A DNA stretch of 64,000 nucleotides from Nereocystis luetkeana (Eukaryota > Sar > Phaeophyceae > Laminariales > Laminariaceae). The stretch lies in NCBI GenBank assembly GCA_031213475.1, contig JARUPZ010000017.1:10109087-10173086 (forward strand), read 5' to 3'. The translations under genes and the position numbers were made by a program. Under the pieces are notes generated by a model that ran no database searches, was not told where the DNA came from, and worked only from the letters and a program-made list of their open reading frames with translations. Positions 1 to 64,000 of the stretch are shown piece by piece. How positions within the stretch are numbered: position 1 is the first letter of the stretch; each line of letters opens with the position of its first letter.

Positions 1-1189
1 ATCTGTGGTGCCGAGAGTTCGCTGATCGCCGGCAGGTGTGGGGGCATTTGCGACGTTGTGAGAACTGTGGGGTGCTGCATTTTCTTCCAGTGCAGCAGTT
101 ACATGTCATTGTGTCGTTTCGTGATGTTGAAGCCTACGCAGGAGTAAAGTCGTAAATACGTTTTTATCGACGTTATCACGAATCTTGTAAAACTATAAAA
201 ACAGTTCTGAAGCTCGCTTGAACTCATACCGCTCGTCGTATTCCCTATTATGCGAGGTTAAAGCCATGACCCCAAAAAGCGCCTTACGTGAAGCCGCGCA
301 CTGTATGTAGCGTACCACACGCTTCAAACAACATAGGTCAGCAAACGTGTATTTCCCCTTGATCGACGCCATGAAATATATTGCTTAGACGAAGGTGCCT
401 AGGGGGCAGAACTCAGAGTAACGGAGGCAAGACCGCCATCTGTGCGAAAACCCCGCCATTTGAGTTGAATACACGTTTTCTACTCCTCCTGAAATTGTTT
501 TTTTGGCAATTTCTCTAATGTGCTTCCTGGTTGGTTTGCGTTTGTAAATAAACGTACGACAATAGTAAGGCATTTTCGCCTTCTGTTGCCACGGGGGCGC
601 ACGAATATGCTTAACATGTTTATATGGGCGACGTACGCATGTACGCTCGAAAAGCAACGACCGCATCGTAGGTCACCCTAACACATCGAACGATAGTTGC
701 GCAGTAGCTCACTCGAGATCGGAGTGGACGTTTCACAAGTCCCAAAAGAGCATTCACGGCGGTCTGATAGTCTTGTCTACAACTATAGCTACTGACTGTG
801 TTTGCCTGCATGGGCCTCCTGCTACTGCTGCTGTTGCTGTTGCTGTGTTGTGCTTGGCTGAGAGTGTTGGCACGCCGCATGCTCAAGCACTACAGTCGTC
901 TAACGCACATGACGTTGGCAAATCCTATGGTGATACTACACGTTTTGTAGGGCACACAAAGTTTACAGATGGACGTTCTTGGGGAAAGTTTGGAGCACAA
1001 TATGAAACACGATAGACGGGGAGAAATGGAACCAATTTTGTCAGGCTCGTTTGCATGCAAAAACCCATACCCAAAAGCCAAACAATCAACTGACAGGTTT
1101 GGGCTGGCTCCAATAGCTATGCCCAGGAACGGTGTTTTTTGGGGGCAACCGACGATCCCTAAAAATCGAGTATACACATAACCTCTCAC
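1..1189. other. no gene recognised (left edge)
   Basis: Would hold intron sequence of the broken spondin copy. I looked for exon 4-6 motifs (ASML, NTNDAF, YDAG, DWRNPVA) on the minus strand and saw none. Only the CTG-rich run stands out. Confidence 0.6.
827..852 (+). repeat. CTG/TTG trinucleotide run
   Basis: A run of CTG, CTA and TTG triplets. It makes a Leu-rich open frame on the plus strand (46 codons from ATG at 811) that looks like a by-product of the repeat. Confidence 0.6.
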
Positions 1190-2184
1190 CCGAATAAGAG
1201 TGCTGTCGCCGGCCTCAGCTAGTGCCCTTAGGTCGTCGCTAGATTCGGCTCCCATTTGGAAGACTTGGAGTTCCTATGGATAAGACACAGACGGACCAAC
1301 CGAGAGGAGAAGGAACATCCACATGGCAACGGCGTCACAGCCGACAGCGGGTGCATGGGGTGTGGTGCGATAGGTCGAAGACAGCACACTAACCAATATG
1401 GGATGAAAAAGGGGGCGGGTGGAGCTTTCTTGCAACTTCCTTCCGATGTGGGAGTATGATAATGTCTACATTTAGCACGAGCATGCCTTTTTAACTGACA
1501 TCTGATATCCTTGCTGTGCGTCATTCAAAGTGCTGTGTGACAGATGAGATGGGGGCGCGTGTTAGTTCGAGAAAGCTAGCTCCACCCAAAACGGTCTAAG
1601 TGTGGTATATTTAGTATTTGGAAAACGACCCTCAGGTTGTGTTTTCTTGTCTCCCTCTGCGACTGACACAGTGTGCACAATGTTGGACTGGGAGAATGGA
1701 TGATGGCTATGCTACTGTGCTGTGCCCACTTGAGAATGTTTTGTAAGCGCACAGCAGCGTGTGTGGCTCGACAGGAGATGGCTGTTACGGTGCAGGGCGT
1801 CCCCACAATTTCTGAGGTGACCCACGTGACGAAATCTATAAAGTACCCGAAAACCAAAAATGCTTTGGGAAATTCTGCACAATATTCCTATGACCTGTGC
1901 ATATCTACAAGGCATTTAAGTCCAACGCAAATGTTATGCAGAAGGTTCCGGGGGGTCGTTCGTTTCACAAGCCTGGTCGAGCCGGAGTGCTATGACCTAG
2001 GCTTGAGTATCACCATATCAACACGCATCATAGTGGCCTTGAACTCGAGGGCATCAACGTATCGAACCACACCACCGCCTTGAACCACCGCAGACACGAT
2101 GTTCTGCGGACTCAACGTAGAACTCTCGAAGACATCTCACCTCGGTGAGAAGGGCTGCATGAACGTCAGGTTCGTTACCGTGAC
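1190..2184 (-). pseudogene. broken spondin-gene fragment (exons 2 and 3)
   Basis: Exon 2 homologue 2184..2141: acceptor GGCCAG|, then VTVTNLTFMQPFSP, ending at CACCGAG|GTGAGA. Compared with the two 66-nt copies it lacks exactly 22 nt before the donor, which breaks the frame. Exon 3 homologue 1273..1190: acceptor CCATAG|, 28 codons including FQMGAESSDDLRALAEAGDS, donor CGG|GTGAGAGG. This is the same 84-nt length as the intact gene's exon 3 and has no stop. Exons 4-6 would lie left of the window. I found no exon 1. Either this is a pseudogene or an undetected splice variant rescues the frame. Confidence 0.68.
1274..2140 (-). other. intron between broken-copy exons 3 and 2
   Basis: 867 bp from donor GTGAGATG to acceptor CCATAG. 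A minus-strand stretch near 1988-2095 (SAVVQGGGVVRYVDALEF) is open but has no support beyond composition. Confidence 0.5.
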
Positions 2185-2796
2185 CTGGCCGGCAACAAAC
2201 ACATTGAGGAACGCACACGTTAGAGTAGGTCACTTTAGTACCCCAACCGATGATCGATCATGGTTGCTTTCATGTGGTAGACTGAACCTTGAAGACAGGT
2301 GCATGGTGGGCACCGCGCCCGTTGATTATACCGCAACTTCATCGTACAAGAATTTCACTCCAGCACTGCCAATTCGTGCTCCATTTGCTATCGAACATAT
2401 CCGATCTGCTGCATTGCGAACCAAAACCATGCTCGTGATATCCTCCACGGCTATCTGCACACGATCCCACTACTACTACCTCGGTTACCCTCTGCTTCGA
2501 ATGGCAGAGAAGAAATGGAAACGGACGCATAGCGCACACAGCGTACTTTGGCGAGAGCGCATGTTTGAGTACAAGGACACACGCACAAACATACGGTTAT
2601 TCATTCCTTCCGATGACAAGCAATGCTCTCAAAAACGTGTATTTATATGTTTATGAAGTAAACATTGAGGGAAGAGCAGTACATTCCGAACAAGCACCCA
2701 CAAAACCTAGGCAATCGTGGTTTTTCTTTAGACGGCAACAAATACCTTGAAAACTAGCGAATCATAGGTAGAACCATGTCGAACACAATCTTCGTG

Positions 2797-2885
2797 TTAA
2801 CACCGCAGTCCCGATTTTGGGGACAAACCTCACCAATTCCAAGTGATTTGTCCCCAAAACGGGACTGGGGTCCTAAAAGGGTTAA
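2797..2885 (+). mobile_element. family A hairpin MITE, copy 1
   Basis: It begins TTAA and ends GGGTTAA. The centre is an inverted repeat, CAGTCCCGATTTTGGGGACAAA facing TTTGTCCCCAAAACGGGACTG, written here as arms of about 21 bases around a 20-base loop. The left end is shortened relative to copy 2. The TTAA flanks suggest a piggyBac-derived MITE. Confidence 0.7.
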
Positions 2886-2918
2886 GACCACAACAAATGC
2901 CGCAAGAATGGACTACAG

Positions 2919-3165
2919 ACCCGTTCTACGATAGAGGTAGCACATTTCCGCTATTTCGTTTTCTGAAAAATGGGGTTTCTTGACCCCATATTGTCGGAAT
3001 GCCTGTCTTGACTTCGAGAAAAAACGTTTTGTAGACTCGGGCCATGGGACTATTCGCCGCGATGCTATTTTATTTTTGCTGAAGTCAGTTTTCGGGTGGA
3101 GCATGGAGCTCCTTAAGTGAGGAGCCTCAGAAAAATTGGGGTGAACCTCTATCGTAGAACGCCTC
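2919..3165 (+). mobile_element. family B inverted-repeat element, copy 1
   Basis: Termini are GTTCTACGATAGAGGT and its complement ACCTCTATCGTAGAAC. The core includes GTCGGAATGCC, GGGCCATG and TTTTCGGGTG. It has no coding capacity and lies 33 bp right of family A copy 1. Confidence 0.75.
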
Positions 3166-3205
3166 TAAAATATTTTCGCTCTAACTTGTTGTTAGCATAC
3201 TGCAG

Positions 3206-3547
3206 TAGAGTAGGTTTAGCAATCTGGGAGAAGGGATCTTTAGAGATATTTTTGACTTGGAAACTGCGTACCGTGGTCTACACTTCGGAATCGTCGTTCG
3301 ATACTCAGAACATTCCTGGTTCCATGCAAACGTGGGGCAGCCACGTTTTTCTGGAGAGTTTTGGTCTGTTTCGGCTGCGGTTTGGGGTCAGGGTTGGGGT
3401 TAGGGTTAGGGTTAGGGTTAGGGTTAGGGTTAGGGTTAGGGGTTGGGTTGGGTCTTCGCCCGTACCTTGATCCCAACAGAAACCAAAACACCCGAACAGT
3501 CTACCAACCTAAATATCGCCTTTCCCATATACTGTTAAAGGTGCTCC
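3206..3547 (+). mobile_element. family C element with internal TTAGGG repeats, copy 1
   Basis: The left end TTTAGCAATCTGGGAGAAGG is the approximate complement of the right end. The middle carries about seven perfect TTAGGG units (3400-3441), then GGGTTGGGTCTTCGCCCGTACC. Compared with copy 2 the similarity spans the whole unit including both ends, so the telomere-like tract belongs to the element. Confidence 0.75.
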
Positions 3548-4980
3548 TACAGTAGCAGACGAGGCTCAAGATCGTTTCAGAAGAGAATCCCACTCCAAAC
3601 CACAAGCACGCTACTGGTGAGGATTCCAACATACTAACGTGAGTCTCGTCGCTTGTTTAGGGCACGCTACCTCGTCAAGACCCGACGCTTGGAAATCGGT
3701 TGAGGTAAGCCGTATCCACTTTCCCGTCGGCTTGTCGTTCACTGGAAAAGTTTGAGAAATAGGAATCGAATGCAGTGATAGCGGGTAGCTCCGTCTGCGC
3801 TAGATGTTTTGCTTAAAACATGCACTCCTTATCGTGGCGGGCCTCGTCGATTTGAAGTAGTAGGTGTTTTCGTCTATGATTCGCCGATCACCGTGAGAGA
3901 GCCGAATATGTTAGTCATCATGATGCATTTGTCGATATCACGAGCTTCAGCACGAGGTAACTAAATCGAAGTGTTGACTTTATAGACAACCTAAATTCAT
4001 TTGGAAATCATTGTCATCCTCGAGCCATCATCGGTCCAAATAGAACCCACCGGAGTTAGGATTTATTTGAGATCGCACGATATATTTCGTGTATACCCTT
4101 GTGTAACATTGTTTATATGTGGATCGGCATCATCGAGTTTCGACACAACATACCAGGCACGACAGACACATTTTTTACACACTGTTCTGCATTACGGCAG
4201 CTGATGCACAAACCCCCAACAAACGGATTGCGCGTCGGACGTACTAGCGTTGCCAGTGCATGGTTGCCTGTGTGCCTCGTCGTGAAAGAATATATATACG
4301 GTGACGTTTAACATCGAAAACCATTAGTTGTGAGTGTTTCGGAGCTCCCCGAAGAAGGATTTCGAACCAAAATGTGCACCTACCTCCGCTGAAGGACGCG
4401 CCAGAATATGGACGCCAACGGAAGTCCGTTTAGAACGGCATTTATTTGCACCGTCAAGGTCATGCAGGTACTCTAGGGCTATCGCTCAATACTGATATAA
4501 TATACCAGGTAAGAAAGAGCGGAAAGTGACGGAAACAAAGTAGAGGTGTGTGTGTGCCGATGGTATGTTTTTAAAACTGCCTCCAATACTTGAAGCAAAG
4601 CTACATATATACATATATACGTGAGCCTCCTCACAGGAACTGAAGGCGTGCTAAGGTACCGTCACACCAAGCGGAATCCCAGACCTCCTCCCTTTTAGAC
4701 CGCTGTAGCCTAGCTAACAACAATTTAAACGACGCATAATAGGCTGAGACCCGTCCCACAAAATTGATTGCACCAATACGTTACTACTGGGGTATCTAAA
4801 CACGCCCGGCGTAAATAGGTATGTTTGGTAGCTTGTCCGTTGAGAATCGCCGTTTGTGATCTGTACCGTAGACCGGTTTTGTCGGTACGTTCATGGGCCG
4901 AGATGTGACCACAACAAAGATAAGTAAGTGCGTTCACTCGGCAGTGCTGGAACATTTCTAGACCACCAAGGGATATATAA
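3548..4980. other. no gene recognised
   Basis: Sequence between the two family C elements. Only short open frames on both strands, with no motif, repeat or clear splice pair. Confidence 0.6.
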
Positions 4981-5299
4981 GAGTATGTTTAGCAGTCTGG
5001 GAGAAGGGATCTTTCGGGATGTTTTTTACTTGAAAAATGTGTAGCGTGGTCTGGACTGCGAAATCGTCGTCCGCATCTGAGAAATTTCTTGATTCGATTC
5101 AAACTCGGCGTAGCCGCGTTTTTGGCGAGTTTTGGCCCGTTTCGGCTGGGGTTTGGGGTTAGGGTTAGGGTTAGGGTTATGGTTAGAGTCAGGGGTTGGG
5201 TTGGGTTTTCGCCCGTACCTTGATCCCAACAGGAACCAAAACATCCGAACAGCCTACCAACCTAAAGATCCCTTCTCCCAGATTGTTAAAGGTCCTCAT
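4981..5299 (+). mobile_element. family C element with internal TTAGGG repeats, copy 2
   Basis: The ends TTTAGCAGTCTGGGAGAAGG and its complement CTTCTCCCAGATTGTTAAA are strong inverted repeats. The tract near 5159-5188 has three perfect and two altered TTAGGG units at the same place as in copy 1. No coding frame. Confidence 0.78.
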
Positions 5300-8200
5300 A
5301 TATAATAACAAACAAGTACATTGGTGTCTGCCTTCTTTGACCGATTGCTGACACGATGCAGCCATTATATCGACATATAACATCCAACCGGTAAGTAATC
5401 GTGTGATCACGAATCTTGTTTCGCTCGACACAAGCAACGCATTCACTCGTGCCACCCGTATTTCTACTTCAAGACACCACATACTGAAGTTCAGCCTGAC
5501 CAATGGACATATCATATCCTCCACATTGCGCTTGAGTTAACTCACGCCTAGAACGTTTCGTTTATTAGTGGGCAGGAAAAACGTCTTCACCCAATCGAGC
5601 TGTTATATCTGTAGGTCGTGACGTGCTTCAATCACCAATAATACCTATATACGTACAACATATACACCCAACAAGAATGCGGTCTGTACATGCTACCTCC
5701 ACTAAGCAACACGGAGGCAAAGGGCAACCGAGCTGGCCGGAGACCGCAGAGATAGACATGACTACCACAGGAAATAATGAAAAATTGCGATAGGTGTCAC
5801 TGGCCGTGATTCTTGTGAATACGTGAACATGATTGAGTAGGTCGTGCGATTGCGTTCAAGGCTTGGATGTTTATGGCTAATTCAAATGGATAGGAGGGGG
5901 AGTCAAACGTAATCCATGAAGAATGCATAGCATGAAGGAAAACGAACCGATGCGAAAACGTGTTTTGACGTGTGCGTTCACGTACTTTTCGAGACCACAA
6001 AATGGTACCGGCGTCATACTAGTTTTACGACTGCAACAATATTGCCACCTTTGCGGTGATGGATAGAGTTACAAGCCGACGATATGGAATGGGCTCCCAC
6101 TTACTATCGCCTATTTCCTTGTTCCTGTCCCATGTTTTTACTGTTACTCGTCGTTGCTTCGTTTTCAGTTCAACTGCGCTGAGGGAGCACGTCGTCGACG
6201 CTTACGTGTTTCTCCGAATTTACTCCCAAATAGGTCTACCAGTCAGTAGGCAACGAATTGCACGAGTCATACACACAGGCGCATTTTGTATTAAATACGC
6301 GCGTAACTTTCTGTCGAAGAGGAGGTTCGATTAAACATGAAGCATTGATCGGCGTCCCCTGTGGCTTCGTAGGTGGTCCGCGTGCCTATCAAGATCAATT
6401 TCGTGGGTGCAAGTCTCACCGAGAGCATGCTCGTGGGCTTTTCTTGCAAAAAAGAAACTGATTAGCGGAAAGCGCGAGAGCGTGAGTTAGCTACGTTCAA
6501 TGAAAATCGACAAGCAGTGGGAACGCTGAACCCTTTGTGCAACAAAAAATAAAGGCACGCCCCGGGGGGGAGAAGGGTGAATACCTGTGACCACGGCATG
6601 TCCAGAAGCTCGTTGAGGGTAAAAACCTCCCATAAGTGAGGCTGGAGAGTAAACGTGATGAGCATTTCTAGGCAGGCGTCACCAGGCGAATAGGTACCGC
6701 ATCAACCACGGAATGGGTCTAGTGGCTGAAAATAAATCGCACTAACCAAAACCCCGGTTTGCAAGCCGCCACCCTTCCCCTCCTCGCTACAGCAGGCGCC
6801 CTTGAAGCATCGCGCGATGCGGCCAGCGACGCTCACAGCCCTTCGTAAACTTTCGTGAACTTGTGTATTGCTCACAGTATACATGAAACTCCACCAACGA
6901 CCAAAATCTTGAGCGAGACATTTTTACGAACAAATGACCTTGCGATACCTACTTGAACCGAAAACGGCGGCACGTAAATATGTATCCGTTTGTCCTCGTA
7001 CATAATAACATGTATGTGCGCAAAGGGTGTATATTTGGTGGCGATTTAGCTGTTTCAGGTAAAATACCGAACACTCCTATCACCCAGATTGGTCGTGAGC
7101 GGGCACTTGTCTAGAGAAGGTTCGCGTCCACCCTCATTTGGCTGTTTCTCCGAGGAACGATCGACCAGTACAAACGCGCGTGCAGTTTAGAGTTGACGGT
7201 GAGCCTCCACGTAATGTTTTGCATCTGTGGTTAACATTGTCCTCGTCTACGCGAAGGGCATGTATATTTTTTTTATCGACGTTGAAGTTCGAGCTGCACA
7301 CTGCCGGACGGCGGCCATTGCCGCAATAGCGCAGATATACATATATATGGTATTGAAGGCTAAATGATAAATATCCTAGCGCAGGCTGTTCAATCTTTCG
7401 TGCGTGCTGCAACGATATACTATGTCAGGGACTCATGGGGGATACAAACCGAGGGGCGTGTCGTAGCGGCCAGGGGGAATATATCCTCGCTGTGAGACTA
7501 CGGATTACGTTTTTCCAATTGAAAAGGCGAGGACTAGAGATTAAAGCTCACGCGGGTAACTGTGGAAGTTTAATATGTTTGGACCGGAACCAAAGCTGAC
7601 AGGCGGAGCTCGGGAAAACTACAAATATAAATCGTTCGAACTCTGATATGATAAAGTTGGTGACATAGGCCATGATAGGCTTTGTCGGGTGAAGCGGGAA
7701 ACCCGTATCAATATGCGGCGTGTGGGTGAGGATAAAGACCCCCAGGGGTACTAAATAGCACCCTTGCCCTAGCATACGTCTTTTGAGGACCCCCGCTATA
7801 AACGGGGTTTGATCCAATACTACGAGGTTAGATCCACAACGGAATTGATAATAGTGCGGCACGTATTGAACAATCAGAATACCGACACCTGCCGCAACAG
7901 GATCAGTACAGCGCCTGGCTCTATCTCATCGCGGAAGCCAATCATCTTTGATGGAATGTCGCATTCGGGGTACTCGACAGGCAGTCTATACAAAGCACAA
8001 GCCTAGCTACAGGATGTGATGTTGATTGGGGCACCAGAATATAGTGCGGATACGGAGAATGCGTCTCCTCGATTGTATGCCATTTCGAAATAGCGCGAAT
8101 ATTAGTCAAAACGTGCTTTCGACTGTAGATGACCAACGTCCGGGAGTTCCACGACACCGCAGTCGTCTCCGAACGATGATGTACGCAGAAGCATTTATAC

Positions 8201-11200
8201 CGTTCACATCAATAGCTCCTGAAGGCATTGAGGTCCTTCGAAGGTCGGTCACTGCCATCAACGTCCCTGCGCGCTCACTCGTCGGTCGAGCACGCGGCGA
8301 TGCAAGAATTAGAGAGAAAAAAGAACGTCACATTTATACATTAGATAGCTTCTATGTACGTTGTCCTAAAAAATTACGTCACAGATCGAAACAACAGAAT
8401 TCAATCTCAACGCATGCCCTATATTCTACACGATCCAGTCAGGTTCAGTTAAAACTTTATTTAACCATTCCGAAAGTGTGCGCAGACGTGCTTGGCGCCA
8501 TTCGAGCACTGACACGCGAAGTATGACCCCAAGACACATTCGGGTTGCGCGTTTCGTCCGACCTAAACCCGACTGACGGGCCTTCGCAATTGGAGATCCG
8601 CCCCATATAACTCGAGAACCATTAGTGTTACACAGTAAAATCGACAAATGGGTAGGCCAAAAAAAACTTGATCACTGCATGTAGCGTGCATATTTCTAGA
8701 GCGGTGATTTGCGTGGGTTACAGTTTGTTTTGCGTGAAGTGCGTCGGCAAACGATGGCGCATTCCTACCATAGCATGCATCTCCTTGACTTCCGCTGACA
8801 ACCGCTTCGTTGGGCAAGAAAGTCATCACGATCCAATAAGCGCGTTACGGAATGAACGCGCCTGAGGCTTCCGTGTTATATTGAAACGATCGATATTTAT
8901 TCTGCATGTTCTACTTCACCGGAGTTGCATCTGTTCGGAAGATGGGGGAAACTTCCCTCCTGGACCAGTCCTACCCTTATTGATTTTATATCTACTCGCT
9001 ATTCTCTTCGGCAGAGTGTAACCGGGAAAACAACGCATACATACGCATGCTACGTGAACTTTACACCCCCTTTTCTTTGTGTCTCCTCGCTTCAGAAGGT
9101 ACTGGTGTCATGGAAACCCACTTGACCTCAAATATGTTGTACCTTCAACCTGATTAACTATATCATGGCTTGCTGTCAGTATCTTACGAAGTATCGCATA
9201 TATAAACCATAGGGTTCCAACGACAATGGTTGTTCTCGGCGGCGGCACCACGCCAGCGCACGAATACGAGCGACAGAGGCACAACGTCTACTCGATACCC
9301 ATGTGCTGTAGTATCCATACCGCACATTGTCAAAACTTGAGAGGAGTGCTCGGAAAATGACTGCTGCATCTAAATAATACAACCGCTACAGAGTAACACC
9401 GGCGATACGATCTAGCTGGCAGGATACGGGGGAGGGGTACGTACTGACTTCATGACGGACACGGTAGGCTATACACCGTCACTAGGTTCACCGCACGTGT
9501 GTAGAGAGGCCGTGGCCAGCCCTTTGATAGTTTGACAACTGAGTTAAAGCCATTTTAGAGGTAGGATGGTCGGTGTGACTGGTAACAATACGGAATCAAA
9601 CTCATCAGACATACGCGCGCAAAACGTGCTTTGTGCGCCAATGTAACGGGGTACAGTACTTTTTAGTTGTTGTTTTCCTTTTAATCTTAGCAGTAACTCT
9701 GACCTGGGGTCACATGGTAGGCTCGTATCCCCCCTCCCAACTACTTAGTTTTCTTCGAATGCCTATCGCGAGAAGACTGCAGCCCTTTCTTCTCCTCGCC
9801 GACTGGCGTCTACTATACTTCACAGCGTGAACTAATGTACCAAACTACCGGGCATGCGTCGGTGGATGCGGGAGTGTGCCTGGGGTACTGATCCAACTGC
9901 ATCCTCCCCCGGACTGGTCCCCAAGGCATGTTGGTAACCATTTCGGGACTGCAGGCGGAAGATGTGACCACATATACGATGTTTGCTACAGCATTGGCCG
10001 CATTTTGTGCAGACGGGAGATACTCGTTGGGGCACCATTGATTTACTGGTCGATCTGCGGCGCAAGGTGTCGTGCGATATTCGCGCTGCACGGTCAACTC
10101 CCCGCGGTCCAGCACACTCGCAACCACGCAGTTGATACGACCACAATATCCATATGCAGTTTTTTGTTTCCGTACCACGGGATATTTCCTAGATTTCATA
10201 GCGAGTACCTCGCGTGTTTACGCCTGGTTGGGTTTCATCACAGCACGACGGCGCCGGTACGAGTGAGCATGCCAACCAAACCCAGCCATATCACGGAATT
10301 TTCGGTGAAGCCTCCATGTGATAAAAAATACTATCGCGCAATAGCAGAGGTAGGAGCTTCCGCTTATACTAACCGAGAACCACTTCCTGTAACTCGGCAC
10401 ACATTCAATTAAGGGGACGCACGTCGGTTAGCCCACAATCAGGATCATGAAACTGTCGATCGATTGTAAGTATATGATATTCAGGGTGTGCATAGTTCAG
10501 ATTGAGCTAGGGTAACATGTCGCATACCACCCGGGGTACGCGACGCCCACCCGGCGGCAATGTTCAATATTTTTGCTCTGCAAGAACTAGATTACGAAAG
10601 GGAAATCGATTTTCTGTCGTAGCTGTGGAACGGTCGTACCACATGGGAAGCGTTTGACGTTTTTTTGGTTGTAGCTTGCTAGTTTCAAGCACCGACCGGG
10701 GTCTAGTGCATTGTGACCGCCACCATCGAAAATTCGCCGTGGGTAAAGTGAAATCGCAAAATATCGTATCGGATGTTGGCGGAGATGTTGTACTATTCTG
10801 ACAGAAGAAGCCGTTGGAACGAACTTTCGCAACCGTGAAGAGTGCACGTACTGCATTTTTCGCCTATGAATCGCCCAGTCAGTCTATGTGAAAAGACACG
10901 GTTTAAATGGGCAACATGTATAGCCGACACCGTGCGGTATATGCATCACCATCGGTCGTTTAGCGCAGAAGTGTAAACAAATACCGATCTATCAACGCTG
11001 CCGTACAAGCCACCGAGGCACGGCGCCTCCGGTGTAAGTAAACCGTGTTGGGGAGGTGTGTCTCTAAGGGCTTTTCACGTTTGAGACATGAATGTTGTCA
11101 ATGCTTGGGCTCGTCCACCGCGGTGCCATCCAAGGCCTTTATCTCTAACCCAAACCAAATCATTTTTTCAGAGTAGGTACCAACGAACCCCCTCGGGATT

Positions 11201-14200
11201 CGAACTTGGCTTGGTGTTCCATGTTCTTCTTGAGACGAACGTTAGGTGAGGTATGGAGCTACCTAAAAGCTTGACGGAAGTGGGCACTGGGCGTAGCATT
11301 TGGTGCCATATCAAAATTTCGGTCGTGCCGTCAGGTATGGGGCTCTCTATAACCCGCATTCTATGCATGAGGCCTAGTTTGACGTGTTTTTCTAAATACA
11401 TGCGAAGCGAGAGCTGTTCAGTGGATCCCCCCGCGAACGACGTCTGCAGAAGCGTTAGCTGCTAACCGACCTGCCGCAGCGAGGGTACTCAGTCTCACCT
11501 TGTACTGGTAGTGGGCGGTGCACAGGGTGAGCGAAGAAACCGCAAACGCCGAAAACAGGGGGCAGATACGAACCATGATGTTGATTATGTCCTAGCGAGG
11601 GTACCGAAGATGACGCGCACACGAGACTTGAGCAGACGGTGGCTCGAAGCTGAGGGACTGGGACAATGAAATGTGTTGGCGGGCAGGTCGTTACACGGGA
11701 AGAGTGAGTTTGTGGGGATATCGGCCGCATCTGTGCCTGTGCGTGTTTGGTAGACGGAGACCCCACGACATATTTCTGGGCGGCATTCGGGGCACGTTGT
11801 GCTTCGCGTGCAATTACATGGACTAGTGAATATCTTCGTCTATACGAGGCAACGATGAGTTTTCCCACCGCGTGTATTTCTTCCGGGAGGACAATCTAGA
11901 GTCGAACGGGGAAAAAAAAGGTTTGGGTACAAAAAGAAATGCGACGGGAGAAAATTATAGTGGAGGAAAATGCTGTGGTACAAGAATGTGATGTTTTAGC
12001 GGAGCGGACCGACTGTTTTCTGACGACGTGCACAAGTCTCTGTTCCAAACGTTCCTCGTTTTTCACCTGAAGAAAAACATCGATCAGTAAGCCCGTTCGC
12101 CATCTCTAATCACTCGTCCGAACGGGAGTTGGCCTTGTTCAATGGACGTCAAGGAGCAGGGTGGGAATGCTGGCGAACCCTCCGCGCGAACAAAGCGCAT
12201 GTGAGTACGGAGGGAAGGAGCAAAGACACTTGTCTATGACGACGACCAGTCCAGAGGGTTACAAAAAAGCGAAAACAACTGCACTACAAAAACTAGCTAA
12301 GGACCAATCGAACGTGGATGTCACGGGATCAGACAGCATACTCTAATAAAGTCCAGTGTGCACGGACTTTACTCCGGAAATTACCGAGGAATATACCCGA
12401 GTATGACCTGTAAACCCAGGTTAGGTATCAGCTTGCACTGGAGTTTAGGCTGCAATTCGAAATGTTTGAGAGAGACTACAAGTTCTTCAACATCTGATGT
12501 CGGCCGAACTTGGGGACACCGTTCAAGCTGGCGGTGGCGAACGATCCCTTGAAGCGTACGACCTCCACCAGCAACGGCGGTAGGTATTGTTTATATTAGT
12601 CACCAACCGCGAACATACCAGGACCCTTGTGGAGCCGGGTAGTATCCAAACGAGGATTGTGACGGACGGGGATACGAGCAACACGAGGTGGTCTTCTCGA
12701 TTTATCGTGACTGTCGTGACGTTGAAGCCACAGTATTCAAGGGGCCGAGTTGTTCCAGACTTTAAAATATCGTCGTCGTACTTCTATATATCGGCAACCA
12801 TCCGTTTGGTGCGGTGTTTTGTCCACGAGGTCCGCGTGACGAAAATGGTGTACCGGCAGCCTCTTTATCCGGTGGTCGTTCTTGTTCCCACTATCGGGGT
12901 GCTTTACCCATGCAGAGGGTCAGCGTATCGGAGTGCAGGGGTAAACGAAAAGCGGTAATGTCTACTACGATATGTAAATTTCAAACGCACCAGTTGAGTG
13001 GCTTCAATATTGTGAGGAGTGGATCGGCTGTGTTGAGGTTTGTACCTTGTTTGAAAAGCTATTGTTGGGGGAGGTTTGGAGCTCAGATCTAGGGCAGCTA
13101 GTGGTGCAACTACGGTTTTGATCATTGCGGTGGGGGCTAGCGATTGATCCGCGTTCGGTACGACCTCTGATACTCACAATTGTTTCAATTATGTTATATA
13201 CGACCTCGAAAACGTACTATTAACAGAGAAAATGTTAATCTTACCCAATATGACGGTGATATATTCATTTTTCGGCAGCCTAAACCGTATGCAGGGAGTA
13301 TGATGCACACCTGTTAGTGGCGTGGGGTAAAATGCGCTTGATAATAAATGTTTTCGGACGAATTGTGATTTACGCCTTAAGGTCCCCTGAGGCAGCGACT
13401 GAGGTGACAGAAGCCTGGGACTTTTGAACCGTCTACTAGACGTCTGAGAGTCTGGCAGCGCGGGTAGAATATAGTTGTGCCCGCGCCGTACGTCTCATTT
13501 CACTGAGAACGTCGAGCACCAACTACTGATGCGTCTCCCAAGCGAACAAAACTTGCTGCAATGTGTCGGCATTGTTCCCCTCAAAAGGGTCAAAAGCGTG
13601 GGTGTACCCCTAGTACTTGCACCGCGGGGAGACAACATATATCGAACCAGCAAGCAGACCTGAATATCGTGCAACGAATGGTGGCTCGCGAAGTTACGCC
13701 GTCTCCCTCCAAAGTAGGTTCCGTAGGGATATCCGTAAAAGACGGTCATACGGTCGCCATCATCACGCGCAGGATGGTGCTTCATGTGTTCGGAGCACTT
13801 CAGCCAAATGTCCTCCTGGCTCTGAAGGTGCAACATCGCAACGTTTCCTCCTGGCGTAATTATCTGAGCGTCCGCGGGGGCACTTTCATAATATCTCTAC
13901 AACCATTCTGAGTACTCGTAGGACATCCGCACCCCCCCCCTCCCCTCCCCTCCGGTGGAGTTCAGGTGGTACCCGTCTCACGACTGCTAGCAACTGTGCA
14001 GGCAGCCACATATATTCTCCGTGAGCCGTGTACCTCGGATGTTTGGATCTTTACATTGAGTTTGACCTCAATCCCTCGTCACAATGATTCCAGCATTTCG
14101 TGCATCACGCACTATCGGGCGTTCGAGCCGTCTGTCGGTCGGCCTTGTAGTATAATACAGTCCGACAACACGATATATTCAAACGCTATACACTATAGTA

Positions 14201-14813
14201 TCATCTGGTGTTCCATTTTGTCGAAATCTCGGGAGTCACCCCGCGGTGCCAGGAAGGTTAGCTTCATGCAAAAAAACAAAATATTCAGGTCCTCCGCCGA
14301 ACAAACACCTGCCTAACGTCTGTGGGGCAACAATGTTGCCCGGACTACGTAGGCGTACATATGGGTTTGGGCCATGCTATACCCGCAAAATACGACCCCC
14401 CCGCCCCGCATGAGACGGACAACAAGAGACTTGTGACCTCGAACATGCCATTCACCACAGTTGTTACACGTGGTTTCATGAAGGGGTCGGCCTGGTAACG
14501 TAGGGTTGGTGTTCCAACCCCCAACGGAACCAACGAAATTTCAAGCGCACTTGAGTTCGACTCACAGATACCAAACGTTCAACGACTCATTTAACATGTA
14601 CTAGTCAGAAAGGGAATCGAACTCGGCCAGCGAAGGGAACTAACTCCGGTAAACTCCCGGGAGTATATCTCGATGTCGCGAAACATCTGACACAATTAAT
14701 TTCCATGACCCTAATGCCGAGCGACTGTAGGAGAGATCCCATTCCAACCTGGGATGGAGGGAAAATAACCGTCCTTAGCATAGGCAATTTGGCCACTCTG
14801 GTTGCAGTCAGCC
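5300..14813. other. long gene-free stretch
   Basis: The longest frames are 178 codons (9876-10412, plus) and 166 codons (8026-8526, plus). Neither shows a known motif or flanking splice signals. There is a C-run at 13930-13950. I see no RNA gene or long repeat. This is the region where a signal-peptide exon for the broken spondin copy would be expected; none was found. Confidence 0.55.
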
Positions 14814-15025
14814 CTACGAGTGAACCCGCGTGGGCTCCGAGATGAACACCTCGGCGACAGGGTTCCTCCAGTCGTAGTCCTCCACCGATAGCTCTCCCCC
14901 GATTCCGTGGAAGCCACGGTGCACCTGGACGAATCCCTCTCCCGGTCCGGCCTCTTCGTTGCCCGATGTACCAGCGCACGCTGGGCCCGGGATGTGAGAG
15001 CAGAGCTCATTGTTCTCTTCGGTAC
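14814..15025 (-). CDS. spondin gene exon 6 (C-terminus)
   Basis: This exon begins after CCCAAG| with GT, completing the Gly of YDAG, then TEENNELCSHIPGPACAG, a Gly/Glu-rich linker, EGFVQVHRGFHGIGG and DYDWRNPVAEVFI. It ends EPTRVHS-TAG. The family normally ends shortly after 'DWRNPVA', so this stop is taken as the true C-terminus. The open frame extends upstream past the acceptor, but that part is low-complexity Thr/Pro/Ser and not family-like. Confidence 0.87.
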
Positions 15026-18000
15026 CTTGGGAATGAGGTCGGTTGACCAGTTGTGTGATTGTGCGCGAGTTGGGTGGTGAGGGAGTGACGGGAGAGTGTG
15101 GGTACGGTGATATGAATTGTTGTGTGCTGGACACACCATTTCCTCCCCCCGATCGTAGTAGTCGTGTCAATACTTGAATAAGTAGAGGTAGGTGTAGCTG
15201 TCGTAGTGTTCTCGGGGTCAATTGGTGGATTATTTCCCCTTCCTGTCGAGATGGAAATTGCGTTCATCTTAGTACAAACCTACGTGGGGTGCCTGTAGCC
15301 CATCGCGCTTATTTACTGGAGACATTACGTTCATTGGTTTCTAGATGTCTCGTGTCTATTGTGAAGGCGAGCAGCCCCATATCTTAGGATAGCGTTGGGG
15401 TGGAGGGGGGACGATCAACGATTCAGATTGCGTGCCGTACAGCAGGAAACCTCTGGTGCTCAGATCGTTTCGCGGCTTGCGTACTTTCGGCACCTTGGTG
15501 ACAATTGAATCGCAAGTTTGCCACATTAAAGAGAAGCTGAACTGGACGCTATCCGTGATCGCTTGCAAAACCCGACCGAAAACGTCAACCAACACACATC
15601 CTATCCTTATACCGCTGAACTGCGCGCCACGAGCCGTAAGGGTGGTCCCTCCGGCGCACGTGCAGCCGACGTCGACTTGTGGCAAATATATATATATATA
15701 TGAAGGAACAAGTTATCTTCGTCGCACATGAGAGCCAAACACATTATTCTTCGCGGAACACCGGCAACCAAACTCCCATCCAAGGACACGTTACACGATA
15801 GAGGTGGCGCATTTCGGCTAAAACGTTTTCTGAATGACAGGGGTCCCTCAACCAAAAGTCGTCGGAATGACAATCTGGTTTCGGAAACGGCGTTTTTTGT
15901 AGACTTGAGCCATGAGATACGTTCCTCGGAATGCTATCTGGGGTTTGCTAAAGTCGGGTTTCGGGGGGAGGTAGAGAACTCTTAAAGTGAGGAGCATCCG
16001 AGAAGTAAGGATGAAGCTCTATGGTATATCGCCTCCAAGAAGTGTCTAGGAGAGAGCGCACATGTTTTGTATATCGACGGCAGAACGCGGCGCCGCAGTC
16101 ATAGACGGGTGTCGGGCAGCACCATGACGTACGAAACGTGTTGCGATACCAACAGTTGGTATCAAAATAGTTGCCTCAGCGCAAACCGTTACGCAAGATT
16201 TGACCCCAGGCTAAACGTGGTCGCAAACCCAGAGAAACATATTCATGTTGACATGGAAGTGGTCACGGGTCGTGGTGCTGGGAGTTAGGGGAAAGTCGTG
16301 GGGACCCAGATGCAAGGAAGGGCCAGAGCGCCCCAATGGTACCCTTGCCAAAATACGATGCGGAGGATACCCGACCAAGCGGACGGGGAATTGGTGGGGT
16401 GTCTCTGGTGCACCCATCGTCACCACCCACCCTCCCTCCCTGCTGCTCAACGTGGATGCTGGCGCACAGAAATACAACCCAGCCTAACTCATATTAGCCC
16501 AGCCCATCCCACCTCAAGCGAACCAATCACAACCATCGCCACCGCATCAAAAGGCAACCCAACCCAACCCGACCCAACCCAACCCAACCTACCCGAACAC
16601 AGCCTGCTCAACCCAACCATGCTCAACACAACCATAGCTCGAACTCGCTTACCGGCGTCGTATGCAGGCGGGTAGACCGTTGTCGATCGCTTCTTCTCCA
16701 ACCTCATGGTGTCTATGCCCACGAACGCATCATTAGTGTTGACTGCAAACGTTAATCCAACGTCAACACAGGACGACGTCAGCAAGGGGAAGCAGAGAGG
16801 GTTGTTGGTGAGGCGCTTCAGGCATTCATGCCCGTTTGGAATCGCGTGATGGCCTGAAAATGTGTTTACCGGCCAAAGTAAGCACATAGGTTGTTGAAGA
16901 AAACGAACACGCGGCATGTCGATGCCGTGTATGGCGCACTCATGGATTTTTTTGTTTGTTTCAAACCGTATGTGGTTATGGAATATTATTGAAATACTTG
17001 AGTTACCTGGCGCATGAACTGACGCATCTACTATCCCCTTAACCCCTTTAGTACCGCAGTCCCGATTTGGGGACAAACCAGTCTAATTCCAAGTTAATTG
17101 TCCCCAAAACGGGACTGGGGTCCTAAAAGGGTTAAGCATTCCAAAACAAAACAAATACACACGGCCTCATGAGAAAGAGTCATAGTGATGTTGTCCTATA
17201 GTCGGACTGGTGGTATGTCTTTCTTGAGGGCTGTCCAACTCGTTTATTGCTGTATTCGTTGCATTCTCTACCAGCATCGTTTGCGGTAGAACTTGAAAAC
17301 GCCAAAGAACGTTCACCGCGACAACCCAGAATAATTCCGAAGGGCCTTCAATGTGTCCCGACCAATGCCGTCCTCGTTTTCAAGGGTGAACAGCGAGCAG
17401 CTTTTTGTTCTGATCACGACGATGCAGTAGCGCTGCGTGTCGACAACGACGCACGAACCGCACCGGCAGCGGGGAACATCCGTGTGGCACCGATCCCCTA
17501 ACTAACGACCGCGAACATGACACGTTTCAGTTCAATGAGTGACCCAACATGATTTGGCCGAAAAGGGGGACGTCAGAGGGAGCTACGTAGAGGATGCTTC
17601 GACCATACGGGCATGGTACATTGACAGGTAGATGAAAGAACGTACGAAGCGTGCTTCCAAGATGGAGACGCGAACAGGAATAGTTTAAATATGCTAACGC
17701 ACGAGCGATTTCAACCGGTGTCGTCGTATGTGAACGGAGCATTGAGACAGTAGGGGTGGCGCCTCGATGTCTAAGCTCGTTCCACGAAAATCTCCAAGCA
17801 TCACCCGAAACGCGGGTTCGAAATGGTTTCCTCGAGGACGCGAACAAGCTTTTGTTGCGCTGGTCTCAGACAAAGAAATCGTTCAAAATATCACCTACAG
17901 CATCGATCAAAACGCTGCAATCTCAACATCGCGTCCAATGGATATAGCTTTCATCTCGTGGCATCTCCGTTCGATGGGGTATCATGTCAACCATCCTTAT

Positions 18001-21000
18001 ACCTTATTGTGGGACGTTCGAGCATCCGATCTTGTTGAGGTCGTTAGGAGGAAGGTTCCGCGAACAATAAGGAGACTGTCGAAAGGATCTGGAACAGAAG
18101 TATCCAAGATTCGGAGAGCTACGTGCAGTTGCCGAACTATTAGCGGACGTGGGTATGTTGTCTACAAAATGTACCGACACGACATCGAATTCGAGTGTGA
18201 TTGCAGTGGTACCGTTCTCCTTGAGCTTCGGGAGGAGACGGCAATGCCGTTATTTTCGCTCATGCGTCTTTATCACTCGGGCGAATATATCTGTAATATG
18301 TTTCGGCCGTAAACTCGACAATTATTAGGGTGGCCTAAAGTAGACATCAGTCCCCTGACGATCCATACCACGGAGCTGTTGACCATGCGAAGGGTAATGT
18401 TGAAAATGGATTGCTCAGTCAATCGGCAGAGAGCAGAGCATGTTGTCATGAGGAACATGGCAGAAGCCCAGCACGTGCTTTCGTCTTGCAATCTCGTCGA
18501 TATCGTGTGCGATCTCTCTCGTGCGATCTCTCTCTCTCTTCTTCCGGTATTGTATGGAAAATGACTGCAGTACGTCCGTAAAACCAGCAGGAAGAAGGTT
18601 TTTTTCGAACCGACTTCGGAGATTAGGTTCTCAAAAATGGTGAGAGTTCAGAGGCCGAGCGGTGCGTCTATACCAACATGTGGTCAAGCTCGTTTCGATG
18701 CCAGGTGTTGTGTTGTCTCTGTCAACCATGCTGCTTCAGATCAAAGAGGGGAACCTCGTTCCTGGAGGTATACCGTCATGTGTGTTATTTAGCACCACTC
18801 ACCAAGCATGCTGGCCATTGAGAAGAATATACCGTCCGAGCAGATGTTCTCATCGACGAGCAAAGTGAACCACTCCTCGCCCGCGGGAGCCAACGGGTCT
18901 TGGCCGAAGGTGAGTGCGCACAAGTTCTCAATTACGTTTTCATCGTCTTGCAGTGCCTGCTCTCCCACCGACACAACCACATACATTATCAAAGCATAGT
19001 CATCGGATTAGACAGCTAGGCAGGTTTCGTTGTTGTTTCATCATTTCAGCCTTGCTACCGTGAGCTACGTTTCGAAATTAGTACCTCGACCTCCCTGGTA
19101 CACATGTCGTGGTCGTACCGATCATGATGATCAACCCGGCAACCGGTAATGAGTTTCAGCGGAGCCGTACCGGAATGTGCAATAGGGTGTTAAGGCTGTA
19201 AGGAACATTTATCGGCATTGCCCAATGTTGTGGGGAAGGGTATATCGGTGCCTGGAGTATATTTCAGTGGCGTACCAAACTTACTTGAAGTGCCATGCAC
19301 GTATCGGGACCGTAAGGAAAATAATATAGTCGTACCAAATACCCACACACAGCATTTACGACCTTTCCTGTATTTACCATGGGAATGAACAGGCGGCCGC
19401 GGCAACCGCAGAGTAAACAGCAGTGCCGCTGCCGTTATCTTAATAGAGCAGAAGACGACAAGACGGATAGCAGCAGCACATACAAGCACCAACCACAAGA
19501 AAACAGGACAGTCAAGAAGGAGCAGTACCAGCGTCGACATGCCACCACGTGTTGCTCCTATACGGTTTATTGCTGAATTATGTATCATACGTATGGTCGA
19601 TGTATTTTCGATTATATCATTTCTTCGCAGAGCTTACGTTCGAACCGGCCCAGCGACGGCTCGAAGTTCTAAGCTGCATATCTGCGGGACATTCAGCTCC
19701 AAACCTATAGCCTTATAGTCGGCTGTTGTTGTTGTTTTGTCGCTCGAGCCTCCTTTGCTGGGCCTGAGATGCGTACGCTGTGTAACACAATAATGGACCA
19801 GGTTCACGACCAGGATTGTGCTTCGGCTGTTCGGTTGGCCTGTTGCAGCGACCGTGCAGCAGTGCAAGGTAGTATGCGCTTTGACAGTCCTAAAATTTAA
19901 ACACATGCGCTGACGTCAGGCCGTTGCTGTACCGTTCCGGGAACACCGAAAGTCCCGGCACAAAGAAGGCAGTGCCGAACAAATAAATGCCGGTATCGAC
20001 GATGTTATAGTCGAAAGTATAACGATGCCCGGGGTATACTGTTTGCGGGCTGACCCAACTCAAACATGAGTCGTGAACCGATAACAAGCCGACTGAGCTT
20101 ACGACATCACAGATGCTGAGATCAGGTTCCTGTCGAAGTTCCTAAGAGTCTTATACCGGTACTGAGTTCGTACTGGAAAACACCGGGGTGCCGAGTAGAG
20201 TACTGAAGAATCCCCTAACAGAAGTCCCTGTATTGTGGGCAGTGCAGTGCACGGTATGCTCGTACTCGGGCTACCGGTATGGAGTTCGTGCCCAAATTGT
20301 ATGTTCATTTGGGTAGTAGCGTCGGCATAAAACCTTCCGGTAAGGCTCGATATCGTATGTCCAAAATATATCTACCCCCGGTATACTTTGTTACGCTCCC
20401 ACTACCGAGAATATGGTTGGATTAGGGTCGTGGACGCTTGATTGTGGGATAAGGTCAACCATAGTAGAGTAATTGAAAAGTCAGTGTTTGTAAAACAACG
20501 AGGGGGGAGGTAGGGCTATCAAATCGATTCTCCTGCCCGAGCACAAGTGATAATATTGTCTTAACAAGCAAGCACAAGAAGATATACGACGATCGAAACA
20601 ATACGAGCACCAGAAAACAGAGATGATCTTACCAGAAGCTCGGACAGGTCACCGTCTTCAGCCAGCGTCCTGAACTCCGGGGAGACGTCGAGACCCACTT
20701 GGAAGGCTTGTAGTACCTGGGCACGTCACGAGGCAGAGGAGGGAGAGGCAGGAGGAGCCATAGGGGTCATGAAAATTGGGACTGGAGCAGCCGTAGAACC
20801 AAATATGATGGAACGGTTTCGACTGCCGCATTAAGGCCGCGTTGCCGAGTGGGTCTGAACCTCTCGCGAAGTGGAACCTATACTTTGGTGTTGTTGGCGC
20901 AGTATAGCAAGCAACCCCATTGCTACAGGCGGCGCAGATCCCCAAACCAAATAACCCCACAATAATGATAAATATATAATAAAACAGAGCACTCACCCGG

Positions 21001-24000
21001 CCGAGTGGCTCTGAGCGGCTGAAACCAACTACCAACAGACGACTCAATAAATGTAGCACCGGTCCGGAAACGGGGTTTGTTTTGCTACTACTAGTGATTC
21101 CAGAGCGAGGCAGTTAATCCGGTGGAAACCAATGTTGTCAATCTTGCATACTGACGGGGCCTCCCAAACACTATGTGATTATGTTCTTATGCTCCCTGTA
21201 GGACGCTTGTAGTGTATGACCTTCGTTCGGGGATATATCTTGGATATGCGATACAGCCTCGGGTTGCACTGCGCGCGTTGCTCATGGCCAGGTTTCAGGC
21301 GATATATAAACCGTATGCGGCCGACGTAAACAGTTTGGGAGTTGGTATGTTCGGTCTGGGATAATATTGGTTTTTAGAATTAACAGTTATGCGCCTGTGC
21401 CTAGAGAGCAACGCCACTTGACTCCGACTGTACCCTTGCAGACTCTATCTATGCGGAACGCTGACACAAACATAGGAGGTTCGTATCCTCGGCCGCGTCC
21501 AGGAGAGTTTACCCAGAAAGAAGCCTCAGAAGATAAAGGAGCCTAGCTCCTACACCTTTCCTCGGCTCTTGATCTCTGGATAATACCTGGTGTGTTGAAT
21601 ACGACTTTCCTCGAACGGTGTGCCTGATGATGCCACACCCCGACCGCCCAGCTTGTGAACGCAACTGCAAACACGCAACTCGCGACGTCTACACATCAAC
21701 AAAGAGTATTGGTCCTCTTCCCAATGTTATAGGCCTCTCATTTGTGGGAGTAATGTTGTCCACTCATACTCTGGACGTTGATAAAAAGGAAAGTGCAACC
21801 TGATGATCATCTTAGCGCCCTAGATACTGATGTCCCAAAATTGTGTGAACCCCAGCCGTATACGACCAATCCCTCCGGTGAGAAGCCCGAGCAGACATAC
21901 ATGTATGTTAGCAGGAACGAACCCCTCCAATGGTATCACGTAACAATGCCTAGATCGGTCGCCCTGGTTTCAGCAGTACTTGACACCATCGGAAGGACAC
22001 CACCGCAAAAGGTAATGGCGGTCATGTATCGGGGTGTTTCGTGGAGCAACTCGGAGATACTGGCTACTCCATATTGTGGAGACTTCGTGAAATTCCGTCG
22101 TGTGGTAGATGGTTCCATAAGCATTAGTTTGCTACGCTGCACGGATCAACTACTATGTTCATATATATATATATATATATATGGCTATGGAACTACTAAA
22201 TGTCTGGCGTGAGACGCGTCCTCATCGTAGAAACCTTCCTATCCGTCTGGCAGCGTACATTGGAATACCCCCCAGTCCCCTCGGGTAAGTGCCCTACCTA
22301 ACGGCGCTGATTGAGTGGAAGTTCAGTTGTGTACCGCGCTTACCATAGCAGCCGACACAAGCAGGCCAACAGACGACCCTTACAAAAGTTACGGTTGTAC
22401 GAGTACTCACCTCGGTGTGCGCGAACAAAAGAATCGGCGAGAAGGGCTGGAGGTAGGTCAAGTTCCTCACACGGATCTGGCAGGCATCGCAACGGCACAG
22501 GTTGACGAAAAACATGAGGTAAGGCACATTTTTTCAGCGCAATCATCACCGGCCCTACACGAACCGGTGTCCGATTGTTCGATGAACTGCTGGGCCGTGG
22601 ACTTGGTAGCGGTCGGAGAAGGCTGGCCCTCAACCTTAACGTTGACTCGTCTGTTTAGGGTTAGGGTCGGGGGTGACGTATTTCATATATTTCCCATCCC
22701 CTGTATTATCTCCTCTCTTCTTGTTGCTGTTCTCTCTTAGCCGCAACCTGGATCAGGGGCCGCATAGTAGCAGCTTCTCCCCCTTCTTCACTACTACTAG
22801 AGTATGTGTCTCGCATGCTTTGCGTGAGAGGGTTAAAACAAGCACTCGTTTCACCTGATGACCCGCGTCGAACTGCGCCTACCTAAGAACGTGTTGGGGT
22901 TATACTGGTTGCGGTTGAACCACGAATACATCATAACGGGTAGTACTGTAGTTACGAGCCAGAACTAAGAAGAGCGCGGAATACGAGTTTGTCGACACAT
23001 AATCCGAGTGGGATCAGGGTGGTTTGCCGGCGTTGCCCGCTGTTCGTATACTTCGATACACGTCAGGTCGGAAGTCTTAGGTTCGGCTGGGGTCAAGTCA
23101 GGTACCGAGCCAGGAGAAGGGCGCAAATAATTTACTGACATTATGACCAATGAAACATCTCGAAGCCATAATTTGTCGAGTTCTCCTTGGTTCGCGTCCA
23201 ATACGTTTGGTACGCGGTACACTCACATGACACTATGTAGGTTCTTTCAAACAGCATTTAATTTGTTATTTCGACTCAGCTGCATGCATGCAGCGTCCGC
23301 CCTGATTGCTTATCCTGACTATATCCTAGTTTTGTAGCCATATACTCTGAGACACAAACAAAACAGAGGAAAACTTGAACTGCAATCATTGCGGAGCAAA
23401 TGGGTAAAGCCAGCGATATGCCAACGTATCGGTGAACAAAACACGACAATCCAACCCAGACCAGAAAACATGCTAAAATTATCAGTAAAACAAAAATCAA
23501 TCCGACATCAAACATTTTGCAAAGGACGCAGGGAGATCAGAGCGTCTGCTAGGACAAGCGCATACGCACTCAACATGAACGGATCAGTGATTCACGGACG
23601 AAGCAACACGAAGAAAGGAAGGATAACGGCGTACCACCGGGGGGGAACGCAAACGAAAAGAGGCAAGCTACTCGAAACGCATGAAATAAGAGCAAACAGA
23701 GCAAACAGAACAAACAAAAGGCAAGTCGTGCTAAAGACGGTGATAGTAGCATGGGCTCCCGTATCTGCTAAAGTCGATCCCTGGACCTTACCATACCTTC
23801 TTATATATACTTCCTACTGTAATCAATAGCAGTGTCAAGAGTCAGTACTGCCGAATGTCACGCCCCCCCCACTACACAACACCGCAATGCACACACAAAC
23901 CAAAATTTTAATCCCACTGCTAGAGTGAAGTAGCACATGTTCTACTTATTCATCCGACCAAAATTTTCATAAACGATGTACACTTTTGTTTCTGTCGGGT

Positions 24001-27000
24001 AAATGGACACATTATTCGGCAGACCGTGGCGACAAAGCTCAGATCGACAAAGGCTTCTCGTACAATGCCCCTTAAGCGATGTGTATGGCTTACTCACGTT
24101 ACCTACAGCTTGTCGAACGAACACTACCAACAACGAGGTTCGACATTGTCTCTTTCAAAATACGTCCGAACGAAATATGTCAATCGTTCACACTCTTGTT
24201 CAACCCACAGGTAGATGGTCCTGAAAGGTATGGACATCATGAGTGAAAAATGCCAATTACCCGAAATCCCCACGACAATCCCTTACTCTGCCCGAATCCA
24301 CGTTTTGAAAGCACCCCACTGTCTGGAGAGAGTTTCCTATGCCGAGAGGTTTTGCAGGTCCCAAACGTATTCACCTCGCCGTTCCGAGAAATGCGACTCC
24401 GGAACAAACAACGAGCTCGTATCCCTACGGTGCACTGTATTTCTACGCTGCCTTCACGTTTTTCTCAGAACAACAAACAGTGGTTCTTGCCCATTCCTCT
24501 ATAATTTTCAGGATTACCCGGTGCGTAATGCCAACGAAGACCGTGGTGTTTTGTCTGTTACCTATCTATGGGGATTGTCGTCATTGCGCGAATAATACCA
24601 AAGAAGATTGCAGTCGGCTATTTTCTTCGAGTTCAGCCTTTTATGCCCGATGTCAACACCGTCTGTTTTCTAGCGGATGCGCGCTGTAGTTACGTTCGGT
24701 GAGTTTACCTACTGATTTATTATCGGTCGTAGTTCGTGGCCTGATTAGTTGTGCAATGCCGCGAGGCGTTTCATTCGTTCGACCGTTCTTCCATAAGCAG
24801 CCATTCACGAACTGAACCCCGTTGTTTTGGATATTCCGTTTCGAAAAACTGCAGGACGTATTTTTCTTTCCGGTGTGTAAGAGATAGGCTGGAGCCAGCG
24901 GTTATGCTTTTCTACGCCAGTTTCCAGTTCCTGCGCATAGGCGTTTCTCCAGATGAAGAAATAAAATGTCGCCTGGCTTTCCCCGGTACAGGGTTCCTCG
25001 AGTTCGAAAACAACTCTAAACAGGGGCTAACTGACCATCCGTTAAAATACCAATCATGCAAGACCGGCTGTGGTCACTACTGCAGATTCCTGACGAAAAT
25101 GAACAAATGTCTGGTAGGCCGTCGAGATAGGAGGTGACATATCGTACAATACCCGGCAGAAAAAAGTTGGGACAGTGCTGGAACTCACCAGCTTCTTGTT
25201 CATCCACCTGCCAGCCCAATGATCGAAATAAGGTTAATGAGAAGACTATGTTATATTTTTTCTGTAGAACAGCGAAACTTCAGGAATAGTGTGTGTCGAA
25301 CTTTGTCAGGCCATGTCAGAAGCAAGTGTTTGCTCGCATCGGCGCAAGGTATACCCGTTCTAAATTAGGTCAGGATGTGACAATAGTATGTCGAGTCGTG
25401 GAACTACCCAATGTTCACCTCTACCCGCATGTCTATAAAATCTGCAGGTGTCTATCATCGACCTCGTGCACCCTAAGAAACCTTTGCGTATTGTAACGCA
25501 CTTTCTGGCGATCTACATTCACATCAACCGATACGCCAGATGAGTGGCTCGACCAGTTGGGTCGCCCAACGTCGGGCGGAGGTCGTCCAGCACTGCCCTA
25601 GCGTGCCACGTACACGGCGGTTCTCAGGCTCGTGACTTCAAGTCGTCGTTGTGTTTGATGTGAATGCCAACTTGAACCTCAGGTCATTTTTTCACTGGCG
25701 TTTGTATTGTGCTTTAGGAAGTGCAATCGTTTGGAGTTTTAAACGCACACCAAAATGAAAGCTACGCAGCTCTCTAGATCAATACCTCGTATTCAGTAGG
25801 ACCTGTCACGGGTTCAAACTTTTGTAAGTCAGATGGGGTGAGCGATTCCGTGCCTGAGTACATATTTCTAACTTTGTTCTGCTTCCGGAAGCACATACAA
25901 TACCCGCTGGATGCAAGGAAATGCGTACCATTGCACCTTCGCGCAATAGAAGAAGGAATTGCGAACTTCTCGCACACTCAAGACACCCAAACGACCGCAA
26001 GTTTGGCGGGAACATATCACGCTACACATTGTTTGGGTGCCAGTCGTAGTTCGCGAGACACACATATTTCGTGTATTTCCTAGCAAAATAAATGCGTGAT
26101 TTTATACGGATTTGAGCTTTCTATATATATATATATGTCATTCATGTCGTACATCAGTCAACTAGGCGGAATGTTTCGGCACCAAACTTGTTGAAAGGAT
26201 CGCATCATCAAGGAGAACACGCCCATGAGAGTTCTTGTTATCCCGCGAGCCGTAGAATGTTGTCGTACAAAGGTTCCGGAGCGTCCGCCAAAGTACTAGA
26301 ACATCGCATCGCGGTCTTCGGAACACCAAGGAATCACGTTAGCACCCGATATTTCGACAGTTAGAATACGACCCTCGACAGGGTTGTTTTTCTTCGCAAT
26401 ACCAGCATTCTTTGGGTCCCAGGTAGTTGCTCTACCGCCAGTTGGCGATACATGTCGTGTAAGATCGTGCATGGACAGAAGCCTTCGTCCGAGATGATAT
26501 CGTGGATATTGACTGTGGCATTAGAATGGCCGCAGATCGTCGTAGATCTGAGGATAGTCGAGGCGGGGAATTGCCAGCCTCCGTCACCAAGTACTTGCTG
26601 ACGGAAGTTGTCGTAATCGTCGATATGCGACGACTTGTGTATTGCCTTATGTTCGCTTCCGTTCGGTATGTCGTGCCGAGCATCACCGATACCTGGCGTG
26701 TCCTACACGCTCTACATCAATCCCTAGAAGACGAGACGCTTGCCGCAAACGCAGGGCGAAACCGAGATATTCACAATGTACTCTGAATATTTAAGTTTGT
26801 TTTCTTTTGCCAGTTGTTGGGCTCAATGCTGTCGGCACGATTCAAAACTATAGTAACATGCACGTCACGAAGTGGTACACCAAAAAGGAGATAATCTCCT
26901 CCAATCAATGCTGATACGGTAGTGAGGAACATCCCACCTAAATCTCTAGGTCCAACACTCGAACGCAAAGGCAGTTAGACGAAAGCATGCAAGATGTCCC

Positions 27001-30000
27001 CAGTATACTCCATACTCAAAATTCCGAGTAAAGTTCGTATTCCGAGCACTGAGAGTATCCCACTACTACTGACGGCCTAGATACTGTGACTACAACGATG
27101 ACGAGTCGTACTAAAGGCGCACGCAGGTAATACGAGTACATAACTCCGAGTACCACCAATACCCACAGTACAAACCTCCGATATAGGTGAAGTCCTCAGA
27201 GTACCAACACGAAAATATAGGCGTTAGCGAGCCGCGGACGGTACAGGGATATATTCGCTGGAGTAAGTTGGCTCAGGCTGCAGCGAATGGTTTATCATCT
27301 GAGAGAGGGGTACGTTTGTCGAAAAAAACAAAATCCAAACTGCGATTACCATAATTTTACTCTGCACATCTAAGCTTGTCCGTATCTAACGGAGAGTAGG
27401 TGGTGTGACGGAATTTCCTTTTCTTGGCACTTCGTTTTTCTCGGGGGTGAGGTATTCGTCCTTTCTATTACCAAACAAAAATGTCCATTTCTGTCGAATT
27501 TGCTCCATCAAACGCGTAGTCTATTAGAAGAAGGTAAAGAAAGGTAAACTTAGCACCAAGTAGGGAAAAGAAGGAGGGGAACCACGCCCATAACTATCTT
27601 CGGATTCCCCCGATCTACCATGTGCACGTTAATCTAGAGGTGCGATATCACTACTTCTGCAAGAACACCAAGCACGCACACGTTCCCATATTTTCAACTA
27701 GCAAGTCCAAAAACGTCGGCTCACGCTGAGCAGTCATAGATTTGGATCACACAAAGATCAAATCGTCTCAACACGGACATTAGAAAAATGGAAAGGGGGG
27801 CCGAAGATGCGGCAATTCGAACAAACGTTCACCAAACCTTCCGACAGTAAAGAGAGCACAAATGAGCATCGTTGACGGAGGGGAGAAGCGCTCAGAATTC
27901 CCGTGTCAATATGTCGGCAATGCAAAGGGTTTAAATAGTTTCGACTTACAGTCAGTAGGGGTGGAGGATTGTCGGTGCTGAGTACTGAGGTGCTCGTCCA
28001 TCCTGACATGATCATAGTCCTAAGTTGCTGCCACTTTCGATCTCTCAAGAGCATGATCTACTCTAAAGTACAGAAATGTACATGAAGCAGGAGGATAAAG
28101 CACGAGTAGAAAGGAGTGATACACAGGGGGGAACGCAGGCGAACAATTTCTGTTGGGTTCCCTCAATCTACGATGTGCACGTCGTCTGAGAGGTGTGGCA
28201 TCACTTCTTCTGGAAGAACCCTAAGCAAGTACTCGTTATCCTCTTTGTACGTATGGGCTCGATCGGCTATTGATAGTAGGTGACCTGTGTGTTGAGGCAC
28301 TGATTAACGTCTACATATTTCCGGATAGTGTGTACACATGGTAAGCGAGAGTCTACACAATAATATAATAGTAGACCAACAACAGCCGTTTTTGCATGCA
28401 GCAGTAGTACCAGGTCTACCACAAAGCACACACAGTGGGGAAACACCTCCCCGCCACCAGGCATTGTTAAGTTGTTTCACTATCCCGCCATAAAACACCC
28501 CCTTTCATCGCTGCAGCTTGAACCATTACGCACACTGAAAACTTGAAGAAACGAGTTTGTAGACTCGTCTCCGATGTAGCACGGGACAACCTCCCCTTGA
28601 AAAGCAGGGCAATCGAACACCCGATAGGGAACCAGTCCCACGCCTCGTGTAACAATGACCCCCAGTGAAAATTAAACGTTTTGCATATCTAAGAAGGCAC
28701 GTCGGTTCTCTTTCAAATGATAAATCCACCAACGAAACGCAGCCTCCACAACAGTTGAAATCAAACAAAAAGCTGCTACGAGTTGAGCATCAAGGTACGC
28801 ATGCTTTGCAACGCTAAACGTTGTGCCATGACGACATGCCAGCAAGAAGTGCCGCTAAGATTACAGCGGACCAGCAACAACACCGTTGTTACCGAAAAAT
28901 GCTGTTGTTGTCGATTCCTCGATTGTTGAGTCGTAGGTTGGTAGCACCCGCATTCATAAAATAAATACGTGGGAAACGAGATAAACGAACTGCATTGTGC
29001 AGACGAGGTATCGGCAAAGCACGATTGTGTGGCATTATTGTGCTTTATGTTTGCATCCTGTGCATTCCAAAATCAGTTACCGGTATGCGTTGTCGTCGCT
29101 TCTCTTCTTTCGCTCCCACGCTTTCCCAACTATACCCCCCCACCTCCCCCCATCTACCCTCCCCCCTCCCCGCCTAACACGGACGACATGGCTACACTCG
29201 TTCCGCGTCGACTCCCGTCGAGAATAGTTCATACACACGCTTCTGCTCTTCGTTGACTCTGGAATTATTTTTCCGCAATTAAAGTAGGGCCCATGGCGGG
29301 ATTCGAAATACCCCTATTATTGACTATAAGAGCAGCCGCCACGAGGTCATGCCATCGGGGCGGCTGTCTACAGTGAAGGTACGGTACCGTTGCCCGGCTC
29401 AATAGCTGCCACCGTATATGGAAATACGAACCTGCCCCTTCACCCCTGGTTTTGCTCGCTGGGTACTCCACGAGACAGCACTATATACATTTTCAAGTGA
29501 AAAATTGTATTCTCATTAAAGTAATAATAGTGACGGACGCGAACGGTCGTTGACGCCGTATGGGGCGGCTGTATTTGAAGCAGTTCCTAAAGACAGATCC
29601 TGAATAATGGAGGCGCATGCATGCGTTCTTCGGGTCCGTTGCCCTATGGTGTGCCCGTGTTTCCACGACATTTTCGATCGCAGTGTTTTGTCGAGGAATA
29701 TCCGGTCCTTAAAGAAACCGGCTTTCAGCCCAAGGAAAAACAGTACGACAGTAGACGTATTAGCAAACCGACACACAGGGATTAACACAAATCGTTCGCC
29801 AAAATGTCGGGGTCGATGTAGGCCGAAATACAGAAAATGGTGTGCACGTTTGGGGCCTTCTGGCGGGAACCCTGTGAATTGCGCACTTGCCTTGTGATTA
29901 CTTAGCTTCAGTGTCGGGGTGAGTTTGTTTACCTTCCAATACACGAGATTAGTTCTTGAGATTGAGAGACGCAGTCTGCCAACATTTTTCGAATATCTGC

Positions 30001-31536
30001 GGCAAGTTCATATGCAGGCATGGCTCGGGGTTCCTAGAGCAGGCTCGTTGGCAAGACAGTGCGGGAAGCAAGGATATTCTTCATGCGGCCAATGTTGATG
30101 TATGTGAGGGCCCGTGCTGTGCCTGCGGGGGTACCGTTGGTTGCTGGCGCCAGTCGTACGTCCTTCAAAAACCGATCTGGGTTTGTCACCATCTTCCATG
30201 GCTTATGGCTGTCAGTATATCAGGATGATACCACTATGTAACGGTGGACTAATGTTGCTATTTCATGCGGAATTTGTAGCAGACCAAACGTTGAGGCGAG
30301 TGTTGAACCAACCTGTGTCTCACTTGGACCAGCCCGGCCATTTAATATCGTACGGCGAAAACAAGGCCTATAACACATCCGCCTACATTGCCCTGAACCC
30401 TGAACCTGGCGGGTGTTGGTTCTGAAGGTGCACTAACTACAGCTGTACCAGTACCACTCGCAAGAGTACCTGGCAAACAGCGACGTGTGCCGAAATGGAG
30501 CGCAGCTATTCCCTTCTGAACGTAATTGATTAACGGCAAAAAAAAACACTACAGCTGGTGTCGATCACATTGGCCTGTGCTCAAGCCATACATTGCTCGA
30601 GCTTTCGTTAAAACTAAAAAGAAAATTGGTAGTAATTATGTGTGGCCGACTAACTTTATAGGATGTACGACTGATGACGCAAGCGTTGCACAAAAAAGTC
30701 GTTCTACGATAAAGGTTCAACTTCTATGTTCTGGGGCTCCTGCGTCCCCTCTAAGGTATAGTGCGGAATTCAACAGGGACAACTACTGTATAAGACGACT
30801 GATCCTACACGCATCTCGTACGTGTACGTACGCAATATGCCGTCTTAACAATGTACCAGGGAGCTCTTACGTTTCATGCTACTTCTTGACCTGGCGCTCG
30901 GCAAGGATTTCGTGATATTTCGGAAAGTCTTTCCGCCCCTAAATGTGATACCTCTATCATAAAACGCCTCGAAACAAAACAAATGCCAATATTTTGACCA
31001 GCTGAAAGCTATTATTGCCACACTACGCTCGAACAGGTTGGCCGCAAGTCGTGAGTGGTTGCAGTGTACAGTACAATAGTGAGACTTACTACGCGCTAGC
31101 GGATTTGTTGTGAACGTGCGACACATGAATAAATAATGGTGTTCGATGTCGTAACGGACTACTCGATATCTTTGGAAGCATGGTCCCTACAAAATGAATG
31201 TCATCAATCGTGTTTTGCCATCCATCATGCCATTCTTTAGGTTTCTAAGCAGATAGATAGATAGCTAGCGAGTGAAAGCGTCCGTGTATCAAGTCAAAAT
31301 CATATCAAGTACAGCTAGCAGTGGCGATTTGTTTTAATCGGTACGGCATTGCACTTGAATCATGGGACATATGTAACACTACCATTAACAGTAGTAATAG
31401 GTTCACAACCAACAACCGGCAATGGATGATTCCACCAAGACGATGATCAGACCTTGTACTCCAATGCTGCCTCGGAGAGGGTGATAGCAGACGCTGCCAG
31501 GAGCAGCGCTGTCACAGCGGATGCGATGCGAGCCAT
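14814..31536 (-). CDS. spondin-domain secreted protein, six exons
   Basis: The coding sequence joins 31536..31453, 22476..22411, 20716..20633, 18956..18803, 16742..16653 and 15025..14814 (690 nt, 229 residues plus TAG). Seen: every inferred intron starts GT and ends AG, and the phases (0,0,0,1,1) fit at each joint. Residues 1-28 are a hydrophobic signal peptide. N33-L-T is a probable N-glycosylation site. NTNDAFVGID lies at 131-140, PPAYDAG at 154-160, VHRGFHGIG at 194-202 and DYDWRNPVA at 209-217. Cysteines at 91, 117, 168 and 176 could form disulfides. Known: these are the landmark motifs of small spondin-domain proteins of bacteria and algae, usually a little over 200 residues. In animal F-spondin this domain has a C2-like fold at the cell surface or matrix. 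Inferred: a secreted or wall-associated protein; its ligand is unknown. Family assignment is firm. The exon 1 link is the weakest point because its donor is GTCTGA and intron 1 is 9 kb. Confidence 0.82.
15789..16035 (+). mobile_element. family B inverted-repeat element, copy 2
   Basis: This copy has the same core (AAACGTTTTCTGAATGACAG, GTCGGAATGAC, GAGCCATGAG, GTGAGGAGCATCCGAGAAG). The right terminus is decayed (AGCTCTATGGTATATCGCCTC). It sits in intron 5 of the spondin gene. Confidence 0.7.
16555..16590 (+). repeat. (CCCAA)n microsatellite
   Basis: A degenerate run of AACCC/CCCAA pentamers in intron 5 of the spondin gene. It is period 5, so not the TTAGGG type found elsewhere. Confidence 0.7.
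16653..16742 (-). CDS. spondin gene exon 5
   Basis: Acceptor TTTGCAG| is followed by TC, which completes a Val codon begun in exon 4. NTNDAFVGIDTMRLEKK and VYPPAYDA follow, then GCCG|GTAAGCG. NTNDAF(V/F)G(I/L)D and PAYDAG are the most characteristic motifs of bacterial and algal spondin-domain proteins. A longer open frame runs through both splice sites (16489-17076) but loses similarity outside this exon. Confidence 0.88.
16743..18802 (-). other. spondin intron 4
   Basis: 2,060 bp, holding family A copy 2. A 181-codon plus-strand frame (17767-18312) is open but antisense, with no recognised domain. Confidence 0.7.
17039..17135 (+). mobile_element. family A hairpin MITE, copy 2
   Basis: This 97-bp element lies in intron 4 of the spondin gene. 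The ends are TTAACCCCTTTAG and CTAAAAGGGTTAA, then CAGTCCCG...CGGGACTG. Ends of TTAA-CCC/GGG-TTAA match the target preference and termini known for piggyBac-type elements. Confidence 0.75.
18803..18956 (-). CDS. spondin gene exon 4
   Basis: This exon has 51 codons plus one base, ending CTTG|GTGAGTGG. It includes DPLAPAGEEWFTLLVDE and FFSMASML, matching the family pattern 'plapg..tltv...lslasMLvNTND'. The acceptor chosen is GAGAGCAG| before GCACTGCAAG, because it continues in phase 0 from exon 3. The frame stays open about 36 nt further upstream, so the 5' border is less certain than the donor. Confidence 0.8.
18957..22410 (-). other. spondin introns 2 and 3 (around exon 3)
   Basis: 1,676 and 1,694 bp. 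From 20150 to 20400 the sequence is rich in diverged GTACTGAG/CCGGTAT motifs without a clean period. A TA run lies at 22161. No inserted gene seen. Confidence 0.65.
20633..20716 (-). CDS. spondin gene exon 3
   Basis: This exon has 28 codons in phase 0. It follows a pyrimidine-rich stretch ending CCCAG| and ends CTG|GTAAGAT. It contains FQVGLDVSPEF and LAEDGD, the conserved 'ALAEDGD' region of the family. A second copy of exactly the same length lies at 1190-1273. Confidence 0.87.
22411..22476 (-). CDS. spondin gene exon 2
   Basis: This exon has 22 codons, IRVRNLTYLQPFSP...FAHTE, between acceptor GCCAG| and donor GAG|GTGAGT. The motif V-x-N-L-T-Y-x-Q-P-F-S-P is typical of the first strand of spondin-domain proteins. 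The same exon recurs at 40.3 kb (66 nt, no indel) and at 2.2 kb (22 nt shorter), which independently supports the boundaries. Confidence 0.85.
22477..31452 (-). other. spondin intron 1 (inferred, 9 kb)
   Basis: Contains a short TTAGGG tract (22654), an AGTAC/GAGTA-rich degenerate segment (26990-27195), a C-rich tract (29130-29175) and the possible family B relative at 30699. No exon of another gene is convincing, although frames near 28970 and 30060 are open. Confidence 0.5.
30699..30969 (+). mobile_element. possible family B relative with different core
   Basis: The left GTTCTACGATAAAGGTT and right ACCTCTATCATAAAACGCCTC resemble family B termini about 270 bp apart. Most of the core is not recognisably similar. 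It may be a related element or chance. Confidence 0.35.
31453..31536 (-). CDS. spondin gene exon 1 (signal peptide)
   Basis: This exon has 28 codons from an ATG in a good context (CACCATGG). It encodes Met-Ala-Arg, a hydrophobic Ala/Leu core, then SEAALEYK. It ends in phase 0 at AAG|GTCTGA, a usable but weak donor; reading on gives Val-stop. Joining EYK to exon 2 (IRVRNLT) gives the expected first strand of a spondin domain just after signal cleavage. It could instead start a different, lost family member, since the next matching exon is 9 kb away. Confidence 0.68.
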
Positions 31537-32002
31537 GGTGAGGCTGATGATCTTGGGGTCTTGACCTGGTCGAACGTTAAGATGCCACAGAGGAAGGTAT
31601 GCGCGAGGGAGTGTGTGGGGGGGGTGTTGGATACGCGACGCTATTGATTGTTCTGGCTAGTCGCGCTGAACTAAAGCAGTAAGTCACGTATCGCGCAGTG
31701 TTAAGGGTAGGTGGACTGGCGGTATTATCGCTTTGGAACGAGCTGCAGAGCGATGCGAGATTTTTCTCGTGGGTCTTGCGCAACGGAATCTAGAACGTAC
31801 CACATCATATTCCACAGGTTTACTCGTAAGAAAGGTCAAACCATCTCACCGAAGAATATTATTTTAGATGAATCTCTCTGTGGCGTAGGTTGGTGGCCAC
31901 AGGGTAGATTCAATACGGACAATGGTTGTACTAGGTGTCGACGGGTAAAAAGCACGATCCAATGTTAAGAACACACACACAAGTATATGAAACGGCACTA
32001 CG

Positions 32003-32116
32003 TTTACGGGGGACCATAGTTAATACCTCGTAGGAACAAATATTGTTGGTAAAAATGATTCAATATACAGGTTTTTGTGTATACCATACGTGCTATTAAC
32101 TCTGGTCTCGCGTAAT
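32003..32116 (+). mobile_element. family D inverted-repeat element, copy 1
   Basis: It begins TTACGGGGGACCATAGTTAATA and ends in a diverged complement (CTATTAACTCTGGTCTCGCG). The interior CAAATATTGTTGGTAAAAATG matches copies 3 and 4. Confidence 0.7.
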
Positions 32117-32849
32117 AGTCGCTGCTGGGTCGGTTGAAGACGCACAAATGCGGCCATGAACATACGTGACCACCTTTGATGATGCACTACAGAATACCAA
32201 ATACGTACGCATATGGCACGTGAGATTAATATGTACCGGCATTAGTCGGCGCTGTACGTGATTCGGCAACCCGAAGGTGTATCGATGAAGCGATCTACCT
32301 GGTACCTGGTATATACTAAGCATGTAGCTATGTTGCAAACCATCGTTCCCACGGGTAAGGCCTGTAGGTTCCGATTGTTTTGAAGATAAATACGATCTAT
32401 ATTTTTCGTTCGGTTCAATTTCTACCTGATACATCGAAAAGTGATGCACGAAGCACGCGTTTTGAACTGAAACTCGAAAAAAAAGTGGAAAAAAACGAAT
32501 TCAACTAGACGTCTTTCATAAATTATTTAGCTCTTCCTGTGATTCGATTTTGTTTGGGAGTTTGCCCAACTACACGTGTCATGTTCCCGAACCCGATGCA
32601 AGCCACGCAAACTCGAGCCGTGTGGTTGACTACTTTAAAGGCGAGATGCACCTTTCCCGAGGGGCTGGGCCACCGGAGCAGCCGCAGGGCGATGTCAGAT
32701 GGCCCCCATTGTGCTACAGAGTCGACGAGATCTGCGGCGCCTGAAAATCTCCAAGGCCGTGTTAACCCCAGTTCTTCGTCCATGTATGTTTGCCCTGCAA
32801 ACAAACGACAACAATCACCGACCAGGTCACTGATTCGTTCGGGATTTGA

Positions 32850-32861
32850 ATATATATATAT

Positions 32862-32904
<43 letters not shown>

Positions 32905-33032
32905 CTGGTATATATTTACCCTTCGTTGCTGCCTGCGTGGGGGTTCGGGGGCTGCGCCCGCCACCCACGACATCCCAAGAGCAAATAACCTCTTCAGCGG
33001 GGCAGGAATATATATATATATATATATATATA
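32850..33032 (+). repeat. two (TA)n microsatellites
   Basis: (TA)n runs at 32850-32902 (one GA interruption) and 33008-33032 are separated by a G/C-rich 105-bp segment. Similar TA runs occur at 15686-15702, 22161-22182, 26122-26136, 38659-38683, 39852-39868 and 45505-45533. Confidence 0.85.
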
Positions 33033-33502
33033 ATCGGATGCTGACCGCGGTGGCTCAGCGAGGACGACGACCGTCGCTCGCCTCCATGTCAATGCCCCCG
33101 TTTGTTCGTCGATGCTTGTGCGTTATTTGACGGCTTGGATGAAAACACACTATTATTCCTGGATAAGACCCAAAGTCGTAGTAGTCACGAAATGATATTC
33201 AATCCTCCGATCAAGGCATTTGATTCCAATAAAACCACAAAGAAGTTGCTCGATCTTGCGGGCCCTTACACCAGTGGCGGGAATATATATACGTTGAATG
33301 CCCTCGGTCTCCGGAGTCAGAAACATATCAGTCTCAATGTTGTCAATTCGTTAGGAGCCTAAGAGGAGGCGAAGAGTAAACAAAATATGTGTGCCCACCT
33401 ATCCCGGGACACCATAGGTCATAGGACATATGTTACGCACGAAAACCTTTATATTTACCTTTTTTTACTCACAGCACTCGGTCCTACCAGGTATTTATTA
33501 TT

Positions 33503-33520
33503 CTTAGGGTTAGGGTTAGG
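33503..33520 (+). repeat. short TTAGGG tract
   Basis: About three telomere-type units. Similar two-to-three-unit tracts occur at 22654-22668 and 61520-61533. They are too short to mean a chromosome end. Confidence 0.6.
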
Positions 33521-33645
33521 TCCTGCCATCTACGATACGATTCGATAGTGTTATATTCCATAGCTTTTTTTGTTGGGTATTTTTTTGGGGTTCGCGCACA
33601 TTGATTGTTGTTTTGTTCCGATGTTTGGTAAAAACGTCCGTACTT

Positions 33646-33789
33646 CATCCCCTCTTCCCGTCTTCACGTGCCACGCCGCCAAAAACGGCTTTCTCCGCCT
33701 CTCGGCTGCAGCAGAAGCATTCTTTCCGTCTTCAGTGGCGGCTGCCATGGCATCAGCGTTCACCGCGGCCACCTTCTTTTTATAAAAAC
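33646..33789 (-). CDS. candidate exon, unknown Ala-rich protein
   Basis: The frame reads VAAVNADAMAAATEDGKNAS, then a basic segment and FLAAWHVKTG. It is richer in G/C than its AT-rich neighbours, with possible borders AAAAAG| and GATGAA|GTACGG. The opposite strand is also open over 71 codons, so strand and reality are both uncertain. Confidence 0.25.
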
Positions 33790-35426
33790 TCGTCGATCCC
33801 CTACCCAGTACCAGACCCCATGTCGTCCACAGCCGGGAGTAGAGCTCCATATTTTAGATAATATTATTATTGGCTATATTAAACCTCCCCTATCTCTGTT
33901 TTCGCAGTCCCACCAGTTGTACCAGTCGTCAACTCCATGACCCTCTTGCCCATCCCTTCTTTTCAACGATTCAATACCTCTCCATAAACCCCAAATTTCC
34001 TCTGTTTGATCTCCCGCATGTTCTTATTTGTGTGAACCCACAGGTGAGTTCGGAATGTTTCCCATGATAATTTTTTAAAACGACGAAATGCCGCAGCCGC
34101 CGGAAGCAGAAACCGGTGGTACGTGGGTGTGCGCACACGAGCACATATTTTTGCGCGTACGATGTACTTCTTATCTCCTTGAGTGTTCAGGAAAAAGGCT
34201 GTGTCCATTCGGCATGTAACCCCCTCGGAGTGTCTTAGATGAGAAGTGCAGTCAGCTTCAAGGTCCCATACGCCGCTCGCCGCCCTGTTGCAGCAAGGCT
34301 GGCTCGTTCTGGGTCATCATTCTACCAACAACACAGTGCAAACACGATGGTGCATTTTGGTTCATGAAATGGTTAGCAGACACGCCATGAAGGGTGTACG
34401 ATGCTCAGTCACTGCACTTGCATGACTGCTTGAGCAGCTCGAACCGAAGCACCCTGCCTTAGCTGGACCTGTACTGACCACACGGCAACACCTACACGCA
34501 GTGTATCGTAACTACGGCGATCACCTCTATGGCATACTGTTTCGTGGGTAGCGACTCCGTTGCCCTGAAGCCTGCAGTATTTCTCGATATATATGTATAT
34601 ATATATCTGAACGTCGCCACACCAGGTAGAACGCGGCATGGAAGTATGCCACCAAGCTTGCACAGATGAGATATGAGTAACGTTTGGACGTCCCAGCTTA
34701 TCAGAAACAAGTGGAGCCATTGCTGCGCTGATCCGTGTCTCCCACAGTGCCAGCCTCAGCAAATAATATCGACCTCCGATCCATTGCTCGTGCCGGTGTA
34801 ACAGTAAACTCAGGTCAATGTTGGTGGATAACAACTGCCCATCCATGCGTAGAGCCAAATTGATAAGGCGCCCGTTGGTCCTTGGTCTGACAACAAGGAA
34901 ACGACTTGGCCTCTAGGTCCTGTTGCTTATGTCGATGCCACCATCGAGCGCACAGCCTTCTTGTACAGGAGGACCAGAGCGGGGGCGCGCTTGCGGCGGA
35001 GCTATCAAGGAAGCGAGTGGTGGTCGAGGGGGCGACAGGAAAAGTTAAACAAACACAGGCTTCACGTGCGAATACGACAACAAAATTGCCGTAGTTGATG
35101 TCGTGCTATCTCACGATCGTGGTAGTTCCGGCTAGACGCAAACTACACGACATTCAATATCCATTTTTTTCATGTGTTCGCTGTCAACTTGTTGATATTA
35201 TGGTGGTGGCATCATCAGAACAAGAAAACCCCGATCTCGTGGACCGTAAACTCTCGATAACCAGTATTTTGTTTGTGGTGTAGAAAACCTACATCTAGGT
35301 AATTAATCTCGAACCAGAAACACCCTTGCCATGGAAGTACGAAGCGACCACTTAGGTTGTATTAAAAATACAACTCTGTTGCTTCAAACCACGGTATTTT
35401 AGATATTCAAAATAAGTGCCGACGCA

Positions 35427-35679
35427 CGCATTTTACGACAGAGGTAGCAGCAATCCGCTAAAACGTTGCCTGAATGACAAGGATTATATAACCCAAAATC
35501 GTCGGAATGACTGTCTGGTTTCGTTTTTAGCTTTGGTTTCGTATACTTGCGCCATGATATTGATCCATCGGGATGCAATTTGATTTAAGCTGAAGTCCGT
35601 TTTCGGGTGAGGTATAGGGTTCCTAAATTGAGGAGCCTCCGAGAAGTGAGGGTGGGCCTCTATCATCGTAGAATGCCTC
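35427..35679 (+). mobile_element. family B inverted-repeat element, copy 3
   Basis: The left end reads TTTTACGACAGAGGTAGCA and the right end CCTCTATCATCGTAGAATGCCTC. The core matches copy 2 closely (ATCCGCTAAAACGTTGCCTG). Confidence 0.7.
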
Positions 35680-38600
35680 TGCTCGTCTGTTCAACAACCT
35701 TGATCATCCGTGTCATGTGTCAAACGGAATGAACTATCATTGTCCTCATAACTTGGTCGATTCATTATTCGGTAGTGAGTTTGGGCATGTCGAAGTGACT
35801 CTCTTGACGATTATGTCGGTTTCATATTCCCCGGTCGGCGTGGTTTTAAACGTAATCCACACGTCCCCCTTCATCAACGGAACTGTGCCACGGCCGCCCT
35901 ATACGACAGTTCTTGGTCGGTAAAACCGCCGAGCAAGCGGGCACCTACCTATGACGAACCCGTTCAGCGCGGGACATGCACAGGCGATTTCCCGGGGACG
36001 GTTCGCTCTCTCCCCGGGAGCGGGGGTGGAACTGGTCACTGTATTCGCGATATACCCACCTACTATAAATCTCAAACAAAAAAATGACTAAGCAAGCAGA
36101 AAAATGTGTCCAGGGTAGTTTCGAGCTAAACAAAATCAAGACCAAATGCACATATTATTTTTCTAAAAGTCGCAAAAAAACGTGAAGAGTGTGCGTTGTC
36201 TTCAGAATATATCGTCTTTTTGAACCAGTCTCATCATCAGTACACCCCCAGTGTCCGCTCTGGTTCCTTATCCTAGAGATATACATATTGTGTGGTCCAT
36301 GACTGTGATGAGACAGAGGAAGACCAAAACAATATATATCGTAAATGCATGGGTCAAGCAAGTAAACTGCCGGCGTACTGGGTACAAAAACACAACATCA
36401 CAAGCAAGACAAACAATTAAGAATATAAAGACATCCAAACAACTGTAACCCTGAAACAAGTGACAGAACAGAATGAAATTGACGCAAGGAAATCAGAGAT
36501 AGATGCTGCTACACGGAAAGTATACAAGTACTTCGGAAGGACAAATAAATGGCTCCTACACGGACGAGCCGACAGTCGGGAGGGGACTATACCGGCAGAG
36601 TAGGGGCGGCGGGAGGGGAGATGATCCAAAGGGCACTAAATCCAAGATGTAACCTCGGAAAGACAATATATTCAGTATCGAATGGCGAAGAACGGAAAGA
36701 GGGATTTCCGACAAAGTCAAAGCCCCGAGGTGGATCGATGTACGTGATGCTCTACTTTGCGCACTTACTTCATTAGCACTCGGTAGAAACTTCGAGAAGA
36801 GCAAAATTGTCACACGAACTTTTAAATAGGTGATTTGGGAAGCCGACTGCTGCTCCTCTTTCTTTTCAGGTGGATAGGGTGGGGGTAATTGTCTGTTTGG
36901 ATGTTAGTAGTGTCGTTTTTCGTTTTTTGTTGTCAGATTACACAATGTTTTTTGTACTTACTTTTTGAGGTTCATATTTTTTCGTTTTCATCGTTATGAA
37001 GTACTTTCTTTCGCAGATAATTCAGCTAGGGAGAGGCGATTCTTGTTAATTTTACGTTCAATTCGGTTTTGGTGGGTGCTTGGTTTGAGAGTGGGTGCGT
37101 CAGTGGGTTAGTCAATGGGTTGGTGGGTGGGTGTCTGTTGTCGCCCGCTTTACCGGCTCCGCTCTGGAACAGTTTGACGTATGTGAACTATACTGAATAT
37201 TGTAGAGGCAAAAAAAATATTTCCGACTGGGTCATTTTGAATAGGTCGTATGGGACTTAAACAGATGGGTGTCTCTTTTCCGAGGTACCAGAGACATATA
37301 TATTTCGAACACGACGGATAAACGGGCGTGACAGACGGACGCCTTATCACAACGCAGTGCTGGACCCAATACAACGGGATTGGCAGGTTTATTGTAATCT
37401 CCGCCTATCGCCCACACATAAAAACCCGGAACTATTAATAGCTGTTGTATAGCGTGCAAGCTATTATAACTATTGGTTTACAGCAGTCGGTCGAACCTTG
37501 ACACAAACATTGAAATCAGCGTATACTTATCGAGAATGTGGGCGTTTCGAAACACTGCGTGTAGGTAAGAAAGCGTACTAGAGCAGTACCGCTATTATTT
37601 CATATGTGGTAGCTTCATCAGTTGACACTTGTTTCGGTAGGTCTGTCCTCTAACGATTTTGATCGCTACAGATGAAGGACGTGATAGGCCGTCTGCCAAC
37701 CACAAGAAAACTGAGGAGTCTTTACAGCGGGATATATATGGGGAGGTCAACTCCAATAATCTCTTAACACATACATACGGATACGGAAGTCTACATGTAT
37801 GTATGTAGATATATATCTGGTGCATCACACAGATACCAGCTAGGTGTCAACAAAGTTCATGGTAGTTAAATATGATCGGTTTATTTCAAACATCGCTCCA
37901 ATGCATGATGAATGCCGTCGAATATAGGACCCGTCTACAAGCTGGTGATTTCTATCATGTAATGTAGACTTAATAGCTACCATGAACTTGGACCGCGCAC
38001 GCCCCACTTTTTTCTCCAGAATACAGATACTATCCTTGAAATATACAGCTTGTTATTATTAGTATAATTAGTTATGCGATAGCATTGTCCAAAATATGTA
38101 CTTAAACGAAACAGTAGTGCATCGCAGGTAGCAGATATGTATTGCGCAAGCTGGAAAAAAACGCCTCCACTCTGGCAAGCTACGTCCCACATGGGAAAAT
38201 ATAATTATTTCCAAATATATATGTGTAGAGGCATCAACTTTTTGAATTTTGCAGCTTCAGGTTTAGAGTTTTTTTTTAATACAAGTAAGTGTAAATCCTG
38301 CCGAACGCCCTCGGCAGTGATGATGGTGATGGTTTCCAAATACATACGGGTATTGTTTAAAACATTGATATCAGGTACCTGGTCTGAAATAAATACACAC
38401 CGAACCAGTCCTGAAACGCACGTGGCGGCCATCACTCCGTGTGCACGTACTCGTAGACTACGGCAGCAGCCAGTCACAATGCAAAATCAAGGGTTCTGTC
38501 AAAATTAAATGTCGTTGTTAGAAAATGTGTAGTGACAAGGTCATGCGTGAGGTTGTTTCTTATCTGTGCGCTTCAAATTATGGGCTTCAGATCTTGACCC

Positions 38601-40263
38601 GTTTGCATTCCCGTTTGCATTTTCGGCTGTGAACTTCGCAAATCGAAACAGTCTTCCTATATATATATATATATATATATATAATATGCGGAGCATCCGG
38701 ATTTCGCTTGCGCGCAGAGGCTCGGGCAAACGCCGAGAGCAACCGCTGTTGTTGTTGTGGTCTGGAGCCGCGAAAAAAAAAAACCCTGAGTGCAATGCGC
38801 ATAGAACCCAGGCGTCCAAGCTCACGATGACCGCCCCTGGTCAGGTGACGAAGAGACGTGCCGAGTGCGCCTGAGTCAACTTGCCTTGGTATCTTGTACC
38901 CCAATCCAGCTCGTCGGGCACTTCTTTCAACAATGTCGTTTTCCCCCCTCCCCCCCCGTCCGTCCCCCGCCTGCGTTGTGTGTTTCCGACCAAAATAATC
39001 GATGCACATTACATTTAACTCGTCTCAAGTTAATCCAGTACATTTTATTCAAAAAATCTCGTAAGTAAATTCGAACGTAACCACGACCGTATCACCACAC
39101 GACTTGCAACTGGAAACATGACCTTCGATGAAATCATCGATTTCAAAGCAGTATAATGATATTAGCATTGCTCATGTATGTGTATCGTGACTTTTTTTTA
39201 ATAATAAATGATATGCACCTTAATTAACTCAAAGTCACAAAATACTTGATATCGGGTAGTAATTAATTGTGCTCGCCTGCCTCGTGAGCGGGTTTTGATG
39301 CTCGCATTTGCGTTGTTCGTGCCAGCGCGAAGTGCGGTTCACACCACGGGTAAAAACTTTCTCATCGTGATCCCCGACCCCCACTGTGTCGGGGACGACC
39401 TCGGGCTTGCTTGCGCCGTGCTCTGGCTGCCGGCTGGCCCGGTGTAAGTACGTCAGCTGTGAGTTTGACCAGTTGAGTGTTCGATACTTAATTTTTTTCA
39501 CTGCCTCGTGGCCGAAGAGTTTGGTTGACGGCCTACGTTTGAACCGTCAGGCCTACGTTTGGCCCGTCTCACCTTTTTATGGAATTTTTATAGTGCTCAT
39601 TATTAAGATATTGGTGAGAGCTGCTGCCGTGAATAAATGCTGTGCTCGTTTCTTACGTAAATTTAATGTTTTTATACACACGTCAGCTTGGAATTGGCCT
39701 AGTTGAGTGGGCCATGACTCCCTCCGTTCGTCAGTATTTATGTTATACCCAGTGTAGTACATGATGCGCGCAAGCCGTAATATCCGAGATGATAAAACAT
39801 TTGGTATTCAGGCACATCGTCAGATAGATCTTGTTCTCGGGACTGATTTACTATATATATATATATATCAAGAACGGTCAAGGGGGCGGTCTAGGGGGAA
39901 ACGTTGCAGGACTCCCACTCGTGCAACTCAGACCCTATCGCGTAAATCAGCTACTTCAGATAGCAACGCTCCTGTCGTTCCACTTTCCACGTTCGGCTTT
40001 CGCTGTCGGTAGCCCGCTATACAGTCCTATCTTACGGAGACCAAACACAACACGTGATAGCCCAGGTTTATGTGGCATACAGAGAGCCTTGGTCGAGCGA
40101 GCAATCGATGGGGCGAGTATGGTGATACCCCGCCCCTAAGTTCAGATCCTCTTCACAGACGTCCCAGGAGGGACTAATACGGGGATGCATCCCCTACCGT
40201 AGTCACCTGCAAACGAGGGCCGCTGGATGTTGATGTGACGTTTTCTCTTCCACGACCACCTAC

Positions 40264-40329
40264 CTCTGTATGCGCGAGCATAATGATGGGGGGAAAGGGC
40301 TGGAGGTAGGTAATGTTCCTCACGCGGAC
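40264..40329 (-). pseudogene. orphan spondin exon 2 copy
   Basis: This is a 66-nt exon encoding VRVRNITYLQPFPPIIMLAHTE-like sequence, written here only as landmarks (VRVRNIT, YLQPFPP, LAHTE). It has acceptor CGCCAG| and donor GAG|GTAGGT. It is open and indel-free relative to the exon at 22.4 kb, with mostly conservative changes, so it was under coding constraint for some time. No exon 3-6 partners were found between here and 31.6 kb, and no signal-peptide exon upstream. A family B inverted-repeat element starts 26 bp beyond its 5' edge. It may be a remnant or part of a gene whose other exons I missed. Confidence 0.6.
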
Positions 40330-40355
40330 CTGGCGGAAATCACCAACATATAACA

Positions 40356-40589
40356 GAGGCGTTGTACGACAGAGGTAGCACATTTTGTGAATGACGGCGT
40401 TCCTCAAGACAAAATCGTCGGAATGCCAATCTTGTTTCGATAAATCATGTTTTTGTATTCTTGGGCCATGTGATTCTTACTCGGAATGCAATTTGATTTT
40501 CGCTGAAAACGGTTTTCGGGTGAAAAATGGAGCTCCCTAAGTAAGAAGCCTTGGAAATGTTTGAGTAAACCTCTATCGTAGAACCCCTC
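40356..40589 (+). mobile_element. family B inverted-repeat element, copy 4
   Basis: The left end GAGGCGTTGTACGACAGAGGT and right end ACCTCTATCGTAGAACCCCTC are near-perfect inverted repeats. The core GTCGGAATGCC and GGGCCATGTG is present, with a 5' internal deletion. It starts 26 bp upstream, in transcript sense, of the orphan spondin exon. Confidence 0.75.
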
Positions 40590-41340
40590 GAAATCACGAG
40601 GTTCAGGACAACAAACACACCACGACCTTCGACCTTTACACTACATCGAGCAAACGGTGAGGGTTGCACTGAATGGAAGACGAAGGGGGCTAGCCCTGGA
40701 CCTCTGATTGTATTCGGGTTGTAGTTTAGGCTAGCTCATGTAAATGTTGGCCGCACTGCGTGAACAAGCTTCTCTGTAGTCATTTTTCTGGATGTTGGGC
40801 TCTTTACTCGTGTGACCAATGAAGTGCCTCCTTTGCGTTGGGATTGCCCGTGGCAGGGTTATGTTTGCTTCTACCAAGTGATTGATCCGGTTTTTGAAGT
40901 ATATCGCAAATTCAATTTTCTCGGAGTTGGATAAAGGCGCCAAAATGGACCCTTTAGGCGGGTCTACTCTATAGCCAAACTCCGATTGTAGGGCGCAGGT
41001 CACGGTGAGATGAGTTTCGGGTGGCAAGCCAGGGGACAAGGGTGAATAAGGTGCGAACTATGTAGGGGTAGCTGCCTATTCGATGTTCCCCCGGAAAAGA
41101 TGGCATTTTCTCAAGGATCCACGTCGGATACGGGGGATAATAGTCGGTCAGTTCGGAGCAAAATACCCCCGACCGCCCGAGAATAATGACCGTGCAAGCT
41201 CCCACATTAAACTGGTAGCGGACAGCTGCTTGCATCCGTTAACCGTCGCAACGTACTGCAGCACGAGAAAGAAGAAGAACAGTTCACCAATTAAGATTAC
41301 TACCCCGGAGATTTTTTTTCCCAAACAATCATGTTTTTAG

Positions 41341-41472
41341 TTGTACCGCCGACAATGACTTGGCCTTCCGACGACCAACTTGTCTCCCAATGAATATTTG
41401 TTTTCGTTGTAAGGTGGCCATTGACATGACCTTCCGACGACAAACCTCCACTCCACCATTCATTGTCGAAAG
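41341..41472 (+). repeat. degenerate two-copy tandem repeat
   Basis: Two copies of about 66 bp share GACCTTCCGACGAC-AAC and CAATGAATAT/CCATTCATTG parts. Confidence 0.4.
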
Positions 41473-41678
41473 TTTGGTTCGCACGATTCAGTGAGGGGTA
41501 GACACTTCTCATTTATTTCGTTGGTGTCACAGAAAGACCCATCCCACTCGCCCTCGGATGGGTCACGCGTACTGGGCTGAGCGCATCGTCTCCTACGACA
41601 ACACGGAACCCTTCGACGCAGCTCGTACAACGTGTCCTCAAAGAAAGGCTCTTCAACCACGTCGAGCACTGTCTTCAA
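41460..41678 (-). CDS. candidate exon, unknown protein
   Basis: An open frame of 72 codons with a charged, protein-like make-up (VLDVVEEPFFEDTLYELRRR, then a Cys/Arg block and an acidic segment). It has more G/C-ending codons than its surroundings. A possible acceptor (GTTGAAG|) lies at the start and no clear donor was found. I do not recognise a family. It could be chance. Confidence 0.28.
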   Translation of the reverse strand: MKTVLDVVEEPFFEDTLYELRRRVPCCRRRRCAQPSTRDPSEGEWDGSFCDTNEINEKCLPLTESCEPNFRQ

Positions 41679-44600
41679 CGCTCGCTAAATTGTTTGGCTA
41701 CTTGTGTGCCGGTGAATAATGTCAACAACCGATCTTGCCGCGACATACATTGTGTACTGGTACTTACATATATATATCAGAGGGGGGGCTAAGGCTTGAA
41801 GCTTCAGGCCTGAACTGCCTGTGGAGACCTTTTGTGATCTACCGTTTAATTCACGTTCTGAGTCGATTATCCATCTCAAATGCCCGACGTCAATCCGACC
41901 CATCTGTGAGGTTGTACGTTTCCTAAAGCAGTAGTTCACTTCAGTTACCTTACATACATGCGGACACTATTCAGACATCGAGGCCGCATCTCGAAGAAGT
42001 GAGATTATGAAAATCCAGAGGCGTTTTCATACATCGGATTTCGGTCCCCCGATTTAAAGCTGACGCCAACAATTGTTGCGGAAACCTTACAAACTTCATC
42101 TTTCAATACGTTCACATGTTTTGTCTCCTGGATACCTTTCAAGTTGTCGCTCGGCATAATATTATTTCGTACCAGGTATGATCCACCCTTTTGTTGGTTA
42201 AAATCTCTAAACCGGGCCAATATAGTAAGCGATCCGGTGGAATTCGAAGTCTGCAGAACCGGCTAAGATTTCTAGGTTCTGCTCAAACATCGAGCAACAA
42301 ACGCCTTGACGGCGCAGGGGGCACGTTAAATTGCCCCAGGGAGGAAAGGCATGCGAGGGTGTCTGAAACGGGTAGTAGTTGAGTTGTGTCTGCGGTGAGC
42401 GTCAGGACGTGATCCTAGCGAAAATATTTTCTTGTTACAGCCGACGAGGGAACAGGAACGTACTGTTCCGGAGATCTTCGGAACCTAGGTTTCTCGCGAG
42501 ATTAAACTCAACTCCACATGTTGCAGGTGTAATGCAGCTAATTAACTTGCGCGTGGAACATCGTAAACTTATGCAATGACTACCGCCGATCGATGCGGTC
42601 TGAAGCTCTAGAGACCACCACTACTCGTACGTGAATACCGAAATATGTTCTACGAAAGGTTTCTTTGGCTACTTTTTGTCGCCTTTCGAGAGAATGATGT
42701 TAGTAGTAGTAGTCACAACTACCCCACCAGAACAGCGATTGCGTCGTTTCTGCGAACAGTCGGCAGTGCAGCACTCCTCTTACACAACAAATAAAATACA
42801 TGGCGGTGCCGGGGCTCGCAGTTTTCCAGTCACAGTTGTGTCCTGCGGATGGGCTATCCGTGACCGCAGGTATTTTTTCAAAAGTGGCTTACGTTTTGTG
42901 ATTTTCGATGTTTTCTCGTTTTGGATGATGTCTCAAGGCGTCCATCTAGAGCGATCCAGCTCAAGATCGCCCGCAGGTTTAAGGGGGTCGCTGTTGAACG
43001 ATGCATAAGGTCAACTATTCTGTTGTGGCCCTGGCTACGGATGGAAGACACCCAATTGCTGTAAGAACCAGATACATTCCATTCTAAAACCTTTGCATAC
43101 AACGGGGGAATCGAGGCAAAATACCTCAACTCTATACTCGTACCGCATATTGCCTCTGACACGGAAACAAGCGGGGACGGGAATAGCAACTTTCCGACCG
43201 GCGGTCTTAGCAGAACTAGAAGTAGCTCTCTATTTCCCTGTTTGTGCAAAGATCCGTGGAGGAAACTCGGTCGAGGCTGTAGAACGACAGTGCACGTACA
43301 GTACGGGCCACATACCACACTGCGGAAACAAACCCTCCCCCCGTACAGATATTTTTATTTTCTCAGAAAGGGTGTATTTATTGCTAACTTCAACGTAGCA
43401 GGCACCGAGTTCCTTGTTATGCTGCACGGAGCTAGCTTGGCGCTCAGGTGCGACCGTTGGCTTAGCCGCGGGTGTCATGTACTTCGGTGTTCCTGGTGAA
43501 TGTCGGTATCTACGGAGCACTTGGACAATTCGCCGCCTCTGATCGGCGAGTTGTGAACACGAGCCTGTTGCAAGTCATGCCTGGTATACTGACGCAAGGC
43601 TGGATTCAGTGGCACTAAACCTGGCACCTCATAAGATTGATAAGATACTAGTATGCTGGTACCTGGTGTACCTCGCCTCTGGTACCGGGTATTTACCTGA
43701 CACACCATATACACTTCGGAATACCTGGTACATGGTCTGCACACTCATAAGCCTTGCAGGACCGGCCATGGTTTAGGTGGGGAAAAACGTTTTCCGCCAA
43801 TATCGTGAGACCGTCAGGGGGAGCTCACCACTACTACTCGAGAAATTCGTCGAGGGTCACTGTGCCTGTGGCGGATGAGAACTACACGAAACATTACCCT
43901 CATCGCGAACCAATCAGACCCAATTTCCAGCTCGTTAGCATTAACTCATTCGGTTAGTGCACATATTTCACCAACCAAACATAGGGAGGAAGCTAAGAAC
44001 TGTACGTACACATTCTCTTCCATCGCCCCTGACCTGCGTAAGCCTGCGCCGCTACATAGTTAGTAAGTGTTGGGGAATCTCAAGCCGCTTGGAATGTGAT
44101 GACGACGTATTTTTGCGTGTTTCTGTTGAAGCCTGTGTCCCCACTGCTTCTCCCCGCCCCCTCGAATATGCATAATTTGGTTGCTGGCATCCGGTTACCG
44201 TACACATATATATACATCATGCACGGATTCAGCCACGGATAAACACTTTTTCCGTCGAAACGTTGATACGCTGGTTTGTACTTCGCGGCAGCAGTGTACT
44301 GTCTATAAGGGTCTGTGGGGGTATGGGGGAGACAACAGTAAATACGGTTTTCGATAGAGCCCGACACTAGGAGTATATCGAACGCCAGGGGCAGTTACTA
44401 GGCATGACAACATTACAAAAGAAGCACCTTCGCGATTCGTTAGTCAAGAAGAGTGGAACCTATATTTTATTTTAGACTAGAGCGGGGACTGATCTTGTTC
44501 CAGCCCGCAATATGAGAAAACCCGTGCATACCCTCTGATCCTACCCGGTAGCGTCCGACTTACCACCCACACGAAGAAGTGTAGTACCGGTCGAGTACAA

Positions 44601-45501
44601 AGCTAAATTGGGAGTTTTGTAGTTCCATTTTTTATTGGCCAGCATATGAATTCCGTTTACTGGTGCTGCGTGTATTCTTCGCATTCAACCGCGGTCTCCT
44701 GTGTACAACTGTACCCAGTAGATGCTATAATATATATCCAAGATGAATAAGCCCCACACCACGGGCATGCAGTTGAAACGGGGTGGATTGCATCCACTCG
44801 TCCCTGTTTTACGCTCAGCACACACTTCGAAGAAAGAGTATAATTTTAACTGTGTGCCTTAGAAGCAGTGCGTGTCGCACTGGGGGTGAAAGGGTTAAGA
44901 GGCGCCGTGTACCCTGTACGAAAAGTTCTAATCGGTGTCCTCAGCGCACAAATATTTATACAGGTACACCAGGTAGTACTTACACCTGATGGAGCGCATT
45001 AAGGAGAGGTAATCGCACCCTTCCACTAAATGTTCAGTCGCGTCGTGCGTGGTTTTGTCGGTCATATATTAACCGGGGTGTTAAGCCGATTTACTCTCCT
45101 TGTCTTCATCTTTCCCAGGTTTATGTGCGCCCAGAAAAGTAAATGATAGCGTACATGCAGGTCGTAGTAGTACGATGTGTCGGATAAAGGCACGAAAAAT
45201 GAACACACACTAAAGTTAGATCCAAAGAGTATTCTAGAATGCTATATGAACGTGCTTGGCGCCGTTGACATTTTCATTCGAGCAACCTCAAAGGTGTCAG
45301 TTAACATGCAGTAGTAGCGCATAGGCCTGAAACCTAGGCCCGTGGTGCGACACTCACATATATTTTAGAGCCGTGCTGTGTTGTGCGTAGAGGGGAGGAG
45401 GACACGGTTAATTACCGGTTTCCAAGTGGAAAAAGGAAGGCACATTCATACGTATATAAATAGACTTGAGCTTTATTTTTACCAATCCGCCGGAGGATAA
45501 A

Positions 45502-45539
<38 letters not shown>

Positions 45540-46424
45540 CACTCCGGTGTCACTAGGGAAGTGGGGTCACATCGCTGCACTCAACAGTTTTCCACTTGGA
45601 CCACCTGGAGTATTTATCACCTGTCTTGGTATTACTCTGTTTCCACCTGGCGAGACACACGATGGAATGAAACCACCCAGAGATGGTTCCGACAGGGCTC
45701 TAATCCCGAAGTGTTCACCGACAGTTACGGTCCGTTCTGCGCTGAGATCCAACATTGCCGAACTCGATGCATGATAGCAATTTTCATCTCAATGTATTGA
45801 TTATAAGGGGTAAGGATGGATGAAACAAAAAAACAAATCCTGAGCTACGTGGTGTGGAGATACACAATTTTCGAAAACTAAAGCAGATGTGTACCAGAAC
45901 ACACAATGTCGTTCGTGCTACCAATGCCCCCGCCTAGAACATTAGTTTTGTCCGACAAAAGAAACACGGACGGGCGAACGGGCGTGATAGGCCGCCTATT
46001 TTGCGCAGAAAGCACAGGACACCATATAGGGCAGGCTGAGTCCGTCAAAGAAACACCTGGATCTCAGAGTTCGTACTACCAGTACTGTGGATAAAAATGT
46101 AGGGACAGCTAGAGTTGTAGTCTGAGGATTAAACGGTACGTAAATTTCGTCGAGAGTGATACGCACGAGCATGGCTGACAAGTCGTTGCTACGAATTCTA
46201 CTGATATTCCCGGTGGATGGCTACTGGCTACACTGTAGGGTTGCTCACATGGGGCGCTCCCCTCTAAGTGTGATATTATTGTCCATTTATCGTCCCAGAC
46301 GGTGGACCTGATTTCGCCCAGGAAATATGGTCAGACTAGGCGTCCACGTGTACGCGACGCCACCTGAGGTCGCGAGTCAGCACAGGGAGATTGGTATCAC
46401 CTCTAACGCTTGTCCGAGTACAAA

Positions 46425-46714
46425 AAAGGGTAGGTTTGTCCGTAGACGAGGTAACGGCCTCCGCAAACGAAGTAACGGACAAAGCAGGGTTTATTGGTAG
46501 AGAGAATGTGGCATGTCCGTATCGGGAACTGGGAAAGAGCAAGTTTGGTTGGAAGGGAAGGCCTCGCACGCAGTCCTTCGAAGCAAAGCACCGAGCGTAG
46601 GTCAGCATCCCCACGCCGGGCACGAGCAAGCACGAGGTCCTGTGACGAGCACGGGCAGACGTGAGGTAATCGCTGGTATGTCGATCCAAGCCAGGAATTA
46701 GTGCCTTATTTTCC
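46425..46714 (+). repeat. terminal repeat A1
   Basis: This 290-bp repeat begins AAAGGGTAGG and ends TTATTTTCC. It is matched at a constant offset of 7,123 bp by A2 with no difference that I can see. It marks the left end of the element. Short open frames inside it are identical in both copies and look non-coding. Confidence 0.9.
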
Positions 46715-47426
46715 CTTTCCTCCCGTCTCTACTCCGGCCCGGCTGGGACCACGTACTGAGGGCGGGGGCGAGCTGACGCGACTTTGGTGATCGGGGGGGA
46801 TTTGCTGCGAGGACTGGATTCAGCGAGTTCCAAAAAAACAAAACACACGGTATGTCATGTGTAGTGATTGTCGACTGACGATAAAGTGCTATCTAACGAT
46901 AGGCGAAGAAACGATGAGTGGGAGCGGCGACCGCGTCCCAGTAACGGGAGGCGGCCCGTTTAGAGAAGAAAGAACCCGTACGGGTTGGGGCACCCGCTCA
47001 CACGAGAGCACGAGCATAGACGTGGCTGTACGGGTGGGAAGCAGCGCGACGCGGGTCTTTGTCTCGAGGTGCATACATGCACATCGAAAAGACGCTATGA
47101 TACATTCCTGAAGGCGGCAGAGGGAGGACGCGTGGTGGAGACAACGGGCGCGCCAGTGTACGAGAGAGAGCAAAAAAAAAAAAACGAAAAAAAACGCATA
47201 CGAACTGATACCTGTTACCTGGTTCGTATTGATCTATGGGCACATCCCACAACATACACCCCAGACCACCGGATCACCCAGGCAGGTAGGTTTGGGGAGG
47301 TCCCAGGACGCTTGTATGCTGCTGTGTACAGTCAGCCCCCTTTTTCACGCGACCGAGAAGGCAAGCACAAGTTCATGATACTCATGGAAACATTTCGAAG
47401 TAATGGCCACTACTGTTGGTAGTATA

Positions 47427-49440
47427 ATTTGAGTCGGTGGAGACAGCAGTACACTGCTGTATGCGATGGAAACATGCCGTCGCAAGACCGACACGGTGTT
47501 GTTTGCTGTGGAGACGCAGCCTCGTTACTAGCTCTGGGCATGATACTCATGGAACCATGCCGGACTATAGGCCGCTATAAAAATAATGAGACTAATAATA
47601 ATGATAATACTCCGGAGTAGAAAATAACACGCAGCACAGCAGCACAGACCGGTCGGGGTTTTCATAAACGTGATAACACAGGAATGCGATGGGCACTGTA
47701 TAATCAGCCCGGGGTACAAGAAAAGGGACGAAAAGGAGAGCAAATTGTTTCGTATACGCGTGAACGGGGGTTTCCATAAACGTGATAAAACAGGAATGCG
47801 AGGGGCACTGTATAATCAGCCCCGGGGTACAAGGAAATGGACGAAAACGAGACGAAATGCTACATGTACCAAATATGATGTGGCTGTAGACTAAATTGAG
47901 TCGGTGCACAATGGAGAGTGGGCGACAATTAAGAAGAAAACAAAAACATGTTGACGCACGACCGACACGGGGTTGCTTGCTGTGTGTGGAGACACAGTCC
48001 GGCTGCAAGCTCTGGGCCTGATACTCTTGGAAATATGACGAAGTATCGGCCGCTATAATAATTTGAGTTGGTGCGCTGTGGAGACAGTTCTGCTGTGTGC
48101 GATGAAAACATATCGACGCACGACCGACACGGTGTTGCTTGCGGTGGAGACACAGTGTAGTTACAAGCTCTGGGGCTGAGACCCATGGGTTCATGCAAGG
48201 TACCGGCCGCTCTAATAATAATTATTATTCATGTCATCATATTACGGGGGACCATAGTTAATAGGACCTATGGTGTACATAAAAAAAAAAAACTACCAGG
48301 TATATATATTTAACCTTCTTCTACTAACAATATTTGGTCCTATTAACTATGGTCCCCCGTAATAGTAATTTGAGTCGGCGTGCTGTGGAGACAGTACTGC
48401 TGTGTGCGATGAAAACATATCGACGCACGACCGACACGGTGCTGCTTGCTGTGGAGACACAGTCTGGTTACAAGCTCTGGGGCTAAGACCCATGGACTTG
48501 GGAATATGACGAAATATCGGCCGCTATAATAATTTGAGTTGGTGCGCTGTGGAGACAGTTCCGCTGTGTGCGATGAAAAGATATCGACGCACGACCGACA
48601 CGGCGTTGCTTGCTGTGGAGACGCAGTCTGGTTACAAGCTCTGGGGCTGAGACCCAGGGAAACAGGCAAGGTACTGGCCGCTCTAATAATAATAATTTTT
48701 GATATCATCATACCTGGTAGTAATTTGAGTCGGCGTGCTGTGGAGACACTACTGCTGTGTGCGATGAAAACATGTTGACGCACGACCGACACGGGGTTGT
48801 TTACTGCTGTGGAGACACGGTCTTGTTACAAGCGCTGGGCCTGATACTCTTGGAAACATTACGAAGTATTGGCCGCTATAATATAGTTTGGGTCGGTGCG
48901 CGGTGGAGACAGTACTGCTGTGTGCGATGCAAACATATCGACGCACGACCGACCCGGTGTTGTTTGCAGTGGAAACACAGTTTGTTTTTACAATCGCTGG
49001 GCATGATACTCATGGAAACATGCCGGAGTATGGACTGCTATAGTAATAATTAGAGTCGGAGCGCTGTGGAGACAGAACTGCCGTGTGCGATGATGGAAAC
49101 ATGTGGACGCACGACCGACACGGGGTTGTTGGCTGGGGAGACACAGTCCTGGTACAAGTTCTTGGCCTGAGACTCATGAAAACATGCAAGGTATTGGCCG
49201 CGATAAAAATAATGATTCAAGTCGGTGCGCTGTGGAGCAAGAAAACTGCTGCTATGCGATGAAAACATGTCGATGCACGACCGACACGGTGTTGTTGGCT
49301 GTGGAGACACAGTCCTGTTACAAATTCTTGGCCTGAGACTCGTGGAAACATGGAAGGTATTGACCGCTATAATGCTGTGTGCGAGTACAACATATCGACG
49401 CACGACCGACACGGTGTTGGCCGGCTGTGGCGACAGCAAG
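47427..49440 (+). repeat. tandem array, about 165-bp units
   Basis: About ten diverged units begin near 47427, 47895, 48063, 48367, 48531, 48723, 48885, 49051, 49215 and 49371. Each contains GCTGTGGAGACAG, GATGAAAACAT, CGCACGACCGACACGG, a second GTGGAGACACAG and GGCCGCTATAAT. Interruptions: a two-copy repeat of about 112 bp at 47650-47850 and a family D element at 48241-48362. Open frames across the array repeat the same peptide with drift and are not taken as genes. Confidence 0.85.
48241..48362 (+). mobile_element. family D inverted-repeat element, copy 2
   Basis: Ends ATTACGGGGGACCATAGTTA and TAACTATGGTCCCCCGTAAT are perfect inverses. Part of the interior is inverted relative to copies 3 and 4. 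It is inserted in a spacer of the 165-bp tandem array, so it arrived after the array formed. Confidence 0.85.
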
Positions 49441-49736
49441 GGGCCGGCTCGCTGTGGAGACAGGGAGGGCTTACCCAGGTGGAAACACACGAGGAAAATA
49501 TTCCGGCACGACCACATGGGTAGGCAAGAAGAGAGTAAAAAAAAAAACGAAGAAATAAAGAGAAAAGAAGGAAGAGCAGGAAGGGCTTGTAGCCTAGATT
49601 CACGGATCCGTAAAAAAAAAATCCCGTTGGTTACGTGCCGGATTCCGTATTATACTGGGTACGTGCGTTCAATTTCCAAGAAATAGCAAAAAAGTACCCG
49701 GCACCGGTAGCACCGCAGAGAGAAATACAAAATCGC

Positions 49737-49761
49737 GGCACCCGACGAGTAGTCGGGTGCC
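49737..49761 (+). repeat. perfect 10-bp stem hairpin
   Basis: GGCACCCGAC, a five-base loop GAGTA, then GTCGGGTGCC. It lies inside the retroelement between the two tandem arrays. It is not followed by a T-run and its role is unknown. Confidence 0.6.
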
Positions 49762-50234
49762 CCACGTCACGTTAAACTAGGGTACCGAGATACGGCTCAC
49801 TGCGACCGCGGGAAGGGCACCCTACATCTATAAACCGAAACCAACGGCTACACACGTTGGGGCCGGTGCGCGACTGTTTGGGGTGGGGAACCCCCAACCA
49901 AGAATAAAATAAATATACAAAAAAAAACAATAATAATAATAATAAAAGGAAAACTCTATATCTTCACGGAGCTCGAATAATGGGGATAACCGAGCGAATT
50001 ACATCGACACTGATCGAGAAAGACATTCTTATACGCAACGCCTGCGAGGTAAATTCCCTGCTGCTGTTGGCCCTGTTTCCAGAATTTGTGTTGGGCAGGG
50101 GGAGTATCCCTTGCCACGGGACGCACGGCCCATGCCGTTCGGCGTGAGTCGTGCGCCCCGTCTGATAAGCACGTTTTGGACAGGGCGGCGGCCTACGCAG
50201 AAGCAATTATCTCAAATAAGGAGTTGCGAGCAGA

Positions 50235-50259
50235 GGGGGGGGGGGGGGGGGGGGGGGGG
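50235..50259 (+). repeat. run of 25 G
   Basis: Homopolymer inside the retroelement, just before the second tandem array. Its length may be affected by sequencing error. Confidence 0.85.
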
Positions 50260-50426
50260 CACAGCGCTGCGACGCCCCCCCACCTTCTCCACGTTGGTTT
50301 GTTGGTCGGGATGCTTGGCTTGACGCCCATGTGTTCTGAATTATCCGCCCAGGGGCTGGGCGGGAGAAAATACACCCGCGTGTGTGTTGCAAAGGGGGCG
50401 CGGGAGGGGGGGGGTGTATATACATT

Positions 50427-51070
50427 TTTCACCATCAGGTACGACCATCAATGAGCTCCCCGTTGTGGAGACAACGGGGAGGGAGCAGGTCTGCTGTGGA
50501 GACAGCGAGCACAACTGCCCATATTTGGTTTTGTCGATTACCCGATGTAAACACTCCGATGTATGACCATCAACGAGTTCCCCGCTGTGAAGACAGCTGG
50601 GGGGGGGGCGGTACGCTGTGGAGACAGCGGGCAGAACTGCCCACATTTGGTTTGGGCGAATACTCGACGAAAACATATCGATGTAAACCAACAGTGAGTT
50701 CCCCAGCTGTGGAGACAGCGGGGGGGGGGGCAGGTCCGCTGTGGAGACAGCGGGCACAACTGCCCGAGGGTGACGTTGTCCCCCGCATGCTCGACCTTGC
50801 CAGGAAGGCATGAAAACATATAAATGCACGACCGCCAAGGAGTTGCCCGCTGTGGAGAAAATGGGGGGGCAGGCTCGCTGTGGAGACGGCGGGCACAACT
50901 GCTCGAGGGGGTGCCATCCCTCTCCGTCATTGATTTTTGTTATTTTTATAAGTTTTTTTTTAGGGGGAGTACACGATGAAAACACATCGGTGTACGACCG
51001 CCGATGAGTTGCCTGCTGTGGAGACAGTGGGGGACGGGCTCGCTGCCAAGATTGGGGGGCAGTACTGCTC
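50427..51070 (+). repeat. tandem array, about 125-165-bp units
   Basis: Five units start near 50440, 50563, 50685, 50825 and 50990. Each has a GACC-ATCAACGAGTTCCCC-like start, two CTGTGGAGACAGC blocks separated by a G-run, then GCACAACTGCCC. It shares AAAACATATCGATG, CACGACC and the GGAGACAG block with the larger array, so the two are related. It lies between that array and the recombinase. Confidence 0.8.
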
Positions 51071-52091
51071 GAGGGGGAGCTACGACGAGGCCACGTCTCA
51101 GCTCATATTTCAACTTTTCGTTGCACAGTTTGTTATCTTGTCTCCGCACCTACGTTGCCCAGATGAGGGCACGCCCACGGTGGGAATGCAGGAGGCAGAG
51201 GTGGGGACACCCACCCTTACCATTGCCCACCGTCACACATGCGGCATTGACCCCCCAACAAACACGAGGGGGACATAGTTCCGCACTGACGATAGCCGGG
51301 TGTTCTGCGAACGTTGGCGGTCGATGTACTGCACGAACATTTCCAACCTGCCACATGGTACAACTCATGATTCGGGCTTCCACGATCTACGGTTACCCAT
51401 TTTATATTTAGCTACTTTATCCTTCGTTTCTGGCTTATTTACTCTGGAAACACGAGAAACGTGCAGATGAACGGTTCCGGCGCGGAAATCAGATCGGTGT
51501 GCTGATAAAGTGGCTACCGCTAAGGCTGTTCACTTGACATCCTGATGGTTCGTGGTATTCCGACAGCCCTTGGCCACTGCTAATTCCGGGGGGGCGTGAT
51601 GCACCCAAGGTGTGCTTACTTTTCCGATGGGGGAGGGCATTCATATACTGGTGCCGGTGATTTGGTGTGCCGTGCTTCTAATCAGTCTAGTTCCCCCTTA
51701 CAGGACGGTCAACGTGGATACAGATTGGTATATCTGGCGAATATTTTTGTCGATGACAGACTGCACCGTTGTACAGACAAATATCGGGTCGTCGCGTCAC
51801 ACAGCACGCACACTGGGCAAACCTCAAGTCTCTATGGGGGGCAGAGCTAGACGTTGGAAGATCAACCCTTGCGACTCCACACCGTTGTAAATTCATCGGT
51901 GACCCCCCCCCCCCCCCCCCCCCCCCCGTCGCGCCTGCACACTCCGAGCGCGTGTCTCTGGCGTCGTTGGCAGCGCTCATACACGGGATACAAGCTGGCC
52001 GGCCACTGTTTCGCGTGGAGAGAGCACGCGCCTGCCGATTAGGACGCAAAGGTTTCTGCAGCAGCTACTTCCGCGCTCGGATAGGGTTTGC
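51071..52091 (+). other. retroelement internal region without recognisable RT
   Basis: In an Ngaro-type element, reverse transcriptase and RNase H would lie upstream of the recombinase. No x-x-D-D block in a plausible context and no RNase H motif were seen here or at 46715-47426 and 49441-50426. Confidence 0.5.
51903..51927 (+). repeat. run of 25 C
   Basis: Homopolymer inside the retroelement, after the second tandem array and about 180 bp before the recombinase remnant. Confidence 0.85.
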
Positions 52092-53264
52092 TTGGCACTG
52101 GCCCACGTGACGGTCGGAATGCCACGATGCGTTCGACCACCGGTGTTATTCGGAGCAGCGCCTGGTGGAGGCGAGGGCGGATCTTTGTACCGACATCTTG
52201 GCCTCCAGTACGTTGGGGGTTCAGTTGCGAGCTCGAATAGGCGTACGTACGAGTCTGGTCGCCGATCTTGGAATCCGTTTCGCAGGTTGATGGGTTGTTA
52301 GTAGTTCTCGGCATCGAGTGATTCGAAGAGTTTTGAAGGATGGGCGTTGATCGAGTTGGTATCGTCGTGTCGTGCGTCGGAAGGTAACCTGGCGAATATG
52401 ATTCCCGGTAAATACGCGGAGGTGCAGTATTCCCATCAATTGAGGGTAGGAGTGGAGCTGCTGGTCACGGCTCCGGTTGTCCAGTGTGCGCTCAGGAGTA
52501 TGGCACGGACCCACGTGACGGCAGGAACGCCACGCCGCGTCCGCTTACCGGTGCCGTTCGGTGGAAACCCTCATTCCCACGTGGGGCCCGGAGGGGAAAG
52601 TTTTGTGGTTGTGTCTGTGTCCGAGTTACTTCTTGATGACGCGTTCGGACAAAATGTTCACCGCGGATTCGGGGGCGGTGCACCCTTTGCACTGCCCGAC
52701 GCGAGGTGACATGGCGTTTTTCGCCGAGGGCACACAGTTAGGAGAGAGGCGTAGGCAACAACCGGACAGGGTAGAGGCGCGGTTTAAGGGGCATAAGGGG
52801 GATCAGGAACAGGCTGGCAGTGTGCGCGTGCGGACTCGAAGTGAGGTTCGCGGGCCAAGGTCGTCCTTTAGGGCAGACGGCGGGACCGTTGCCCTTATGT
52901 TGGAGTTGAGGTCATGCTTCCCTGGTTTTCTCGACCATGCCCCCCTGTCCTCGTATCAATGTGGCAAGGCCATACGAGTGGTAAGGTATGGCCGTGCCCG
53001 TAGAGCACTCAAGGAGGTGGCGGCGAAGTCAGGTCGGAATGCCGATGAGTTCGCCTTGCACTCGTTGAGCATAGGAGCCACGACCACGCTCGCGGCGGGG
53101 GGGGAGACATAGCGGAACGAGTTATCCAGAGAGAAGGGAGGCGGAGGTCTGACGCGTACGAGGTGTACACTTGTAATATCATAAAAGATTCCACGAGAGT
53201 GTCACGTAAGCTGGCGAGGGCAAAGGTGGAAGGGAGGGAAGGAACGGCGGGGGGTAAGAAATAA
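52092..53264 (+). pseudogene. tyrosine recombinase of the retroelement, broken
   Basis: The remnant runs in three pieces. Frame 1, to about 52560, has two adjacent TAG stops at 52299-52304; it includes SSNRRTYESGRRSW and the core-binding part (GKYAEVQYSHQLRVG, HVTAGTPRRVRLPV). A shifted frame runs 52561-53105. The first frame resumes at 53106 and ends TAA 53262-53264. Catalytic landmarks seen: first Arg in LMTRSD (codon 52642), Lys region KGHKGDQEQAG, His in ALHSLS (codon 53059) and the nucleophile Tyr in SDAYEVY (codon 53157). The second catalytic Arg of H-x-x-R is Ser (AGC, 53068). Known: this is the tyrosine recombinase architecture (R, H-x-x-R, Y). Its job would be integration of the element's circle. 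Two stops, two frameshifts and a lost Arg make it inactive. Confidence 0.8.
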
Positions 53265-53304
53265 CTAAGAGTACGTCAAACAGTAGCCTCACATCACCTC
53301 GGGG

Positions 53305-53550
53305 TTGGAGGAGTCGAATGGTACCGTACCATTCGGAGGCTTGGTTATCCGAGACAACTGTAGGCCGTACTAGTTAGGAACCCGGCCGGTATAATAGGAG
53401 GGAGAGAGAGACGTAGAATTAGAGTGGTCGAGATATCCAGGGTATTGCAGGAAGCTGCGATACAGGTATCTGGCCGAGGGGAGGAACCTCTCTCTCTCCC
53501 ACGACACAGGAAACGATAATGATAATGCAATTCGAAAGATATACAATAAA
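53305..53550 (+). repeat. terminal repeat B1
   Basis: This 246-bp repeat begins TTGGAGGAGTCG and ends ATACAATAAA. It carries a perfect palindrome of ten-base arms (53315-53335) and an AATAAA at its end. It starts 40 bp after the stop of the recombinase remnant. It overlaps A2 by the three bases AAA. Confidence 0.9.
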
Positions 53551-53837
53551 GGGTAGGTTTGTCCGTAGACGAGGTAACGGCCTCCGCAAACGAAGTAACG
53601 GACAAAGCAGGGTTTATTGGTAGAGAGAATGTGGCATGTCCGTATCGGGAACTGGGAAAGAGCAAGTTTGGTTGGAAGGGAAGGCCTCGCACGCAGTCCT
53701 TCGAAGCAAAGCACCGAGCGTAGGTCAGCATCCCCACGCCGGGCACGAGCAAGCACGAGGTCCTGTGACGAGCACGGGCAGACGTGAGGTAATCGCTGGT
53801 ATGTCGATCCAAGCCAGGAATTAGTGCCTTATTTTCC
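53548..53837 (+). repeat. terminal repeat A2
   Basis: Second copy of the 290-bp A repeat, abutting B1. The B1/A2 joint reads AATAAA/GGGTAGG. This is what would form if B2's right end and A1's left end were joined in a circle. Confidence 0.9.
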
Positions 53838-53886
53838 GCCGCCCCACCCCCCCTATTTTTTCTTTCGAAGGGGGGGGGGGGGAGGC
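53838..53886 (+). repeat. C-run/G-run hairpin between A2 and B2
   Basis: GCCGCCCCACCCCCCC faces a run of 13 G ending AGGC across a short T-rich loop. It fills nearly half of the 110-bp spacer between the last two terminal repeats and could fold into a strong stem. Confidence 0.6.
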
Positions 53887-53947
53887 ACGAGTAGCCGGGG
53901 GTACGGAGGAAATGTCTTTCCTTCCGCTAGGGTTTACTTTAGTTAGA

Positions 53948-54193
53948 TTGGAGGAGTCGAATGGTACCGTACCATTCGGAGGCTTGGTTATCCGAGACAA
54001 CTGTAGGCCGTACTAGTTAGGAACCCGGCCGGTATAATAGGAGGGAGAGAGAGACGTAGAATTAGAGTGGTCGAGATATCCAGGGTATTGCAGGAAGCTG
54101 CGATACAGGTATCTGGCCGAGGGGAGGAACCTCTCTCTCTCCCACGACACAGGAAACGATAATGATAATGCAATTCGAAAGATATACAATAAA
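53948..54193 (+). repeat. terminal repeat B2 (right end)
   Basis: Second copy of the 246-bp B repeat, 643 bp downstream of B1 and apparently identical. It ends AATAAA next to flanking CTAGTAATC. The palindrome recurs at 53958-53978. Confidence 0.9.
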
Positions 54194-57100
54194 CTAGTAA
54201 TCTGGACAAAGTCACCGACTCGTGACTACCCGTGACTTTGAGTTGCTCGGTGCCAATAGTACGAAGAGCTGGACGGATTGAGTCCTGTTAGGTCTCGTAG
54301 GTATGAAGAGCCTAAAGCACGAAGTCGTAACGAGCCTCGAGCGTGTGGAAAGCTGCGACAACTGACTATTCTGGAGCCCCAACGATATCAGCAGCTGAAA
54401 TGACGGAGTCATCGTAAGTCCCATCCGGGGAGTTTGGGATAACCTCCATCAAAATTGTTTCCCCACCGCAGTTCACAGCACTCGTGACTCGGACGGAGCA
54501 ATGCGTTCCACGCGGCGGCGTCTGAGCTGGAGCTTAGCAGGTCGAATGGTCGATTCAGACAAGGACCTAGCTATGGTGAACATTCGGGTTCCATCTACCC
54601 TTATTCCTGTATTCTAAACTACTATCGTTGCGTGGCGGAAAGGTAAGTCGACCAACCGGCTCGAGTAGATTAATCTCTGTGATGTCATCGTGCAGTTCTG
54701 CATCTACGAGCAAAAACGAGGAACGGATAAACCGGTACGGATGAACCACTTGGTGCTCGTGAGGTTTGAATCACGACGGTTCGAATAAAGAACGAAAGTC
54801 GCACAGGATCCGGCATACCAAAACAATTTAGCCGAGAATATCTACGATGTAAACTGCCTCGTGAGATGCACTGCCGGCGTAGGATGGTGCTGCATGGTCA
54901 TCTTCTTAATATATTATGCAGCATAACTGACGTCGAAAAACCTCTGCACTCACCGTCGTAAAGGCCAGGCCTAGGCAGAAGATGGTAGGCTGAAGCTTGA
55001 CGTTGTGGCATCACGTTACCGCGTCAACTTGTTCCCCAGTTGTAGCCGGAGTACAGAAATGCAAAAGAGTAGACCAGGACTTTCGACGTTGAACAATCGT
55101 ATTCCCAACACCAACTCTGGAAATGAAGTAGGCGCGTACGCGCGTCCAATCGAATCGTTTAACAAACACTCACGTTGGACCCCCAAAGCCTGCTGAATAG
55201 TCCAGCATTGAGAGTTGTGAGAGGCTCGATATATTGCGTTCAAACGATGTTTGTTTGTCAGTTTCGACTCTACTTCAAGAGCTTGGTGTCTATGCAAGCG
55301 TCGTCTCGACGAATCTCGCGATAGACCTCGTCCGCTTGGAACAACCTGTTTAGACTTTCTGAGCTCCTGAAGTGCAAAATTACCGGCTGATAGTCTGACG
55401 TAGTTTCAGCTCCAAGAGTGTAGTGGTCGTTTGGCCAAGGGTATTTACACATTGGTCGGGTTGTGCTAACAACCGCTCTTGGAAGTCATGTGTTTCGGGG
55501 GTGATTTCGAGCTCGTCGTGCGAGGAGCTCATTCACGGGAACCCCTCACCCGTCGCCTCATGCTCTACACCCAAACGTGTAGAGGAGCCGAGCTACGTTA
55601 GAGGTTTTACTTTAGTATATTTGTTTTTTACATTGTTTATTGCTCACGGGGTTGTACCCGGCATCTTTGGGTCCGATGCCCACCGCACTTTGCATGTATC
55701 TGTTATGTCAGTAGATACCCAGTCCTGGGATATGTGACCAGTGTCCGAATGTAGAGTGCATACGTTTCCCCAAGGCGACTGATGGGTAAGGCATAGATTG
55801 CTTCATGTGATGTCGTAAGGTGTTGGTGCGAGCCCTGCCATGGTAGACATCAGGGGACATATAGGTCGCGGTTCGATTGGTGAAGACGGAGGCACCGTTG
55901 GAGACCTCGATAGTGACTAGAATAGGTCGGGTCCTACGGTGCGTGAAGAATGATAGTGGGATCACCGTGGAAAAGCTTCGAACCTTTCAGGGAAGGGAAG
56001 GTCTATGAAGGCAGGGGAGGCTTGCTGGTCAGACTGGATTGTTCAACTTTCTGCCGGGAGAGGAGACAGCTGACCTTAGGGTCAGAGACGTTAGCACGAG
56101 ATCGGCAAATAAATACGTCAGTTACGACGTACTGTAGTGTCAAGACAATCGGAACAGTCAGGTAAGAGGGGCAAGCTGTGAGCACGTAGATGAGTCCATC
56201 TCTGGGTGCGACGTGTTATGCGCCCGCGCGCGGCCCTTTAATCCACAATCTACACCGCGAGTTCCATCGCATTGAAACATAGGCCAGGGTCAACGTCAAA
56301 GATTGGCGTGCAGCGAACTCTGGTTGAATAGCAGAAGCTATGGGCGTTAAAGGACCCTCAAGATTATGCATGCTGCTGCCACAGCAATGCCACGGTAACG
56401 ATGTGTCTTCCTTTCTTATATCATCACTCCAGGAGGCCAGCACCACGTCCGAAAAACGACTACGTAAGGTGTTTTCTAATCGCAACTTGGCCAAGATATC
56501 AACGCAGTCTTCCTCACGAAATATGCTAAAAACAGCATAATGCCATACTAATGGGGGTTGTTGTTTCGAAGGGCCTGGCAGGTCAGACATGTTTGATCCA
56601 AAACGTGAAGCTCCTGCTGCAAGATAAGTCAGCGTTGGCATGGATGCTAGCGTCAACCCTCGCTGATTGGGCGACGCTGACCTCTTGGGACCCCGTCGAG
56701 TTTTGAAATTCGTGTGGATTCGATCGAGGATTCCCAGTGACGGTAGGGGCATACTGATAGTATTTGGTGAGAATACAAGTTGATGTGTCACAAACATGTT
56801 TCTGCTCATCCGTGACGCGATCAGCCCATTCGACCGGCACACGTCGATATACCGTCGACCCTTACCTGGGAATGCCGAAACCGTGACGCTTCTCACGTTC
56901 TCGCGGCTTATTATCCGGTGTACGCTACTTGTCGACGGTCAGCGACAGACGGAGGGAGATTCACACACAGCGCAGGCGGATCGATGCGGCTCGTGTATAT
57001 ATATGCAGTCGATTTAACGCGGGCGTGAGCGTCGACCACCACTCCTCTGATATACCCTCAGGTACAAAATAAGCACACGAGAGACTCAGAGATTCGAGAA

Positions 57101-60100
57101 GAAGTTACCGCTCTCTTAAGGTAGGCACATCCGGCCAGAATCTTCCCTGACAGCTCTGCAGTTTTAGCAGACAAAAAAGCCGGACATGTATGTGCGCAGA
57201 TAAACATTCCAAACCCGGCTACCCACGACATACATCCGTGAGATGGGATAGGGAAACCAAACGGGTGATGCTAGCTCGCGATTCGGGGGGGCATCCCAAT
57301 CCATTTCGGGATACATATCTACCGAATAATGTCGGGATCGGACCCGCAGCTTGCAGACACCTGCACGATGGTGGTCCAATGGATGGCACATGCTCATGGC
57401 AGTGGTGAGCCTACGTTCTGGGACTCCTGACCTGAATAGATATATCGGGATACCTGCAGTAGCTGATTTCGAGAACAAAAACTAAACCTGCAACCCGAAT
57501 GCCTGCTGTATGCAAGAAACGAAATATATCGAACGTCTTTATCGTTGTGGTGTTCCAACGAAACTTCGTAGTTACCCATCTGAGGAGCTCCGACAGTCAT
57601 CTATGTTTTGGCGACAAGTTGATGTAAGGCGTTGCTTGCCGTAGCAGGCGTTTGTTTATGGAAGAAGACCGAGGTGTACCATTGCGACCTTACTACGGTG
57701 CACCGCGCCGACCGGACGTGCGCTCGCAGGAATCAATATCATCGCGGACCAGGGCCGAGATAGATGCGGGATTACGTAAACCCATACTGATATCATCTAC
57801 GAGACAACGGTTCAACCACTAGAATGACCGCCAACGATCCCCCCCCGACACAAATAGAAAAACCCTCTGGCGACATTGAACCATTACGTATCCGAAATGA
57901 CCAGTTTACAGGTCTCGTGGCTTTCAGGGGCTCTTTGCTTGCCAGTTACACAGAGCTAGTCGATCGAGGGGTCAAAATGCGGCAGCAACGATGGAGGTAC
58001 CCCCTGCGTCGTAACCGTAGTTTTCAGCGTGGTCCAAGTTCGGGTGTTGGCCGATGGCGCCGAGGAGCTATCTGTCCGTGTGTTTCAAGCATCCCAGAAG
58101 TAAATATCACTGCGTTGCAGTGTCGCACTCCAGTGGCGAAATCCGAGGCCACCCAGATCTGGTGTATTGCTCGACGACTGCAAAACACAAACGGAGAACA
58201 ACGATACGCAGAGGCGGGGAGGATAGTATAGTGTGCAGTGAGCATATATCAGCTCGACATGTGAATGATGGGTAGACTGCGGTACGCCAACGGCTTCCTT
58301 CGTACGGTGTAACTTTGAGGACACCGTGTAGGACAGGCAACGCTAGTTCGGTCCAATGCGAGCTGCGGAAACAAACATTCGCATGCCCGGGTTGCCACCC
58401 GGGGTAGCACGGGGTCCGACTCTTCAACGGTTGTATACGCATGTACATATCCCGTGTGACATGCCCCTGATGACACACCCATCTCCACACTGGGATATAG
58501 GAAATTTCCGTACTATTCTAGGTTAGTAGGGTGTCTGTAAGACTGACTCCATTAATCCAACAGCGGAACTGCATATTCTGCAAAATACACCCTTGCTACA
58601 TCCCGGTCATGAAAACACGTTAGACATGTAAACTTGGCAATACATACATATACATGTATGTCGATGTTTCTCATAGTTCAGGCCTACAATGACAAAGCCG
58701 CCCGTGTAGTTGGGTAGCTTTTGTATTGACCCCGCTACCATAAACAACACGCAACACCACTAGACATCATATATCCTTGATAACGTTTAGTACACTGGTA
58801 TATACCTTATGGCATTGGTTCGGCGACGCCGGCGCGTTTCGGCTGCCAGCTAGCCAATGGCGTACCAGTCCCCATACTACGTTACGAGGTATTGCGGATA
58901 CCTATACGCGGGTGTAGTCGGGTAGCACTTCCGTGGTGCTACCCCCATCGCCATACCCACCACACTACCGTGTCTACCGTAGACAGCTCGCCCTCAGCGT
59001 ATTCAGGTAAATCAGTTGGTTTCATCGATGCAGGCGAAATACGGTGACCCCCTTGCGACGCATCAGTTTCAAATTGACATCGTTGGCGGGGTTAGCCAGA
59101 TGCCCTACACGTACACCTATCAAGAACACGAATCGCCGTCACACCCTCACCGCAAGTGAAGCCAGCCATTCCACTCTCACAGGTGAAGTCGTCGGAAGAC
59201 ACCGCCCCCGGCGGAGGACAGCCTGTGCGCGGTACATGGGGAAACCGAATAACGAGTCTCAATGAAATCACATGGACCATGTGAATAGGGTGCGAACAAC
59301 TTGTTGTCTCCGTGTACCAAGTGTGTTGATATCAGCCACACCGTTACAGTACACGAGTGCCTTCGAGCGTGTGGCACGTTCATCGGCGGGAACACGTTGG
59401 GCGAGGAGCTCTTCGCGTCACAGCGCAATCGTGCTCAAGGAGATCGGAACGTTAAGCTTGCGAAAAAACAAAACATTGGTTATGGAGGTATCGAATATAA
59501 TACATTGGAAGACATCCGTCATTTCTGAAAAAGTTGTGTCGCTTCTAACTCGAAAGGCTTCGTAAACGAAACATTTTTTGCGCTCGTGAGTAGAACGCCT
59601 ACAGCGGCAGCGCTAGTTAACATAGTCCGGGAAACGTCAGGTAAGTGAACGGCACATACCTAGATGAACCGCGTACGAAGGCGATATATCTTTACCCTCG
59701 CGACACATCAGCAGCAGGAAATTTCTATAGGTGATGGGCGCGAGTTTGTACGTAGTACACATGATCTGTGGGAGTCGGGCTTGTTGGGGGCAGGGCGTCG
59801 TTTTATCGACGTTCGTACCGTTGTAACGAACGCTCTCTCAAACAGTGTGGCGGGCGGGGAGAAGGCGACCTGCCCGTAGAAAAACAGTGTCGGGTAGCTG
59901 ACGAGAGTGGGCACATCCAGTAGCAGAGTGTTCTATCAATAGGGCAGGGTGCAGTAGTTTTATTTGTGTTGGTTTGCCTGCGGGATGTTTCGTTTCTTCC
60001 GGAAACCCTTTCGAGTGATCAACGTTACAGCGTGTGATGCACGTTGTCGAATACCAAACGAAGGAAAAAGCAAAACCGTATGTACGATATTGATAGGCGT

Positions 60101-61334
60101 GGACTAAGGCCGCGGACGTTAGTTAGCTCTCTCCTCGCGTCACGAAACAGTGGAATTACGTGCAGTACGTAGTGTCAAAGTACTGCGCTCTGTCCGGAAA
60201 CCTGAATCTGGGCGAATTCCGAAGAGCTTTGTTTTCGCAGCGGGAGTGCGGTCGTTGAGGCGTAAGACCACCCTATCGAATAAATAACAATGCGATCAGA
60301 ACTCTATGTCTTATGTTCTTCCAACATCCCCTGCCCGGGCCTGAGAATCCGTTGTCTTCGAGGCCTACGGGAATGTGTAAACGTGGCAAGCAAGAACAGC
60401 AATGTTGGTGGATCCGAACTGGCTTGTACTCCGTTTTTCCGTGACTCAGCCTCTAGAGGGCAGCTCCTCCTAGAGGGGTTCCTTGTACGTAGAAATATTC
60501 TACGGTAGAACACGCAATATATATTATGATAAACCCTCTCGCATAATTACCAAGAAGAGGCGTTTACCAAGCTAGATTTTCCCGATAACGGCGAGGGCCT
60601 AGACGCCGAACGATGCGTACATGCAACTCTCTCGGCGAAATATCTCCAACGCCCCCCATGTTCGTTGCGTGTGCCCCCCATCTTTTCGAGGAAACCGGGT
60701 CTGGAATGTGCCCTACCGTTGGGGGGGGGTGTTCTCTCGAGTGTGATTCGGTACTCGGTGCTGGATGACAGGTAACAATATATTACCGTATCACACTGGG
60801 TGATACGACAACACCCCAAACCCCCAGGGACGAATATCAGACCCGGTTTCCTCTAAAACGTGGGATGCACATGCCACGAATACGTTTGGCTTTCGAAAAC
60901 AATCATCGAGAGGGTTGCATAGCCGCATCGGTCGCCGTACTCAGTACGCCCTGCCTGTGGTCGAGAAACCCAGCTGTGAAAAACGTCCGAGGGGGTCCAA
61001 TATTTCGTGTTTTACGGTGTAGAAGTACAATAGTTCTTATAGTGGAGTACAGATCAGGGGAAATGTTAAGGTGTGTCGTCAGTGGAAAAGTATGTTTCCA
61101 TATGCTACGAGTTTACATGTTTGCATACGCATATATATGGTATATACAAGAACACAAGAAGATATCACATTGTATAATACGTCGTTGGGGGTAGCGGGGT
61201 ATGATGATGTTAGCTTAGCGTCATGGAAGAATTTCTGAATTGGGAAATATGGAGCAGCAGCAGCAGTACCCTGCAGTACTCGTCCAGTTTACAAATCGCT
61301 GTTGCTGACGCACACTGACTGTTTAACTACTACT

Positions 61335-61448
61335 ATTACGGGGGACCATAGTTAATAGGACCAAATATTGTTAGTAAAAATGGTTGAATATATGGGGGTT
61401 TATGTATACCATAGGTCCTACCAGGTATTAACTATGGTCCCCCGTAAT
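61335..61448 (+). mobile_element. family D inverted-repeat element, copy 3
   Basis: This 114-bp element has perfect termini. The interior reads GACCAAATATTGTTAGTAAAA, then GTATACCATAGGTCCTACC. Confidence 0.85.
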
Positions 61449-62204
61449 CATACTGCTGCTGTGTACGAGACGAAGGGACCATAGCATGCTAACCCAGCAG
61501 ATAATTCGTTATTCGCTTGGGTTAGGGTTAGGGCTGTTGATAGGTTTATTTAAATATATTGGTTTCGCCCATCGCACACAGCAGTGGTTCTCGCCCATAG
61601 GGTCGAAAGTGTGGCCAGTTCCCCCAGAGAAATATCCCGGTGATATAAACGAAGGGAGAAGCCACAAGAGGCTTCGCCAAGTCGGTTGCACAGTAGTAGC
61701 GTGACCCCAACTTCCAGTCTGCAGACTTTTCGTTTTCGCGGATAGAAGCCCACTCACTCGATCGGCATCGGCAGTCAATATCGATAGTGGTAGCCCTCTC
61801 CCGTGGCGCCTGAAGTGCGGTGGTATAGGGTTGAAACCATGGCATGACGTCACGTACATCTAATCTGCACGGTCAGTGGCATTCTAGCGGTCAAGCCCTT
61901 AATCTTTTGCGTAAAAGGCGACGGTAGGTTGTTTGAATCCTGCGTGCCAGCCAAAATATTTGTTTTTGTAGCTGAAAAAAATACTTACTTGCTGACAGCG
62001 CCTACTTGGCGTAGTTCCGCGTCTAGTATTAAATTTAGTGAAACAATTCGACGTGGGACGAACAAAGAAAGGAGGATAATGCTACGCTCACTCCACGATG
62101 AAAAAGAAGGCATGCGCTGCCGCGGGGATGGGGGGGAGGGTGTTCTCCCCATGCGACCCCAGATTTGAAATACGAGGGGCTGGTGAACTATGGAAAATGT
62201 ATCT

Positions 62205-62319
62205 ATTACGGGGGACTATAGTGAATAGGAATAAATAGTGTTAGTATAAATAGCAATATATATAGTTTTTAGTCTGTTGTTGTGTTCCGTAGGTACTATT
62301 AAATATGATCCCCCGTAAT
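62205..62319 (+). mobile_element. family D inverted-repeat element, copy 4
   Basis: This 115-bp element has slightly diverged termini (GGGGGACTATAGTGAATAGG; AATATGATCCCCCGTAAT). It lies about 760 bp from copy 3 in the same orientation. Confidence 0.8.
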
Positions 62320-63111
62320 GGTGGGGCGGGAAAAAAATCTTACAGAGCTCTAACGTACGTAATGAATGTGGCAGTACAGCAATACAGATCGTAGTGTGTG
62401 TACTATACAACGTCCACAGCAACACAGCAAGCAGTAGGTAACATTGGGATGTAGTTTGTCTAATGGACTCCACGGCTGTGTATTAAAATTAGGTATCAAT
62501 ACACTAAATATACGGTTGTTAGTTACAGTGAAGGCCTACTTCTTTTTGAGAAACGCTCTGTACGAATATTGGGATATGAAAAATGTGTTCAAGCCTTAAG
62601 GGCGTGTAGACACTGGAGTAAATAATACATTGACGTATAATATGTGCTCGGGCTTGATGAGTGGTGCCACAATACTTTTTAAAGCGAACTAAGTACGAAA
62701 TGGTTCTTTTTAGCGGACCCAACCGCACATCAAAACACAACCAGACGTGCCAGTAAGACAATTAATTCTACGTTTTTTTTTATAACTTACACGATATCCG
62801 CAACCAACTCCATTATTAGTAGGTGTAACGCTCAGCCAACAAATATAGCTCTAGTCCGCGATGGATTCTAACCACATATATATGAAATCATTGGCTTGCA
62901 TAATAAGCTGATGGGTATTATTTGAAGTCAATATGGGCGACTGCAATACGTACTACATCATATCTACTTAACGATGCGCACGGCGGCAGTGCGATCCGAC
63001 CAACTGGGTAAACCGCGCTTCGGCAGACCTTCCTCGCGAACCTTATGGAGTGTCCAGGCCCGTATTTCTGGGGTAGCTTGGGATGTCGGGCGCGTGAGAT
63101 GGATGGAGCGC

Positions 63112-63139
63112 GGGGGGGTGGGGGGGGGGGGGGGGGGGG
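63112..63139 (+). repeat. G-run
   Basis: GGGGGGGT followed by about 20 G. It has no neighbouring gene. Confidence 0.75.
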
Positions 63140-64000
63140 TAGTACAACCGTTTCAAGCGTCAAAATAGCTGCCGCAACCTTAGGGATAAAGTTCCCGTAA
63201 AAATCTCGTATCGAATGTCGTCCCGCCAAAAAGGCAGCACGCTCGGCCCCCGAGAAACCTACTATCGGGGGAGGAGCCGATGAGCAGGCCGGACCTCTTA
63301 GGCCCCACTACCGGTAGGCTTCTAAAAACCGACCCTCACCGCGAGGTATACTTTTTAATTTCTCGTTTGAACGTTTTTCGTGGAATGCCTCGATTTCCCC
63401 CGACCTAATAGTGGGGGAGTCGATGGGTGTCTGCCCGTCAGGCAGCCCAGGGTATGTATGTATGTCTAAACCTCTGCCAGATTCAAATCGTCATTATGCT
63501 GCTTTTAGCAAGTTCTGCAACTCAGTATTACGATAGACATACGTGAGCATGTATAGCGCTTGAAACAAGCGAACAGATAGGTAGGAGGTAGGTGCCATCC
63601 CGTGAAAGGGTTAATAATATGTTTTTAATGTGATCCATCCCGGGAATTCTACTGTCCTTACTTGGCCTGTCATGCGGTGTTTCATTGTGGATATGTTACG
63701 CGCGTACAGGTACTACCGGGCACAGACGAAATATTTATGTACGTACCTAGTATGTTATAAAGCCCTCACGTATCTATCTCCGTCCACACAGGTCCACAAC
63801 ACCTTCTTCCTGTACATCGTCAAACTAGACCACACACACACACACATGTGGCAAGGATGTTAGCTACACCAGTACTGGTGTTACCGTGGGTTGCAAAAAC
63901 GTCTGCGTTAGAGCGTGGTGGCGAGATTGGCTGTCGCGGGTGTTGCGCCTGGAAATACGGTATGAACTACTATTGATTATTCCTCTTGCCATCTGACAAT

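Follow-up and report, generated by a model that had tools for sequence, protein, structure and literature searches.

The 64,000-nucleotide window of Nereocystis luetkeana DNA analysed here contains, at positions 46425–54193, an element of about 7.8 kb that is very probably one copy of a young, multi-copy family of non-autonomous tyrosine recombinase (YR) retrotransposons with split direct repeats, of the Ngaro type by structure. Its parts follow the order A1-interior-B1-A2-B2, and the two repeat pairs, of 290 and 246 bp, lie to the base where the original prediction had placed them, each pair being 100% identical. The features of the element are as follows.

46425..46714, + strand: A1, left terminal split direct repeat, 290 bp, 100% identical to A2; left flanks differ among other copies
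46425, + strand: left border of A1, preceded by target sequence ...GAGTACAAA; A1 opens with AAA, the presumed 3-nt recombination core
46715..47373, + strand: 5′ leader, 98–99% identical in L039, L041, L042 and L044, 97.6% in L040, missing from L043
47374..49435, + strand: tandem array 1, unit about 164–166 bp, occurring also in the leaders of L075 and L076
48243..48359, no strand assigned: MITE-like insertion within array 1, 117 bp, terminal inverted repeats TTACGGGGGACCATAGTTA, TA-flanked
49436..50413, + strand: leader from the end of array 1 to the gag start; 49985–50413 is homologous to L075 2822–3246 (76%), just upstream of gag
50414..51902, + strand: segment without a match in L075, comprising array 2 (50439–51082, unit about 122 bp) and a further 0.8 kb or so
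51934..52002, + strand: 23-aa remnant of the beginning of gag, matching aa 56–78 of L075 gag at 65% (tblastn E 0.009)
52093..52287, + strand: relic of the end of the RT/RNase H ORF, last 65 aa with an internal stop (tblastn 66%, E 2e-18)
52182..53261, + strand: YR pseudogene, 77–83% to the L075 YR (E 2e-144)
53305..53550, + strand: B1, internal copy, 246 bp, 100% identical to B2
53548..53550, + strand: AAA core at the internal B1/A2 junction, a 3-bp overlap of B1 and A2; putative image of the circle junction
53548..53837, + strand: A2, internal copy, 290 bp, 100% identical to A1
53838..53947, + strand: A2-B2 spacer, 110 bp, 92–100% identical in 29 of 30 junction loci
53948..54193, + strand: B2, right terminal repeat, ending in CAAT plus AAA; 29 distinct right flanks among the loci compared

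The same layout, A1-interior-B1-A2-spacer-B2, is present in five of six other whole copies, which are 98.7–99.3% identical to the window copy over alignable bases; the sixth, L041, has neither spacer nor B2 after A2. The B1-A2-spacer-B2 arrangement is found in 27 of 30 junction loci, the window copy counted (L011, L028 and L038 being the exceptions), and an assembly error that duplicated the A2/B2 block is thus not borne out. A 22-mer spanning the B1-A2 junction occurs exactly at 52 places in the genome and at none in the control; 25 further places with one mismatch take in A1 ends as well, that of the window copy included, and only the exact matches are counted. In the genome DNA searches 40 of 438 candidates were scored for the A repeat, and 40 of 667 for the junction.

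An autonomous-type relative, L075 (8.3 kb), carries A and B repeats about 94–98% identical to those of the window copy, and has the order A1, array, gag, RT/RH, YR, B1-A2-B2, with all of its ORFs on one strand. These encode a gag-like protein of 493 aa with a zinc finger (CCCH-type, a sub-threshold Pfam match), an RT/RNase H of 744 aa with a YVDD motif, and an intact-looking YR of 415 aa, the last two ORFs overlapping (4678–6909 and 6663–7907). Its own A and B pairs are 100% identical over 287 and 243 bases by self-BLAST; aligned over their full length, they differ in 1 and 3 columns. The RT matches RVT_1 with an E value of 0.0015 and 18.7 bits, below the cut-off of 29.6; the RNase H, which has no Pfam match, is presumed from motifs. 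The L075 YR has no Pfam match itself, and is 56% identical over 216 aa to its paralogue in L063, which matches PF00589 (E 5e-5, 23.6 bits, below the cut-off of 27.1); PDB sequence searches gave no convincing relative. The YR motif pattern is present at 100 places in the genome and the RT motif at 19, with none of either in the control, and several YR families are represented. An intact-motif YR lies about 2 kb from the RT motif at 16 of these 19 places, and a junction-like 22-mer about 2.5 kb from it at 11, the distances having been taken with 86 of the YR places, after the 14 that lie on contigs C41 and higher had been set aside.

The original prediction had assigned the layout to PAT/Ngaro elements, and of the two names Ngaro is the better fit by structure. 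L075 has the A1...B1A2B2 structure with the internal repeat copies downstream of the YR, and Gag, RT/RNase H and YR in that order on one strand. A PAT or DIRS assignment fits less well: a search of the three L075 ORFs gave no methyltransferase domain, and the ORF for RT/RH overlaps that for the YR. Presence of the methyltransferase is given as separating DIRS and PAT from Ngaro in the part of PMC4157794 available to us, which also warns that structural features of YR retrotransposons are homoplasious; our filing under Ngaro rests on structure, as judged on L075.

Six-frame Pfam searches of the window copy gave no match to RT or RNase H, as foreseen, and none to a YR domain either. The recombinase remnant noticed ahead of B1 is present as a broken gene, with frameshifts and stops, a serine in place of the HxxR arginine (HSLS) and GRR in place of GRW. 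Autonomy is therefore lacking, the RT/RH being represented by its last 65 aa only. With many dispersed copies built alike, and with L075 supplying the autonomous version that had been sought, the proposal that the element derives from a YR retrotransposon with split direct repeats and is itself non-autonomous is supported. Nothing useful came from tblastn in phages, from PHROGs, from viral_contigs (with YR pieces), or from Rfam and tRNA searches; an ORF in L018 has no match in viral_contigs, genome_contigs or Pfam, and the extra 0.8 kb of L043 has no Pfam match.

Much of the interior, about 2.7 kb, consists of the two tandem arrays that had been noticed, and these are related to each other (78% between 49389–49461 and 50815–50887, E 9e-8). 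They do not stand in place of the RT, as had been proposed, because array 1 is also present in the leader of the RT-bearing L075 (1190–2341, reverse-complement coordinates) and in L076 (789–1955). Among the eight copies examined besides the window copy, array 1 is found in all six fetched defective copies, partly deleted in L040 and L043, as well as in L075 and L076. The MITE-like insertion, which the original prediction does not mention, occupies the same site in L041, L042 and L043 and is absent from L039 and L044, and L040 is missing the 302 bp that surround the site. Parts of A1 and the leader also match L075 (46427–46918 at 85%, 47048–47138 at 73%). The segment at 50414–51902 is 98–99% identical in L039, L040, L043 and L044 and ungapped there in L042.

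What the arrays do is a separate matter, and a cis-acting role of the leader array is plausible. There is roughly an even chance that the arrays are promoter or enhancer repeats, or slippage-prone satellite DNA with no function, a reading consistent with their position between A1 and gag and with internal deletions and insertions that vary by copy (L040, L043), while the presence of array 1 in six of six defective copies and in both L075 and L076 argues against it. It is possible, if unlikely, that the leader array works as an RNA signal, with hairpins to which the Gag or RT of the partner binds, and is kept for trans-mobilisation. Both arrays contain a recurring CTGT-GGAG-ACAG core, as do L075 and L076, three of the five array 2 units fold better than shuffled sequences (z −4.1, −1.7 and −3.0), and the gag ORF has its sub-threshold match to a CCCH-type finger. 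However, of the four array 1 units tested, out of nine, two show no more folding than expected by chance (z −2.4, −1.6, +0.4 and +0.4), and array 2 folds well on its opposite strand too (z −2.9 and −1.8), so that short DNA inverted repeats explain the folding equally. As to covariation, the inner pairs are nearly invariant, and position 7, unlike its neighbours, exceeds all 2000 shuffles, among units that are related to each other. A more speculative and distinctly unlikely extension is that the arrays are an addressing signal, in which CTGT-GGAG-ACAG RNA hairpins would be bound by the helper's zinc-finger Gag, and a second, stabler array would have let the defective family outcompete its helper for packaging and reverse transcription, as a two-array 'satellite'.

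Comparison of A1 with A2 within copies bears on how the elements move. There are no differences in the window copy and L044, one each in L039, L041 and L042, three in L040 and ten in L043. In the window copy, A1 and A2 have in common one variant that none of the seven other elements in the comparison shows; in L041 and L042, the two A2s agree at one letter that is found in neither A1. The mismatches imply that a move does not renew the whole of A1 from A2, and a recopying model would fit only if the RNA starts upstream of the L041/L042 variant position in A1. Since recopying alone does not predict such mismatches, they lend something to a Crypton-like DNA transposon, with a YR only, whose DNA circles excise and integrate with no RNA stage, and the window copy does have just a YR remnant and no RT domain. 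This is nonetheless very improbable: gag and RT/RH ORFs are present in L075, which shares the A and B repeats, relics of both are in the window copy, and an internal B1-A2 block would serve no obvious purpose in an element that moves as DNA only. A Crypton in the strict sense, with no RT in any member, is rejected on account of the L075 RT/RH ORF.

The ends of the elements join their targets through a 3-nt core with no further duplication visible, as a YR would do. The core is AAA in 28 and ACA in one of the 29 distinct right flanks, and AAA in nine, AGA in one, ACA in one and CTT in one of 12 distinct left ends, a count that leaves out L020, which is a junction, and L075, whose left core is CTA; neither this nor the CTT of L041 is AAA-like. 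L040, L043 and L044 each have AAA at one end and a variant core at the opposite end, as expected if target letters are kept at one of them. Seven loci on C22 have a flank in common, as do L018 and L019; the 29 distinct right flanks argue that segmental duplication is not the general cause of the copies. Nested or recombined LTR-type elements, or an assembly duplication of A2/B2, that mimic split repeats are hardly credible, for although nested insertions alone could yield direct repeat pairs and the C22 copies suggest that segmental duplication occurs in this genome, the same order is found at different sites in five of six whole copies and in L075, with the 29 distinct right flanks. An LTR retrotransposon was also rejected, in that the repeats are split and the ends have only the 3-nt core in common, not two identical LTRs with a target site duplication.

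For a non-autonomous YR retrotransposon we propose that the RT/RNase H of a partner copies the RNA of the defective element, and that this RNA would end within A1 and B2 and be completed by template switching via the internal B1-A2 block, so that a circle with B joined to A would form. At this junction the YR of the partner would then recombine the core with the target, which would leave A1 and B2 as ends, with nothing but the core duplicated. The family may have arisen by losing most of gag and RT/RH while its YR kept the HxxR arginine; the arginine would have been lost later, with copies still spreading, presumably in trans. In a midpoint-rooted YR tree the autonomous-type rows lie on one side, followed by defective copies with the arginine and then by the window's clade with serine (of 62 loci entered, 37 met the length cut-off, making 38 rows with the window copy, 28 of them distinct). 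Serine is present in 20 of the 21 rows of the window's clade, those of L018, L022 and L030 having been read separately; the exception, L025, has arginine and sits on a longer branch. Because the serine is common to this clade, the window family was probably spread in trans. The YRs of L047, L066 and L073 keep HSLR and, like the window, have GRR for GRW, and may be inactive too; the YR frame of L070 is short (57 aa).

The nearest conceptual precedent is TOC1 of Chlamydomonas reinhardtii, which belongs to the PAT group, has split repeats, lacks a long ORF and contains tandem repeats in its interior. TOC elements are placed under PAT in the portions of PMC3266345 and PMC4157794 available, and differ in this from our family, whose relative L075 has no detected methyltransferase. 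Ngaro types 1–4 of Cafeteria burkhardae, as described in the available part of PMC8547959, are similar in their A1-[ORFs]-B1A2B2 structure, their order of Gag-like, RT/RH and YR genes and their HxxR YR. The same account includes 'solo AB' repeats, thought to be recombination products, and type 2b copies that have no ORF1; unlike the Ngaro elements covered there, the window copy retains little of gag and RT/RH and has no working YR. No leader tandem array is mentioned in the available sections. Isolated 'solo AB' repeats are also present in the Nereocystis genome (L006 and L008). SIRE of Trypanosoma cruzi, a short VIPER derivative, is similarly non-autonomous and possibly moved by its full-length relative, but according to the available part of PMC6681497 it consists of the A2 and B2 region, whereas the window family keeps the whole A1-interior-B1-A2-B2, several kb that are mostly non-coding. 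In the brown alga Ectocarpus, diverse Ngaro and PAT-like families are found in one genome (PMC12477816, available part), as several YR families are here, and that part describes no defective Ngaro family with arrays; the likeness is one of description.

The element is most probably a defective hitchhiker within a known class, and its unusual feature is the tandem-repeat leader. Non-autonomous partners are well known among LTR elements and DNA transposons; for non-autonomous Ngaro or DIRS elements we found no paper in an open-licence library. One genome here holds a helper-type element, intermediates that have lost gag and RT and kept HxxR, and a young clade that has lost both, and with the three together one can follow in which order the losses came. 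The shared and unshared letters of A1 and A2, together with the 3-nt core, probe the circle-junction model on natural copies, and because the leader array is common to helper-type and defective copies, a cis-acting role for it becomes testable.

The element at 46425-54193 has the order A1-interior-B1-A2-spacer-B2 with two perfect pairs of direct repeats, and the arrangement and repeat lengths are those of the original prediction. Its features are listed below; the three gene relics (RT/RH, reverse transcriptase/RNase H; YR, tyrosine recombinase) were located by tblastn with proteins of L075, a full-length autonomous-type relative elsewhere in the genome.

Features of the window element
Repeat A, 290 bp, A1 and A2 identical
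Repeat B, 246 bp, B1 and B2 identical
47374-49435, array 1 (tandem repeats)
48243-48359, MITE-like insertion in array 1, 117 bp, terminal inverted repeat TTACGGGGGACCATAGTTA, TA-flanked
50439-51082, array 2 (tandem repeats)
51934-52002, gag relic, 23 aa
52093-52287, RT/RH relic, last 65 aa of the ORF
52182-53261, YR remnant, most of the YR

The window (C17:10109087-10173086) lies in a genome searched as 465 Mb in 1987 contigs, in which the element is one member of a multi-copy family. Each scored match to repeat A is 100% identical (40 scored of 438 candidates), and those to the junction are 98–100% (40 of 667). A 22-mer from the B1-A2 junction has 52 exact matches in the genome and a further 25 with one mismatch, A1 ends among the latter; its reversed control has none. 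Five of the six other defective copies fetched whole (L039-L044) contain all parts in order, are 7.4–7.9 kb long and share 98.7–99.3% identity with the window element over alignable bases; in the sixth, L041, no spacer or B2 follows A2, and L040 and L043 have internal deletions. Solo A-spacer-B units lacking the interior (L006 and L008, both at 1501-2147) are analogous to solo LTRs and resemble those described for Cafeteria Ngaro elements (PMC8547959); L005 is a shortened form. Eight junctions lie in C22:165677-654640 at spacings of ~61–63 kb, with one gap of 117 kb, and the seven with a fetched locus have a common right flank, so that the series resembles a segmental tandem array whose units are at least 60 kb long and carry a single insertion. 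A dispersed repeat of ~250 bp is present in four copies in the window (2915-3169, 15785-16038, 35431-35680 and 40353-40593; 70–75% alike), with relatives adjoining element copies L025 and L038, and interstitial GGGTTA telomere-like repeats (3385-3453 and 5156-5207) lie within a 343-bp repeat pair, 80% alike.

The YR pattern LHSLRIG occurs at 100 places genome-wide (control, 0), and some of these loci share the B1-A2-B2 of the window at about 94–98%, with no upstream interior in common. Whether an autonomous version exists had been raised earlier, and L075 answers this, having the repeats of the window element together with RT/RH and YR reading frames.

Features of L075 (reverse-complement coordinates)
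449-736, A1
1190-2341, array
gag-like ORF, 493 aa
RT/RH ORF, 744 aa, YVDD present
YR ORF, 415 aa
7951-8194, B1
8192-8478, A2
8539-8781, B2

By self-BLAST the L075 A pair is identical over 287 bases and the B pair over 243; at full length they differ in one and three columns, respectively. Pfam matches to RVT_1 (E 0.0015) and CCCH fingers (E 0.005–0.009) are below the curated cut-offs, and the YR itself has no Pfam match; its 56% paralogue L063 matches Phage_integrase (E 4.9e-5), again below the cut-off, as do two of eight aligned relatives. The RT motif is found at 19 places (control, 0), with an intact-motif YR ~2 kb away at 16 and a junction-like 22-mer ~2.5 kb away at 11; it lies within 4 kb of 11 of the 77 junction-like places. 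A second relative, L076, carries these repeats and genes too, but with an interrupted RT/RH frame; the stretch retrieved is partly N. Several further YR families are present, with motif variants starting CTCCACTC, TTACATTC and CTGCATTC.

Using criteria from PMC4157794 and PMC8547959 (split direct repeats, Gag-RT/RH-YR order and no methyltransferase, none being found in the autonomous-type relative), we classify this relative as Ngaro-like by structure rather than by an RT tree with named references; structural features of these groups are homoplasious, as PMC4157794 warns. The window element is well supported and instructive, and is not a new class. TOC1 is a known defective relative. Others are SIRE, a derivative of VIPER (PMC6681497), and Cafeteria type 2b (PMC8547959); a phrase search of an open-licence library, which leaves out most subscription journals, gave no paper on non-autonomous Ngaro/DIRS elements.

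Both predicted tandem arrays are real and distantly related. The proposal that they stand in place of RT does not hold, since the autonomous-type relative, which has RT/RH, also contains array 1 in its leader. A CTGT-GGAG-ACAG core recurs in array 1, array 2, L075 and L076. Array 2 folds better than shuffled sequences (z −4.1, −1.7 and −3.0 for three units), array 1 gives mixed results (−2.4, −1.6, +0.4 and +0.4 for four), and the opposite strands give −2.9 and −1.8 for array 2 and −1.6 and −0.5 for array 1; the arrays may be an RNA or promoter signal. At window position 49634 an additional leader stretch of ~0.8 kb containing array-2-like units is common to L040 and L043, and leader length thus differs between subfamilies.

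In the window element B1 and A2 overlap at AAA, and the flanks (GAGTACAAA before A1, CTAGTAATC after B2) indicate a single AAA core common to both outer ends. Among the loci examined, 28 of 29 distinct right flanks have AAA and one ACA; the 12 distinct left ends (excluding L020, a junction, and not including L075, whose left core is CTA) have AAA in nine, and AGA, ACA and CTT once each. L040, L043 and L044 have AAA at one end and a variant at the other. These patterns fit strand exchange by a recombinase over a 3-nt core, with the target letters kept at one end and AAA preferred but not required.

One variant is common to A1 and A2 of the window and is in none of seven other elements compared, as expected if one template served both at insertion; published work (PMC6681497) expects the repeats of Ngaro and PAT elements to be nearly identical at insertion. 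Among the elements compared, A1 and A2 are identical only in the window and L044, and differ in one column each in L039, L041 and L042, three in L040 and ten in L043. The A2 repeats of L041 and L042, which are at different sites, share a letter absent from both A1s, so this difference seems to have been passed on through transposition. Such differences count against full recopying of A1 from A2, and would be compatible with a template switch in which A2 serves to complete just the start of A1, predicting an RNA start upstream of the L041/L042 variant position. The internal B1-A2 block would mirror the junction of B2 and A1 in a circle.

The lack of a recognizable RT or RNase H is borne out, in that a six-frame Pfam search gave no convincing domain and tblastn finds only the last 65 residues of RT/RH. 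The predicted recombinase remnant is also present, frameshifted, with HSLS for HSLR and GRR for GRW. No counterpart of 50414-51902 (array 2 plus ~0.8 kb) was found in L075. A midpoint-rooted tree of 28 distinct YR-region sequences separates autonomous-type L055, L061 and L068 from the rest; among the rest L070 diverges earliest, followed by L047, L066 and L073 and finally by a 21-row clade (support 100/99) with Ser in 20 rows (17 scored with the tree, and L018, L022 and L030 from separate readings). The exception, L025, has a longer branch within this clade and is possibly a recombinant. L047, L066 and L073 keep the Arg codon and lack the gag/RT/RH interval, the window match being continuous from ~51551 on; loss of gag/RT/RH thus preceded that of the YR arginine. 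These three already read GRR, and the L070 YR frame is short, so the YR may have stopped working before its arginine was lost.

The MITE-like repeat is present at three other places in the window (31997-32117, 61329-61448 and 62203-62319). The array 1 insertion is at the same site in L041, L042 and L043 and missing there from L039 and L044, which suggests that copies already bearing it have spread. Given the gag/RT/RH and YR losses, later spread needs proteins from elsewhere, and the autonomous-type copies with near-identical ends are the obvious candidate source.
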